The notes under the pieces were generated by a model, which saw only the letters and a list, made by a program, of their open reading frames with translations, was not told where the DNA came from and did not search any database. The translations under genes and the position numbers were made by a program. Below, one piece after another: positions 1 through 64,000 of a stretch of DNA of 64,000 nt (positions within the stretch are counted from its first letter, which is position 1; every line of letters starts with the position of its first letter). Source of the stretch: Mycolicibacterium sp. MU0050 (GTDB lineage: Bacteria > Actinomycetota > Actinomycetes > Mycobacteriales > Mycobacteriaceae); contig NZ_OY726395.1 of assembly GCF_963378085.1 (NCBI RefSeq), positions 4,092,001 to 4,156,000 on the forward strand. The letters are read 5' to 3'.

Positions 1-411
1 GCCACCCATGCCGTCAACTCCGCTGAAGAGGACGTGCTCGCGGCCGTGCGCGACCTCACCGGTGGTTACGGCGCACAGTATTCCGTCGACTGCATAGGCC
101 TGCCCGCGGTGGTACGAAGCGCGCTGGAATGTCTGCAGTCCCCGGGTGTCTGCGCCAGCGTCGGATTTCAGGGCACCCCCAACGAGATCACCATCGATCA
201 GGGCCACCTCTTATTCGGTCGTTCCCTGGTCGGTGTCATCGAAGGCGACGCCAAAGCATCGGAGTTCGTCCCGTACATGATCGAGTTGTACCAGCAAGGC
301 CGATTTCCCTTCACCCGGTTCATCCAGACCTTCCCCTTCGAGGAGATCAACGAGGCCCTCGCGGCCGTGCACCGCGGTGATGTCACCAAGGCCGTACTGA
401 CCTTCGAATGA
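1..411 (+). CDS. Zinc-type alcohol dehydrogenase, C-terminal part
   Basis: The frame is open from the window edge, so the gene is cut at its 5' end; 136 codons remain. The first residues, ATHAVNS, match the stretch after the NAD-binding Rossmann fold in zinc-dependent medium-chain alcohol dehydrogenases. The rest reads as the cofactor-domain end and C-terminal strand-helix (DCIG, GFQGTP, then FEEINEALAAVHRGDVTKAVL, split here as FEEINEALAA and the following segment). The zinc ligands lie in the missing N-terminal part, so substrate class cannot be judged. It is an NAD(P)-dependent alcohol/aldehyde oxidoreductase by family. It converges on the cupin regulator, with 24 bases between the stops. 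Confidence 0.85.
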   Translation, partial: ATHAVNSAEEDVLAAVRDLTGGYGAQYSVDCIGLPAVVRSALECLQSPGVCASVGFQGTPNEITIDQGHLLFGRSLVGVIEGDAKASEFVPYMIELYQQGRFPFTRFIQTFPFEEINEALAAVHRGDVTKAVLTFE

Positions 412-435
412 CCTCTCCGAGCTGAGGCGATTCGG

Positions 436-1005
436 TTAGGTGTCGGCGTAGGTCCGATGCCCGCGGTGGGCGTCCCGGTCGAAGATCCCCAGGATCTCGC
501 AGGGTCCACCCTCGGCGCCGAGGGCGTGCGGCAACATCGTGGGAAACTCTGCGGCCTGGTTGGTTTCGACGCGCAACCGGCGGTCCGCGAGGAGCAGGAT
601 TGCGGTTCCGGACAGGACGACGAACCATTCGCGGCCGGGATGGGCGCGCATCCGCGCGGGGTTGTCCGGCGGGGGGTCGGTGAGCCGCTGACGCATGACG
701 GTAAGGCCGGGGTCGGCCTTCACCGACCACCGCAGGGTGCCGTGGGCGCCGTCGATCATGGGACTCGACACGACGTCATAGGTGTCCGTCTGCACCAACT
801 GGTCGAGCGAGGTGTCGAGGGCCCGGGCGAGGTCGACCAGCTGATCCAGCGCCAGACGGCGCCGGCCGGTCTCGATCCGACTCAATGACGACGGGCTGAT
901 CCGCGCCCGGGCGGCCAGTTCCTCCAGCGACCAGCCCTGCGCCACCCGCAGGGCGCGGATGCGTTTGCGCACCAGGCCGTCGATTCCGCTAATTTCTTGC
1001 GTCAT
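436..1005 (-). CDS. XRE-family regulator with cupin domain
   Basis: The 189-residue protein has an N-terminal helix-turn-helix of about residues 8-65 (the WSLEELAARARISPSSLSRIE region). It is followed by a C-terminal cupin barrel that probably binds a small ligand; HPGREWFVVLSGTAILLL is the cupin core. This XRE-cupin layout is common for repressors of neighbouring catabolic or detoxification genes. The ATG at 1005 is chosen; ATG 1011 two codons upstream is equally possible. It is divergent from the methyltransferase, with about 48 bases between the starts, so a shared operator is likely. The ligand is unknown. Confidence 0.85.
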   Translation of the reverse strand: MTQEISGIDGLVRKRIRALRVAQGWSLEELAARARISPSSLSRIETGRRRLALDQLVDLARALDTSLDQLVQTDTYDVVSSPMIDGAHGTLRWSVKADPGLTVMRQRLTDPPPDNPARMRAHPGREWFVVLSGTAILLLADRRLRVETNQAAEFPTMLPHALGAEGGPCEILGIFDRDAHRGHRTYADT

Positions 1006-1053
1006 AGGCATGATTCTATGCGTATTCGGCAAGGCAGTTCTACCGTCGGACCC

Positions 1054-1686
1054 ATGACGCAGAAACTGAGCAAGTCGTTCTGGGAACAGCGTTGGCAGTC
1101 CGTCGACGGGGGAACGCCGACGGTCACTGCCTCGCCGAATCACACGCTGCGCGAGGTGGCAGCCGCGTTACCGCCGGGCGCCGCACTCGACGCCGGTTGC
1201 GGCCAGGGCGCCGATGCTCTGCATCTCGCCGAACGCGGCTGGACGGTCACCGCAGTCGATTTCGTCGCCGACGCGCTGGAACGCGGACGGCGGGCCGCCG
1301 AACAGTTGGGAGCGGAGGCCTCCGATCGGATCCGTTGGCGGGAAGCCGACCTGGATTCCTGGGCGCCGCCGCGGGAGTCCTTCGACCTGGTGTCCGCGCA
1401 CTATCTGCACGGGATCGCCAGCAGGACAGCGGCGTTCGGCCGACTGGCCGCCGCGGTGCGCCCCGGCGGAACCTTGCTGATCGTCGGGCACCACCCCGCC
1501 AGCCTCGACATCTCCGGCGGCACGATGCCGCAGGCGGTGTTCTTCACCTCCGCCGACGTCACCGCGGCCCTGGATAACCGCTGGGAATTGGTCCGGGTCG
1601 ACGACGATCTCCCCCGCGAGGTCGCCGGCCCCGAGGGCAGCCCCCTGCGCCTGCGGTCGTCGCTGGTGCAGGCCCGGCGGCGATAG
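1054..1686 (+). CDS. Class I SAM-dependent methyltransferase
   Basis: The 210-residue protein has a Rossmann methyltransferase fold. Motif I is LDAGCGQGADALHLAERGW near residue 48, followed by the acidic strand end TAVDF and a motif IV-like FDLVSAHYLHG. Size and motifs fit the small TehB/thiopurine-methyltransferase-like detoxification group, which methylates small thiols, metalloid anions or similar acceptors; the substrate cannot be read from sequence. The ATG at 1054 is preferred over in-frame ATG 1018 because it places a normal N-terminus (MTQKLSKSFWEQRW). Being divergent from the XRE-cupin regulator suggests control by it (inference). Confidence 0.85.
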   Translation: MTQKLSKSFWEQRWQSVDGGTPTVTASPNHTLREVAAALPPGAALDAGCGQGADALHLAERGWTVTAVDFVADALERGRRAAEQLGAEASDRIRWREADLDSWAPPRESFDLVSAHYLHGIASRTAAFGRLAAAVRPGGTLLIVGHHPASLDISGGTMPQAVFFTSADVTAALDNRWELVRVDDDLPREVAGPEGSPLRLRSSLVQARRR

Positions 1687-1750
1687 GGCCGTAACGGCCA
1701 TCTCCCCGGGAGACCGCGTCTTGTCTGCCCTTGGTGGCATACTCGCTCGT

Positions 1751-3194
1751 ATGTTCGATATGGACGTGTTGCCGCCGGTCAGTGAGGTGACGGGGCGGGA
1801 TACGGCTGGGTTGATCGAGGCGATGGGGGCTGCGGCGCGGTGGGAGGCGGCGACGGCGGCGCGGCGGTTGGCTGCGGTGGCGGAGTTGTTTCATCGGCGT
1901 TTGCAGGAGGTCGATGCCGAGGAGCGTGAGCAGTGGCTCATCGATGGTCATGAGCAGGTCAGTGCCGAGGTGGGGTGTGCGTTGGGGATCAGCCGGGCGC
2001 GGGCGGCGGGGGTGATCCGGGTGGCGACGAGCTTGTTTGACCGGTTGCCGAAGGTGGCGGCGGTGTTCGCCGCCGGGCGGGTGGATTATCGGGTGGTCGC
2101 GGCGATTGTGTCGCGGACCGAGTTGGTGCTCGATGATGCTGATGTGGCGGTGTTGGATCGGGCGTTGGCGCGGCAGGTGCATCGGTGGAACCGGTTGTCG
2201 CGCAAGAAGCTCGCCGAGGTGCTCGATGCCTGTGTGCTCGAGATCGATCGGCTGGCGGCCAAGCCGGCGCGCGATCGGGTCGAGGACCGTGAGGTCGGCA
2301 TCGGGGCGGAGACCGAGGGGACCGCCGAGTTGTGGGGTACTTTGGCCGCGCCGGACGCGATCGCCTTCGATACCCGGCTGGAGCAGCTGGCGGCCACGGT
2401 GTGTGCCGCCGATCCGCGGACCAAGGCCCAACGCCGCGCCGATGCGGTCGGGGCCTTGTCGGTCGGGGCGACGCGGTTGGCGTGTCGGTGCGGGCAGGCC
2501 GAGTGCCCCACGGCCGGTGAGTCGGCCCCGGCGGCACCGGAGGTGGTGATCACGGTGCTGACCGACCCGGCCGGGCAGCGCGGCTACATTCCCGGGTTCG
2601 GGTTCCTCGACGCGCAGGCGTTGGCCGCGGCGATGGCCGCCGGCGCCCAGCAGCGCTCGCTGCCCCATCCCGGGGACTGCGGTGCCCCCGAGCCGCGGTA
2701 TCGGCCCTCGGCGGCGCTGGCGAACTTTGTTCGGGCGGCGGGATCTGACCTGCCGGTTCCCCGGTTGTGAGGCCCGCGCCGAGGTGTGCGATATCGACCA
2801 TACGGTGCCGTGGCCGCAGGGCCCCACTCATGCCTCGAACCTGAAATTGCTGTGCCGTGCGCATCATTTGTTGAAGACGTTCTACACCGGGTCGCGGTGG
2901 TGGTCCGACAGGCAGTTGCCCAATGGCACGGTGCTGTGGACGGCGCCGACCGGGCACACCTATGTCACCAAACCCCATGGTGGGCAATTGTTTCCGGTGC
3001 TGGCCCGCCCGACCGGGGTCCTCGACCTGCCCGCCGAGAGCCCAGCACCATTCCCGGGGCGCGGGCATGCCATGCCCACCCGCCGGATCACCCGAGCCCA
3101 AGACCGCGCCGCGCGCATCACCTACCAACGCAACCTCAACGCCGCGCACTACGCCCAAAACCCCGACCCACCACCGGACCCACCACCCTTCTGA
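1751..3194 (+). pseudogene. 13E12-family DUF222/HNH endonuclease, frameshifted
   Basis: The N-terminal DUF222 region reads in one frame from ATG 1751 to a stop at 2768-2770. The C-terminal HNH domain (RDLTCRFPGCE, then IDHTVPWPQGPTHASNL and LCRAHHLLK) continues in the next frame to 3194. The family junction NFVRARDLTCRF would be restored by removing one G near 2737-2738, where GCGGCGGG stands for an expected GCGCGGG. The gene is therefore broken by a single-base insertion, unless this is a sequencing error or frameshifting occurs. The family is the repeated REP13E12-type element of mycobacteria. HNH residues are otherwise intact, which suggests a recent lesion. Confidence 0.8.
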
Positions 3195-3261
3195 CCCGCC
3201 GGAGTCACACCGCACTGGCGGTCCACGGCGGCGCGCACTATGGTGGGCGCGGATACAACCA

Positions 3262-5819
<2,558 letters not shown>

Positions 5820-5830
<11 letters not shown>

Positions 5831-6434
5831 GGCCATCGCCGGCGTCGCGCACCCGCCGGACGGCGACCCGGCGGGCACGGTACTGCTCACCCACGGCGCC
5901 GGCGGCAGCCGCGAGTCCCCGCTGCTGATCCGGATCTGCGACGAGTGGGCCCGGCGCGGCTGGCTTGCGGTCCGCTACAACCTGCCCTACCGGCGGCGCC
6001 GCCCCAAGGGGCCGCCGTCGGGCTCGGCAAAGACCGATCAGGCCGGCATCGTCGAGGCCATCGGGATGGCCCACGACCTCGGTCACGGGCCGGTGCTCGC
6101 CGGCGGGCACTCCTACGGCGGGCGGATGACGTCCATGGCCGTGGCCGACGGGGCCGCCGTCGACGTGCTGACGCTGTTCTCCTACCCGCTGCATCCGCCC
6201 GGCAAGCCCGAGCGCGCCCGCACCGAGCACCTGCCGGACATCACCGCACCGACGGTCTTCACCCACGGCACGGCGGACCCGTTCGGCAGCATCGAGGAAC
6301 TGCGCGCGGCCGCTGAGTTGCTCGGCGGGCCCAGCACCGTCGTGGAGATCGTCAAGGCCCGCCACGACCTGGGCTCCAAGACCCTCGACGTCCCCGCCCT
6401 GGCCGTCGAGGCGGCCCTGGCGCTGCTGAGTTAG
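5820..6434 (+). CDS. Alpha/beta-hydrolase, Rv0421c-like
   Basis: The 204-residue protein has an alpha/beta-hydrolase core of the dienelactone-hydrolase-like/KANL3 type. The oxyanion-hole strand is LLTHGAGG, the nucleophile elbow is GGHSYGGR (Ser in G-H-S-Y-G) and a late histidine sits in ARHDLG. The start at 5820 overlaps the thiD stop by 11 bases, so it belongs to the riboswitch-controlled thiC-thiD operon. Conservation of the thiC-thiD-hydrolase order in mycobacteria (from memory, Rv0423c-Rv0422c-Rv0421c) suggests a thiamine-linked hydrolysis or salvage role, but no substrate can be assigned. Confidence 0.85.
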
Positions 6435-6448
6435 CAAACCGCCCTTCC

Positions 6449-6468
6449 ATCTTACTTTTGAGTAAGAT
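6449..6468. promoter_or_regulatory. Perfect palindrome before monooxygenase gene
   Basis: The 8-base arms ATCTTACT (6449-6456) and AGTAAGAT (6461-6468) are perfectly complementary around a TTTG spacer. The site ends 11 bases before the ATG of the monooxygenase. Size and symmetry fit a TetR-family operator overlapping the core promoter; a terminator for the upstream hydrolase is the alternative. The AT-rich sequence stands out in this high-GC region. Confidence 0.6.
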
Positions 6469-6479
6469 ACGGTGCCAGG

Positions 6480-7964
6480 ATGGCAGCACCGGAGTTCGAC
6501 TTCGTGATCGTGGGCGCCGGCTTCGGCGGCATCGGCGCCGCGATCGAACTGCGCCGCCTCGGCTACGACAACTTCGTGATCCTGGACCGGGAAGACGACC
6601 TCGGCGGGACCTGGCACGTCAACCACTACCCGGGCCTGGCCGTCGACGTGCCGACCACCACCTACAGCTACTCGTTCGAGCCCAACCCCAACTGGTCCCG
6701 GCTCTACACCCCGGGTCCCGAGATCAAGCAGTACGCCGCCGATGTCGCCGACAAGTACGACGTGCGCGGCCACATGCGGTTCAACACCGTCGTCAGCGGT
6801 GCCCGCTGGGACGACGAGACCGCAACCTGGCAGGTGGCCCTGGAAGCCGGGGACACGCTGAGTACTCGCTTCCTGATCACCGCGACGGGCTTCCTGTCGC
6901 AGCCGCGGATGCCGGAGATCCCCGGCATCACGACGTTCACCGGGCGGGTCCTGCACACCACCGACTGGGACGACGACTACGACCCCGCCGGGCAGCGCAT
7001 CGCGGTGATCGGCACCGGCGCCACCGCGGTGCAGCTGATCCCCGAATTGGCCAGCCGCGCCGCGGATCTCACCGTGTACCAGCGCACCCCCATCTGGGTG
7101 GTGCCCAAGATCGACATCCGCTTCGGGGCCCTGGTGCGCCGGCTGTTCGCCCGGGTCCCGGCGACCCAGCGCGCGGTGCGCGCGATCACCGACGGCCTCT
7201 ACGAGTTCCTGGTGTACGTCGGCGTGCTGCGCTACGACAGCGTCGGCAGACTCAACGTGGCCGCCCGCCAGCTGGCGAACGTGCATCGATTCCTGTCCAT
7301 CCGGAACCGGGACCTGCGCCGCAAGCTCACCCCCGACTACGAGTTCGGCTGCAAGCGCCCGACGTTCTCCAACAGCTACTACCGCACCTTCACCCGGGGA
7401 AACGTGCACCTGCAGGCCGACGGCATCGAGCGCATCGAGACCGACGGCATCGTCAACGCCGACGGCACCAAGACCGTGATCGACACCCTGGTGCTGGCCA
7501 CCGGATTCGACCTGTGGGAGGCCAACTTCCCGGCCATCGAGGTCATCGGGCGGGACGGACGCAATCTGGGAAAGTGGTGGCGCGACACCCGATTCCAGGC
7601 GTACCAGGGCGTCACGGTGCCGCATTTCCCGAACTTCCTGAGCCTGGCCAGCCCGTACGCCTTCCTGGGCCTGAACTTCTTCAACACCATGGACTACCAG
7701 ATGCGGCACATGGACCGCCTCTTTGGTGAGCTCAAGCGGCGCGGCGCAACGACTTTCGAGGTCACCGAGGACGCCAACGCGCGCTACCTGGACCAGATGA
7801 CCCGGTTGCTCGGCGACTCGCTGTTCACCACCGGGGACTGCGCCTCGGCCCGCTCGTACTATTACAATCCGGCCGGTGAGGCCACGCTGCTGCGTCCCAT
7901 GACCACCCGGGCCGCACTGCGAGAAGCCGCGAGTTTCCCCGTCACCGACTACGAATTCGGTTGA
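6480..7964 (+). CDS. Baeyer-Villiger-type flavin monooxygenase
   Basis: The 494-residue FAD/NADPH monooxygenase has the FAD-binding motif GAGFGG (from residue 12). It has the Baeyer-Villiger fingerprint FxGxxxHxxxWD as FTGRVLHTTDWD, and the second Rossmann motif GTGATAVQ for NADPH. The GGTWHVNHYPG stretch is typical of the class. Such enzymes insert oxygen into ketones or oxygenate sulfur; mycobacteria carry many paralogs, including EthA-like activators of thioamide prodrugs. The substrate is unknown. A palindromic putative operator lies directly upstream and a small membrane protein gene follows 16 bases after the stop. Confidence 0.9.
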   Translation: MAAPEFDFVIVGAGFGGIGAAIELRRLGYDNFVILDREDDLGGTWHVNHYPGLAVDVPTTTYSYSFEPNPNWSRLYTPGPEIKQYAADVADKYDVRGHMRFNTVVSGARWDDETATWQVALEAGDTLSTRFLITATGFLSQPRMPEIPGITTFTGRVLHTTDWDDDYDPAGQRIAVIGTGATAVQLIPELASRAADLTVYQRTPIWVVPKIDIRFGALVRRLFARVPATQRAVRAITDGLYEFLVYVGVLRYDSVGRLNVAARQLANVHRFLSIRNRDLRRKLTPDYEFGCKRPTFSNSYYRTFTRGNVHLQADGIERIETDGIVNADGTKTVIDTLVLATGFDLWEANFPAIEVIGRDGRNLGKWWRDTRFQAYQGVTVPHFPNFLSLASPYAFLGLNFFNTMDYQMRHMDRLFGELKRRGATTFEVTEDANARYLDQMTRLLGDSLFTTGDCASARSYYYNPAGEATLLRPMTTRAALREAASFPVTDYEFG

Positions 7965-7980
7965 ACAGAAAGGTCCGTCC

Positions 7981-8259
7981 GTGTCAGACGTCTCCAGCAA
8001 GCCTGCCGCCCTGCCCAAGATCGCCGGCCTGACCCTCGCCGCCACCGGAGTGGCGCACTTCGTTCGTCCACAGCTGTTCGAGCCCATCACCAAGCCGCTG
8101 TTCCCGCGCAACACCCAGCAACGCATCTACGCCCACGGCGGCATCGAGACCGCGCTGGGCCTGGGTCTGCTCAGCGCCAAGACCCGCAAGGCGGCGCTGC
8201 TCGCCGGCGCCGGTTACCTCGGCTACCTGGGGCTCAGCGCGGCACGCAGCACCCGCTGA
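7981..8259 (+). CDS. Small DoxX-like membrane protein
   Basis: The 92-residue protein starts at GTG 7981 behind an AGAAAGG ribosome site. It has two or three hydrophobic stretches (IAGLTLAATGVAHFV, then ETALGLGLL and AALLAGAGYLGYLGLS). The pattern resembles the DoxX/DoxD-like small membrane family, but similarity is weak and no function is established. It follows the monooxygenase closely and is probably co-transcribed with it. Its stop is 4 bases from the end of the convergent mgtE. Confidence 0.7.
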   Translation: MSDVSSKPAALPKIAGLTLAATGVAHFVRPQLFEPITKPLFPRNTQQRIYAHGGIETALGLGLLSAKTRKAALLAGAGYLGYLGLSAARSTR

Positions 8260-8263
8260 GCAC

Positions 8264-9640
8264 TCAGATCCCCAGCACGGCCTTCGCGATGCCGAAGTAG
8301 ATCAGCAGGCCGGCGGCGTCGACGAAGGTCGAGATGAACGGGTTGGAGAAGACTGCGGGGTCCGCCCGCACCACCCGCGCCAGCAGCGGCATCGCGCCGC
8401 CCACCGAGGCGGCCATGGTGCACAGGCTCACGAACGTCAGACCGATGACCAGCCCGATGTCGCTGCCGTAGATCAAACCGGTGACCGCGAAGGCCAACGA
8501 GCCCAACAGGATTCCCAGCAGGAGGCCGACGCGCAGTTCCCGGAACACGACCTTGCCGAGGTCGCGGGGCCGGACGTCGCCCAGCGCCAGGGCCCGGGTC
8601 ACGGTGGTGGCGGCCTGATTGCCGGTGTTACCGCCGGTGCCGATCAGCAGCGGCACGAACAGGGCCAGGGTGACCACCTGTTCCAGGGTCGCCTCGAACA
8701 CCTCGAGGACCTGCACCGTCAGCGTCGCGCCGACCGCCAGCACCAGCAGCCACACCACCCGGGAGCGCACCAGGCCGGTCACCGGCGCGGTCAGGTACGG
8801 CCGACGCAGCGGCTCGACGCCGCCGATGCGGGCCTGGTCCTCGGAGTCCGCGGACTCCAGGATGGACAGCGCGTCGTCGACGGTGAGGATGCCGACCACG
8901 CGGTTCTCGTTGTCGACCACCGGCAACGCCAACAGCTTGAGGTCCGCGCACCGGCGGGCGGATTCCTCGGCGTCGTCGGTGGCCCGCACGTCCAGCGGCC
9001 GCTGCATCACCTCGGCGACGGCCGTGCCGACCGGAGCCTTCATCAGATCGCGCAGGCTCACGATGCCCACCAGCACGCGGTGTGCATCGGTCACCGGCAT
9101 GGTGTACACCGTCTCGGCGTCGTCCAGGTGCTCGCTGACCCGGCGCAACGCCTCGGCGCACGTCATCTCCGGGCGCACGGCGACGAACTCGGGACTCATC
9201 CGGCGGCCGATGGAACCCTGCGGGTAGCCGAGAATGTCGGCGGTGAGCGCCCGCTCCTGCGGGGGAAGACCCTGCAGGAGCCGACGGGCAACCGTGGCCG
9301 GCAACTCGTCGAGAAGTTCGACGCGGTCGTCGGGGTCCAGGTCGGCGAACAGCGCCGCGACGTCGTCGTCCTGGAGCGCGCCCACCAGGTCGCCCTGGAG
9401 GCTGGGGTCGAGGTTCTCGAATACCTCGAGGGCCTGTTCCTTCTCCAGCAGGCGGTAGAGCACCGCGCCCCGTTTCGAGGACAGCCGGTCGAGGATCTCC
9501 ACCACCCAGCTGGCCGGCAGCGAACGCACCGCCGTGGTCAGCTCCGGCAGGTCGAGGTCGCCGTCCATCGCGTCCTCGACCGCCTTGGTCGCCGCGTCCC
9601 GATCGGCATCCTGCAACTGGCTCAACGAAATCTCAGACAT
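8264..9640 (-). CDS. mgtE: Magnesium transporter MgtE
   Basis: The 458-residue product matches MgtE: an N-terminal superhelical MgtE_N domain (about 20-130), two CBS domains (about 135-260, including MPVTDAHRVLVGIVSLRDL and LPVVDNENRVVGILTVDDA), a connecting helix and five C-terminal membrane helices (about 285-455). The conserved pore region PLLIGTGGNTGNQA is present. The cytosolic domains normally sense Mg2+ and gate the channel. In M. tuberculosis mgtE lies beside Rv0361 (recalled); here it sits elsewhere, downstream of a double-TetR regulator, with a short upstream ORF overlapping its start. Confidence 0.95.
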   Translation of the reverse strand: MSEISLSQLQDADRDAATKAVEDAMDGDLDLPELTTAVRSLPASWVVEILDRLSSKRGAVLYRLLEKEQALEVFENLDPSLQGDLVGALQDDDVAALFADLDPDDRVELLDELPATVARRLLQGLPPQERALTADILGYPQGSIGRRMSPEFVAVRPEMTCAEALRRVSEHLDDAETVYTMPVTDAHRVLVGIVSLRDLMKAPVGTAVAEVMQRPLDVRATDDAEESARRCADLKLLALPVVDNENRVVGILTVDDALSILESADSEDQARIGGVEPLRRPYLTAPVTGLVRSRVVWLLVLAVGATLTVQVLEVFEATLEQVVTLALFVPLLIGTGGNTGNQAATTVTRALALGDVRPRDLGKVVFRELRVGLLLGILLGSLAFAVTGLIYGSDIGLVIGLTFVSLCTMAASVGGAMPLLARVVRADPAVFSNPFISTFVDAAGLLIYFGIAKAVLGI

Positions 9641-9695
9641 CAGCGGTCACCTTCACGGCAGAGGTTCGGCGCTCGGGCGGTCCCGGGCTGCTCAT
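9633..9695 (-). CDS. Possible 20-codon leader ORF of mgtE
   Basis: An ATG at 9695 preceded by AGGGAGG opens a 20-residue frame (MSSPGPPERRTSAVKVTADV). It ends in TGA overlapping the first codons of mgtE, out of frame with it by one base. The SPGPPE segment, with clustered prolines and an acidic residue, recalls leader peptides that sense Mg2+ or proline in other bacterial Mg2+ transporter genes. Whether it is translated or regulatory is inference from layout only; it may be chance. Confidence 0.35.
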   Translation of the reverse strand: MSSPGPPERRTSAVKVTADV

Positions 9696-9702
9696 GGCCT
9701 CC

Positions 9703-9718
9703 CTAATACAGGTACTAG
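9703..9718. promoter_or_regulatory. Near-perfect palindrome upstream of mgtE
   Basis: CTAATAC (9703-9709) and GTACTAG (9712-9718) form 7-base arms with one mismatch around AG. The site is just upstream of the leader-ORF ribosome site and 28 bases after the end of the double-TetR gene. It could be an operator for that regulator or part of the mgtE promoter. Confidence 0.4.
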
Positions 9719-9745
9719 ATGACCGGATGACAAACGAGCCGCGGG

Positions 9746-10969
9746 CTACACGCCGAGCGTCACCAGCATGAGCCGGCGCAGTCCGGCCTGCAGGCGCGCC
9801 GAGTTCGCGTAGCCGCCCAACCGGCCCAGATCGATCACCAGGGCCATCGCCGCCTGCACCAGGAAGCGCGCCTCGCCCTGGGTGACCTCCGGGCGCACCG
9901 ATACCAGCAGCCGCACCCAGGAGTCGATGGTGGCGCGCTGCACGTTGCGCAGCATGTCCTGGTCGGCCGCGCTGAGATTGACGCGTTCGGTGTAGTACAC
10001 ATAGGCCAGCTCCGGGCTGGCGAACGAGCTGGCCACGTAGGCCCCGACCAGCCGCCGCAGCGCCTCGGTCGGATCGCCGACGCCGGCCAGCACCGACGCC
10101 AACTCCGCGGAAACCCGGTCGGCACCGCGGTGGAACACCGCCGACAGGATGTCCTGCTTGCCGGCGAAGTAGCGGTAGATCGCCGAGGTGGGGATCCCGA
10201 CCGCCGCGGCGATCTGCCCCATGCTGGTTTCGTGATAGCCCTGCTTGTCGAAGAGCACCAGGGACTGCTGCAGGACGGCCTCGTAGCGCCCGACGGCGTC
10301 GGGTTCGGCCAGCGGCCGCGGGGTCACGACGGGCTCGGCGGCGATCTCGCGGGCGGTGGGCAGCTCGGCGGCCAGGATGTCGGCGGCCACCCGGGCCAGC
10401 AGCGCCCGGATCTGAGCGACCGGCAACTTGGCGCGGTGGTCGGCGACGCTGCCGATCACGCTGAGCGCCGCGGCGGACAACATCCAGCGCTCGACGGAGG
10501 CCAGCGTGGGCCGCAGCTGCCGCATCGGCTGCTGGATCCGCCGGTTGACCAGCCGGATCTGCGTCATCAGCCGGGCCTGATCCTCGCCCTGCAGGTAGCG
10601 CCCCTCCCAGCGGTACAACCCGCCGCGGTCCCGGTTGGCGATCGCGACGTCCGCGATGGCCCCGACCACCCGGGCCTGTAAGTCCAGGGGTTCGATGCCC
10701 GCCGCGGCCTCGTCGTCGCAGAAGGCGGTGGCGTCGACCAGCTGCTGGCCCAGCGTCAGCACCGCGGCGCGGAACAGGTCGTACTTGTTGGCGTAGTGCC
10801 GGTAGAGCGCGGTCGCGGTGATGTCGAGCTGCGCGGCGATGTCGTCCATGCCGACCGCGTGGTAGCCGCGCTTGCTGAACGCCTCCGCGGCTACGCGGGC
10901 GATCTGCGCTTTGCGGTCCTTCGGACGCCGGCGAACGCCGTCGGCGGTGGCGGCTCGGCTTGTCGGCAC
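9746..10969 (-). CDS. Tandem-TetR (double-domain) transcriptional regulator
   Basis: The 407-residue protein contains two complete TetR units in one chain. The first DNA-binding domain is at about 20-65 (FSKRGYHAVGMDDIAAQLDI, then TATALYRHYANKYDLF). The second is at about 235-280 (FDKQGYHETSMGQIAAAVGI, then PTSAIYRYFAGKQDIL). Each is followed by a helical ligand domain. The layout and length match Mce3R of M. tuberculosis (about 406 residues), a known double-TetR repressor, though orthology is unproven. The start is GTG 10969. It is divergent from the MpaB operon and upstream of mgtE on the same strand; either may be its target. Confidence 0.88.
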   Translation of the reverse strand: MPTSRAATADGVRRRPKDRKAQIARVAAEAFSKRGYHAVGMDDIAAQLDITATALYRHYANKYDLFRAAVLTLGQQLVDATAFCDDEAAAGIEPLDLQARVVGAIADVAIANRDRGGLYRWEGRYLQGEDQARLMTQIRLVNRRIQQPMRQLRPTLASVERWMLSAAALSVIGSVADHRAKLPVAQIRALLARVAADILAAELPTAREIAAEPVVTPRPLAEPDAVGRYEAVLQQSLVLFDKQGYHETSMGQIAAAVGIPTSAIYRYFAGKQDILSAVFHRGADRVSAELASVLAGVGDPTEALRRLVGAYVASSFASPELAYVYYTERVNLSAADQDMLRNVQRATIDSWVRLLVSVRPEVTQGEARFLVQAAMALVIDLGRLGGYANSARLQAGLRRLMLVTLGV

Positions 10970-11097
10970 GCACCCACACTAGACCGGCGTTCTCGATCGC
11001 ATCGGTGAACCGAGCGCACGACAAAATGTCCGCCAACCCGGCACGCCCCAGCCGAACCATCGTTAACATAGTGGTCACGCAAGGAAGGGACGCGCCC

Positions 11098-11322
11098 ATG
11101 CTCGCCAAGCTTCGTTCGGTGCTGAGTTACCAGTTCACCATCGCCGAACTCATCGGGCTGGGCATCATCCTCGGCACCCCGTACCTGATCATCGGGGCCA
11201 TCTGGTCAATGACCCACACCGACCACCTCGAACACCTGCAGGGCGCCGATCTGGTGGTGTCCTTCCTCGGATCGATCGTGTCCTGGCCGGTCCTGCTGTT
11301 CTCGAACGTGTGCATGACGTGA
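11098..11322 (+). CDS. Small two-helix membrane protein
   Basis: The 74-residue product starts at ATG 11098 behind an AAGGAAGGG ribosome site. It has two predicted membrane helices (about 15-37, IGLGIILGTPYLIIGAIW, and about 50-70, VVSFLGSIVSWPVLLF). I recognise no family. Its stop overlaps GTG 11319, the start of the MpaB-like gene, so translation is coupled and the two products probably act together. A TAACAT element at about 11063-11068 could be the -10 of this operon. Confidence 0.7.
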   Translation: MLAKLRSVLSYQFTIAELIGLGIILGTPYLIIGAIWSMTHTDHLEHLQGADLVVSFLGSIVSWPVLLFSNVCMT

Positions 11323-12200
11323 ACTCGTCGCGCCCGTTGTCCACCGCCGACACCCGGATCACCATCGGGCGGCGCACCACCCGGTGGGACGATCGGGAAC
11401 CGACGGTCGGCGACGCGATGGACTTCTGGTCGTTCGCGGCCGGCGCGGCCAACGTGGTCATGCAGCTGTCCTGGCCCGGGGTGGGCCACGGCGTGGTGGA
11501 AAGCAAGGTCACCTCGGGCAGCCTGATGCACCACCCGTGGAAACGGGCCCGCACCACGTTCAGTTACCTCGCGGTCGCCATCCTGGGCACCGACGAAGAC
11601 CGCCTCGCCTACCGCGACGCCGTGGACGGCGCACACCGTCAGGTGCGCTCGACGCCGGAGAGCCCGGTGCGCTACAACGCCTTCGACCGGGACCTGCAGA
11701 TGTGGGTGGCGGCCTGCCTGTTCGTCGGGCTCGAGGACACCTACCAACTGCTGCGCGGAGAACTCACCGGCGAGCACGCCGAGATCTTCTACCGCTCGGC
11801 CTTCACCCTGGGCACCACCCTGCAGGTCACCGAGGACCAATGGCCGCCCACCCGCGCGGCCTTCGACGAGTACTGGAACACCGCATGCGAGCAGGTCGCG
11901 ATGGATGCGGCGGTGCGCGGCTACCTGACCGATCTGCTGCACCTGCGGATGGTCTCGGCTCTGCTGCGCCCCGGATTCGGCCCGCTGCTGCGGTTTCTGA
12001 CCGTCGGGTTCCTGGCGCCGGTGTTCCGCGACGCGCTGGGCGTCGACTGGTCGCCGCGGCGGCAGCGGTGGTTCGAGCGGCTGTTCCTGCTGGTGTCCTT
12101 CGTCAACCGGTTTCTGCCCAGGTTCATTCGGCAGGGCGGCAGCCACGTGTTGCTGGCGGATATCCGCAGGAGGGTCCGGCGGGGAAAGAGATTGATCTGA
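11319..12200 (+). CDS. MpaB/Lcp-like DUF2236 oxygenase
   Basis: The 293-residue protein, from GTG 11319 inside the stop of the previous gene, fits the DUF2236 family (latex-clearing protein Lcp and ER-bound oxygenase MpaB), haem-dependent oxygenases. Family-like parts are the HHPWKRARTTFSYL segment, a histidine-bearing GAHRQV stretch and WVAACLFVGLEDTYQLLRGEL. A C-terminal hydrophobic/basic tail suggests membrane association. Mycobacteria have many uncharacterised paralogs. It sits between two small membrane proteins, each with overlapping start and stop codons, and is divergent from the double-TetR regulator. Confidence 0.8.
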   Translation: MNSSRPLSTADTRITIGRRTTRWDDREPTVGDAMDFWSFAAGAANVVMQLSWPGVGHGVVESKVTSGSLMHHPWKRARTTFSYLAVAILGTDEDRLAYRDAVDGAHRQVRSTPESPVRYNAFDRDLQMWVAACLFVGLEDTYQLLRGELTGEHAEIFYRSAFTLGTTLQVTEDQWPPTRAAFDEYWNTACEQVAMDAAVRGYLTDLLHLRMVSALLRPGFGPLLRFLTVGFLAPVFRDALGVDWSPRRQRWFERLFLLVSFVNRFLPRFIRQGGSHVLLADIRRRVRRGKRLI

Positions 12201-12529
12201 TGGGCGGAGCACTCACCACGCGCCGCCTGCTCGCGATGATCGCGGCGGGGCTGGTGCTGCTGATCGGGGTGCTGACCATGTGGCAGCCGGTGTACCTGTC
12301 CGAATTTGACAACTACGGCCTGCAGATCAGTTGCGGCTCGGGGTTTTTCGCCGACCTCTCGCACGCCGAGATCGTCGACGGCGGGCCCGGGCCGAGCACC
12401 GACGCGTGCCAGTCCGCACTGCTGATCCGACGCGTCTGGGCCATCCCGACCATGGTGCTGGGAGCCGCGGTGCTGCTCACGTTGGCGCTGCGCGGCACGC
12501 GGGTGGTGAGCCCGCAGTCCCGGAACTGA
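12200..12529 (+). CDS. Small membrane protein, MpaB operon
   Basis: The 109-residue protein begins at ATG 12200, overlapping the preceding TGA by one base. It has an N-terminal membrane helix (LLAMIAAGLVLLIGVLTMW), an extracytoplasmic middle with two cysteines (ISCGSGFF and STDACQS) that could form a disulfide, and a C-terminal helix (TMVLGAAVLLTLAL). No family is recognised. It is the last gene of the three-gene unit and converges on lpqL 3 bases away. Confidence 0.65.
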   Translation: MGGALTTRRLLAMIAAGLVLLIGVLTMWQPVYLSEFDNYGLQISCGSGFFADLSHAEIVDGGPGPSTDACQSALLIRRVWAIPTMVLGAAVLLTLALRGTRVVSPQSRN

Positions 12530-12532
12530 GCG

Positions 12533-14044
12533 TCAGGACCCCGTCAGCACGTGCCGGGTCCGGTCCTCGGGTACCGGGACGCCGTTGCGGCCGCTGAGAT
12601 CCTGGGCGTATCGCCCGACGATGAAACCCACCCCGGCGCCGTGGATGCCCAGCGCGGTGGCGTCGACGTTGTCGATGTTGTCCTCGGGCTTGTGATAGTT
12701 CGGGTCGAACGGCTCGCCGGCCCGCCCGCCCCACAGCTCGGACTGCTCGTCCGTCATGTTCGCCTCGCCGCCGGTGAACAGCCCGCCCGACGGGACGCCG
12801 GCCAGGGTGAACGCGTCGTAGTCGGACCGACCGTCGAACAAGGTGTCCTGCCCCGGCTTTCCGGCCGCGTCCAAGTAGGCGGTCAGCTCGCGTTCGATGC
12901 CGGCCGAGCCCTCCGGCACCCACGGCGATCGGTCGTTGCGGCCCCGCGGGGCGGACTGGTTGCCGTCGTAGGTGAAGTAGCCGGGGTTGGGCGAGCCGAT
13001 CATGTCGAAGTTGAGGTACATCGCGATGGCGGTGAGTTCCTCGAGGTCCAGCGACTCCACGTAACGCTGCGAGCCCACCAGGCCGAGTTCCTCGGCCCCC
13101 CAGAACGCGAAACGCACGGCGTTGCGGACCGGCGGCGCGCTGCCGAGTTGCAGGGCCGCCTCGAGCACCCCGGCCACCCCCGAGGCGTTGTCGTTGATGC
13201 CGGGGCCCTCCGGCACGCTGTCCAGGTGGGCGCCGGCCATCACCACGTTGTCGGTATCGCCGGTGGTGGTCTGCGCGATGACGTTGCGGCCGGTGTGCTG
13301 ACGCGTCTCGGCCGTGACCCGGACGGTCACCGGGCCCGGATTCGCCCGCAGCCGCGCGCCGTCGTCCTTGCCGACGCTGACCACCGGGACCTGCACCTCG
13401 TTCTTCTCCCCCAGCGTGCCGCCCATCTTCTCTTCGTCGACGTTGTTGGCGATCACCACGCCGACCGCGCCGGCGGCCACCGCGTGCGCCACCTTCTGGG
13501 TGAACGGGCACACCCCGCGATCGACCAGCACGATCGCGCCGGCGATCGGCAGGTCGTCGAAGTCCGGCTTGGCACAACCGGGCGCCTCGCTGACCCGGGC
13601 GGGCACCAACGGGGCGGTCAATCCGTCCGGCGCGGTACCGACGCTGTACTGCAGCGCCCGGGCGACCAGCGTCGCGTCGCCGTGGGTCACCGTGCCCGGC
13701 TCGGCGCTGAACACCCGCACCTCGAACTCGGGGATGCTGACCTCGAAGCCCTTCTCCCGCAGGGCATTCGCGACGTAGTCGACGCTGGCGTCATACCCCG
13801 GGGTGCCCGACGCCCGGTTGCCGCCGTGGGCGTCGGCGATGTCCTGGAAGTTCCGCAGATGGGTCAGCAGCGCCTCGGTGTCGATCCGCTCGGCGATGGT
13901 GGCGCCGAACTCGGCCGCGGCGCCGGTGCCTGCGGCCGGTTCACCCTCGGGCGCGGTCTCGCGACCGCAGCCGGCGACCGCGACGAGGGCGAGCACGGCA
14001 AGCACTGCGAGCGCGGCCCGCGACCTGGTTCGGAAAACTGACAT
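12533..14044 (-). CDS. lpqL: Lipoprotein aminopeptidase LpqL (M28 family)
   Basis: The 503-residue exported lipoprotein has a signal peptide ending in the lipobox VAGC (lipidated C26). A protease-associated (PA) insert covers about 120-240. An M28 zinc peptidase domain carries the metal ligands in AGAHLDSVPEG, ININDNASG-like GINDNASGV, the catalytic EE in WGAEELGLVG, and a late histidine in YHKPEDN. It would trim peptides outside the membrane. ATG 14044 gives a proper signal sequence. The position next to thiG matches the mycobacterial order lpqL-thiG (Rv0418-Rv0417, recalled). Confidence 0.92.
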   Translation of the reverse strand: MSVFRTRSRAALAVLAVLALVAVAGCGRETAPEGEPAAGTGAAAEFGATIAERIDTEALLTHLRNFQDIADAHGGNRASGTPGYDASVDYVANALREKGFEVSIPEFEVRVFSAEPGTVTHGDATLVARALQYSVGTAPDGLTAPLVPARVSEAPGCAKPDFDDLPIAGAIVLVDRGVCPFTQKVAHAVAAGAVGVVIANNVDEEKMGGTLGEKNEVQVPVVSVGKDDGARLRANPGPVTVRVTAETRQHTGRNVIAQTTTGDTDNVVMAGAHLDSVPEGPGINDNASGVAGVLEAALQLGSAPPVRNAVRFAFWGAEELGLVGSQRYVESLDLEELTAIAMYLNFDMIGSPNPGYFTYDGNQSAPRGRNDRSPWVPEGSAGIERELTAYLDAAGKPGQDTLFDGRSDYDAFTLAGVPSGGLFTGGEANMTDEQSELWGGRAGEPFDPNYHKPEDNIDNVDATALGIHGAGVGFIVGRYAQDLSGRNGVPVPEDRTRHVLTGS

Positions 14045-14098
14045 GCGCACCACGTTAGCGGCGCCAGGCGGCGACGATCAGATCGGCGACCGGCCCGC

Positions 14099-15043
<945 letters not shown>

Positions 15044-15047
<4 letters not shown>

Positions 15048-16072
15048 GCTGCGACACTCACTTTCAATGCGTTGGCGATCCGTTCGGCGGTCCAGGGGGC
15101 AAGCAGAAAACCGGAGCGGCCGTGCCCGGCGGCCACCAACGTGCGCTCGTCGAGCCGCTCCACGATCGGCAGGTTGTCCGGGGTCATCGGCCGCAGGCCG
15201 GCGCCGCACTCGGCCAGCTCGTACTCGCCGAGCGCCGGCAGCACCGCGCAGGCGTCGTCGAGCAATTCGCGCACCCCGGTCACGGCGGGCGCCGTGTCGC
15301 GGCCGTGTTCGTACTGTGTGGCACCGACGACCACGCCGTCATGGCGGGGCACCAGGTACACCTGCCGGCCGTGCACCCGGGCCCGAACCACTCGCCGCGG
15401 CACCGGCATACACCCCTTGCGCCAGCGCAGCCGCAGCACTTCGCCCTTGACCGGCCGCACCGGCAGGCCCGGCCACAGCGTCGGCGCGTCCAGGCCGTTG
15501 GCGATCACCACGGAGTCGGCCGACACCTCGGCCAGGTCGGTCACCGGGCCCGCCCACTGCACCCCGAGCCGCTCGCACTCGGCGGCCAGGCCCGCGACGA
15601 CGGCGCGGTTGTCGACGGCCAACTCGGTGCCGGCGCGAAACCCGTGCCGGATGCCCTGGGCCAGCAGCGGTTCGATGTCGCGGGCCGACGTGGTCGGCTC
15701 CACCGGGTGGCCCTGGGCGGCCAGCCAGTCCCCGACGGTCTTCAAGTCGGCGACGTCGGCCCGGTCGACGGCGACCACCAGAGATTCCCGCGCCGTCACC
15801 ACCTCCGGGGGCAGCCCGTCCAGGTATGAGCCGGGCCCCTCGGCGCGCCACAGCGCCAGCGAGTCCAGGCCGATGCGCAGGAGCTCCTCCTCGCCGGGCC
15901 AGCCCTCGCTGTGCGGGGCCAGCATGCCGCCGGCCACCCAGGACGCGCCGGGTACGTCGCTGCGGTGCACCCGGACCGACCAACCGTCCCGCGCGGCCCG
16001 ACGGGCCACCGACAATCCGATGACGCCGCCACCGATCACGGCGACGGTGCCACTGCCGACCGCAGGTGTCAT
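15044..16072 (-). CDS. thiO: Glycine oxidase ThiO
   Basis: ThiO is the FAD enzyme that oxidises glycine to dehydroglycine for the thiazole ring. The 342-residue DAO-fold protein has the dinucleotide motif GGGVIGLSVARRAA near residue 14 and the C-terminal FAD contact GHGRSGFLLAPWTA. ATG 16072 follows a strong AGGGAGGGG ribosome site embedded in the riboswitch 3' end. It is the first gene of the thiOSG operon. Confidence 0.95.
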
Positions 16073-16077
16073 CTGCC

Positions 16078-16184
16078 CCTCCCTTCGCCGGCATGACCCG
16101 GATCAGGTGTGACGGTAAGGACCGGGGCGCTGCTGACACTCGCCGCGCAGGTCCACTCTCAGCCCGGTCCGCCGGGCTCCCGTG
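16078..16184 (-). promoter_or_regulatory. TPP riboswitch upstream of thiO
   Basis: Read on the minus strand, the thi-box elements appear in order: CACGGGAGCCC, GGGCTGAGAGTGG, a variable stem, then ACCTGATCCGGGTCATGCCG and GCGAAGGGAGGGG. The terminal GGGAGGGG doubles as the thiO ribosome site, so translational control is likely, as for the thiC switch in this window. Confidence 0.95.
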
Positions 16185-16231
16185 ATTACTTCCGACCAGG
16201 GTACTCAGGTGTCGGCGATAGCCTGAACCGC

Positions 16232-16936
16232 GTGACCCCACCTACCCCGCTGCCGCTGGACCGACTCGCCGGTGCCCGGCTGTACCTGTGTACCGACGCC
16301 CGCCGCGAGCGCGGCGATCTCGCGGAGTTCGCCGACGCGGCGCTGGCCGGCGGGGTCGACATCATCCAGCTGCGCGACAAAGGCTCGGCCGGTGAGCAGC
16401 GGTTCGGCCCGCTCGAGGCCGCCGGAGAGTTGGCCGCGCTGGAGATCCTGGCCGACGCCGCGCGCCGGCACGGGGCGCTGTTCGCGGTGAACGACCGCGC
16501 CGACATCGCGCGCGCCGCCGAGTCCGACGTGCTGCACCTCGGCCAGGACGACCTGCCGCTGTACGTGGCCCGCGACATCATCGGCGCGCGGCAGGTGATC
16601 GGCCGCTCCACCCACGACGAAGCCCAGGTCGACGCGGCCCTCGAGGAGTCGGTCGACTACTTCTGCGTCGGCCCGTGCTGGCCGACCCCGACCAAGCCGG
16701 GCCGGGCGGCGCCGGGTCTGGACCTGGTCCGCGCGGCCGCGGCGCGCCGGCCCGCCAAGCCGTGGTTCGCCATCGGCGGCATCGACGAGCAGCGGCTACC
16801 CGAGGTCCTCGCCGCCGGGGCGACCCGGGTGGTGGTGGTGCGGGCGATCACGGCCGCCGAGGACCCGGGCGCGGCCGCAGCCCGGTTGAAAGCGGCGCTC
16901 GGTCAGGCACCGGAGCTCAGCGGAACACCGGGATAG
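16232..16936 (+). CDS. thiE: Thiamine-phosphate synthase ThiE
   Basis: ThiE joins HMP-diphosphate and thiazole phosphate to thiamine phosphate. The 234-residue TIM-barrel has LYLCTDAR, the substrate motif [25 protein letters not shown] and the glycine loop FAIGGI. The start is GTG 16232, giving a normal N-terminus. It is divergent from thiO and lies outside both riboswitch leaders, so its control differs from the other thi genes. Its 3' end overlaps the convergent mutT3 by 20 bases. Confidence 0.96.
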
Positions 16937-17414
16937 TGGCGGTCACCTCGCGCAACCGCGGCCAGCTGGCGGCGAAACCCGGATGCAGCGGCAGGTCGGC
17001 GACCTCGTCCTCGGGCACCCAGCGCAGCTCGGAGCTCTCCCGGTTCGGCACGGTGGCCAGCTGGGTCGGCGCGTCGGCGATCACGGTCGTATAGGTCCAG
17101 TGGGTAGCGCTGCCATCGGTGCCGACCTCGGCGGTCACCACGCTGATGCGCACCGTCACCTGATCGGCGGGCAGCCCGGCCTCCTCGTGCGCCTCGCGCA
17201 CGGCGGCCTCCTCCGGGGTCTCGTGGCTGTCGCGGGCCCCGCCCGGCAGTCCCCACGTACCGCCCTGATGGCTCCACGGCGCCCGGTGCTGCAGCAGCAC
17301 CGCGGCCGTCCCGTCGGCGCGCGGCGCCCGCAACAGCAGACCCGCCGCACCGTGGCGACCCCAGTAGTGGGCGCCCTCCTCCGAAACCACCCACCCGTCA
17401 CCGTCGCCTCGCAC
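16917..17414 (-). CDS. mutT3: Nudix hydrolase MutT3
   Basis: The roughly 165-residue Nudix protein has a complete Nudix box, [20 protein letters not shown] followed by EAGL (pattern Gx5Ex7REx2EExG), which binds Mg2+ and cleaves nucleoside diphosphate-linked substrates. By position and sequence it matches mycobacterial MutT3, next to thiE and glnX. GTG 17414 ([10 protein letters not shown]) is chosen; GTG 17420 and an ATG at 17501 are alternatives. Its specificity, possibly oxidised nucleotides, cannot be read directly. Confidence 0.88.
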
Positions 17415-17590
17415 GGGCACAAGGATAGGCGGAACGGGATTGCGGTGCGTGCCCCGCTCGCTTCGGCCGCGATCGACGCGCGGGACGCGATCACGTACCA
17501 ACTTTCACAATGGGCTCTTAGAATTGCGGTCAGGACGGGTCGGGTCGCACGGGACACACTGGGATTCGGAAGAGCAAAGGGGCCGCAACG

Positions 17591-23374
<5,784 letters not shown>

Positions 23375-23377
23375 CGG

Positions 23378-25459
23378 CTACTCCCCCTGCGCCTGGATCG
23401 CGGTGATGGCCACCGTGTTGACGATGTCTTCGACCAGTGCGCCCCGGGACAGGTCGTTGACCGGCTTGTTGAGGCCCTGCAGCACCGGGCCGATCGCGAT
23501 CGCACCGGCGCTGCGCTGCACCGCCTTGTAGGTGTTGTTGCCGGTGTTGAGGTCCGGGAAGATCAGCACGGTGGCGCGGCCGGCGACCGCCGAGTCCGGC
23601 ATCTTGGTGGCCGCCACCGACGGTTCGACCGCCGCGTCGTACTGGATGGGCCCCTCCACCAGCAGCTCCGGCGCGCGCTCGCGGACCAACTTGGTTGCCG
23701 CCCTGACCTTCTCGACCTCCGCGCCGGCCCCGGAGCTACCCGTCGAGTACGACAGCATGGCCACCCGCGGGTCGATCCCGAACTGCGCCGCGGTGCGCGC
23801 GGAACTGATCGCGATGTCGGCGAGCTGCTCGGCGGTGGGATCCGGCACGATGGCGCAGTCGCCGTAGGCCAGCACCCGGTCCGACAGGCACATCAGGAAG
23901 ATGCTGGACACCGTCGAGATGCCCGGCGAGGTGCGGACGATCTCCAGCGCGGGCCGGACGGTGTGGGCGGTGGTGTGTGCGGCGCCGGACACCATGCCGT
24001 CGACGATGTCGTTGTGCACCAGCATGGTGCCGAAGTAGGACACGTCGTGGATGATCTCGCGGGCCTGCTCGACCGTGATGCCCTTGTGCTTGCGCAGTTG
24101 CGCGTACTGTTCGGCGAACTGGTCGCACAGCTCGCTGGTCTTCGGATTCAGCACCGTGGCCTCGGCCAGGTCGACGCCGAGTTCCGCGGCGCGCAAACGG
24201 ATCTGGACGTCGTCACCCAGAATCGTCAGGTCGGCGACCCCGCGGCGCAACAGCTGGCCGGCCGCGCGCAGGATGCGGTCGTCCTCGCCCTCAGGCAACA
24301 CGATGCGCTTGCGGTTCCCCCGCGCCCGTTCCACCAGGCCGTGCTCGAACATCTGCGGCGTGGTGACGTCCGGGATCGGGAGGGCGAGTTGGTCGAGCAT
24401 GTCCTGGACGTCGACGTGCCGGGCCATCAGTTCGATCGCGGTGTCGATCTTGCGCTGGGAGCCCACCGTGACCCGGCCCCGGGTGGCGGCCACCGCGCTG
24501 GCGGTGTCGAACGTGCCCAGGTCGGTGGCGATGATCGGCAGCCGCGAGCCCAGGCCGTCGACCAGGGCTGCGATCGACGGGTGCAGTTCGAGCCCGCCGT
24601 TGAGGATCATCGTGGCCAGCGACGGGAAGCCGTCGGCCGCGTGCGCGCTCATCAGCGCCAGCACCACGTCGGACCGGTCGCCGGGCGTGATCACCGCCTG
24701 GTCGTCCTTGAGCCGCTCCAGCACGTGGTCGGCGGTCATCCCGGCCACCATGACCGAGAGCACCTCGCGACCCAGCAACTCCTGGTCGCCCTTGATCAGG
24801 GTGCCGCCCACCGCGTCGCGCAGTTCGGCGACCGAGGGCGCCACCAGCACCGGCTCCTCCGGCAGCACGTAGGCCTTCGGCCCGAAACCGGTGAGTTCGG
24901 CGGCCACCGCGTCGAGGTGCTCGGGCTCGCAGCGGTTGGCGACGATCGCCGCGGTGTGCGCGTACTGGCTGGAGATCTCGGCCAGACACACCCCGACCGC
25001 CTGGGCGACCTCCTGCGGGGTGCGACCCTTGGCCCGCACCGCCAGCACCACCGGCGCGCCGAGATTGGCGGCGATCCGGGCGTTGACCTCCAATTCGCTG
25101 GGGGTGGCGACGTCGGTGTAGTCGCTGCCGATGATCACCACCGCGTCGCAGCGCTGGGCCACCGCGTGGAAGCGGTCGACGATGGCGACGATCGCGGCGT
25201 CCGGGTCGTCGTGCACCTGCTGATAGGTGACCCCGACGCAGTCCTCGTAGCTCAGTCCCGCGGTGGTGCGCGCCAGCAGCAACTCCAGGATGTAATCCCG
25301 CTTCTGCCCCTCCCGCACGATGGGGCGGAACACCCCGACCCGCGGAACCGTGACCGCCAGCCGGTGCAGGATGCCCAGCGCGATGGTCGATTTGCCGGTG
25401 TCCCCCTCCGGCGAGGCGATGTAGATGCCGGACACGCCGCGGTTGTCGCCGTTGGTCAC
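23378..25459 (-). CDS. pta: Phosphate acetyltransferase Pta
   Basis: The 693-residue long-form enzyme makes acetyl phosphate from acetyl-CoA. It has an N-terminal P-loop domain (SPEGDTGKSTIALGIL), a DRTGG-type middle domain (about 210-330) and the C-terminal catalytic PTA_PTB domain (from about 370; KRIVLPEGEDDRILRAA and GDCAIVPDP are typical). GTG 25459 is the start. It lies between fgd1 (3 bases upstream) and ackA (3 bases downstream) in a compact operon. Confidence 0.96.
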   Translation of the reverse strand: MTNGDNRGVSGIYIASPEGDTGKSTIALGILHRLAVTVPRVGVFRPIVREGQKRDYILELLLARTTAGLSYEDCVGVTYQQVHDDPDAAIVAIVDRFHAVAQRCDAVVIIGSDYTDVATPSELEVNARIAANLGAPVVLAVRAKGRTPQEVAQAVGVCLAEISSQYAHTAAIVANRCEPEHLDAVAAELTGFGPKAYVLPEEPVLVAPSVAELRDAVGGTLIKGDQELLGREVLSVMVAGMTADHVLERLKDDQAVITPGDRSDVVLALMSAHAADGFPSLATMILNGGLELHPSIAALVDGLGSRLPIIATDLGTFDTASAVAATRGRVTVGSQRKIDTAIELMARHVDVQDMLDQLALPIPDVTTPQMFEHGLVERARGNRKRIVLPEGEDDRILRAAGQLLRRGVADLTILGDDVQIRLRAAELGVDLAEATVLNPKTSELCDQFAEQYAQLRKHKGITVEQAREIIHDVSYFGTMLVHNDIVDGMVSGAAHTTAHTVRPALEIVRTSPGISTVSSIFLMCLSDRVLAYGDCAIVPDPTAEQLADIAISSARTAAQFGIDPRVAMLSYSTGSSGAGAEVEKVRAATKLVRERAPELLVEGPIQYDAAVEPSVAATKMPDSAVAGRATVLIFPDLNTGNNTYKAVQRSAGAIAIGPVLQGLNKPVNDLSRGALVEDIVNTVAITAIQAQGE

Positions 25460-25462
25460 GGG

Positions 25463-26485
25463 CTAACCCAGCTTGCGCAGCCGCGGTTCCAGATCGCGCT
25501 GGAAGAGTTCGAGGAAGCGGCGCTGATCGTGGCCGGGGGCGTGGAACACCAGGTGGTTCAGGCCCCAGTCGACGTAGTCCTTGACCTTGGCCACCGCCTC
25601 GTCGGGATCGGAGGCGACGATCCAGCGCTTGGCGACCTGTTCGATGGGCAGCGCGTCGGCGGCCTTCTCCATCTCGATGGGGTCGTCGATGGAGTGCTTC
25701 TGCTCGGCGGTCAGCGACAGCGGCGCCCAGAACCGGGTGTTCTCCAGCGCCTGCTCTGGGTCGGTGTCGTAGGAGATCTTGATCTCGATCATCCGGTCGA
25801 TGCTCTCCGGGTCGCGCTCGGCCTTCTGCGCGCCCTCGCGCACCGCCGGGATCAGCTTGTCCTGGTAGAGCTCGGCGCCCTTGCCGGAGGTGCAGATGAA
25901 CCCGTCGCCGGCCCGGCCGGCGTACCGGGCCACCACGGGTCCGCCGGCGGCGATGTAGACCGGCACCCCGCCCTCGGGCACGTCGTAGATGGAGGCGCCC
26001 TTGGTCTGGTAGTACTCGCCGTCGAAGTCGACCCGGTCGCCGAGCCACAGCTCACGCATCAGGCGCACCGACTCGCGCAGCCGCGCGAACCGCTCCTTGA
26101 ACTCCGGCCACTCGCCGGCGTACCCGGTCGCGATCTCGTTGAGCGCCTCGCCGGTGCCCACCCCCAAGAACACCCGGCCCGGGTACAGGCAGGCCATGGT
26201 GGCGAACGCCTGCGCGATCACCGCGGGGTTGTACCGGAAGGTAGGGGTCAGCACGGAGGTGCCCAGCTGCAGGCGCTTGGTGCGCTCGCCGACCGCGGTG
26301 AGCCAGGCCAGCGAGAACGGCGCGTGGCCGCCCTCGTGTCGCCAGGGTTGGAAGTGATCGCTGACGGTGGCGCTGTCCATGCCGTGCGCTTCGGCCAGGA
26401 CCGCCAACTCCACCAGTTCCCGCGGCGCGAACTGCTCCGCCGACGCCTTATAGCCCAGTTTCAGTTCACGCTTGAGTTCAGCCAC
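25463..26485 (-). CDS. fgd1: F420-dependent glucose-6-phosphate dehydrogenase
   Basis: Fgd1 reduces coenzyme F420 with glucose-6-phosphate, supplying the hydride used by many mycobacterial F420 reductases. The 340-residue luciferase-like TIM-barrel keeps the active-site region SDHFQPWRH (H44, W48, equivalent to H40 and W44 of the M. tuberculosis enzyme) and the F420 loop [11 protein letters not shown] four-residue N-terminal insertion ([14 protein letters not shown] instead of [10 protein letters not shown]) looks like a small local duplication. Start GTG 26485. It heads the fgd1-pta-ackA operon and is divergent from the MBL-fold gene. Confidence 0.97.
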
Positions 26486-26521
26486 GCCTACTTTCTACCC
26501 CCACCACATAAACTCTGGTGG

Positions 26522-27262
26522 ATGGCACCTGCTTCGGGCGAGCTGATCGGAGTTTCCGACCTCGTTCACGTGGTCCGGACCGACCTGGTGAACTGGGCCC
26601 TGATCGCCGAGGACGACGGGGTGGTGCTCATCGACGCGGGGTTCCCCGGCCAGCGCGGCGAGGTGCTGGCGTCGCTGCGCCGCCTCGGTTTTCGCGCCTC
26701 CGATGTGATGGCGATCCTGTTGACCCACGCCCACATCGATCATCTGGGCACCGCGATCTGGTTCGCCGCCGAGCACGGCACCCCGGTCTATTGCCATGCC
26801 GACGAGATCGGCCACGCCAAGCGGGACTACCTGGAACAGGCCTCTCCGGCCGGGCTGGTGCAGCACCTGTGGCAGCCGCGCTGGCTGAAGTGGTCGGTGC
26901 AGATCCTCGGCCAGGGCGCCCTGATCCGGGAGGGCATCCCGTCAGCGCGGGTCTTCACCGAGGACGTCGGTGCGAACCTGCCCGGGCGCCCGATCACCAT
27001 TCCGACGCCGGGGCACACCGGGGGGCACTGCTCCTACCTGGTCGACGGCGTGCTGGTGTCCGGGGATGCCCTGGTGACCGGCCACCCGACGTCCGCGCGC
27101 CGCGGACCGCAGCTGCTGCATTCGGTGTTCAACCACGACGACGCCGGGTGCCTGCGAAGCCTGGACGCGCTGGCCATGCTGGAGACCGAGGTGTTGGTCC
27201 CCGGCCACGGTGACGTCTGGCGCGGCCCCATCCGCGAACTGACCCGACAAGCCCAAAGTTGA
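26522..27262 (+). CDS. Metallo-beta-lactamase-fold hydrolase (Rv0406c-like)
   Basis: The 246-residue MBL-fold protein has the metal-binding motif THAHIDHLG (HxHxDH), then GHTGGHCSYL, GDALVTGH and the C-terminal GHGD. These give a complete dinuclear-metal site. The family is broad (glyoxalase II-like, lactonases, thioesterases), and no substrate is indicated. ATG 26522 leaves only 36 bases to the divergent fgd1 start, so the two promoters must overlap. The pairing with fgd1 is conserved in mycobacteria (from memory). Confidence 0.9.
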   Translation: MAPASGELIGVSDLVHVVRTDLVNWALIAEDDGVVLIDAGFPGQRGEVLASLRRLGFRASDVMAILLTHAHIDHLGTAIWFAAEHGTPVYCHADEIGHAKRDYLEQASPAGLVQHLWQPRWLKWSVQILGQGALIREGIPSARVFTEDVGANLPGRPITIPTPGHTGGHCSYLVDGVLVSGDALVTGHPTSARRGPQLLHSVFNHDDAGCLRSLDALAMLETEVLVPGHGDVWRGPIRELTRQAQS

Positions 27263-27282
27263 CAGGTGTAAAGTTCGGCGCC

Positions 27283-28152
27283 ATGGACAACATCCGGGGC
27301 AAGAACATCGTCATCACCGGGGCCGCCCGCGGCATCGGCTACGCCACCGCCAAGGCACTGCTGGCCCGCGGCGCTCGGGTCGTCATCGGTGACCGCGACG
27401 TCGCGGTGCTCGACACCGCCGTCACCGAGCTGCTGCGGTTCGGGCCGGTCACCGGCTATCCGGTCGATGTCACCGACGCCGAGTCGTTCGAGGTCTTCCT
27501 CGACAAGGCCCGCGCCGACGGCACCGGCCAGATCGACGTGCTGATCAACAACGCGGGCGTGATGCCCGTCGGCCCGTTCCTCGAGCAGAGCAAGCAGGCC
27601 ATCCGCACCTCCATCGAGGTCAACTTCTACGGCGTGCTCACCGGCTGCCGGCTGGTGCTGCCGGAGATGGTCAAGCGCCGCAGCGGCCACATCGTCAACA
27701 TCTCGTCGCTGTCGGGCATGATCGCGCTGCCCGGCCAGGTGGTCTATGCGGGCACCAAGTTCGCGGTGGTCGGGCTGTCCACCGCCATGGCCGACGAATT
27801 CGCCCCGCAGGGCGTCAACGTCAGCGTGGTGCTGCCGACCTTCACCAACACCGAGCTGATCACCGGCACCAAGACGTCGTTCGCGCAGAAGCCGGTGCAG
27901 CCCGAGGACATCGCCGCCGGCGTCGTCAAGGTGCTCGACAAGCCGTCGATCACCAACCTGTCGGTGCCCGGCCCGCTGCGCGCCGTCAGCGCCCTCACCC
28001 AGCTGCTCGGGCCCAAGGCGCGGCGCTGGCTGTCGCACAAACTGGGCAACGACACGGTGTTCCTCAACTACGACACCACTGCCCGGTCGGCCTACGAGCA
28101 GCGCGCCCAGAGCGCGATCGGCGTCGAGGAGAAAAAGCCCGAGCAGGGTTAG
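27283..28152 (+). CDS. Short-chain dehydrogenase/reductase
   Basis: The 289-residue classical SDR has the cofactor motif TGAARGIG, NNAG, the catalytic serine in ISSLSG and the YAGTK catalytic pair. The C-terminal extension beyond residue 240 (LTQLLGPKARRWLSHKLGN) is seen in mycobacterial SDR subfamilies, often annotated as retinol- or steroid-like. Substrate unknown. ATG 27283 is preferred over TTG 27259, which lies before a better-conserved N-terminus. Its stop overlaps the convergent LuxR gene by 4 bases. Confidence 0.9.
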   Translation: MDNIRGKNIVITGAARGIGYATAKALLARGARVVIGDRDVAVLDTAVTELLRFGPVTGYPVDVTDAESFEVFLDKARADGTGQIDVLINNAGVMPVGPFLEQSKQAIRTSIEVNFYGVLTGCRLVLPEMVKRRSGHIVNISSLSGMIALPGQVVYAGTKFAVVGLSTAMADEFAPQGVNVSVVLPTFTNTELITGTKTSFAQKPVQPEDIAAGVVKVLDKPSITNLSVPGPLRAVSALTQLLGPKARRWLSHKLGNDTVFLNYDTTARSAYEQRAQSAIGVEEKKPEQG

Positions 28153-30776
28153 CTGCCCGGGCCGGCGCGCATGATGGCCGCCAGGTCGCTGCGGGAGCTC
28201 GCGCCGACCCGCTGACAGGCCCGGTACAGGTGCCCCTCCACGGTGCGCACCGAGGTCACCAGCCGGTCGGCGATCTCCTTGTTCGACATCCCGGCGGCCA
28301 CCAGTTCGGCCACCTCCCGCTGCCGGCCGGTCAACGGCGTCGGTGACACCGGGCTGCGGGTGGCCGGCGTGCACAAACCCCCGCATTCCTGGGCCAGCTG
28401 CGCGGCCAGCGCGGCGGCGAACAGCCCCCGGCTGCGCAGCTGCGCCCCGGTGAAGGCCACCGCCGCCTGGGCCGCCGCATCGGCGGCAGCCGCCCGGTCA
28501 CCGATGTGCTGATAGGCCGTCGAGACCGCCAGCAGCGCCTCGCCGTCGCCGGCCCGCAGCCCCGCCGCGTGCGCGGCCACCGCGTCGGCCAGCGGCAGCC
28601 GCAGGGTTTCGGCCAATTCGGCGGTCCGCTCGCAGATCTCGCCGATGTCCTGGCCGGCGCCCCACTGGGCCGCGGCCTGCAGGCAGGCCAACTCGTGGGT
28701 CGGCTGACCGCGGCGGCGGGCCACCCTGGCCTCGGCCAGCACGGTGTCCACCGCCTCGGCCAATGAGCCCCCCGCGGCCAGCACCCAGCCGGTCGCCAGG
28801 GCCAGCGCGGTGTGCATGAACAGGAACTCGGGCCGCGCGCTCTGCCGGGCCTCGCCGAGCATCTCGGTGGCGGCCTGTGCCTCGCCCAGCTTGGCGTGCG
28901 CCTCGGCCAGCCCGAACACGCAGGCCGCCCGCAGGCCGGTGGTCACCCCGTGGGTCTCGACGCCGGCCAGCGCCTCGTGCAGCTTCTTGGTGGCCGAGCC
29001 GACATCACCGCGCATCAGCTCGACCGCGCCCACCATGAACACCAGGTTCGCGTAGGCGAGGCTGGGCATGTCCTGCGCGAGTTCGGAGAGCAGCTCCGCG
29101 GCGCGGCGGCATTCCTCGAGTCGGCCCGTCAGCCGGCACGCGCGGGCGTACACGCCGGCGAACCAGAACCGCATGTGTGAGGTCTCGTAGGAGCCGGTGG
29201 CCCGGTCCAGTGCGGCGCGCGCCACCGGCCCGATGTCGTCGGCGTGGCCGAGCGCGCCGGCGGCCATGATCAACGACACCGCGGCGAGCATCGCGTTCAG
29301 ATCGGACAACTCGGGGCAGTCCAGCGCGTAGCGGGCCTTCCGCTCGGCCTCGGCGCAGCGCGCGAAAACCGCGTCCACACAGGCCTCCACCGAATAGCGG
29401 GCGGCCCGCTGCGCGTCGGTCTCGGTGCGGCCGGCCAGCTCGGCCAGCAACTCCTCGGCGGCGGCGGGGCGGCCGAGCATCCAGATCAGGTTCGCCGCCC
29501 GCAGCGTCGTCCATCGATGGCGGTCGCCACCGCGGGCGGCCAGCGCGCTCAGCGTCTGTTCGGCGGCGGGCCCGTCGCCGGCCAGGAACCGGTTGACCGC
29601 CATGATCTCGGTCGCCTCGGCCGAACCCGCCGCCGCCGCGGCCGCCGCGAACCGCTGGGCCAGGTCCAGGTCCAGCAGGGTCATGGTGGCCCGCGCCGCC
29701 TCGACGTACAGCGCCGGGTCCGGCGGCAGGTCCGACTCCAGCCGCAGCAGCGCGCGCCGCACCAGGCTTTGTGCGTCACCCCCGTCCCGACCGGCCAGCC
29801 GCTGCGCCAGCGCGCCACGAATTTTCGACAGATACAGCTCGCCGGCCGCGACGCGGCGCAGCTCGCCGAACAACGGATGCGCCAGCCGGGCCGTCAGCTC
29901 GTCGGCGCACCGCTCGACGGTGATCAGGTGCATCTGCTCGGCGGTCTCCACCGCGGCGCGACCCACCAGGTCCGCCAGGACCCCGACGTCCAGCGGCTCG
30001 CACTGCGACAACGTGTCGAGGACGGCGGCCTGCTCCGGCGCCAGCCGATCCAGCTGGTTGCCCACCAGGTCGCTCATGTTCTGCGACACCGCGACGTCGC
30101 CGTCCCAGATCCAGACGCCCTTGACCTTGCGGACCCGGCCGGCGGCCACCTGATCCTTGAGCAACTGCCGCAGGAACAGCGCGTTGCCGCCGGTGAGCCG
30201 CCAGAATCGTTGTGCGCTACGGGCATCCATCGGGCCCTCCAGCGCGGCCTCGACCATGGCGCGGGCCCCCTGCGGGCACAGCGGTTCGAGGTCCAGTCGG
30301 GCCAGCAGTCCGTCCTTCCACAGCGCGCGGACCGCGTCGGGCTCGCCGGCCCCGGTCCGCACCGTCACCACCAGCCGGGCCTGGCGGCTCTGCGCGATCT
30401 GGTGCACGACGTGGGCGGAGAATCCGTCGAGCAGGTGCGCGTCGTCGACGCCGATGACCACCCGCCCCTGGCGTTGCCGGGCCAGCAGCGCCGTGATGAC
30501 CCGTCGCACACTGGGATTGGGATCGTTGACGTGCTCGCCGATGGTTGCGGTGAACGCGCCCAACGGGATCGGCCGGGCCGACGCGGTGCCGACGATCCAA
30601 TCGGTCTGGGTGCCCGCGGCGGCGGCCTGGGACAGCAACTCACGGGCGAGCCTCGTCTTGCCCACCCCCGCAGGTCCTGCGACCAGTACACCGGCGAAGT
30701 TGCCGACCCCGCTCAGAGCGCGGCGCAGGGTCGTCAGTTCGCGGTCCCTCCCGGTCAGCGTGTCACCGCTGATCAC
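28149..30776 (-). CDS. Large LuxR-family (LAL) regulator with ATPase domain
   Basis: The 875-residue protein has an N-terminal AAA/NACHT-like ATPase with Walker A GPAGVGKT (34-41) and a Walker B-like VVIGVDDAHLLDG. A long helical TPR-like middle follows, then a C-terminal LuxR helix-turn-helix (LTGRQREVAELVAAGMSNKE and the following recognition helix). LAL regulators sense inducer and ATP before activating transcription. No target can be named; neighbours are an SDR and metZ. The start is GTG 30776. Confidence 0.9.
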   Translation of the reverse strand: MISGDTLTGRDRELTTLRRALSGVGNFAGVLVAGPAGVGKTRLARELLSQAAAAGTQTDWIVGTASARPIPLGAFTATIGEHVNDPNPSVRRVITALLARQRQGRVVIGVDDAHLLDGFSAHVVHQIAQSRQARLVVTVRTGAGEPDAVRALWKDGLLARLDLEPLCPQGARAMVEAALEGPMDARSAQRFWRLTGGNALFLRQLLKDQVAAGRVRKVKGVWIWDGDVAVSQNMSDLVGNQLDRLAPEQAAVLDTLSQCEPLDVGVLADLVGRAAVETAEQMHLITVERCADELTARLAHPLFGELRRVAAGELYLSKIRGALAQRLAGRDGGDAQSLVRRALLRLESDLPPDPALYVEAARATMTLLDLDLAQRFAAAAAAAGSAEATEIMAVNRFLAGDGPAAEQTLSALAARGGDRHRWTTLRAANLIWMLGRPAAAEELLAELAGRTETDAQRAARYSVEACVDAVFARCAEAERKARYALDCPELSDLNAMLAAVSLIMAAGALGHADDIGPVARAALDRATGSYETSHMRFWFAGVYARACRLTGRLEECRRAAELLSELAQDMPSLAYANLVFMVGAVELMRGDVGSATKKLHEALAGVETHGVTTGLRAACVFGLAEAHAKLGEAQAATEMLGEARQSARPEFLFMHTALALATGWVLAAGGSLAEAVDTVLAEARVARRRGQPTHELACLQAAAQWGAGQDIGEICERTAELAETLRLPLADAVAAHAAGLRAGDGEALLAVSTAYQHIGDRAAAADAAAQAAVAFTGAQLRSRGLFAAALAAQLAQECGGLCTPATRSPVSPTPLTGRQREVAELVAAGMSNKEIADRLVTSVRTVEGHLYRACQRVGASSRSDLAAIMRAGPGS

Positions 30777-30794
30777 GGGGCGACTATAACGCGA

Positions 30795-32015
30795 TCAGCC
30801 CAGTGCTTGGTCCAGATCGGCGATCAGATCCTCGACGTCCTCGAGGCCGACCGACAGCCGGACCACCCCGTCGCCGAGCCCGATGGTGGCGCGGCCCTCC
30901 GGCCCCATCGCCCGGTGCGTGGTCGTCGCCGGGTGCGTGATCAACGATTTCGCGTCGCCGAGGTTGTTGGAGATGTCGATGACCCGCAGCTTGTCGAGCA
31001 CCTCGAACGCGCGCTGCTTGCCGCCGTCGGCGGGCGCGTCGAGTTCGAAGGTGACCACGGTGCCGCCGCCGCTCATCTGCCGCTTGGCCAGCTCGTACTG
31101 CGGGTGCGAGGTCAGGAACGGGTAGCGGACCCAGCGCACGCCGGCATGCGCCTCGAGGTACTCCGCGATCCGCTGCGCGGCGGCGTTGCTGTGATTGACC
31201 CGAAGCGCAAGGGTCTCAAGACCTTTGAGCAGGGTCCAGGCGTTGAAGGAACTGATCGAGGGGCCGGTGTGGCGCATCAGGGTCTGCACCGGGCCGTCGA
31301 TGTACTCCTGATCGCCCAGGATGGCCCCGCCGAGCACCCGACCCTGCCCGTCGATGTGCTTGGTGCCGGAATAGACCACCACGTCGGCGCCCATCGGCAT
31401 GCCGCGCTGCAGCAGCGGGGTGGCGAAAACGTTGTCCAGCACCACCTTTGCGCCCGCGGCATGCGCGAGTTCGCTGACCGCGGCGATGTCGACCAGCGAT
31501 TGCATGGGGTTGGACGGGGTCTCGAAGAACACCGCCTGGGTGGACTTGCTCAGCGCAGCCTCCCACTGGGCGAGGTCGTCCCCGTCGACGAACTCGGTTT
31601 CCACGCCCCAGCGCGGCAGGATCTCGTTGCACACCACGAAGCACGACCCGAACAGGCTGCGCGCGGCGACCAGACGGTCCCCGGCGGCCAGCAGCGCGCC
31701 GAGCGCGGTGAACACCGCGGCCATGCCGGTGGCGGTGGCGAACGCCGCCGGCGCGTCCTCGATGAGCCGCAGCCGCTCCTCGAACATGGCGATGGTCGGG
31801 TTGCCGTAGCGCGAGTAGACGAACCGGTCGACCTCGCCGGTGAACGCCCGCTCGGCGTCGGCGGCGGTGGCGTAGGTGTACCCCGAGTTGAGGTACATCG
31901 CCTCGGCGGTCTCCTCGAACTGGGACCGCAACAGACCGCCCCGCACCCCCACCGTGGCCTGGCCCAGGCCGTCGGGCAGCGGCTTCGGGATGCGGACCGA
32001 GGGAACCTCGCTCAT
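30795..32015 (-). CDS. metZ: O-succinylhomoserine sulfhydrylase MetZ
   Basis: MetZ is a PLP enzyme that forms homocysteine directly from O-succinylhomoserine and sulfide. The 406-residue Cys/Met-metabolism fold protein has the PLP-lysine motif SGTKHIDGQGR, substrate-phosphate contacts YSRYGNPT and ETPSNP, and the late region GDAKSLITHPATTTH. Length equals the M. tuberculosis MetZ. ATG 32015 overlaps the rhodanese stop, coupling synthesis to a sulfur-transfer protein. Confidence 0.95.
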   Translation of the reverse strand: MSEVPSVRIPKPLPDGLGQATVGVRGGLLRSQFEETAEAMYLNSGYTYATAADAERAFTGEVDRFVYSRYGNPTIAMFEERLRLIEDAPAAFATATGMAAVFTALGALLAAGDRLVAARSLFGSCFVVCNEILPRWGVETEFVDGDDLAQWEAALSKSTQAVFFETPSNPMQSLVDIAAVSELAHAAGAKVVLDNVFATPLLQRGMPMGADVVVYSGTKHIDGQGRVLGGAILGDQEYIDGPVQTLMRHTGPSISSFNAWTLLKGLETLALRVNHSNAAAQRIAEYLEAHAGVRWVRYPFLTSHPQYELAKRQMSGGGTVVTFELDAPADGGKQRAFEVLDKLRVIDISNNLGDAKSLITHPATTTHRAMGPEGRATIGLGDGVVRLSVGLEDVEDLIADLDQALG

Positions 32016-32425
32016 GACTGCACCCAGGGCAGACCGACGGCCTTCCACCCGGTGCCGCCGCGGTGCCCCTGGGCGTCCAGGTGCCCCTCGAAGCCGTCGA
32101 GCACGTTGTAGGACGGCCCGATCCCGGCCGCGGTGGCGGCCTCGGCCGCGCCGATGGAACGGTTACCGGAGCGACAGAGGAAGACCACCGGACGCTGCCC
32201 GGGCGTCACTCCGGCGGCCATCAGGTCGGCCACGAAATCGTCGTTGTGGGCGCCGTCGGTGTGGTTCCACTCGACGAACACCACCTCGCGCCCCAGGCTC
32301 GAGGTGTCGGGCACACCGACGAACTTCCACTCGGCGTCGGTGCGGCAATCGACCAGCGTCGCCGTCGGGTCCGCGCTGAGCATCGACCACGCCTGCTCCG
32401 GTGTGATATCTCCTGCGTAGCTCAC
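32012..32425 (-). CDS. Rhodanese-domain protein (Rv0390-like)
   Basis: The 137-residue single-domain rhodanese has the active-site loop FLCRSGNRS with the persulfide cysteine at residue 84, plus VDCRTDAEW. It may carry or deliver sulfane sulfur. The overlap with metZ (ATGA) and the conserved mycobacterial order suggest sulfide supply for homocysteine synthesis (inference). The start is GTG 32425; the frame extends upstream but nothing there looks like rhodanese. Confidence 0.92.
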   Translation of the reverse strand: MSYAGDITPEQAWSMLSADPTATLVDCRTDAEWKFVGVPDTSSLGREVVFVEWNHTDGAHNDDFVADLMAAGVTPGQRPVVFLCRSGNRSIGAAEAATAAGIGPSYNVLDGFEGHLDAQGHRGGTGWKAVGLPWVQS

Positions 32426-32445
32426 CGGAGCAAGTTTTCCACACG

Positions 32446-32886
32446 TCAGGAAACGGGCGAACACACCCGCCAGGTGCCGTCCTCCAGGACGAAGTCGGTG
32501 GGGGTGTCGATCATGGTGTCCTTGTCGTTGTCGAAGTAGTAGACGACGTTGGCCGTCGCGGTGTCCCCCTCGACGGTCACGTCCAGGACGTTGCCGACGT
32601 AGCGTGCGCCCTTGTCGGCCACCGACCGCCGCTGGTTGTCCAGCACCGTGTCCGCCGTGCCGGCCTCCCGGGCGCACGTGTAGGTGCGGAAGTCGTCGTA
32701 GTCGAGCCGTTGCAATGCGTCGTTCTGGCCCAGCGCGGCGCGCACGATGCCCTCGCGCACGGCGTCGTCGTCGCGGTTGAGCCAGCTCGCCAGCCCGACA
32801 CCGATCACGACGAGCACGATGATCACCAGCGCGGCCAAAAACGGTGTGACGGTGGCGCCTTCGGACTCCGGATGCTGGTCGGTCAC
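32446..32886 (-). CDS. Membrane-anchored NTF2-like hypothetical protein
   Basis: The 146-residue protein has a short cytosolic N-terminus, one membrane helix (about 15-36, FLAALVIIVLVVIGVGLASW) and an extracytoplasmic alpha+beta domain. Two cysteines (YTCAREAG and the C-terminal WRVCSPV) are spaced as in mycobacterial NTF2/DUF4878-like domains. It resembles the larger membrane protein at 41211-42011 in layout. Function unknown. ATG 32886 overlaps the purT stop (ATGA). Confidence 0.75.
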   Translation of the reverse strand: MTDQHPESEGATVTPFLAALVIIVLVVIGVGLASWLNRDDDAVREGIVRAALGQNDALQRLDYDDFRTYTCAREAGTADTVLDNQRRSVADKGARYVGNVLDVTVEGDTATANVVYYFDNDKDTMIDTPTDFVLEDGTWRVCSPVS

Positions 32887-34049
32887 GTTGTACTCCCTGT
32901 CAGCGGGTTGCCCCGCAATGCCTGCGCCGCCTGCCGGGCCCGCTCCCGGGCCCCGGCGACGGTCGGTGCCGTCGCCGACACCACTTCGAACCGGCTGCGG
33001 CCGGTCCCGACGGGCCCCAGCGGCGCCGGAAACAACATCACGTCGGTCTCCGGAACGCTCAGGGCCCCGGAGAGGTTATCGCGAGCCCCCGGCAGGTAGC
33101 TCACCTCGACGGCACCCGGCGAGATCATGATGGTGTCCACCGGCAGTCTGAGCACCGCGCGGGCGTGCAGATCCAGCGCGGAGAGCCGCTGGGTGCGCAG
33201 GGTCACCAGGGCGCTGTCGTGCGGCAGGACCGTGACGTCGGCGAAGTACACCTCGTCGCCCCGGACCAGCAGTTCCACCCCGAACAGGCCGCGGCCGCCG
33301 AGAGCGGTCACCACCCGCGCGGCGATCGAGCGGGCCGAATCCAGCGCGACGGGCGTCATCGGCGCCGGCTGCCACGCCTCCAGCACACCGGCCACGTGCC
33401 GGTGCCCGATCGGCTCGCAGAACCCGGGAGCCACCGATTCGCCGGTGCGCACCGCCAGCAGGGTGACCTCGTCGTCGACCTCCACCACCGATTCGACCAA
33501 CACGCGGCCGGGGGTTCCGCCGCCGGCCGGGGCCGCACGGTGCCACGCGGCCTCGATGTCGTCCGCGCGCAGCAACACCGATTGCCCCTCGCCGGGCAGC
33601 GCCGACAGCGGCTTGACCACCAGCGGATACCCGGCGTGCGCGGCGATGGCGCCCAGCTCGTCGATGCCGCCGGCGAACCAGAACGGCGCCGTGGGCAGGC
33701 CCAGCTCGTCGGCCGCCAGCCGGCGCAGCGCCTCGCGGTCCAACATCAGCCGGGTCCGGCGCGCGCTCGGCACCACCGACAGTCCCGCGGCCTCCGCAGC
33801 GGCCAGCGCCTCCGGCGCTACCGACTCGGTCGCCGGGACCAGGATGTCGGGGGCGAACCGCTCGATGGCCGCGTGCACCGCGTCGGCATCGGTGAGGTCG
33901 AGGACCGCGGAGTCGTCGGCGAAGGCCCGCGCGGACGCGTCCGGGTGGCTGTCCGCGGCGATCACCACCGCCCCCAGCCGCTGGAAGCTGAGCACCACCT
34001 CGCGGCCGAGTTCGCCCGAACCCAGAAGCAGGATTCGCGGCGCCGACAT
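32883..34049 (-). CDS. purT: Formate-dependent GAR transformylase PurT
   Basis: PurT is an ATP-grasp enzyme that formylates glycinamide ribotide with formate and ATP in purine synthesis. The 388-residue product has the N-terminal motif LLLGSGELGREVVLSFQRLG, PATESVAPEAL, the ATP-grasp core PLVVKPLSALPGEGQSVL, and FGVELLVRGDEVYFADVTVLPHD (written here as its two halves FGVELLVRGDEVYF and ADVTVLPHD). It is a little short for the family (about 390-420). ATG 34049 is chosen, with ATG 34061 possible. It heads the purT-hypothetical-rhodanese-metZ operon. Confidence 0.92.
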   Translation of the reverse strand: MSAPRILLLGSGELGREVVLSFQRLGAVVIAADSHPDASARAFADDSAVLDLTDADAVHAAIERFAPDILVPATESVAPEALAAAEAAGLSVVPSARRTRLMLDREALRRLAADELGLPTAPFWFAGGIDELGAIAAHAGYPLVVKPLSALPGEGQSVLLRADDIEAAWHRAAPAGGGTPGRVLVESVVEVDDEVTLLAVRTGESVAPGFCEPIGHRHVAGVLEAWQPAPMTPVALDSARSIAARVVTALGGRGLFGVELLVRGDEVYFADVTVLPHDSALVTLRTQRLSALDLHARAVLRLPVDTIMISPGAVEVSYLPGARDNLSGALSVPETDVMLFPAPLGPVGTGRSRFEVVSATAPTVAGARERARQAAQALRGNPLTGSTT

Positions 34050-34121
34050 GGTTTCCACCATAGGCGTCACCGCCGGCCCCGGAAGGTTAGGCAATCGAAG
34101 GATCTGGGTACGTTGGAGCGC

Positions 34122-36188
34122 GTGAACTGGGACCGCCTTGCTGCCGTCGTCACCGCGCCCCGCTCGTGGGTGCTCGCCCTGCTGATCGCGTTGGCCTCGG
34201 GTTTGCTGCTCGGGTTGGCCGGCAGCGACGACTCGGCGTCCCAGTCCCCGATAGCGCTGCCGAGCTCGGCGGAATCCGCCCGCGCCGCCGAGGCGGCCCA
34301 AGGCTTCCCTGGCGGGGATCAGGCCCCGGCGATCCTGGTGGTCACCCGCGCCGACGAGGCCCCGCTGGGGCCCGACGACGTGGGTGCCGCCGAGGCCGCC
34401 TACCAGCGGATGACCGCGCAGGTCGGCGCTCCGCCCGGCGGACCGCCGCTGACGGTGTCCGACGACGGCCGGGCGGCGCTGGCCGCGGTCGGGATGGACG
34501 GCACCCTGTCGGGCTTCGATCTGCGCGACGCCGTCGACGCGGTGCGCGGGGCCGCCGCCGACGGGCTGCCGCCGGGGCTGCGCGCGGAGGTGACCGGTGG
34601 GCCGGCGTTCGGCGCGGACATCGCCGATGCGTTCTCGGGCGCCAACATCACGCTGCTCGCGGTGACGGCCGCCGTGGTGGCGCTGCTGCTGATCCTCACC
34701 TACCGCTCGCCGGTGCTGTTCTTGGTGCCGTTGGCGGTGATCGGCTTCGCCGACCGGGTCGGGGCCACCCTGGGCACCTCGGTGACCTCGCTCGCCGGGC
34801 TGACCCCCGACGGTTCCACCTCCGGCATCACCAGCGTGCTGGTGTTCGGGGCGGGCACCAACTACGCGCTGTTGCTGATCTCGCGGTATCGCGAGGAGTT
34901 GCGGATGGCCGCCGACCATCGCGAGGCGCTGCGCATCGCGGTGCGCAACGCCGGCCCGGCGATCCTGGCCAGCAACGCCACCGTGGTGCTGGCGCTGCTG
35001 ACGCTGCTGCTGGCGGGCGCACCGAGCACCCGCAGCCTGGGCCTGCAGGCGGCCTCGGGACTTGTTGTCGCCGCGGTGTTCTCGTTGTTGGTGCTGCCCC
35101 CGCTGCTGGCGCTGTTCGGGGTCCGGCTGTTCTGGCCGTTCATCCCGTCTCGCGAGGACCGCGACCTCACCGAAGCCGGAATCTGGCACCGCATCGCCAC
35201 CGCGGTGTCGCGGCGGCCGGCGGCGGTGCTGGTGGCCTCCTTCGCGGGCCTGGCGGTCCTGACGTGCGGGCTGCTGGGCACCTCGATCGGCCTGACGCAG
35301 ACCGAACAGTTCCGGGTGGAGGCCGAGTCGGTCACCGGCTACGAAACCCTGGCCGAACACTTCCCCAGCGGGCTGACCGATCCGACCCGGGTAATCGCGG
35401 CCAGCGACCGCGGCGCGCAGATCCAGGCCGCAATCGAGGGCACCGACGGGGTGGTCTCGGCGGCCCCCGGCGGCGAGGACGGCGCGGGCAGCACGCAGTG
35501 GTCGGTGATCACCGACGCCGACCCGGCCAGCGATGAGGCCTTCGAAACCATTGCGGCGCTGCGTGACTCGGTACACGCGGTGGACCCCGACGCACTGGTC
35601 GGCGGTGCGGACGCCCAAGCGCTGGACGCCCGCGACGCGGCCGTCGACGACCGGCTGCTGATCATCCCGGCCATCCTGGTGGTGGTGCTGGCCGTGCTGC
35701 TGGTGCTGCTGCGCTCCGTGGTGGCCCCGCTGCTGCTGGTCACCGCGACCGTGGCCTCCTCGATGGCCGCGCTGGGCCTCGGCGGCTGGGTGAGCATCCA
35801 CGTGTTCGGCTTCCCGGCGCTGGACAACACCACCCCGCTGTTCGCGTTCCTGTTCCTGGTCGCGCTCGGCGTGGACTACACGATCTTCCTGGTGACCCGG
35901 GCGCGCGAGGAGACCGTCACGTTCGGCACCCGCCAGGGCATCGTGCGCGCGGTCTCGGCCACCGGCGCGGTCATCACCAGCGCCGGCATCGTGCTGGCGG
36001 CGGTGTTCTGCGTCCTCGGCGTGCTGCCGCTGATCGTGCTGACGCAGCTGGGCATCATCGTGGGCCTCGGCATCCTGTTGGACACCTTCCTGGTCCGCAC
36101 GGTGGTGATCCCGGCGCTGTTCTCGCTGATCGGCCCCAAGGTGTGGTGGCCGGCCCGGCTGGACCCCGCCGAGCCGGCGTCGCGCTAG
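34122..36188 (+). CDS. MmpL-type RND transporter
   Basis: The 688-residue membrane protein has two MMPL repeats, each with a periplasmic loop after one helix and then a group of five or six helices. The first group is at about 165-345 (GANITLLAVTAAVVALLL, SGITSVLVFGAGTNYALLLI). The second is at about 515-680 (NTTPLFAFLFLVALGVDYTI, where GVDYT is the proton-relay-type motif). Length and lack of an mmpS partner place it with the compact YdfJ-like MmpL proteins, proton-driven exporters of lipids or drugs. Start GTG 34122. Substrate unknown. Confidence 0.9.
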   Translation: MNWDRLAAVVTAPRSWVLALLIALASGLLLGLAGSDDSASQSPIALPSSAESARAAEAAQGFPGGDQAPAILVVTRADEAPLGPDDVGAAEAAYQRMTAQVGAPPGGPPLTVSDDGRAALAAVGMDGTLSGFDLRDAVDAVRGAAADGLPPGLRAEVTGGPAFGADIADAFSGANITLLAVTAAVVALLLILTYRSPVLFLVPLAVIGFADRVGATLGTSVTSLAGLTPDGSTSGITSVLVFGAGTNYALLLISRYREELRMAADHREALRIAVRNAGPAILASNATVVLALLTLLLAGAPSTRSLGLQAASGLVVAAVFSLLVLPPLLALFGVRLFWPFIPSREDRDLTEAGIWHRIATAVSRRPAAVLVASFAGLAVLTCGLLGTSIGLTQTEQFRVEAESVTGYETLAEHFPSGLTDPTRVIAASDRGAQIQAAIEGTDGVVSAAPGGEDGAGSTQWSVITDADPASDEAFETIAALRDSVHAVDPDALVGGADAQALDARDAAVDDRLLIIPAILVVVLAVLLVLLRSVVAPLLLVTATVASSMAALGLGGWVSIHVFGFPALDNTTPLFAFLFLVALGVDYTIFLVTRAREETVTFGTRQGIVRAVSATGAVITSAGIVLAAVFCVLGVLPLIVLTQLGIIVGLGILLDTFLVRTVVIPALFSLIGPKVWWPARLDPAEPASR

Positions 36189-36831
36189 GGCTGCCCGGCC
36201 AGCAGCCGCACCATCAGGCCGTTGGCCTCGGCCAGCAGGTTGCCGTCCGCGTCGCGCAGCTCGGCGTTCACAAATGCCTTGCGCCCCTGCGCTTCCCGGA
36301 GCCATCCGCGCGCGTGCAGCTCGGTGTCGATCGGGGTGATCTTGCGGTAGTCGACGTTCAGGTAGGCGGTGCGGCTGATCGGCCGACCGGTCGCGTGGAT
36401 CACCATCCCGAACATGGAGTCGAACAGCAACGGCAGCACCCCGCCGTGCACGGCGTAGTTGCCCCCGACATGGAAGCGGGAAAACGTGACCCGCAGCAGC
36501 ACCTCGTCGGCCTCGAACTTGTCGACGACCCACGGCGGCATCAGCAGGCTGCCCGCGCCCGGCAGGTCCGGCACCCGGTTGGCCGGGCCGACCCCCTCGC
36601 CGGCCTCGAACGGCGCGAGTTGGGCGACCAGCGCCTCCACCCGCCCGGCGGCATCGGTCCAGGTCTGCGGGTCGGGATCGGCCGAGACCGCCAGGTCCTG
36701 CAGCCGGCGCATGGCGGTCAGGAACCGCTCGAACCCCGGGCCGGGCTGGGCCGCCTCGAACACCGGGAAGCCGCCGTGACGGTCATAGTCCGGATCGACG
36801 CGTCGTGGGTCCGGGCCGGGTTCGGTCGCCA

Positions 36832-36832
<1 letters not shown>
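36185..36832 (-). CDS. Hotdog-fold thioesterase-like protein (Rv0356c-like)
   Basis: The 215-residue protein has a C-terminal PaaI-type hotdog domain (about 95-210), with NYAVHGGVLPLLFDSMFGM as the catalytic/helix segment and TAYLNVDYRKITP as the next strand. The family hydrolyses acyl-CoA thioesters. The N-terminal 90 residues are specific to the mycobacterial group. GTG 36832 overlaps the purA stop by one base, so it is translated as the second gene of a purA operon. Its end overlaps the convergent MmpL gene by 4 bases. Confidence 0.82.
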
Positions 36833-38816
<1,984 letters not shown>

Positions 38817-38821
38817 GACCC

Positions 38822-38842
38822 GCGGGTGCGGCAGGCACCCGC
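38822..38842 (+). terminator. Hairpin after the Rv0358-like gene
   Basis: GCGGGTGC (38822-38829) and GCACCCGC (38835-38842) form a perfect 8-base stem with a GGCAG loop, 5 bases after the stop codon. There is no T-run after it, as is common for mycobacterial terminator candidates. Confidence 0.45.
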
Positions 38843-38916
38843 CGAAATTGCACGCAGGGCTGCGCGGAGCGCGGAAGCACCGCCGTGGCCGCATTCTCGC
38901 GCGGTAGTTTTCAAGC

Positions 38917-39711
38917 ATGAACATCCGGCCCGTCCGGTCCCCGCGGCGGTCGGTGCGGCCCAGCCCGATCTTCCTGGTGATCCTGGCCGTCACCGGCCTC
39001 GGCGGTGCACTGGCGTGGACCTGCGGCGCGGCCGAGCCCGCCAATCCCCCGCTGGCGCATGCGGCGGTGCTGCTCTTCGTGTTCGCCGGCTGGGTGGTGT
39101 CGCTGTGCCTGCACGAGTTCGGCCACGCCTACACCGCCTGGCGGTTCGGCGACCACGAGGTGGCCGGTCGCGGCTACCTCACGCTGAATCCGCTCAAGTA
39201 CTCCAACCCGATGCTCTCGCTGGGGTTGCCGCTGCTGTTCGTGGCCCTCGGCGGTATCGGCCTGCCCGGCGGGGCGGTGTGGCTGCGGACCGGTTCGATG
39301 ACCAAGTGGCAGCGCACCGCGGTGAGCCTGGCCGGGCCGTCGGCCAACCTGGCGCTGGCGGTGTTGCTCCTGGGTAGCAGCGCGGTGTTCGCCACCCCGG
39401 AGCGCTCGGTGTTCTGGGCCGGGGTGGCCTTCCTGGGTCTGCTGCAGGTGATGGCCGTCGTGCTCAACCTGCTGCCGGTGCCCGGGCTGGACGGCTACGG
39501 TGCGCTGGAGCCGCACCTGAGCCCGCAGACGCAGCGGGCGCTGGATGGCTTCAAGGGCTGGGGCATCCTGCTGCTGGTGGTCGTCCTGCTGATGTCGCCG
39601 CTGGGCCGGTGGTTCTTTCAGCTGGTCTACGAGATCTTCGCGCTGCTCGGCGGCGACCGTGCGCTGGCCGCGGTGGGCTTGGACCTGGCGCTGTTCTGGT
39701 CGCTGCGCTGA
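38917..39711 (+). CDS. Site-2 protease family membrane metalloprotease
   Basis: The 264-residue polytopic protein has the zinc motif HEFGH (H66-H70) inside a membrane helix and the second motif NLLPVPGLDGYG, the NxxPxxxLDG hallmark of S2P/M50 proteases. There is no PDZ or CBS domain, so it is the minimal SpoIVFB/YwhC-like type. It would cleave membrane-embedded substrates such as anti-sigma factors; the substrate is unknown. It matches Rv0359 by position. A 15-base hairpin follows the stop. Confidence 0.9.
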   Translation: MNIRPVRSPRRSVRPSPIFLVILAVTGLGGALAWTCGAAEPANPPLAHAAVLLFVFAGWVVSLCLHEFGHAYTAWRFGDHEVAGRGYLTLNPLKYSNPMLSLGLPLLFVALGGIGLPGGAVWLRTGSMTKWQRTAVSLAGPSANLALAVLLLGSSAVFATPERSVFWAGVAFLGLLQVMAVVLNLLPVPGLDGYGALEPHLSPQTQRALDGFKGWGILLLVVVLLMSPLGRWFFQLVYEIFALLGGDRALAAVGLDLALFWSLR

Positions 39712-39713
39712 GC

Positions 39714-39728
39714 CTCGCCGCGGGCGAG
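39714..39728 (+). terminator. Short hairpin after site-2 protease gene
   Basis: CTCGCC and GGCGAG pair around GCG, 3 bases after the stop codon. It is short and has no T-run, so it is only a candidate terminator. Confidence 0.3.
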
Positions 39729-39749
39729 CGCGCCGCGGGTCCTTGAATA

Positions 39750-39767
39750 TATGCGAAAGTGCGCATA
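39750..39767. promoter_or_regulatory. Inverted repeat before the CDF exporter gene
   Basis: TATGCG (39750-39755) and CGCATA (39762-39767) are perfect 6-base arms around AAAGTG, ending 12 bases before ATG 39780 in an AT-rich pocket. This form is typical of ArsR/SmtB-family metal-sensor operators, which often control zinc, nickel or cobalt exporters of the CDF type. The regulator itself is not adjacent. Confidence 0.5.
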
Positions 39768-39779
39768 CATTCGGGGCCC

Positions 39780-40664
39780 ATGGGCGCCGGCCACGATCAC
39801 AGTCATACCGATACGCGCGTCAGCCGCATGCTGATCGCGGCGGGCATTCTCGCCGTCTTCTTCGCCGTCGAGCTCACCACCGCGCTGCTGATCAACTCGA
39901 TCGCCCTGCTGGCCGACGCCGGCCACATGCTCACCGACCTGGTCGCCATGTTCATGGGACTCACGGCGGTGCTGCTGGCCAAGCACGGGCCCGTCTCGGC
40001 CGCGCGGACCTACGGCTGGCATCGCGCCGAGGTGTTCACCGCCGTCGCCAACGCCGTGCTGCTGCTCGGGGTCGCGGGATTCATCCTCTACGAGGCGATC
40101 GACCGCATCGGTGACGCGCCGGAGGTGCCCGGGGGGCCGCTGATCGCCGTGGCGCTGGCCGGGCTGGCCGCCAACGCCGCGGTGGTGCTGCTACTGCGGG
40201 GCGACTCGGAGAAGAGCCTGGCGGTCAAGGGCGCCTACATGGAGGTCATGGCCGACACCGTCGGCAGCATCGGCGTGCTGATCGCCGGGATCGTCACGCT
40301 GACCACCGGCTGGCCGTACGCCGACGTGGTGGTCGCCGTGCTGGTGGCGCTGTGGGTGCTGCCGCGCGCGATCTCCTTGGCGCGCACCGCCTTGCGGATC
40401 CTGTCCGAGTCCTCACCGAGCCACATCGACGTCGACGAGTTGCGGGCCGCGCTGGAGGCCGTACCGGGTGTCGACGAGGTGCACGACCTGCACGTCTGGA
40501 CCCTGGTACCCGGCCGGGACATGGCCACCGCGCACCTGACCAGCAGCGCGGACTCCACCCGGGTACTCGTTGATGCCCGCGCGGTACTGGCCGCCCGCGG
40601 CCTCGAGCACGCGACCGTGCAGGTGGAACCGCCGGGCGGGGTCGCCGACTGCGCGGACTGTTAG
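39780..40664 (+). CDS. Cation diffusion facilitator (CDF) metal exporter
   Basis: The 294-residue protein has an N-terminal histidine-rich start (GHDHSHTD) and six membrane helices. The metal-site motifs are ALLADAGHMLTDLVAM (DxxHxxxD type, with HMLTD) and YMEVMADTVGS in helix 5, and the C-terminal domain is DELRAALEAVPGVDEVHDLHVW. It exports Zn2+ or a similar divalent cation against protons. ATG 39780 is preferred over GTG 39759, which lies within the putative operator. It is inserted between genes that are neighbours in M. tuberculosis (Rv0359 and Rv0360c, recalled). Confidence 0.93.
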   Translation: MGAGHDHSHTDTRVSRMLIAAGILAVFFAVELTTALLINSIALLADAGHMLTDLVAMFMGLTAVLLAKHGPVSAARTYGWHRAEVFTAVANAVLLLGVAGFILYEAIDRIGDAPEVPGGPLIAVALAGLAANAAVVLLLRGDSEKSLAVKGAYMEVMADTVGSIGVLIAGIVTLTTGWPYADVVVAVLVALWVLPRAISLARTALRILSESSPSHIDVDELRAALEAVPGVDEVHDLHVWTLVPGRDMATAHLTSSADSTRVLVDARAVLAARGLEHATVQVEPPGGVADCADC

Positions 40665-41077
40665 GCCAGGCCCAATTCCTGGCGGGCGGCGGGATCGCAG
40701 TCGTCGAGCAGATCCAGGCAACGGGCGTTCTCGTCCGTCTCGCCGATCACGTCGGCCGCGCGCGCCAACGCCGCCACGCAGCGCAGGAAACCGCGGTTGG
40801 GCTCGTGGGAGTACGGCACCGGCCCGAACCCCTTCCAGCCGTTGCGGCGCAGCTGGTCGAGCCCGCGGTGATAGCCGGTGCGCGCGTAGGCGTAGGCGGT
40901 CACCGCCTTGTCGTCGGCCAGCGCCTGCTCGGCCAGAGTGGCCCAGGCCACCGAGGCCGACGGATGCGCCGCCGCCACCACCGTCGGGTTCTCCCCGGCC
41001 GCCAGGCCGGCTTCGGCCTCGGTGTCCCCCGGCAACAACACCGGGTCTGGTCCCAGAAGATCACCCATGCGCGTCAT
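40661..41077 (-). CDS. DUF3151 conserved protein (Rv0360c-like)
   Basis: The 138-residue cytosolic protein is strongly conserved in mycobacteria. Characteristic parts are DLLGPDPVLLPGD, AYAYARTGYHRGLDQLRRNG, WKGFGPVPYSHEPNRGFLRC and the C-terminal LDDCDPAAR. The family DUF3151 has no established function. ATG 41077 (MTRMGDLLG) is taken as the start by analogy; 41068 and 41086 are possible. It is divergent from the membrane protein at 41211. Confidence 0.85.
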   Translation of the reverse strand: MTRMGDLLGPDPVLLPGDTEAEAGLAAGENPTVVAAAHPSASVAWATLAEQALADDKAVTAYAYARTGYHRGLDQLRRNGWKGFGPVPYSHEPNRGFLRCVAALARAADVIGETDENARCLDLLDDCDPAARQELGLA

Positions 41078-41210
41078 GCGGCCCATTGTGCCGTGCCGCT
41101 GCGGGGTGCCGCCTGGCCGGGAGGCGGACCCGCCCGCAGCGCTAGGCTGAGTCCGACTATCTGCCCAGCAGCGCAGCCCGCTGTAGAACCGTGGAGGACC
41201 GCAAGCACCG

Positions 41211-42011
41211 ATGTCGATTCCACCAGGGTCCGACCCGGCCGACGAGTCGAACCAGCCGGAGCACCCCGAGGACCCCGACGCGATCACCGAGGCCGTCGAC
41301 CGCGGCGACGACCCCGAGACCGAGATCTTCGAGGCGCCCGACCCCGACGCCGGCGAGTCCGCGCTGCCCACCGTCGACCCCGGGGAACGACGGTTCACCG
41401 CCCCGTCGGGAATGGACGACGGGTCCACCCAGATCATCGACCGCAACCCGGACCCCGAGACCGAGGTGTTCTCCGCCGTCGGCTCCGGGGATGCCGCCGA
41501 CGGTTCCCCGAAAGTGGCCACCCCGCAGGCCATTCCGCCGCGACCCGGTGGTCCCAAGCCGCCGCGGCAGCGCAGTTGGGGCTGGGTGATGGCGGTCGTG
41601 CTGGTGATCGCCGCGCTGGTGGCCGTCGCGGTGCTGGCCACCGTGCTGCTGACCCGCGGCACCTCGCTCGGGGTCTCCCAGGAGGACCGGGTCCGCGAGA
41701 CGATCCAGAGCTACGACACCGCGATCGAGAAGGGTGATCTGGCCACGCTGCGCAGCATCACCTGCGGCCAGACGGCCGACGAGTACAACCGGGTCGACGA
41801 CCGCAAATGGGCCGAGACCCACCGGCGGATCGCCGACGCGGGCCAGTATCCGGTGATCGCCAGCATCGACCAGGTGCTCATCAACGACGGGCACGCGGAG
41901 GCTAACGTCACCACGTTCGTGAAGTCCGACCCCAGCACCCGCTCGACCCGCAGCCTCGACCTGCAGTTCCGCGACGATCAGTGGAAGATCTGCCAGGACG
42001 GCGGCAACTAA
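41211..42011 (+). CDS. Membrane-anchored Rv0361-like protein
   Basis: The 266-residue protein has a long acidic, proline-rich disordered cytosolic N-terminus (1-120, many DPETE repeats). One membrane helix follows (about 124-147, WVMAVVLVIAALVAVAVLA), then an extracytoplasmic NTF2-like/DUF4878 domain with two cysteines (ITCGQTAD and WKICQDGG). The TEIF and TQII sites with acidic context could be kinase targets, but this is inference. It is the last gene of the M. tuberculosis-like block; the accessory island starts 37 bases after its stop. Confidence 0.85.
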   Translation: MSIPPGSDPADESNQPEHPEDPDAITEAVDRGDDPETEIFEAPDPDAGESALPTVDPGERRFTAPSGMDDGSTQIIDRNPDPETEVFSAVGSGDAADGSPKVATPQAIPPRPGGPKPPRQRSWGWVMAVVLVIAALVAVAVLATVLLTRGTSLGVSQEDRVRETIQSYDTAIEKGDLATLRSITCGQTADEYNRVDDRKWAETHRRIADAGQYPVIASIDQVLINDGHAEANVTTFVKSDPSTRSTRSLDLQFRDDQWKICQDGGN

Positions 42012-42048
42012 ACCGAAGCGATCGGGGCTTACGGTTCACGCGGCGATG

Positions 42049-43665
42049 TCACGCCGTAACGGTCGCAGGCCGTCGCCCCCGCGACAATTCTGTCACCATC
42101 AACGCCACGTGCAATGACGTCATCGACTCGCCGTCCTCGAGATCCACCCCGAGTAGTTCGCGAACCTCGGCGAGCCGTTTGTAGACAAACGGCCGACTGA
42201 CATGCAGACGCTCGGCGACCGCGGCCTTGTTTCCTGCCAGCCGCAGATATTCGCGCAGAACCGTCAGGTGTGACGGCTCTGGTTGCAGCGTGCTGGTCAA
42301 CAGAGATCTTAGCTCGGTTTCAGCGAAGCGCTGGACCCGGCGATCGTCGCGCAACAGCGAAATCAACCCCCGCAGACGCACATCCGAGGCGCGATAGTAA
42401 GAGCGATTGTCCCCCATCGACAACGCCACCTCGGCGATATCCGTCGCTTCGGACATACCCGCGATCGCGTCGGTGACCAAGCTCGCGGGCGGTCCGAGCG
42501 CCAGGACCGCACCATCGACCCCGTCGACGCGGTGAACCTCCCGGCGCAAGCGGTCCCCCAGTATCTCAAGCGCCTTGTCGGCCAACGGTATCCGGTTATC
42601 CCGCAGCGCCAGGACTGCCGCTACCTCGCCGTCCCCGCGAACCGTGAACAAACCCGAATGACCGGCGGCATTCACGGTGTGCGCCACCGCATCGAGTAGC
42701 GCAATGTTTCGCCGGTGAGCGGCCACCGGATCGCCGAGGGGGGTGTGCCCTGGCGATCGCACTACAGCGGGCAGATACTGCGCAGCTTTTCGCAAACCGA
42801 GGGCGTGCGCGCGGGCTGCGGCATCACGGTCGTCGGAGATTCGGCCACGCAGTACATCATCGATGAGTCCGCCCTGTGCCTGATGTTGCAGACCCGTTCT
42901 GTCGCGCTCGACCATCCGATGCATGGCCAGCGCAGCAGCCGCCCGCTCCAGCACCATCGTGGCCCTGGCCTGGTCGCTGGCATGGCGTGGAATCACCAAT
43001 CGGCCCCACTGCTGCGAACTCTGGCCTACTCCGGTGACCGACCACGGCTCGGAATCAGCTCGTTTCCCCGGACTACGCCGCGAGCGCCGCTCCCAATCTG
43101 CGAGCAGGTCGGCTGCGGTGCCGGTCGACACCACGAGAGCCTGGTGCGACAGGTCTTCCAGGACGACCGGCTCGTCCAGAATCTTGGCAGCAGCATCGAC
43201 AATGCCCAGCAGCGGCGCTCCTTTCATACTCAGCTCGGTGAACGTTTCGTGCACACGACGGTCGAAGGCGACTTCTTCGTACTGGGCGGCGACGATTCGG
43301 CGGTGAACCGCCTCGGTGATGTCAACGAATCGGGTCTTTCGATGCAGCACGACAAGGGCGAGGTCAAGCTCATCGGCAATACGTCCCGCGCTTGCAGGCA
43401 GTCTCGAGACCACCGTGCCCAACTCGACGACCACGCCGACGGCACCGGCCTTTGCCAAGCCGCGGAGGTATTCTCGCGAACCGCGCGCAAACGCCGCACC
43501 GGTGGTCAAGACCAACTCCCCGCCCTGGAGTAAGGAAGACAAGTCGGCCAGATCGCTGCTGTGCACCCAGCGGATCGGTTCCGCCAGGCGGCGCTTACTC
43601 AACACCTCGGGTTCGGCCCGTCGAACGACCGGCAACTTGAGCACTTCAGCGACAGTCAGTGTCAT
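42049..43665 (-). CDS. PucR-family transcriptional regulator (first)
   Basis: The 538-residue protein has the N-terminal PucR ligand domain (about 8-130), a central GGDEF-like regulatory region (about 300-430) and a C-terminal PucR helix-turn-helix HTH_30 (LREYLRLAGNKAAVAERLHV, then SRPFVYKRLAEV). PucR regulators typically control purine, amino-acid or amine catabolism. It is divergent from the aminotransferase-GDH operon, which is its most likely target. A short palindrome overlaps its own translation start region, suggesting autoregulation. Confidence 0.9.
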   Translation of the reverse strand: MTLTVAEVLKLPVVRRAEPEVLSKRRLAEPIRWVHSSDLADLSSLLQGGELVLTTGAAFARGSREYLRGLAKAGAVGVVVELGTVVSRLPASAGRIADELDLALVVLHRKTRFVDITEAVHRRIVAAQYEEVAFDRRVHETFTELSMKGAPLLGIVDAAAKILDEPVVLEDLSHQALVVSTGTAADLLADWERRSRRSPGKRADSEPWSVTGVGQSSQQWGRLVIPRHASDQARATMVLERAAAALAMHRMVERDRTGLQHQAQGGLIDDVLRGRISDDRDAAARAHALGLRKAAQYLPAVVRSPGHTPLGDPVAAHRRNIALLDAVAHTVNAAGHSGLFTVRGDGEVAAVLALRDNRIPLADKALEILGDRLRREVHRVDGVDGAVLALGPPASLVTDAIAGMSEATDIAEVALSMGDNRSYYRASDVRLRGLISLLRDDRRVQRFAETELRSLLTSTLQPEPSHLTVLREYLRLAGNKAAVAERLHVSRPFVYKRLAEVRELLGVDLEDGESMTSLHVALMVTELSRGRRPATVTA

Positions 43666-43666
43666 T

Positions 43667-43677
43667 TACACAGTGTA
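43667..43677. promoter_or_regulatory. Palindrome TACAC-A-GTGTA at PucR start
   Basis: A perfect 11-base palindrome lies one base upstream of the first pucR ATG, in the 179-base divergent promoter region. A second weak symmetry, TTGT-N6-ACAA, is at 43762-43775. Both are candidate operators; neither is proven. Confidence 0.35.
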
Positions 43678-43844
43678 TGCGCAATCGACAGATCGATGAC
43701 ACATCGCCCAGGCCATCGACCGGCCTCCGTCCCATAGTTGGACGAGTCCCCAAGCGTCACCTTGTCTGCAACACAACGTAATTCACCGTCCTTGCCATCA
43801 GTCCTCGCGCACCCTGAACAGCCCCATCACAGAACGGAACCACC

Positions 43845-45236
43845 GTGACCACCACTACGCCAACGACCTCTATTCCATCGCGACACGGGCAGGATCTCGA
43901 GTCCGCGATCGCGGCGGGTAAGCGGGCCTATGAGCTGGACCGCGCGCACGTATTCCATTCGTGGTCGGCCCAGGCCAAGCTCGCGCCGATGACGGTGCTG
44001 GCCGCCGAGGGCTCCTACGTCTGGGACGGCGAGGGCAACCGGCTGCTGGACTTCAGCTCACAGCTGGTGAACACCAACATCGGCCACCAACACCCCAAGG
44101 TGGTCGCGGCCATCGCCGAGCAGGCCGCCAAGCTGTGCACCATCGCTCCGTCGCACGTCAACGACGCCCGTTCCGAAGCCGCCCGGTTGATCGCCGAACG
44201 CACCCCCGGGGACCTGAACAAGGTGTTCTTCACCAACGCCGGCGCCGACGCCGTCGAGCACGCGGTACGGATGGCGCGCCTGCACACCGGCCGCCACAAG
44301 GTGCTCTCGCGCTACCGCTCGTACCACGGCGGCACCGACACCGCGGTCAACCTCACCGGCGACACCCGGCGCTGGCCCAACGACCACGGCACCAGCGGGG
44401 TGGTGCACTTCAACGGGCCGTTCCTGTACCGCTCGTCGTTTTATGCCGAGACCGAGGAGCAGGAATCCCAGCGCGCCCTGGAGTACCTCGACCGGCTGAT
44501 CGCCATGGAGGGCCCCGACACCATCGCCGCGATCATCCTCGAATCAGTGCCCGGCACCGCCGGCATCATGGTCCCGCCGCCGGGATATATGGCCGGGGTG
44601 CGCGAGATCTGCGACCGCCACGGCATCGTCTTCATCGCCGACGAGGTGATGGCCGGATTCGGCCGCACCGGCAAGTGGTTCGCCATCCAGAACTTCGACG
44701 TGGTGCCGGATCTGATCACCTTCGCCAAGGGCGTCAACTCCGGCTACGTGCCCCTTGGCGGCGTGGCGATCAACGAAGCGATCGCCGCCACCTTCGCCGA
44801 GCGAGCCTATCCGGGCGGCCTCACCTACTCGGGACACCCGCTGGCCTGCGCCGCCGCGGTGGCGACCATCAACGCCATGGAGGACGAGGCCATGGTGGCC
44901 AACGCGGCCCGCATCGGTGAGCAGGTGCTCGGGCCCGGCCTGCGCGAACTGGCGGCCAAACACCGCAGCGTCGGCGAGGTCCGCGGACTGGGCGTGTTCT
45001 GGGCCATCGAGCTGGTAACCAACCGCCAGACCCGCGAACCGCTGGCCCCCTACGGCGGCTCCAGCCCCGCCATGGCGGCCACGCTGACAGCCTGCAAATC
45101 CGACGGCCTACTTCCCTTCGCCAACTACAACCGCATCCACGCCGTACCCCCCTGCAACGTCAGCGACGACGAGGCCGCCGAGGGACTGCGCATCCTCGAC
45201 AACGCGCTGACCGTCGCCGACGGCCACACGACGTAG
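43845..45236 (+). CDS. Class III PLP aminotransferase
   Basis: The 463-residue fold-type I aminotransferase keeps GADAVEHAVRMAR (the substrate/PLP phosphate region), YRSYHGGT, the PLP aspartate in IADEVMAGFGRTG and the Schiff-base lysine K295 in TFAKGVNSG. The PLGG after the lysine is typical of omega-amino acid:pyruvate transaminases (GABA, beta-alanine, taurine, putrescine type). It would convert an omega-amine to the aldehyde with pyruvate or 2-oxoglutarate. Start GTG 43845. It is followed 36 bases later by NAD-GDH, which can recycle glutamate; an omega-amino acid from the ureohydrolase is a plausible substrate. Confidence 0.9.
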   Translation: MTTTTPTTSIPSRHGQDLESAIAAGKRAYELDRAHVFHSWSAQAKLAPMTVLAAEGSYVWDGEGNRLLDFSSQLVNTNIGHQHPKVVAAIAEQAAKLCTIAPSHVNDARSEAARLIAERTPGDLNKVFFTNAGADAVEHAVRMARLHTGRHKVLSRYRSYHGGTDTAVNLTGDTRRWPNDHGTSGVVHFNGPFLYRSSFYAETEEQESQRALEYLDRLIAMEGPDTIAAIILESVPGTAGIMVPPPGYMAGVREICDRHGIVFIADEVMAGFGRTGKWFAIQNFDVVPDLITFAKGVNSGYVPLGGVAINEAIAATFAERAYPGGLTYSGHPLACAAAVATINAMEDEAMVANAARIGEQVLGPGLRELAAKHRSVGEVRGLGVFWAIELVTNRQTREPLAPYGGSSPAMAATLTACKSDGLLPFANYNRIHAVPPCNVSDDEAAEGLRILDNALTVADGHTT

Positions 45237-45272
45237 CTCGCCGGGCCCAACACTACGAAAAGGGTGACAACG

Positions 45273-48200
45273 ATGGATACAGCTGCCGCGACCCAAGAAC
45301 AGCGCCAATCTCAGGCGCTGCGTGAGCATTCGCCGTGCGTCCCGTCGGCGCCGAGCGTTCGCGGTGACGAAGTTCGTTTTCTGCTGGCCGAACACCACAA
45401 CGACGATGCGGTCGCAACCGGTCGCATCGTCGTCGAAGCAGAGGAGCCGGTTCCACTACGGCGGATTCTGCCGCTGCTGGAAAGCCTGGACATCGAAGCA
45501 CTCGAGGAACATGCAGTTGTATCGACCCGGACCGACGGCACCCGTTGGTACTCGTACGAATTCACCGTTGTCCCAGGTGTAACCGCACGGGAGGCGCTGT
45601 TCGATCCCAACAACGCCGCGGTGATCACCGACGCCTTTCACGCGATGTGGAGCGGACTGGCCGACGCCGACGATTTCAACTCCCTGATCCTCGCGGCGGG
45701 ATTGTCATGGCAGCAGGTTGCCGTGCTCCGCGCACTTGGTCGCTACCTCGGTCAGACTCGTTTACCCTACGCGCAGAACCGCATCCAGAAGATTCTTCTC
45801 GACCACTTGGCAGCCACCCAAGCCCTCATCGAGCTCTTCAATGCTCGATTCAGCAACCCTGATCTCGCCCACGATGACCCCGCTCGGCTTGCCCGCATCG
45901 GCGTTGCCCAGGAACAGGTCGATCAGCAGATCAAACAGGTCGTCAGCCTCGACGCCGACCGTACGCTGCGCGCGTATGCATTGGTGATCCAAGCGTTGAT
46001 TCGCACCAACGCGTTCACCGAGAACGTATTGACCGAATCCCGGCCCTGGTTGGCTTTCAAGCTGCTCCCCAGGGGTATCGAGGAACTACCGCACCCGCGT
46101 CCCAAGTTCGAGATCTTCGTGCATTCCACGACCATTGAGGGCGTGCACATGCGGTTCGGCAGCGTCGCTCGTGGCGGCGTGCGCTGGTCAGACCGCGTCG
46201 ACGACTACCGCACCGAGGTCCTCGGACTGACCAAAGCGCAGACTGTGAAGAACGCCGTTATCGTGCCGGTGGGCGCCAAGGGGGTTTTCGTGCTGAAGCC
46301 GCTGCCGCGACAGCTAGTCGGCAGTGGCCCCAGCGGCATCGAAGCCGGAAAGGTCGGCTACCGCCAGTTCATCAGTGGCTTACTGGACCTGACGGACAAC
46401 GTCAACCACGACGGAGAAACGGTCCCACCTACCGATGTGGTCTGCCACGACGCCCCGGATCCTTATCTTGTTGTCGCAGCAGACAAGGGCACCGCAAAGT
46501 TCTCCGACATCGCAAATGACATCGCCATGGAGCGTGGGTTCTGGCTCGGCGATGCATTCGCCTCAGGCGGATCCACCGGCTACGACCACAAGGCGCTCGG
46601 CATCACGGCGCGTGGAGCCTGGATCAGTGCCAGCGAGCATCTGCGCGAGCTAGGCATCGACGTCACTCGAGATGATTTCACCGCGGTCGGGATCGGCGAC
46701 ATGAGCGGCGATGTGTTTGGCAACGGTATGCTCCGAAGCTCTCGGCTTGGGTTGGTCGCGGCCTTCGATCACCGGCATATCTTTTGCGACCCGACACCAG
46801 AACGGGCGGCGGCATTCACCGAACGGCAACGGCTCTACCACCTCAACGCCTCGTCATGGGACGACTACGACAAGGCATTGATCAGTGCAGGGGGTGGCGT
46901 TTGGTCCCGCGACCGCAAGACCATCCCGGTGAGCCCGCAGATGCGCTCCGCGTTGGGAATGCCCGACGACGTCGACGCGGTGACACCCGATGCCCTGATT
47001 CGCGCCATCCTGTGTGCGCCGGTCGACCTGCTGTGGAACGGCGGCGTCGGAACCTACATCAAGGCAAGTTCGGAGCAGAATTCCGAGATCGGGGACAAGT
47101 TCAACGACCTGGTCCGGGTCAGCGCCGCCGATGTGCGCGCCCGATGCATCACCGAGGGTGGCAACCTCGGTGTATCACCGCAGGGCCGAATCGAATTCGC
47201 GCGATGCGGGGGCCTGATCATCAGTGACGCCATCGACAACGCGGCCGGCGTGGACTGCTCTGATCGTGAAGTCAACATCAAGATCGTGTTGAATTCACTG
47301 CCGAACGGGGCACTGTCGCAGCAACGCCGAATAGAACTCCTTGCCTCGATGACCGACGAGGTGTCGTCCTTGGTGTTGGACAACAACCGTGACCACATTG
47401 CCGTCTTGGGTTGCGCGCGTTACGATGCCGACCGTTTCGTGCGGGTACACGCCGATATGGTGAGCGACCTCGAGGCACGGCGCGGCCTTCGCCGCGATCT
47501 AGAGAATCTGCCCACACCTGATCAATTCGACGATCTCGAAGCCGAAGGAAAGGGCCTGAGTTCGCCACAGCTGGCGACGCTGCTGGCACATGTCAAGCTC
47601 GACTTGAAGCACGAGTTGAACAACGGCGTGTTGTTCGATGACGACTATTTCGCGCCGATGCTGCTGGATTACTTCCCCTCCCAACTACGCGAGACGTTCG
47701 GTGCTACCGTGCACAACCACCCGCTACGTCGAGAAATCATCACCACCGTTGCGGTCAACCGCCTCGTCAGCCTCGGGGGCCTGACATTCGCGTACCGGCT
47801 GTCCGATGACTCGGGGGCCACCGCGGAAGACGTCATTCGCGCCTTCTGCATCGCCGCCGATGTGTTCGACATAGTGCGGCTGATCTCGGCTATCCGCTCC
47901 GCAGGCCTGAGCACCAGGCTGACTCATGAGTTGAGTGTCGAAGCGCGGCGACTGTTGGACAGAGCCGCGCGTTGGCTACTGAACCAACGCCATCAACCAC
48001 TCGACATCGTCGGCGAGGTCGCGCGTTTCACCCCGATCGTCACCGGACTGCGGCCCCGCATCGGTGAGCTACTGCAGGGACGTGAGGCTGATGCGGTGGC
48101 TGCCAGCATTAGCAAGTATCAGCTGCATGGGGTGCCTAACGACATCGCTCGCACCCTGGCCGAATCGCTCTACTGGTTCAGTACACTCGATATCGCCGAT

Positions 48201-48578
48201 GCCGTGCACGCCGAGCCGACTCATGTCCCGATAGCCTTGGCGGGCACATATTTTGCGCTGTCGGACCATTTAGGAATCGACCAGCTGCTGCACTCCATAT
48301 CGGCCTTGCCGCGCGAGGACCGCTGGCATGCGCAAGCCAGGCTGGCGCTGCGGGAAGACCTCTATCAATCGCTGAAGACACTCACGCTCGACGTCGTGAG
48401 ATCTAACCAGCACGGCCAGCCTTGGGATCACATCCGGGCTTGGGAAACGCGCAACCGGTCGAGTTTGGAACGGTCTCAGCGCGCGCTGGCTCGGTTGCAG
48501 GCCGACGCCCCGAACAACCTGGCCGCGCTCTCCGTTGCCGCGACGCATATCAGGAGGATGACAACCGCTTCGGATTGA
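45273..48578 (+). CDS. Shortened NAD-specific glutamate dehydrogenase
   Basis: The 1101-residue protein matches the catalytic and C-terminal parts of the large bacterial NAD-GDH. Visible are RGGVRWSDRVDDYRTEVLG, then AQTVKNAVIVPVGAKG (about 300-335), GIGDMSGDVFGNG (about 473) and NGGVGTYIKAS (about 589). The usual L_180 enzyme, as Rv2476c, has about 1,600 residues; this one lacks much of the N-terminal ACT-like region, so it is a separate short class. It deaminates glutamate to 2-oxoglutarate and ammonium, serving catabolism. ATG 45273 is used (GTG 45264 is too close to the ribosome site). It probably forms an operon with the aminotransferase. Confidence 0.92.
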   Translation: MDTAAATQEQRQSQALREHSPCVPSAPSVRGDEVRFLLAEHHNDDAVATGRIVVEAEEPVPLRRILPLLESLDIEALEEHAVVSTRTDGTRWYSYEFTVVPGVTAREALFDPNNAAVITDAFHAMWSGLADADDFNSLILAAGLSWQQVAVLRALGRYLGQTRLPYAQNRIQKILLDHLAATQALIELFNARFSNPDLAHDDPARLARIGVAQEQVDQQIKQVVSLDADRTLRAYALVIQALIRTNAFTENVLTESRPWLAFKLLPRGIEELPHPRPKFEIFVHSTTIEGVHMRFGSVARGGVRWSDRVDDYRTEVLGLTKAQTVKNAVIVPVGAKGVFVLKPLPRQLVGSGPSGIEAGKVGYRQFISGLLDLTDNVNHDGETVPPTDVVCHDAPDPYLVVAADKGTAKFSDIANDIAMERGFWLGDAFASGGSTGYDHKALGITARGAWISASEHLRELGIDVTRDDFTAVGIGDMSGDVFGNGMLRSSRLGLVAAFDHRHIFCDPTPERAAAFTERQRLYHLNASSWDDYDKALISAGGGVWSRDRKTIPVSPQMRSALGMPDDVDAVTPDALIRAILCAPVDLLWNGGVGTYIKASSEQNSEIGDKFNDLVRVSAADVRARCITEGGNLGVSPQGRIEFARCGGLIISDAIDNAAGVDCSDREVNIKIVLNSLPNGALSQQRRIELLASMTDEVSSLVLDNNRDHIAVLGCARYDADRFVRVHADMVSDLEARRGLRRDLENLPTPDQFDDLEAEGKGLSSPQLATLLAHVKLDLKHELNNGVLFDDDYFAPMLLDYFPSQLRETFGATVHNHPLRREIITTVAVNRLVSLGGLTFAYRLSDDSGATAEDVIRAFCIAADVFDIVRLISAIRSAGLSTRLTHELSVEARRLLDRAARWLLNQRHQPLDIVGEVARFTPIVTGLRPRIGELLQGREADAVAASISKYQLHGVPNDIARTLAESLYWFSTLDIADAVHAEPTHVPIALAGTYFALSDHLGIDQLLHSISALPREDRWHAQARLALREDLYQSLKTLTLDVVRSNQHGQPWDHIRAWETRNRSSLERSQRALARLQADAPNNLAALSVAATHIRRMTTASD

Positions 48579-48772
48579 ACTGGCCCGGCCACGGCGACTC
48601 AAGCGACATAGTGTCGTCATTCTTGGGCTATCGGTGACACTTTGCAGCTACGACGTCCCGCCGGGTTGACAAAACTAACTGTTCAACGGGGAATGGGAAC
48701 ACCCGGGTCCGCTCACCGCGGGAACGTGGTCGCTCTGCCCCTGCGCAACGAACACCACGGGTTGAGGACACA

Positions 48773-49057
48773 ATGAGACAACGGTCTGACTCCTGGCATT
48801 GGCAACTTGACGCTGCCTGCCTCGCACACGATAGGGCACTGTTCTTCCACCCCGAGGGCGAGCGAGGGCCTCGTCGTCGCTCCAGGCAACTCATGGCCAA
48901 GGCGGTGTGCGAGCAATGTCCCGTGCAACCTCAGTGTCGGGATCACGCCATGGCGTTTCCAGAGCATTTCGGGACTTGGGGCGGGCTCACAGAAGAGGAC
49001 CGAGACCGACTTCGCAAGGCGCGGCCACCGTTCGGTCGCCGCACCCAGCGGGCCTAA
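48773..49057 (+). CDS. WhiB-family iron-sulfur regulator (first)
   Basis: The 94-residue protein has the four WhiB cysteines (C16, C46, C49, C55; AVCEQCPVQPQC) for a [4Fe-4S] cluster, the turn GTWGGL and a basic C-terminal tail (FGRRTQR) for DNA contact. FFHPEGERG and the spacing resemble WhiB3, a redox regulator. It lies 194 bases after NAD-GDH and may have its own promoter; a TTGACA element is at 48666-48671. A very similar WhiB occurs at 61739-62059. It converges on the second pucR. Confidence 0.9.
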   Translation: MRQRSDSWHWQLDAACLAHDRALFFHPEGERGPRRRSRQLMAKAVCEQCPVQPQCRDHAMAFPEHFGTWGGLTEEDRDRLRKARPPFGRRTQRA

Positions 49058-49099
49058 CAGTCGCCTAACAGACCGCCCCGGAACGCAGAACCCCGGGAA

Positions 49100-50245
49100 C
49101 TACGCGGGGTCGGCCGATTCGATGGTGCCCATGTTGCCCGCCGCCCAAATCGCAATTCTGAACTTGACCCTGTCGTTTTCGTCCAGCGGGTTGGCGCCCG
49201 TCAGTTCGGCCACCTTGGCCAGTCGATTACGCAACGTATTCACATGCACGTACAACTTCGCAGCCGCTGTGCTGATGTCGCTCCCCGGACGGAGGAATAC
49301 TTGTAACGACGCCAGCAGATCGGTGCTGGACCGTGCGTCGTACTCCACCAGCGGAACAATCAGGCGGTGGATGAACGGAACAAGGCGCACTTTGGGGACC
49401 GCGGCCAGCAATCCCTCCAGCGTCGCAACGTCCTCGATGCGCACGACCTGTCGACGACGGACCCCTTCGCGCAGCGCCTCCAGCGCCTCCGGGATGGCGT
49501 GGGCCATCGCTTGAGCGTTCTCGGCGACAGCGACACCGCAGACCAGGTGCGAATCTGCAAGAGCAGAGCTGAACTCGGCACCACCGGCACACAGCGCCAA
49601 GATTCGATCCTCGAGGACTGCCACCGCACCGGCGTACTCATCCACCAGCCGATGGACCTCCTTGTGCAGTTCCACGGGGAAGGCACAGACCAGCACGCTC
49701 GAGCCCGCCAACCCGTAACCTGTGAGCGCGTTCTCGATCGGTCCCACGCCTAGCGTGCCCGCCACGAACCACCGCAACAACGCACCCAGCTCCCGCTCCC
49801 GGGCGTCAACCGTGCGTTCGGTGATACGTCGGTCATCTATCCAGTCCACGACGCGCCGAAACGGCACACCGGGCGCCAAGGTCAACAGCGGAAGGCCCTG
49901 CGTACGGCACTCCTTGACCAACTCGACAGGAGCTTCCACGAGCAGATCGCCGAGACCGACCAGCAACGCCGTGACGCGGTTCTTGACCAGATCAGCCACA
50001 TACCGGTGGACTACATCAGCCGGTTTGTTGTAGATCGGAACACCCACGCTGACAACCAGTTCCTCCCCTCGCAGGTAGTTCGAGGGGTCGAAAAGCTCAG
50101 TCGGGTAGACGTACCTGATCACTCCCGACGAACCGGCCGGGGCGGTCACCGCACTGACCCGCAGGTCCGGCTCGGCCAGCAGGTCGGCGAGGGTCACCGT
50201 GCCATCGTGCGGCCCGGCTCCGGAAGAGCCTGGCTGCCTATGCAT
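49100..50245 (-). CDS. PucR-family transcriptional regulator (second)
   Basis: The 381-residue PucR protein has an N-terminal ligand domain (TLADLLAEPDLRV to about 140) and the C-terminal HTH_30 helix-turn-helix (VFLRPGSDISTAAAKLYVHV, then NTLRNRLAKVAELTG). It is shorter than the first PucR in the window and not a close copy. It is the last gene of the Rieske/ureohydrolase operon, 68 bases after the reductase, and is a likely regulator of that operon. ATG 50245 is chosen over TTG 50257. Confidence 0.88.
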   Translation of the reverse strand: MHRQPGSSGAGPHDGTVTLADLLAEPDLRVSAVTAPAGSSGVIRYVYPTELFDPSNYLRGEELVVSVGVPIYNKPADVVHRYVADLVKNRVTALLVGLGDLLVEAPVELVKECRTQGLPLLTLAPGVPFRRVVDWIDDRRITERTVDARERELGALLRWFVAGTLGVGPIENALTGYGLAGSSVLVCAFPVELHKEVHRLVDEYAGAVAVLEDRILALCAGGAEFSSALADSHLVCGVAVAENAQAMAHAIPEALEALREGVRRRQVVRIEDVATLEGLLAAVPKVRLVPFIHRLIVPLVEYDARSSTDLLASLQVFLRPGSDISTAAAKLYVHVNTLRNRLAKVAELTGANPLDENDRVKFRIAIWAAGNMGTIESADPA

Positions 50246-50313
50246 TACGGCTCGCAACGTCGAGACAGCGCTGATTCCTGACCGAAGCCATCGAGGGTCA
50301 CCACCAGAACATA

Positions 50314-51270
50314 CTAGAGATCCAACCGCAGTCTAGATCCCGCCTTGGCCCGTGACACGCAGATCATCATGGTCTGATTCGCGGCACGTTCGGCATCCGT
50401 GAGCAGCTCGTCGCGGTGGTCGACCTCGCCCCCGAGCACCTTGGTTTCGCAGGTGCCGCAGAAACCACTGGTGCACGAGAACGGTGTATCCGGTGCAGCT
50501 TCGAGGACGGCGTCTAGCACCGATCTGTCGTTGCTGACTTTGACCGTGATCCCGGTACGGACAAGTTCCACCTCGAAGTCATCCGCTTCGCCGTCCGAGA
50601 CCGACGATGCCTGCTCGGCGCCGCTGAACCGCTCGATGTGGACCGAGATATCCGGACGTTCTTGACCGAGTTGGGTCACCGCCGAAAGCATCGCCGGCGG
50701 TCCGCAGGAATACATCTGCGTGCCAGGCGGACTTGCTGCGATCGCGGCCGCAAAATCGGGCAGCCCGTCGGTGTCCTGCGCAACCAGTTGCAGGTCGATG
50801 TCGTCCAGTCGGCGTAGCCGCTCGACGAAGGCCATCGCCGACCGGGAACGGGCTCCGTACACGACCCGAACCGAGGCCGGCGGTGGATTGCGGACCGACA
50901 CCTCGTCGAGCATCGCCAGGATCGGTGTGATGCCTATCCCTCCCGCAGTGAACAGGTAATGCTCGGCGGGGACCAGGCCGAAGTCGTTACGGGGTTGCCC
51001 GACCTCGACGATGTCCCCGACGCGCAGACGGTCGTGGATCTCCCGCGATCCGCCGCGACCGCGGTCGACCCGCAGGACGGCCACCGTGTAGGTGTGGCGG
51101 TCGTCCTGCGGGCCGCACAGCGAGTACTGTCGAACGAGACCGGACGGCAGCGTCACCGGTACGTGGGATCCCGCTGACCAGGTGGGAAGCTCAGTCCCGC
51201 TGGGGTCGCGCAGTACCAACGACACGATGTCGTCGGCCTCGAGCCGGAGCTGGACTAGTTGTAGCTTCAT
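50314..51270 (-). CDS. Rieske oxygenase reductase (VanB/phthalate-type)
   Basis: The 318-residue protein combines three domains: an FMN-binding domain (RQYSLCGP, about 50-57), an NAD domain (TAGGIGITPILAM and SCGPPAML) and a C-terminal plant-type [2Fe-2S] ferredoxin domain (CTSGFCGTC, with the fourth cysteine in MICVS). It would pass electrons from NADH to the adjacent Rieske oxygenase, completing a two-component class IA-type system. The gene starts 44 bases after the oxygenase stop. Confidence 0.93.
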   Translation of the reverse strand: MKLQLVQLRLEADDIVSLVLRDPSGTELPTWSAGSHVPVTLPSGLVRQYSLCGPQDDRHTYTVAVLRVDRGRGGSREIHDRLRVGDIVEVGQPRNDFGLVPAEHYLFTAGGIGITPILAMLDEVSVRNPPPASVRVVYGARSRSAMAFVERLRRLDDIDLQLVAQDTDGLPDFAAAIAASPPGTQMYSCGPPAMLSAVTQLGQERPDISVHIERFSGAEQASSVSDGEADDFEVELVRTGITVKVSNDRSVLDAVLEAAPDTPFSCTSGFCGTCETKVLGGEVDHRDELLTDAERAANQTMMICVSRAKAGSRLRLDL

Positions 51271-51314
51271 GAATCCCCAGTACTCCACAGTTTGGTGACG
51301 ACGATCAACCGAGA

Positions 51315-52355
51315 TTACGCCTGGCCGTTGACGGCGACCGGCAGCAGCCCTCGCGCCTCCAGGATGGTCTGGACGGCGTGCCTGGTCGCTCGGCGGTAGT
51401 TCAGGGCGTAGACGTCGGCAGGTGCAGACACCTCCTCTGCTTGCCCGGCCAACGGCACCTCCTTGGGATCGAGGCCCTCGAGCACCGGGGTGTCCTCGTT
51501 GAACACCGTCGTCTCGATGGCCAAGATCTCATCGACGCTGCCGCCGCGGAAATTCCGGTCTACCGCTACGCCCCAGAAAATCGTGCACTTGTCGTAGCTG
51601 ACCGGGGACGGGAAGTCGACCAGGTACCGCTTTCCGATCTCGGGACCGAAATCGTAAAGAATGGTGGCGATTCCCGGAGCGTAGGAGTGGTAGTGCATCC
51701 ACGCATCTCCCACATCGGAGAACTCCGAACCGGGAATGCTCTCGTAAAAGAATGACGCCCGGACCTCACGACCCTCGCGTTGCACATTCAGGTCAGGAAT
51801 CACGGTGGACACCTCACCCATCGAGCGGTCATGAACGAAGGGGAAGTGCGCCATGTCACGGAAGTTTTCCGTTGCCGCCATGAATCCGCATTCGGCGTGG
51901 ATCGGCTCCGCCGCGCGCCACTCGAGGTCCAAGTCTTGGATCTCGGGCGGGTGCGGTAGGTCAAACACGGGATCGCCCAGACAGGTCCAGACGTGCTCGA
52001 AACGCTCGATCACCGGATACGACTTGATCGCGGCCTTGGGCGGGATACGTCCCCCCTCGGCCAACGACGGGATGCGGCTACAGACGCCACTGGGCCCGTC
52101 GAACTGCCAACCGTGATAAGGACACTGAATGCTGTCGCCGACGACCTGGCCGTCCGCGAGATTACCCCCCCGGTGGATGCATCGGCGGTCGACAACGCGG
52201 GCTGCGCCGGACGAATCCCGGAATACCACTAGCTTCTGGTCGAGTAGTTGCGTTGCGTAAGGACCATCGTTGACGTCTTGTGATCGCGCCACCACGAACC
52301 AGACGTGCTGATAGGCCTCGCGGAGCTTCTCGGGGCTGAGAATGTTGGCGGTCAT
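51315..52355 (-). CDS. Rieske non-haem iron oxygenase, VanA-like
   Basis: The 346-residue protein has a Rieske [2Fe-2S] site (C59, H61, C78, H81; CIHRGG and CPYHGW). The mononuclear iron motif is ENFRDMAHFPFVH (D167 bridge, H170, H175). Size and type fit VanA/NdmA-like O- or N-dealkylating monooxygenases more than aromatic-ring dioxygenases, with no beta-subunit gene near. The neighbours (ureohydrolase, deacetylase, amine permease) suggest an N-substituted nitrogen compound as substrate (inference). Confidence 0.93.
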   Translation of the reverse strand: MTANILSPEKLREAYQHVWFVVARSQDVNDGPYATQLLDQKLVVFRDSSGAARVVDRRCIHRGGNLADGQVVGDSIQCPYHGWQFDGPSGVCSRIPSLAEGGRIPPKAAIKSYPVIERFEHVWTCLGDPVFDLPHPPEIQDLDLEWRAAEPIHAECGFMAATENFRDMAHFPFVHDRSMGEVSTVIPDLNVQREGREVRASFFYESIPGSEFSDVGDAWMHYHSYAPGIATILYDFGPEIGKRYLVDFPSPVSYDKCTIFWGVAVDRNFRGGSVDEILAIETTVFNEDTPVLEGLDPKEVPLAGQAEEVSAPADVYALNYRRATRHAVQTILEARGLLPVAVNGQA

Positions 52356-52366
52356 GATTGGTTCTC

Positions 52367-52388
52367 CTTCTATTCGACTTCTATTCGA
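52367..52388. repeat. 11-base tandem duplication at an operon junction
   Basis: CTTCTATTCGA occurs twice in direct tandem. It covers the stop codon of the deacetylase gene and the ribosome site of the Rieske gene (AGAAGGAG on the minus strand), so it looks like a small slippage duplication that lengthened the intergenic gap. Confidence 0.85.
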
Positions 52389-53274
52389 CCGGGCTGAAGA
52401 TCGGACGAGTCAACGTGCGGGGAAGCAACTGCTGGCGGCGAACGTGGGCTGCGATCTGCTCCATACTGGCCACCCAGACATCGTCCATCGCGCACACCTC
52501 TGCGATGAAATCGCGCAGCGCAAAGGCACGTCCGGGCCTGCCGCTCAAGAACGGGTGGTTGGTCAGTATCCAAGCGCCGCCTACCGCGCGCATGGCGTCG
52601 AGCTCGGATCGCCACAGCTCGATCGCTTTAGCCGGCGTCTCGATGAGCCCGACACCGGAGAAATCCGGGACAAAACAGTACTGTTGCCAGTCGTCGAGTG
52701 CCCAACTTACGGGCAATTCGACCAACGAGCCGGACCCTCGACCCGAACCCGCAACGGCCAGCTCGTAGGGATGATCCGAATCCATCAGTGTCGAGTCGTA
52801 GTCGAAACCGAACTCCAGCAACAACTCAGGGGTATGCCAATTCATCTCCCACATCGGCGCGCGGTACCCCCGCGGCCGGACTCCCGCCACATCGGCCAAC
52901 GCGTGCAGTCCGCGCGTCAGGATCCGCCGCTCGGTGGCTTCATCGACACCGACGAGCGATTCGTGCAGGTAGCCGTGGTGAGCGATCTCGTGACCCGCCT
53001 CGGCGATCGCTCGAATCACCGTCGGGTGCCGCTCCGCGGTGTATCCCGGTACGAAGAAGGTGGCATCCACGTTGAGCTCACCAAGGATGCCCAACAGACG
53101 CGGTACGCCGACCAACGGACCGTACGCCTGGTGCGACATCACTCCCATCCGGTCAGCGAATGCAGGATCTGTTGTCAGCAAAGGTGATTCGGCGTCGACG
53201 TCGAACGTGAATGCTACGGCGCACGACTTTCCACCCGGCCACATGATCGGTTGTGCTGCTGTTGGTTCAGTCAT
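52381..53274 (-). CDS. PuuE-like polysaccharide deacetylase-fold hydrolase
   Basis: The 297-residue NodB-homology protein has motif 1 TFDVDAES, motif 2 HEIAHHGYLHE (two metal histidines) and motif 3 RGYRAPMWE. These are features of the intracellular subgroup that includes the cofactor-free allantoinase PuuE and cyclic-imidate hydrolases, rather than secreted chitin deacetylases; no signal peptide is present. It may open a cyclic amide/ureide or remove an N-acyl group. ATG 53274 overlaps the ureohydrolase stop (ATGA). Confidence 0.85.
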   Translation of the reverse strand: MTEPTAAQPIMWPGGKSCAVAFTFDVDAESPLLTTDPAFADRMGVMSHQAYGPLVGVPRLLGILGELNVDATFFVPGYTAERHPTVIRAIAEAGHEIAHHGYLHESLVGVDEATERRILTRGLHALADVAGVRPRGYRAPMWEMNWHTPELLLEFGFDYDSTLMDSDHPYELAVAGSGRGSGSLVELPVSWALDDWQQYCFVPDFSGVGLIETPAKAIELWRSELDAMRAVGGAWILTNHPFLSGRPGRAFALRDFIAEVCAMDDVWVASMEQIAAHVRRQQLLPRTLTRPIFSPVE

Positions 53275-54233
53275 CGTTGCGCCTTTCTCGCGAATACGGA
53301 CAAGAACTCCCAAGTGACGTTGGCCGCAGCAACAGCTGTGATCTCGGCATGGTCATAGGCCGGTGATACCTCGACGACGTCGGCGCCGACGAGATTCACA
53401 TCCACCAATCCGCGGACCACTTCGAGTAGTTCTCGACTCGACATGCCGCCCGCCTCCGGCGTGCCCGTTCCGGGCGCGTGGGCGGGATCCAACACGTCGA
53501 TATCCACCGACACATATACCGGTGAATCGCCGACCCGCTCGCAAATCCGATCGATGACCCCTTGTGCCCCGAGGGAGTCGATGTCGGGGCAGGTGATGCA
53601 GGAGAATCCGAAGTTCGCGTCCTCGACTAGGTCGTTCTTGTCGTAGATCGATCCACGGACCCCGATATGCACGTTGGTGTCGAGCAGTAGACCTTCCTCA
53701 TAGGCCCGTCTGAACGGCGAACCATGAGTGATGTCAGCGCCGTAGTAACCATCCCAGGTATCCAGGTGTGCGTCAAAGTGCACCAACGCCATCGGGCCGT
53801 GCACCGAGGCGGCGGCCCGCAGGGACGGTAACGCCACCGAGTGGTCGCCGCCCAGGATCACTGCTTTGGTCCCCTTCGCGAGGAGCGCAGCCAGATCTTC
53901 TGCGACCTCGTCGACGGCGGCCGCGATGTCGAACGGGTTGCACGCAATGTCCCCGGCATCCGCGAACTGACACACCTCGAAGGGTTTGACGTCGAGCGCC
54001 GGGTTATACCCGCGAGTCAGCCGGGAGCCCTGCCGAATCGCATTGGGGCCGAACCTTGCTCCCGGACGATAGGTGACCGCGCTGTCGAACGGCACACCAA
54101 TCACCACGACGTCAGCATGCTCGACATCCTCGAGCCGGGGCAGTCGAGCAAACGTAGTCCAGCCCGCGTACCGTGGTTGCACCTGTGGGTCCACCGCCCC
54201 GACGATGCGGTTTGCTGCGTTATGTTCCTTCAT
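53271..54233 (-). CDS. Agmatinase/arginase-family ureohydrolase
   Basis: The 320-residue enzyme has all Mn-type ligands: GGDHS (H131), DAHLD (D154, H156, D158) and SVDIDVLDPAHAPGTG (D244, D246). The DAHLDTWDGYYG stretch and the following THGSPFRRAYEEGL resemble guanidinobutyrase/guanidinopropionase-type enzymes more than arginase. The expected reaction is release of urea from a guanidino group, leaving an omega-amine. ATG 54233 has a GAGAGG ribosome site. It is located between the degenerate SDR and the PuuE-like hydrolase in one operon. A guanidine- or biguanide-type substrate is also possible in this family. Confidence 0.92.
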   Translation of the reverse strand: MKEHNAANRIVGAVDPQVQPRYAGWTTFARLPRLEDVEHADVVVIGVPFDSAVTYRPGARFGPNAIRQGSRLTRGYNPALDVKPFEVCQFADAGDIACNPFDIAAAVDEVAEDLAALLAKGTKAVILGGDHSVALPSLRAAASVHGPMALVHFDAHLDTWDGYYGADITHGSPFRRAYEEGLLLDTNVHIGVRGSIYDKNDLVEDANFGFSCITCPDIDSLGAQGVIDRICERVGDSPVYVSVDIDVLDPAHAPGTGTPEAGGMSSRELLEVVRGLVDVNLVGADVVEVSPAYDHAEITAVAAANVTWEFLSVFARKAQR

Positions 54234-54247
54234 CGAAACGACCTCTC

Positions 54248-54949
54248 TCAAACACGGTTCCGGGACGATCCGCCGTCGGCGTTGACGATCTGGCCTACGG
54301 CGGCGCCTAACGAAGATCTGCTCAATATTTCGATCAACCGGGCGATTTGGGTGACAGTGCCCCGACCGGCCGGCGCTGTGGAGCCGGAGTCGGCGGCGTC
54401 GCAGATGGACCACTCAGAGTCGACACATCCGACGGCGACCGCGTTGACACCGATGCCGAATCGGCCGAAATCGCGCGTCAATGTCTTGGTGAGCGCTACG
54501 ACTCCTCCCGCAGCGGCGGCCACCGCCGACAAACCATGCCCTCCCCGATGCCAGCGGGACGTCGTCAAAACCATTCGTCCGCCCTCGCCACGCATCACCT
54601 CTGCAGTAGCTTGAGCCACCAGGAACGTGCCGGTCAACGCCGTGTCGACATGGCACCAGAATGCCTCCATCGCCAGCTCGTCCAGCGTCGCCACGAAGGG
54701 CAGCGCGTGGGCCGTGACCACGGTGTCGAGGCCTTCCATGGATTCGGCCGCTCGACGGACAGCCGCGCGCACCTGTTCGGGGTCGGTCAGCTCGGCCACG
54801 ATCGACGCCGATGCCACGGATTGGGTGCGTGGTGCGGCCTGGCACGTCCCCAGCACGCGCGCTCCGGTAGCCGAGAGAGCTGACTGCACGGCGGCCCCGA
54901 GCATGGTGTCGGTTCCGGTAACGAGAACACGTCGTCGTGGTTCGGTCAT
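54248..54949 (-). CDS. Degenerate SDR-fold protein, catalytic residues lost
   Basis: The 233-residue protein aligns by eye with short-chain dehydrogenases over its whole length (LVTGTDTMLGAAV, LTKTLTRDFGRFGIGVNAVA, VNADGG). The hallmarks are altered: TGxxxGxG reads TGTDTMLG, NNAG reads TAHA, and the YxxxK pair reads VxxxA in SAVAAAAGGVVALTK. A normal SDR reaction is therefore unlikely. It is not truncated and has a clean reading frame, so a structural or regulatory role, perhaps pairing with the intact SDR 2 bases upstream, is more likely than decay. Confidence 0.85.
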   Translation of the reverse strand: MTEPRRRVLVTGTDTMLGAAVQSALSATGARVLGTCQAAPRTQSVASASIVAELTDPEQVRAAVRRAAESMEGLDTVVTAHALPFVATLDELAMEAFWCHVDTALTGTFLVAQATAEVMRGEGGRMVLTTSRWHRGGHGLSAVAAAAGGVVALTKTLTRDFGRFGIGVNAVAVGCVDSEWSICDAADSGSTAPAGRGTVTQIARLIEILSRSSLGAAVGQIVNADGGSSRNRV

Positions 54950-54951
54950 TC

Positions 54952-55647
54952 TCAGATCACCGTTCCACTGTTGAGCGACAGCACTTCTGCGCACAGGAAG
55001 AGGTCGTCCTCAACGAGTGCATACACCAGTTCGGCGACTTCCTCCGGATGTGCAATACGTCCTGCCGGAAGAGTCGCCAAAAACTCCGGCGCTCGTTCCC
55101 ATGAATCCGCACCGAGCAACGGAGTGTCACAGGGGCCCGGCGCGACAGCGTTGACCAGCACCCCGTCCGGAGCCGCTTCCACCGCCACGCTGCGGAGCAG
55201 ACTCAGGGCCGCCCCCTTTGCGGCAGCGTAGTGGGCGTCGTTGCTACCGCCACCGATCGCCCGCTCCGAGGCGATGCCGACCACGCGTCCCGCGCCGCGT
55301 CGACGCATCTCTGGCAGGACCGCACGAATCACGTGTAGCAAGCCGCCCACGTGCACGCGAATCATGCGCTGCCAAGCCGCAAAGTCGATCTCCAACGCCG
55401 GCGCCTCTTCGTAGTGACCCGCACAAACCACGGCGGCATGGATACTGCCGCACTCCCTGCGAATACGTTCGACGGCGTCGCAGACCGACTTCTCGTCGGC
55501 AACGTCCGCGAGGGTCGACACGTCAGCGTCCGGCGCAGACTCTCGCGAGACCGATGCCACCGTCCAACCCCCGGCACGCATCCGCCTGGCGATCGCCGCG
55601 CCGATTCCACTGCCCGCACCGGTGACGACCACTGTTCGATCGGTCAT
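54952..55647 (-). CDS. Short-chain dehydrogenase/reductase (intact)
   Basis: The 231-residue classical SDR has the cofactor loop TGAGSGIG, a VCAG in place of NNAG, catalytic serine in GIASERA and the YAAAK pair. It would oxidise or reduce an alcohol/carbonyl, for example a semialdehyde from transamination (inference). ATG 55647 overlaps the permease stop (ATGA) and the gene precedes the degenerate SDR, suggesting a duplication followed by divergence or a hetero-oligomer. Confidence 0.9.
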   Translation of the reverse strand: MTDRTVVVTGAGSGIGAAIARRMRAGGWTVASVSRESAPDADVSTLADVADEKSVCDAVERIRRECGSIHAAVVCAGHYEEAPALEIDFAAWQRMIRVHVGGLLHVIRAVLPEMRRRGAGRVVGIASERAIGGGSNDAHYAAAKGAALSLLRSVAVEAAPDGVLVNAVAPGPCDTPLLGADSWERAPEFLATLPAGRIAHPEEVAELVYALVEDDLFLCAEVLSLNSGTVI

Positions 55648-57167
55648 GCCAGCTCCCGCTTGGACTCGACGACCGATTCGCCAGCGGGCTCTGGCAGCAG
55701 CTCGGTCGCACTGTCTGTCCCGATCGATGCAGCGCTGTCCTGGTCATCAACAGGGATCTCGCCGCTGCGATGTGCGCGACCGGTCCGGAGGATCAGCACG
55801 CCCACTGCCAGGATCAGACCCATCACCACGAAGAAGGCCCAGTTGGTGTACCAGGAGTCGTAGACATTCCGGGGCCAGACGATGTTGAGAAATTCGAACC
55901 CGGCCCACAAGACCGCCAGAATCGCAACGGGGGTACCGAATCTGCCGAGGTTCCACGGACCGGGTACCCACTTTCCTCGTAGCCGGACAATCAATCCGGT
56001 GATGAGCGGAAAGAGGAACGCCAGGTAGTAGCCGCCGGCCGTGAAGGTCACCAGCACGGAGTAGACATCGGTAGCTGAGATCAAGTAGACCAACGCGCCG
56101 ATAACGGCCGTGACCAGGATGGCTGGCACCGGCTGAGCCTCCGCTCGCGAGAGACGCTTGAGCACGGGCGAGCCGGGCAGTGCCTCGTCGCGCGCATACG
56201 CCCAGATGACCCGGGACGCCGATGCCTGCAACGCCAGGAAGCTGGCGAGGAACCCGATGACGAATAGGAACAAGATGGGTTTCACTGCCGACTCACCAAG
56301 CGCGTTCTTCAACACGTAGTAGACCGGGTCGGGCTCCTCGCCGGAGGTGATCCGGTCGAAATCGGGGACCGCCAGCGTCACGGCCAAGGATGCGTAGGCG
56401 ATCACCAGCGCCAGGAAGGACACCGCGAATACCATGGCCTTCGGCACATTTCGACGGGGATCTTTGACTTCCTCCGCGATCGCACCGGCACTCTCGAAGC
56501 CAAGGATCGACCATCCGGTGAACGCCAGCGCCGCCAAGAACGGTCCGCTCAGATAAGCCCAAGACCACCCAGTAACGAGATCAGGACCCTGCAGAACCGC
56601 GTCGAATCCGTGGTAGCGATGGAAGATCAGCAGGTAGGTGCTCAGTCCGAGCGAGGCGATGATCTCGGCGATGATACTGCCGACCATCAGCACTTTGAGG
56701 AACGTCCGTCCAAGGATGTTCACACCTGAACCGGCCAGCAGGATCAACAGAGCGATGAAGCTCTGTTGACCGGCGCTGGGATGCTCGATGCCGATCAACT
56801 GGGCCAAGAACCCCGCCCCGCCGTAGGCGACGGTAGCCATGATGATCACCAAGGCCCACATGTACACCCAGCCGGCAAGCCAGCCGGCGACATTGCCAGC
56901 GAGGCGCTTCGTCCACTGGTATATCGATCCCTCGAGCGGCCAGCGTGACACCAGTTCTGCGAACGCCAGTGCAATGATGCACTGCCCGGTACCGACGATG
57001 ACGAATGTCCACCAGAAGCCGGGCCCAGCCGTCGCGAGGGACAAACCGTAGATCCCATACATCGCGACAATGGGCGAGATGAAGGCGAACGCAAACGCGA
57101 ATGCCGACCATAGTGAGAACTCTCGCTTCAATTCCGTTGGTGATGCCTCTGATTCGACGTCATGCAT
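55644..57167 (-). CDS. APC-family amino acid/amine permease
   Basis: The 507-residue protein has about twelve membrane helices with the APC core: the helix 1 break ISPIVAMYGIYG, FWWTFVIVGTGQ, ELVSRWPLEGSIYQWTKRL, GFESAGAIAEEVKDPRRNVP and SASRVIWAYARDEALP. The family imports amino acids, GABA, choline or polyamines by proton or substrate exchange. As first gene of the eight-gene minus-strand operon it probably brings in the island's substrate. The C-terminal 40 residues are acidic and cytosolic. Confidence 0.92.
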   Translation of the reverse strand: MHDVESEASPTELKREFSLWSAFAFAFAFISPIVAMYGIYGLSLATAGPGFWWTFVIVGTGQCIIALAFAELVSRWPLEGSIYQWTKRLAGNVAGWLAGWVYMWALVIIMATVAYGGAGFLAQLIGIEHPSAGQQSFIALLILLAGSGVNILGRTFLKVLMVGSIIAEIIASLGLSTYLLIFHRYHGFDAVLQGPDLVTGWSWAYLSGPFLAALAFTGWSILGFESAGAIAEEVKDPRRNVPKAMVFAVSFLALVIAYASLAVTLAVPDFDRITSGEEPDPVYYVLKNALGESAVKPILFLFVIGFLASFLALQASASRVIWAYARDEALPGSPVLKRLSRAEAQPVPAILVTAVIGALVYLISATDVYSVLVTFTAGGYYLAFLFPLITGLIVRLRGKWVPGPWNLGRFGTPVAILAVLWAGFEFLNIVWPRNVYDSWYTNWAFFVVMGLILAVGVLILRTGRAHRSGEIPVDDQDSAASIGTDSATELLPEPAGESVVESKRELA

Positions 57168-57274
57168 CCAGCGTCTCCCTTCGTTCGCTACGCAGAATTA
57201 TGAGCACGGTCACATTCCAAATAGCTCGCTGCAAGCGGAATCCGGGTGTACTGCACAGCCGTACCGGGTCCAAT

Positions 57275-57351
57275 CTGTAGGCCACTACAGCGTCCGAAGA
57301 TCGGCCGGTCCACTCCCGTCGGCAGCTCCTAGGATCGTGTGATCAGCACAC
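57275..57351. promoter_or_regulatory. Divergent promoter region with two palindromes
   Basis: Between the permease (starts 57167) and the polyprenyl synthetase (starts 57374) are CTGTAG-GCCA-CTACAG (57275-57290, perfect 6-base arms) and GTGTG-ATCAG-CACAC (57337-57351, perfect 5-base arms). The first is placed to control the catabolic operon, the second to control the synthetase gene. The GTGT/ACAC half-sites recall the TACACAGTGTA palindrome at the first pucR. Confidence 0.4.
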
Positions 57352-57373
57352 TGCCAACAAAGGATCTCCACGC

Positions 57374-58465
57374 ATGGCCGACGCGAGCCAACGGGTTTTT
57401 CTCGCCGCCGTCGATGACCACATCCGACATGCTGTCAGCGACGAACTGGCTCAGGGGCTCATCCGGATAGACCCAGAACTGAACGTATTCGCCGACCAGT
57501 GCCTGGCCGCCGCGACCGACGGCGGGAAACGACTACGCCCACGATTCCTCCACGGCGCCTGGCAGGCGTTCGCTACCGCAGCCGAACCGGGTTCCGCCGT
57601 CGTGGGCGTCGCCGCGGGACTCGAGTTGCTGCACGCTGCCATCCTGGTGCACGATGACGTGATCGACTCCTCTGACCTGCGTCGGAATCGTCCTTCGGTG
57701 CGTGCCGCTTTGGCCGGATATCACCGCGCGTCGGCCTGGTCCGGCCCTGCCTCGGTGTTCGGTGATCACACCGCGGTACTGCTCGGGGATCTGCTGTGGG
57801 GCACGGCGCAGGACCTGCTCTCGGACGCCGTCAGCGGCATCCCCGAACAGCGCGCGATGCGAGTCGGGCAGTGTTTCCGCGCGATGCGGTTGGAGGTCAT
57901 CGCCGGTCAGCTGCTGGAATTGCAAGGGCAAGCTGCCCACGATTTCGTGCCAGGCGCCGCCGAGAAGATCGTCCGATACAAAACCACCGCCTATACGGTG
58001 CAGCGCCCCATGGCCCTGGGTTTCGAGCTGGCCGATGCGCCGCGCGACGGTGTCGCACTCTTACAACAGTACGCGGCGGCGGTCGGAGAGGCGTTTCAGT
58101 TGCGCGACGACCTGGCGGATCTTTTTGCCGAAACCGAGCACAGTGGCAAACGCAGTGGCGACGACATCCGCTCCGGCAAGCCGACGTCACTGATGCAGTT
58201 GGCCCTCGAGCGATCCTCTGACTCCCAGCGCGAGTTCTTGATCCGGGTCATCGGACGCGCGGACGCCGATGCCGCAGATATCGATGCAGTCAAGGATGTC
58301 CTCGTCGATACCGGTGCTGTTCAGGCCACCTGTGACCGCGTCGGCACACTAGGGCGAAAGGCCCGAGACGCACTGTCAGAGACTGCCTCTACACATCCAG
58401 TGGTACGCCTCCATGCTCTAGTCGAGTTGCTGGCGCTGTGCACCGATGTGTCCTTCGTGCCGTAG
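57374..58465 (+). CDS. Polyprenyl diphosphate synthase (IdsA-like)
   Basis: The 363-residue trans-prenyl synthase has GGKRLRP, the first aspartate-rich motif DDVID (94-98), KTTAYT, and the second motif FQLRDDLADLF. It condenses isopentenyl diphosphate with an allylic primer, giving a C15-C20 or longer product; chain length cannot be fixed by eye. No terpene cyclase is adjacent. ATG 57374 follows AAAGGA. It is divergent from the permease operon and converges on ndh. Confidence 0.92.
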   Translation: MADASQRVFLAAVDDHIRHAVSDELAQGLIRIDPELNVFADQCLAAATDGGKRLRPRFLHGAWQAFATAAEPGSAVVGVAAGLELLHAAILVHDDVIDSSDLRRNRPSVRAALAGYHRASAWSGPASVFGDHTAVLLGDLLWGTAQDLLSDAVSGIPEQRAMRVGQCFRAMRLEVIAGQLLELQGQAAHDFVPGAAEKIVRYKTTAYTVQRPMALGFELADAPRDGVALLQQYAAAVGEAFQLRDDLADLFAETEHSGKRSGDDIRSGKPTSLMQLALERSSDSQREFLIRVIGRADADAADIDAVKDVLVDTGAVQATCDRVGTLGRKARDALSETASTHPVVRLHALVELLALCTDVSFVP

Positions 58466-58485
58466 GTCGATACCCAGGTAGCGCG

Positions 58486-59868
58486 TCAGGCGGCCGACGA
58501 GTCGGCCGCCTTCTGCAGCTTGTTGATCCTCGTGCGCGCATAGGCCTGTTGCTCAGTGCTGGCCAGCTGCCCCCGGCCGGCGCTCAGGAAGCTGATAGTC
58601 CACGACAGCACCGTACTGATCTTGGTCTTGAACCCGATTAGATACGCCAGATGCAGTGCCAGCCAAGCGATCCAGGCGGTCGCTCCCCCAAATTCCAGCG
58701 GGCCGATCTTCGCCACCGCGCTGAACCGGGATATCGTGGCCATGGATCCCCGGTCAGAGTAGCGAAAAGGTTGTCGTTGTTCGGAGCCCGAACCGCTGAC
58801 GGTGTCCATGACCCGCCCAGCGGCGTAGCGCCCGCCCTGGATGGCCGCCTGCGCCAGCCCGGGAACCCCTGCGATAGAAGCCATGTCGCCGACGACGAAG
58901 ACATTCGGGTGCCCCGGTATGGTGAGGTCCGGTAGCACCTTGACCCGTCCAGCATTGTCCGTCTCTGCCCCGGACTGCGCGGCGATGATCTTTCCCAGCG
59001 GGCTGGCCGATACGCCGGCGGACCACACTTTGCAGATGGATTCGATCCGCCGCACCGTGGCATCAGGGTCCTCGACCGTCAGACCTTCACTGTCAATGTC
59101 AACCACTTTGGCACCCAATTGGATATCTACTCCGATCTTCTCGAGTCGGCCCTGAGCCTTCTTACCGAGCTTCGGGCCCATCGACGGGAGGACCGCCGAA
59201 GCGGCGTCGAGCAGTATCACCCGAGCCGCAGTGGAATCGATACTCCGAAAGGAGCCCCGGAATGTGTGGTGGGCCAGTTCGGCGATCTGTCCGGCCATCT
59301 CGACGCCGGTCGGCCCGGCGCCGATGACCGTGAATGTTAATAGCGCCCTTACGCGGTCGGGATCGCTCGACCGCTCGGCCTGCTCCAACGCGCCGAGAAT
59401 CCGGGCCCGCAGCTCCAATGCATCGTCAATGGACTTCATCCCGGGCGCGAACTCGGTAAAGTGATCGTTGCCGAAGTATGACTGCCCCGCGCCGGCCGCG
59501 ACGATGAGACTGTCGTACGGCGTCGAATAGGTCCGACCGAGCAAAGTCGACAACACCCGGCGACTTGCCAAGTCGATATCGGTCACATCACCGAGTAGCA
59601 CCCGCGCGTTGCGCTGCCGCCGTAGCACCACTCGCGTGGGCACGGCGACCTCGCCCGCCGAGAGGATTCCGGTGGCCACTTGATAGAGCAGCGGTTGGAA
59701 CAGATGATGATTGGTGCAGGCAATCAAGGTGACGTCAAAATCGGTGCGCCTGAACATTTTCGCGGCATTCATCCCGCCGAACCCGGAACCGATGATCACA
59801 ACCTTGTGTCGATCGACCGAACCCGCGCCGGCCGCGCCGGCCCCGATCTGCACCTTGCGGTCCACCAT
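58486..59868 (-). CDS. Type II NADH dehydrogenase (NDH-2)
   Basis: The 460-residue flavoprotein has two Rossmann motifs, VVIIGSGFGGMNAA for FAD and TVIGAGPTGVEMAG for NADH. The quinone-side NHHLFQPLLYQVATG, the FAD contact VFVVGDMA and a C-terminal amphipathic/membrane segment (WIAWLALHLAYLIGF) are present. It oxidises NADH and reduces menaquinone without proton pumping. It is probably an accessory paralog of the main mycobacterial Ndh; redox balance for the NADH made by GDH is a reasonable but unproven link. Confidence 0.92.
   Translation of the reverse strand: MVDRKVQIGAGAAGAGSVDRHKVVIIGSGFGGMNAAKMFRRTDFDVTLIACTNHHLFQPLLYQVATGILSAGEVAVPTRVVLRRQRNARVLLGDVTDIDLASRRVLSTLLGRTYSTPYDSLIVAAGAGQSYFGNDHFTEFAPGMKSIDDALELRARILGALEQAERSSDPDRVRALLTFTVIGAGPTGVEMAGQIAELAHHTFRGSFRSIDSTAARVILLDAASAVLPSMGPKLGKKAQGRLEKIGVDIQLGAKVVDIDSEGLTVEDPDATVRRIESICKVWSAGVSASPLGKIIAAQSGAETDNAGRVKVLPDLTIPGHPNVFVVGDMASIAGVPGLAQAAIQGGRYAAGRVMDTVSGSGSEQRQPFRYSDRGSMATISRFSAVAKIGPLEFGGATAWIAWLALHLAYLIGFKTKISTVLSWTISFLSAGRGQLASTEQQAYARTRINKLQKAADSSAA
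58489..58510. terminator. 10-base-pair hairpin between convergent genes
   Basis: GGCGGCCGAC (58489-58498) and GTCGGCCGCC (58501-58510) pair perfectly around GA. The hairpin lies 24 bases after the polyprenyl synthase stop and inside the last codons of ndh. It could end transcription from the plus strand; no T-run follows. Confidence 0.45.
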
Positions 59869-60168
59869 GCTTGCCCTGATTCTCTTTCCGGCTCCTAGAC
59901 CGCGGACCGCCGCATTGTTCGCTCTTCAGTCCGCGCCGACAATCCGGAGTCTTCCATCGAAAACAGGTCGCGGCCGATTACTGATTGCCACCAGAGAACG
60001 CCTGCCGATTACACAATGTTCACGGGAATTAGCTGCCGCCCTGCTTCTGACAGCATGCGCTCCGGCCGGTGCGAACACATCGGATAGGATCCCGGAAATA
60101 GGCTGCCGGCGGGACGACCCGGTGGGTGAACACGGACGCGGGGACGGCCCTGCAGATCGGTTCTGTCT
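59869..60168. other. 300-base intergenic region, little recognisable
   Basis: No convincing gene is seen between the divergent ndh and antiporter genes. It is less GC-rich than flanking coding DNA. A TAGGAT element at 60085-60090 might be a -10 for the antiporter. A 9-base direct repeat GCCGATTAC is at 59973-59981 and 60004-60012. Confidence 0.5.
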
Positions 60169-61320
60169 GTGCCGAAAGACTTTTTGCACACCTCTGTGGT
60201 TACCCCGACCGCGCTCTTGCGCATCGGGCTCGGCTGGGGGGCATTCGTTGTACTCCTGATCGCCGAGCCACCGCGATCCGGCGCGCTGCCTACTCCGGTG
60301 CTGTTTGCCGCGCTCGCTGCGATCGTCGTCGTGATAGTCGTGTGCGCGTTCGGGGTGGTGACCGAAGCAGAACACCTCGCGCGCCGACTCGGCGATCCCT
60401 ACGGCAGCCTCGTCCTCACACTCTCGATCGTGCTCATCGAGGTCATCCTCATCTCCGCGGTCATGCTCGGCCCCGGCGACCACGCCACCATCGCCCGCGA
60501 CTCCGTCATGGCCGCGACGATGATCGTGCTCAACCTCATCATCGGCGCAGCGCTACTGGCCGGTGGCCTACGCCACGACGAACTGTGGGTCAACCGCACC
60601 GGCATCTCCGTCTACCTCTCATTCCTGGTCGTGCTGGTCACCGCCGCGTTCGCGTTCCCCGCGGTCATCGGTGCAGACGGTGCATACTCAGCCCAGCAGG
60701 CCATCCCGATCGTCATCATCACGGTGCTGCTCTACGCGTTTTTCCTCTACCGCCAGACCGGCGCCCAGCACATGGATTTCCAGGAAGTATCCGAAACAGC
60801 AGGCGGCCCGGGAGCCGAGACGCCGCGGGCGGCGATCGCCAGCATCCTGCGCGAACACCGGACCGAGGTCGTTTCCCGGGTGCTGCTCTTGCTGACCACG
60901 GTCACTCCCATCATGCTCCTGTCCCACGACATGGCGATGCATCTGGACGATGGGCTCGGCCGCCTGGGCGCGCCAGTTGCTCTGTCGGGCATCCTCATTG
61001 CGATGATCGTATTCCTTCCCGAGGCCATCACCACCGTCCGCGCCGCGTGGACGGGCGAGCCGCAGCGCATGAGCAATCTGGCGCACGGCGCGCTCGTTTC
61101 CTGTGTGGGGCTCACCTTGCCGGTGGTGCTCGCCATCGGGTTAGTCACCGGACAATCCGTGGTTCTCGCCGAGAGCCCCGTTAACCTGTTGCTGCTCGGG
61201 GTGAGCCTGCTCTTGAGCCTCACCACTTTCAGTGCCCGGCGGGTGACCGCCCTGCATGGGGCCGCGCACCTGTTCGTGTTCCTGCTCTACGGACTCAGCG
61301 TGTTCTACCGACCGGGCTAA
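60169..61320 (+). CDS. ChaA-type cation/proton antiporter
   Basis: The 383-residue membrane protein shows the two inverted CaCA repeats. The first contains GVVTEAEHLARRLGDPYGS and LTLSIVLIEVILI, the second FLPEAITTVRAAW, with acidic transport residues in each. About eleven helices are visible. The family exchanges Ca2+, Na+ or K+ for protons. Start GTG 60169. It converges on the deleted FMN reductase 13 bases away; no functional link to neighbours is evident. Confidence 0.9.
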   Translation: MPKDFLHTSVVTPTALLRIGLGWGAFVVLLIAEPPRSGALPTPVLFAALAAIVVVIVVCAFGVVTEAEHLARRLGDPYGSLVLTLSIVLIEVILISAVMLGPGDHATIARDSVMAATMIVLNLIIGAALLAGGLRHDELWVNRTGISVYLSFLVVLVTAAFAFPAVIGADGAYSAQQAIPIVIITVLLYAFFLYRQTGAQHMDFQEVSETAGGPGAETPRAAIASILREHRTEVVSRVLLLLTTVTPIMLLSHDMAMHLDDGLGRLGAPVALSGILIAMIVFLPEAITTVRAAWTGEPQRMSNLAHGALVSCVGLTLPVVLAIGLVTGQSVVLAESPVNLLLLGVSLLLSLTTFSARRVTALHGAAHLFVFLLYGLSVFYRPG

Positions 61321-61333
61321 GCTCCGCGCCGTC

Positions 61334-61681
61334 TCACCACACGCGATTCGCTCGTTTCGTATCGAGGCGGTAGTCGGTAACGGGTGCCGTGTAGAAGCGC
61401 TCAGCGAGGGCGCGCGCTGCGTCCGCCGGGCCTCGGGGATCATGGGCGATCTCACCGCGACTGTTTCCGTTGCCGACCACCACGCCGACAAGGTCGTGGT
61501 CCAGGTAGCGGGTGAGTTCCTGAAACTGGATTGAGACACCCTGCGTTGCAACGATATAGGTTTCCTCACAAGAGATCAGAACTCCTACTTTTTGGTCATG
61601 AGACCCTTCTATCGCAGCTTGCGCCAGCACGTAGTAGTTGCCGTCATGACGCGGGCTGGCGCTGAGGATCGACGTTTTCAT
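61334..61681 (-). pseudogene. NADPH-dependent FMN reductase with internal deletion
   Basis: The 115-residue frame starts like a flavodoxin-fold FMN reductase (MKTSILSASPRHDGNYYVLAQA, shown as its parts MKTSILSASPRHDGN and YYVLAQA). It then jumps to the C-terminal part (KVGVLISCEETYI to PADAARALAERF). The central 60-80 residues with the flavin-binding second loop are missing compared with usual 180-200-residue members. The frame is intact across the joint, so it is either an in-frame deletion remnant or a very short divergent protein. Function as a reductase is unlikely. Confidence 0.6.
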
Positions 61682-61738
61682 GATCCTCTGATCCCTTCGC
61701 AAGACAGTGCACGCGGTGAAGGTGACGGAGCCCGACGC

Positions 61739-62059
61739 TCAAGGCCGCGGCGACTCGTGGAACTCGGCCCGCCGCACGCGACGGCCGAAAGGCCTGGCCC
61801 CGTCACCGATAACGTCCCGTTCCTCTTCGGCCAGGCCACCCCACGTCCCGTAATTCTCCGGGAACCGCATTGCGTGCTCCCGGCATTGCCGTCGCACTGG
61901 GCAGCGCTCGCAGAGCGCCTTCGCCCTGAGTTGCCGGGCCCGCCGGTGCCGACCCCGCTCGCCGTCGGGGTGGAAGAACAACCCGTCCTGACCTATGCAG
62001 GCGGCCCGTTGCTGCCACTCCCAGGCCTCGGCCAGAACCGCGGGACGGCGCCGGTTCAT
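61739..62059 (-). CDS. WhiB-family iron-sulfur regulator (second)
   Basis: The 106-residue WhiB has cysteines C21, C50, C53 and C59 (ALCERCPVRRQC), GTWGGL and a basic tail FGRRVRR. It shares with the first WhiB the FFHP(E/D)GERG block, CPV..QCR.HAM.FPE and FGRR, so they are close paralogs of WhiB3-like type. ATG 62059 overlaps the glutaminase stop (ATGA), so it is the second gene of a glutaminase-whiB operon. A redox or nitrogen-signal output role is inferred from this coupling. Confidence 0.92.
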   Translation of the reverse strand: MNRRRPAVLAEAWEWQQRAACIGQDGLFFHPDGERGRHRRARQLRAKALCERCPVRRQCREHAMRFPENYGTWGGLAEEERDVIGDGARPFGRRVRRAEFHESPRP

Positions 62060-62973
62060 TCGATCTCGAGCGCGCCGGCGAGCAGGCGCATCAGCCGCAG
62101 GCCGCCGATGCTGTTGGCGGACTCGTCGAGCGCGGGGCCGTAGATCCCCACCCCGGCGCACCGGGGCACAACCCCCATCATGGCGCCCGAGACGCCGCAC
62201 TTGGCCGGGATGCCCACCTCGGTCGCGTACCGGCCGGACGCCTCGTACATGCCGCCGAACAACATCAGCCGGCGCACCAACCGCACGTGCCAGGCCTGCA
62301 GTAGCCGGCCGCCCAGGTGCACGTCGACGCCGTCGGCCAGCACCCGCCCGGCGTGGGCCAGGTCGACGACGTCGACCTCGATGGCGCACATCTGGCAGTA
62401 GGCCCACAGCAGCTCCTCGACGTCGCCGGTGATCAGCCGGTGGCTGCGCAGGAAGTAGCCCAGCGCCCGATTGCGGTCCGAGAGCGCCAGTTCGGATCGC
62501 GCCACCGCCTCGTTGACCGTCACCGCCGCGTTGCCGGTCAGCAGGCGCACGAAGTCCAGCAGGTCGGCGACCCGGTGCTGCGGCCCATCGCCGGGCAGCA
62601 TGTCCACCACCACCAGAGCGCCGGCGTTGACGAACGGGTTGACCGGGACCCCGGACCCCCGGATGAACGTCTCCAGTGAGTTGTAGGAGCCGATCCCCTG
62701 GTCCCGGCCCACCCGGGCGAAGACGTGGTCCTCGCCCCGGTGGTGCAGGGCCAGCAGCAGGGTGAAGACCTTCACCACGCTCTGAACCGTGAAGCGGGCC
62801 TTCGAGTTTCCTGCCGTGAGGATGTTCCCACCGCCCAGGTCGACCGCGACGGCCAGTTCGTCGGCCCGCGCCCGGCTCAGTTCGGGCAAGTACGTCGAGA
62901 CCGAACCGGCGGCGAGATGCGGGCGCACCTCGTCGACCAGGGTGTCCAACCAGTTCTCTGCAATCACCGTCAT
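62056..62973 (-). CDS. glsA: Glutaminase (serine beta-lactamase-like fold)
   Basis: Hydrolyses glutamine to glutamate and ammonium. The 305-residue product has the catalytic SxxK as QSVVK (S65, K68), NPFVNAGAL, and the conserved PAKCGVSGAMMGVVP, where PAKSGVSGG is usual, so a cysteine replaces the serine. No STAS or ankyrin extension is present. It is followed by the overlapping whiB gene, and preceded by a strong terminator hairpin that separates it from the glutamine-synthetase-like gene. Confidence 0.93.
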   Translation of the reverse strand: MTVIAENWLDTLVDEVRPHLAAGSVSTYLPELSRARADELAVAVDLGGGNILTAGNSKARFTVQSVVKVFTLLLALHHRGEDHVFARVGRDQGIGSYNSLETFIRGSGVPVNPFVNAGALVVVDMLPGDGPQHRVADLLDFVRLLTGNAAVTVNEAVARSELALSDRNRALGYFLRSHRLITGDVEELLWAYCQMCAIEVDVVDLAHAGRVLADGVDVHLGGRLLQAWHVRLVRRLMLFGGMYEASGRYATEVGIPAKCGVSGAMMGVVPRCAGVGIYGPALDESANSIGGLRLMRLLAGALEIE

Positions 62974-62992
62974 GTCTCACCCACCCTGTCCT

Positions 62993-63025
62993 CCGGCCGG
63001 GCCCATTTTCGTTGGGCCCGGCCGG
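62993..63025 (-). terminator. Strong hairpin between GS-like and glutaminase genes
   Basis: CCGGCCGGGCCCA (62993-63005) and TGGGCCCGGCCGG (63013-63025) form a perfect 13-base stem with loop TTTTCGT. It lies 15 bases after the stop of the GS-like gene on the minus strand. This is the best terminator candidate in the window, although no U-run follows. Confidence 0.65.
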
Positions 63026-63040
63026 AATTCGCGGTATGCC

Positions 63041-64000
63041 TCAGAAGTACACCAGGTGATCGGCACGCTCGGCGTCGCCGACCGGCAGATGGTCCTTCTC
63101 CCACTCCATGCGCTTGGTCTCCGTGTAGTCCTTGACGAAGTCCTCGCTGAAGACCTGGTAGGTCAACTCGTCGGTCTCGAATGCCTCGACCGCCTCGAGC
63201 AGGGTGCGGGGCAGGCGCGAGATCTCGGCGCGGTCGGAGGCCAGCTCCGTGATCTCCGGACCGGGATCGATCTCGTTGGCGATCCCGTCCAACCCGGCTG
63301 CCAGCAGGAATGCCCCGGCCAGATAGACGTTCGCTGATGCATCCGGGTTGCGCACCTCGATGGCCGGGCGGTTCTCCGGCAGCCGGATCATGCAGGAGCG
63401 GTTGTTGGGACCGTAGGCGATCTTGATGGGCGCCCACGACACCGACCCGTCAACCAGCCTGGGGGTCAGCCGCTTGTAGGAGTTCACCAGCGGGTTGGTG
63501 ATGGCCGTCAACGCCCGCGCGTGCTTGAGCAGCCCGCCGACGAAGTACTTGGACTCCTTGGACCACTCCTCCTCGCCCGGGTGCGCTGGATTGCCCAGCC
63601 GCAGCACGCTTTCGCCGGACCCGTCAACCGAGTAGAGCCCGAGGTTGAAGTGCGCACCCGAACCCCACAGGTTGGCAAAAGGTTTTGGCATGAAGGTGAC
63701 GGCCAGGCCGTGCCGCTTGGCCACCTGGTGCACCATCAACCGGAACAGCGTGACCCGGTCGGCCATCTCGAGGAGATCCTTGTAGTAGAAGTCGATTTCG
63801 AACTGGCCCACCCCACCCTCGGCGCCCAGCGCGAAGGCCTTCAAGCCGATCTGCTCCATGGTGCTCACCACGTCGTCGAGGAAATCCGCCACGTCGTATG
63901 AGGTTTCGACATCGTAGGCCGGACTCGGCTCGATGCCGCCGGTGACCGTCAGCGAGCCGAACCCTGCCGAGCTCAGGTCCTCGGGCCGGTAGACATAGAA
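63041..64000 (-). CDS. Glutamine synthetase-fold enzyme, C-terminal part
   Basis: The gene continues beyond the window; 319 C-terminal residues are seen. The catalytic barrel has EGGVGQFEID (metal glutamates), FMPKPFANLWGSGAHFN (ATP/metal loop), NSYKRL and ENRPAIEVRNPDASANVYLA (the arginine/glutamate flap side). The sequence looks like the GlnT/type III-like or gamma-glutamylmethylamide-synthetase group rather than GlnA1. It may amidate glutamate with ammonium or a small amine. It is separated from glsA by a strong hairpin. Confidence 0.85.
   Translation of the reverse strand, partial: FYVYRPEDLSSAGFGSLTVTGGIEPSPAYDVETSYDVADFLDDVVSTMEQIGLKAFALGAEGGVGQFEIDFYYKDLLEMADRVTLFRLMVHQVAKRHGLAVTFMPKPFANLWGSGAHFNLGLYSVDGSGESVLRLGNPAHPGEEEWSKESKYFVGGLLKHARALTAITNPLVNSYKRLTPRLVDGSVSWAPIKIAYGPNNRSCMIRLPENRPAIEVRNPDASANVYLAGAFLLAAGLDGIANEIDPGPEITELASDRAEISRLPRTLLEAVEAFETDELTYQVFSEDFVKDYTETKRMEWEKDHLPVGDAERADHLVYF

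Follow-up and report, generated by a model that had tools for sequence, protein, structure and literature searches.

An operon of eight genes, presumably under PucR control and carried in the window analysed here (64,000 nucleotides of Mycolicibacterium sp. MU0050), may degrade a small cyclic amidine, most likely one with a six-membered ring, a reading that we favour tentatively and rate a little short of an even bet. With more reserve still, we consider it possible that this is an undescribed pathway in which a captured Rieske oxygenase resembling VioQ bypassed the step of an NAD-dependent dehydrogenase, which now survives as a pseudoenzyme partnering its sister, while a second paralogous pathway was gained for a non-hydroxylated ring compound and a formamidase joined the PucR regulon.

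A sequence-only reading of this DNA had proposed one coherent catabolic operon acting on a nitrogen-rich amidine, guanidine or cyclic substrate, and both proposals are supported. All eight genes lie on the minus strand where it had placed them, and their families were borne out by Pfam and NCBIfam. The operon and its neighbours are as follows.

57275..57290, no strand assigned: putative operator, CTGTAGTGGCCTACAG on the minus strand, upstream of the permease
55644..57167, minus strand: APC-family permease, with a presumed role in import (PF13520, 1.9e-49)
54952..55647, minus strand: SDR1, a catalytically complete short-chain dehydrogenase (PF13561, 5.9e-39; YAAAK, TGAGSGIG)
54248..54949, minus strand: SDR2, a pseudo-dehydrogenase that has lost YxxxK (alternative ORF start 54994)
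53271..54230, minus strand: ureohydrolase, a putative amidine hydrolase (PF00491, 8.3e-95; ATG start MKEHNAAN)
52381..53274, minus strand: 'PuuE-like' putative cyclic amide/imide hydrolase of polysaccharide-deacetylase fold (PF01522, 2.3e-17; alternative start 53313)
51315..52355, minus strand: Rieske non-haem iron oxygenase, VanA-type and of VioQ type (PF00355 and PF19112)
50314..51288, minus strand: electron-transfer reductase with NAD-binding and plant-type 2Fe-2S domains (PF00111, PF22290, PF00175; motifs CTSGFCGTC and GGIGITP)
49100..50257, minus strand: PucR-family regulator (PF07905 and PF13556)
45264..48578, plus strand: large NAD-glutamate dehydrogenase, 27 bp behind the aminotransferase (PF05088, 742.6 bits)
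43845..45236, plus strand: class III aminotransferase of the PRK06062 subfamily, probably the last step (817.8 bits against a cut-off of 472)
42049..43665, minus strand: second PucR-family regulator, divergent from the aminotransferase (PF07905, PF13556, PF17853)

Counting the ureohydrolase from its ATG at 54230 and the other genes from their first start, the spacings within the operon are -4, -43, 17, -43, 25, 26 and 56 bases; with the downstream Met starts of SDR2 and the hydrolase, the two values of -43 become about +2 and an ATGA overlap, the latter joining the hydrolase and ureohydrolase ORFs. The same gene set recurs in other actinobacteria, where tblastn recovered 16 further loci (L002-L017; 15 from Mycobacteriaceae and one from Streptomyces), 15 of them with all eight genes in identical order and one (L005) without the reductase, so the arrangement is not a matter of chance. 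Two copies look damaged, with the reductase match split over two frames in L011 and an in-frame stop in the hydrolase of L008. A shorter core, consisting of the permease, two SDRs, ureohydrolase and PuuE-like hydrolase, is more widespread than the full operon, and seven of the genomes retrieved carry both versions. In 396 genomes sampled from the phylum, only the window's own genome matched the Rieske protein at E 1e-70, and 14, this one included, matched the hydrolase at 1e-55. Neither a description of the operon nor an assay of any enzyme of the set was found in the open-access literature searched.

The presence of the oxygenase coincides with the loss of a dehydrogenase active site. Comparison of 83 rows with exactly two SDR matches within 3.6 kb upstream of the hydrolase showed that SDR1 retains the Tyr and Lys of YxxxK in every row; removal of six repeats of the same places left 77. 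SDR2 was correctly recognised as degenerate by the sequence-only reading, with YK replaced by VA in the window and L002-L017 (17/17) and one Gly missing from its cofactor motif as well. Where the Rieske gene is present, SDR2 lacks the catalytic Tyr and Lys in 18 of 18 distinct loci, and where it is absent, SDR2 is intact in 59 of 59. The Rieske loci form a single clade (100/100) in a tree that includes 17 of the 18, L008 being left out for the stop in its hydrolase reading, and in which row L097 is the window itself, wrongly labelled Rieske-free. The association is one evolutionary event on one branch, so that the 18 loci are not independent. SDR2 nevertheless continues under purifying selection, with a median dN/dS of 0.25 over 20 pairs. 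L125 has a Rieske homologue (38%) roughly 8 kb away from a hydrolase that is accompanied by two SDRs, SDR2 being intact; this homologue was not counted as a member of that operon. In the Rieske loci, one member of the pair lacks YxxxK while the other is intact, as in pseudo-subunit pairs of the BbsCD type, and the SDR pair, to which the earlier scheme gave no role, becomes central here.

The Rieske oxygenase keeps its 2Fe-2S and 2-His-1-carboxylate sites, seen in sequence and alignment as CxH-x16-CPYH and NFRDMAHFPFVH. A search of 336 Streptomyces genomes, scoring only the best candidates per genome, returned two proteins at 73-74% and then three at 36-38%; the latter, from G685, G576 and G829, are the nearest non-operon relatives (E 2e-59 to 2e-53), and all three genomes have VioD over its cut-off. 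The relatives in G685 (36% identity over 329 residues) and G576 are separated from VioD by about 20 kb and have NRPS genes in the same stretch, which in G685 also holds TauD-family, OTCase and APH genes, so that these near kin sit in tuberactinomycin-like clusters; in G829 the two are on different contigs. Judged by its neighbours, the G685 protein is probably VioQ, an enzyme of Rieske type that hydroxylates the ring carbon adjoining a cyclic guanidine. Of the 19 Streptomyces genomes whose VioD exceeds the cut-off, only 3 gave a VioQ-type match, and three stretches of a fourth VioD locus (G667) contained none. No NRPS domain was detected in any of the 19 proteins of the window that were scanned, among them all eight of the operon. 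VioQ hydroxylation is named in viomycin/tuberactinomycin biosynthesis in the portion of PMC9403184 consulted. Since these nearest relatives are of VioQ type, hydroxylation of a ring carbon next to nitrogen looks more likely than the oxidative dealkylation first suggested.

The name 'PuuE-like' proved only loosely right, the hydrolase scoring 84.6 bits against a cut-off of 424.6 on the PuuE allantoinase model TIGR03212. Its nearest solved structures are, in order, 3rxz (554 bits), the Helicobacter pylori protein 3qbu (116 bits), and 1z7a and PuuE 3cl6 (77 bits for 3cl6), and it retains the motifs TFDVD and HHGYLH. According to the part of PMC10967932 (2024) consulted, PuuE is non-metal-dependent, whereas 3rxz, described there as functionally uncharacterised, has all five CE4 active residues. 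Ring opening by this enzyme, as earlier proposed, is supported.

The ureohydrolase is nearest in the PDB to proclavaminate amidinohydrolase (1gq6), 3-guanidinopropionase (3nip) and guanidinobutyrase (3nio). It has the binuclear metal ligands of agmatinase/guanidino-acid ureohydrolases (GGDH, DAHxD, DxD), its own motif DAHLDTW is conserved, and residues H131, D154, H156, D158, D244 and D246 are identical in 83 of 83 operon-type rows (17 plus 66, some being repeats of one place). It passes TIGR01230 (247.2 against 174.3) and fails the HutG formiminoglutamase model TIGR01227 (151.0 against 229.15). Its pocket positions are the same in the Rieske and Rieske-free versions, and a Tyr stands where GpuA has Tyr and GbuA has Met, a position we take to be important, in 15 of 17 Rieske-clade rows and 66 of 66 others.

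Regulation offers a clue to what this enzyme releases. All 16 Mycobacteriaceae loci carry the palindrome CTGTAG-N4-CTACAG, with at most 2 mismatches, 123-130 bp upstream of the operon; the window's copy is the only exact match in the 5.22-Mb genome, and within 2 mismatches the window holds one match against 0.50 expected by chance. The operon has both a PucR-domain protein and this conserved palindrome, and PucR may be the protein that binds it. The box also stands upstream of the formamidase adjoining the operon in 13 of 15 cases, FmdA scoring as a formamidase at 698.6 against a cut-off of 500, and upstream of none of 16 formamidases away from it (within 2 mismatches). In L013, a hairpin between PucR and the small gene preceding FmdA contains the palindrome. 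The window's own genome has its nearest formamidase elsewhere (73-74%), without the operator, and neither formamidase nor operator was found in the locus DNA examined for L017 and L018. Because the formamidase has the same operator as the operon in relatives, formamide is a likely product, and the urea release first proposed is less likely. Urea is kept in consideration for DUF1989 'urea carboxylase-associated' genes, which adjoin the Rieske operon of Aquibium (L018) and three relatives on plasmids; these neighbours moved our estimate toward urea and a guanidino substrate, leaving formamide narrowly ahead. The lines of evidence disagree on the C2 group, VioQ (which acts on a guanidine, implying urea) and DUF1989 standing against the formamidase.

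The proposed transfer of the amine to the aminotransferase finds support in 6 of 80 loci (L033, L045, L048, L075, L077, L078), which have 58-65% relatives of this enzyme next to the core genes or close by. A homologue of CoA-acylating MMSDH accompanies it in those six, in agreement with the expectation that a semialdehyde dehydrogenase must come from elsewhere. This evidence stems from Rieske-free relatives; the close aminotransferase stands near just one of the 18 Rieske loci, that of the window, L003 having a 35% relative. The second PucR gene has no close match among PucR genes beside core loci, the one match being at 37%. The neighbours of more distant plasmid PuuE-like genes do not fix the substrate, although a Rubrobacter plasmid places MMSDH, alanine dehydrogenase and aminotransferase in one run with ureohydrolase, permease, two SDRs and hydrolase.

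In the pathway that we infer, the permease would import the cyclic amidine, and the Rieske oxygenase with its reductase would hydroxylate the CH2 of the ring that adjoins nitrogen. SDR1, presumably complexed with dead SDR2, could oxidise the resulting cyclic hemiaminal to the lactam. The PuuE-like hydrolase would open this to an N-formimino (or guanidino) beta-amino acid, from which the ureohydrolase may cleave formamide in the Mycobacteriaceae version, or alternatively urea, leaving the beta-amino acid. The aminotransferase, with glutamate dehydrogenase recycling 2-oxoglutarate and freeing ammonium, would yield an oxo acid of the (methyl)malonate-semialdehyde type. In the Rieske-free core, an active SDR2 would supply the same hemiaminal or aldehyde from an alcohol; on the Rieske branch, the oxygenase would have taken over this step, and SDR2 became a pseudoenzyme.

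No six-membered cyclic formamidine is known to us as an abundant natural compound, which counts against a cyclic-amidine substrate. A less probable but serious rival makes the earlier scheme specific: the substrate would be a guanidine, either cyclic or N-substituted, that bears a three-carbon arm; Rieske hydroxylation or N-dealkylation would turn it into 3-guanidinopropanal (as the hemiaminal), SDR1 would form the lactam, the hydrolase 3-guanidinopropionate, and the ureohydrolase urea and beta-alanine. The VioQ-type kinship of the oxygenase, a ureohydrolase nearest to PAH/GpuA/GbuA with its GpuA-like Tyr and sub-threshold HutG score, the MMSDH and aminotransferase of relatives, the DUF1989 genes, and a permease whose top NCBIfam model is TIGR03428 'permease, urea carboxylase system' (186.6 bits, below its cut-off of 740) all suit it. 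Against it, the operator ties a formamidase rather than a urea enzyme to the operon, and no urease occurs in the 50 neighbour proteins scanned, a minority of all neighbours, or in the plasmid gene tables.

The remaining routes are unlikely to differing degrees. An aromatic imidazole turned into an imidazolone by the Rieske enzyme, opened by the PuuE-like enzyme in place of HutI and relieved of formamide by the ureohydrolase as a formimino hydrolase, with the SDRs acting on an alcohol side chain, would fit formamide as the likely product and the family common to HutG and the ureohydrolase. Such a route is improbable: the Rieske-free core, with the same ureohydrolase pocket, would have no ring activation, the MMSDH of relatives indicates a beta-amino acid, not the alpha-amino acids to which imidazolones lead, and the HutG model is not passed. 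Considerably less probable again is that the operator reflects general nitrogen scavenging only, an unrelated compound being degraded and the hydrolase being a deacylase. According to the part of PMC4617892 consulted, nitrogen limitation raises the formamidase of M. smegmatis as well as an FmdB-type gene; the box is nevertheless missing, within 2 mismatches, from all 16 formamidases away from the operon, and in L003, where the formamidase is inverted, a one-mismatch box remains upstream of its small leading gene. Least probable, if only slightly so, is hydroxylation of ectoine at C6 by the Rieske enzyme, oxidation by SDR1 to the lactam, opening to N-acetimidoyl-aspartate and cleavage by the ureohydrolase into aspartate and acetamide, an amide for FmdA to hydrolyse. 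Ectoine, a six-membered cyclic amidine, is abundant in nature and has the right ring, the enzyme under the common operator is of the FmdA/AmdA family, and on an Aminobacter plasmid a 43% PuuE-like gene directly precedes ehuBCDA; FmdA, however, scores as a formamidase, and the Rieske-free core and MMSDH are left unexplained. A guanidinohydantoin/8-oxoguanine route, considered for the allantoinase-like hydrolase, was dropped on the MMSDH of relatives, which implies a beta-amino acid, and a thiamine-pyrimidine (HMP) route because no member of the set reduces an aromatic ring.

If true, breakdown of a cyclic amidine by this operon would give environmental mycobacteria and other actinobacteria a new route for scavenging nitrogen and would suggest a function for structure 3rxz. 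It would also provide a clean example of a changed pathway entry, in which an oxygenase arrives and the old dehydrogenase is catalytically dead yet kept, and the genomes carrying both versions allow them to be compared within one cell.

Several known systems resemble parts of the proposed route. BbsCD of anaerobic toluene degradation, reportedly described by von Horsten et al., likewise pairs an active SDR with an inactive pseudoenzyme subunit, but on an unrelated substrate and without an oxygenase swap. VioQ, a fellow Rieske VanA-type oxygenase, is biosynthetic and acts on a peptide antibiotic, whereas the operon enzyme has a catabolic setting without NRPS. In Pseudomonas aeruginosa, GpuA and GbuA act on an omega-amidino acid before an aminotransferase and MMSDH-type enzyme, as proposed here, although its guanidino-acid use and beta-alanine breakdown are not known to involve an oxygenase, SDR pair or lactam hydrolase. 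Histidine utilisation through HutI and HutG also opens a lactam before a ureohydrolase-fold enzyme frees formamide, but with another ring-opening fold and no oxygenase, and the operon's ureohydrolase falls below the HutG model. In nicotinate use by Aspergillus nidulans, the part of PMC9304392 consulted has HxnW, an SDR, oxidise a cyclic hemiaminal and the PuuE-like HxnM open the cyclic imide so formed. The operon would likewise have an SDR oxidise such a hemiaminal and a PuuE-related enzyme open the resulting ring, whereas the fungal pathway, as far as that part of the source describes it, starts from a pyridine, uses other oxygenases together with an OYE-type reductase in place of the Rieske enzyme, and has a single SDR and no ureohydrolase.

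The genes considered here are arranged in the window as follows, with intergenic distances in the operon running from short overlaps up to 56 bases.

57167 down to 49100, minus strand: eight-gene operon of APC permease, SDR1 (a catalytically complete short-chain dehydrogenase), SDR2 (a second SDR), ureohydrolase, PuuE-like hydrolase, Rieske oxygenase, reductase and PucR
42049-48578: second PucR; divergent class III aminotransferase with a large NAD-glutamate dehydrogenase
57374-58465: presumed polyprenyl synthetase gene, transcribed divergently from the permease

A collection of species genomes was scanned with the PuuE-like protein, and the best 80 of 357 places were kept as loci for comparison. 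The sequence-only reading had treated the eight genes as an unrecognised operon to be sought in other actinobacteria, and among these best 80 places its order was recovered in L002-L016 (Mycobacteriaceae) and L017 (Streptomyces tagetis), except that the reductase has no match in L005. That locus is from Mycobacterium sp. IS-1742; the missing reductase (at 11900-12100) is the one gap in an otherwise complete Rieske operon. L018, from the alphaproteobacterium Aquibium, carries SDR1, SDR2, hydrolase, Rieske and reductase genes, with ureohydrolase homologues on the same contig; these number three, and together with a DUF1989 gene they lie near nitrous-oxide reductase genes (L135, 3286-11200). Of the 63 remaining loci among the best 80, 53 possess the core of permease, two SDRs, ureohydrolase and hydrolase with no Rieske match. 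In a hydrolase tree built without L008, the Rieske loci form a single clade with support of 100/100, Aquibium within it. Since seven genomes carry both versions (L002/L056, L003/L059, L008/L067, L010/L072, L011/L080, L012/L081 and L013/L070), these are paralogous pathways, not alternatives. At E 1e-60 the hydrolase was found in 12 of 61 genomes (the window's own, which has it, and 60 relatives).

At 0.634, the G+C content of 42049-57167 is lower than in any of 12 stretches sampled from its genome of 5.2 Mb (0.663-0.713), which suggests, but does not show, acquisition from outside. None of the other loci compared has the glutamate dehydrogenase of the window. The 57374-58465 gene has counterparts at 49-51% in the corresponding position of L002-L005, L007, L008 and L015, a weaker conservation than that of the operon. 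An in-frame stop or frame breaks affect single relatives (hydrolase in L008, 10001-10915; reductase in L011, 12012-12939; formamidase in L012, 14687-15789), reflecting either assembly errors or decay.

The presence of the Rieske gene coincides exactly with the loss of SDR2 catalysis. SDR1 keeps the Tyr and Lys of its YxxxK motif in 83/83 rows; in SDR2 both are absent from all Rieske loci and retained in all others (20 and 63 rows), or, counted by distinct locus, SDR2 is dead in all 18 with Rieske and intact in all 59 without. The loss is a single event on one branch, maintained since. SDR2 is not in free decay: its median dN/dS over 20 pairs, 0.25, is close to those of the reductase (0.25) and PucR (0.24), though its constraint is looser than that of the ureohydrolase (0.09). 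Most simply, the former product of SDR2 would now be supplied by the Rieske enzyme, with SDR2 retained as a partner of SDR1.

A putative operator, the palindrome CTGTAG-N4-CTACAG, lies 123-130 bp upstream of the permease in 16 of 16 cases (the window and L002-L016; nine exact, six with one mismatch, one with two). Upstream of the L017 permease there is no such box, the best candidate having four mismatches. Among 55 upstream regions of Rieske-free permeases, one contains a box within two mismatches. The box in the window is the only exact match in its own genome (5.22 Mb). The motif count itself proves nothing, because at up to one mismatch a reversed control pattern is commoner in that genome (five sites per strand versus two) and the count within the window is not unusual; the evidential weight of the box is its conserved position.

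A formamidase (FmdA), preceded by a small gene, adjoins the operon in L002-L016; FmdA of L013 scores 698.6 bits against a cut-off of 500, and the L012 gene is interrupted by a frame break. Within 520 bp upstream of the operon-side formamidase, 13 of 15 loci have a box within two mismatches (six exact, one with one mismatch, six with two), the exceptions being L008 with three mismatches and L009 with five; as background, 165 of 4000 segments of 450 bp drawn at random from these loci contain one, real sites included. The formamidase unit of L003 is inverted, with a one-mismatch box still upstream of it. Of 148 genus genomes searched, 42 have a formamidase, and stretches from 20 of these were compared: three formamidases lie beside the operon, all with the box (two of them seem to duplicate L004 and L013), and 16 lie away from it with no box within three mismatches. 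The close formamidase of the window's own genome also lies away from the operon and lacks the box. Because most operon-side formamidases have the box and the distant ones compared do not, the operon's regulon appears to have recruited the enzyme, with formamide as a likely product of the pathway. At L191 (8306-11090), FmdA and its small leading gene have a two-mismatch box and a lone permease match (80%) beside them, perhaps a deleted operon.

In M. smegmatis, we infer, MSMEG_4367-4372 correspond to this locus. PMC4617892 reports that nitrogen limitation raises MSMEG_4367 and MSMEG_4368, a formamidase and an FmdB-family gene, as well as the more distant 'agmatinase' MSMEG_4459, and a microarray appendix (PMC5445863) labels MSMEG_4372 'capreomycidine hydroxylase'.

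Among solved structures, the Rieske protein best matches SxtT, SxtDIOX and NdmA. VioQ is likewise a Rieske enzyme, whose target is the capreomycidine ring carbon next to N. At E 1e-35, 336 Streptomyces genomes yielded six matches only: two at 73-74% (G451, which holds the L017 operon, and G650), three at 36-38% and a weaker one in G850. The genomes of the three 36-38% relatives all carry the capreomycidine synthase VioD above its curated cut-off. In G685 the Rieske gene, adjoined by an APH-family phosphotransferase, is about 20 kb from VioD, itself adjoined by a TauD-family oxygenase, and the stretches include NRPS domains, a carbamoyltransferase and OCD; in G576 the distance is also about 20 kb, with NRPS domains in between, and in G829 the two genes are on different contigs. 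We take the G685 and G576 proteins as VioQ, which a review (PMC9403184) describes as a hydroxylating enzyme of viomycin synthesis. The kinship is weakened because just 3 of 19 VioD-positive Streptomyces genomes have a VioQ-type match and the VioD-locus stretches of G667 have none. Separately, about 1 Mb lies between the 74% Rieske relative of G650 (L223, G650:C1:539019-540014) and a VioD gene in that genome. A Sinorhizobium plasmid (L090, 2064-20918) with Rieske (47%), reductase, one SDR, ABC transporter, hydantoinase A, S-Me-THD and PuuE-like genes presents a further Rieske-SDR-lactam-hydrolase combination.

Ureohydrolase pocket positions are common to both versions (DAHLDTW, Tyr163, Thr169-His-Gly, Glu288; Tyr163 in 15/17 Rieske-clade and 66/66 other rows), so the two likely converge before the ureohydrolase step. 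As for its product, six of the best 80 of 357 loci have 58-65% relatives of the window aminotransferase beside or near the core, each with a homologue of the CoA-acylating semialdehyde dehydrogenase MMSDH within reach (whole in L033 and L048; partial, at the sequence end, in L045, L075, L077 and L078); that of L033, the one scored against the family model, reaches 682 bits versus 448.5. A Rubrobacter plasmid unites MMSDH, alanine dehydrogenase, an aminotransferase (34% to the window's), ureohydrolase, permease, two SDRs and hydrolase. From this company of MMSDH and aminotransferase, the product is probably a beta-amino acid. At C2, the ureohydrolase substrate would have about an even chance of bearing H, giving formamide, and a somewhat smaller one of bearing NH2, giving urea; the latter owes its standing to 'urea carboxylase-associated' DUF1989 genes, which, in the part of the neighbour genes annotated, adjoin L018 and three plasmid relatives and would speak for urea or guanidine chemistry. 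An Aminobacter DMFA1 plasmid (L091, 12010-16123) has a PuuE-like hydrolase directly ahead of the ectoine-type ABC transporter ehuBCDA, and Xaa-Pro peptidase family genes.

The proposed order of steps is Rieske, SDR1, hydrolase, ureohydrolase and aminotransferase, in which the Rieske enzyme would hydroxylate a ring carbon and the ureohydrolase would cleave an amidine. It rests on these two activities and on the HxnW/HxnM pair of A. nidulans: according to PMC9304392, HxnW oxidises a cyclic hemiaminal lactam at its 6-hydroxy group, and HxnM then opens the resulting imide. That pair, an SDR and a PuuE-like imidase, represents the same two families as the operon. Also reminiscent of the Hxn nicotinate route is a Nocardia plasmid set (L093, 6847-13994) of amidase, DUF1989-type gene, NADH:flavin oxidoreductase, PuuE-like hydrolase, PucR and cytosine permease. 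The dead SDR2, devoid of Tyr and Lys, has a counterpart in BbsCD, an SDR with inactive pseudoenzyme subunits according to a title cited in PMC10818641.
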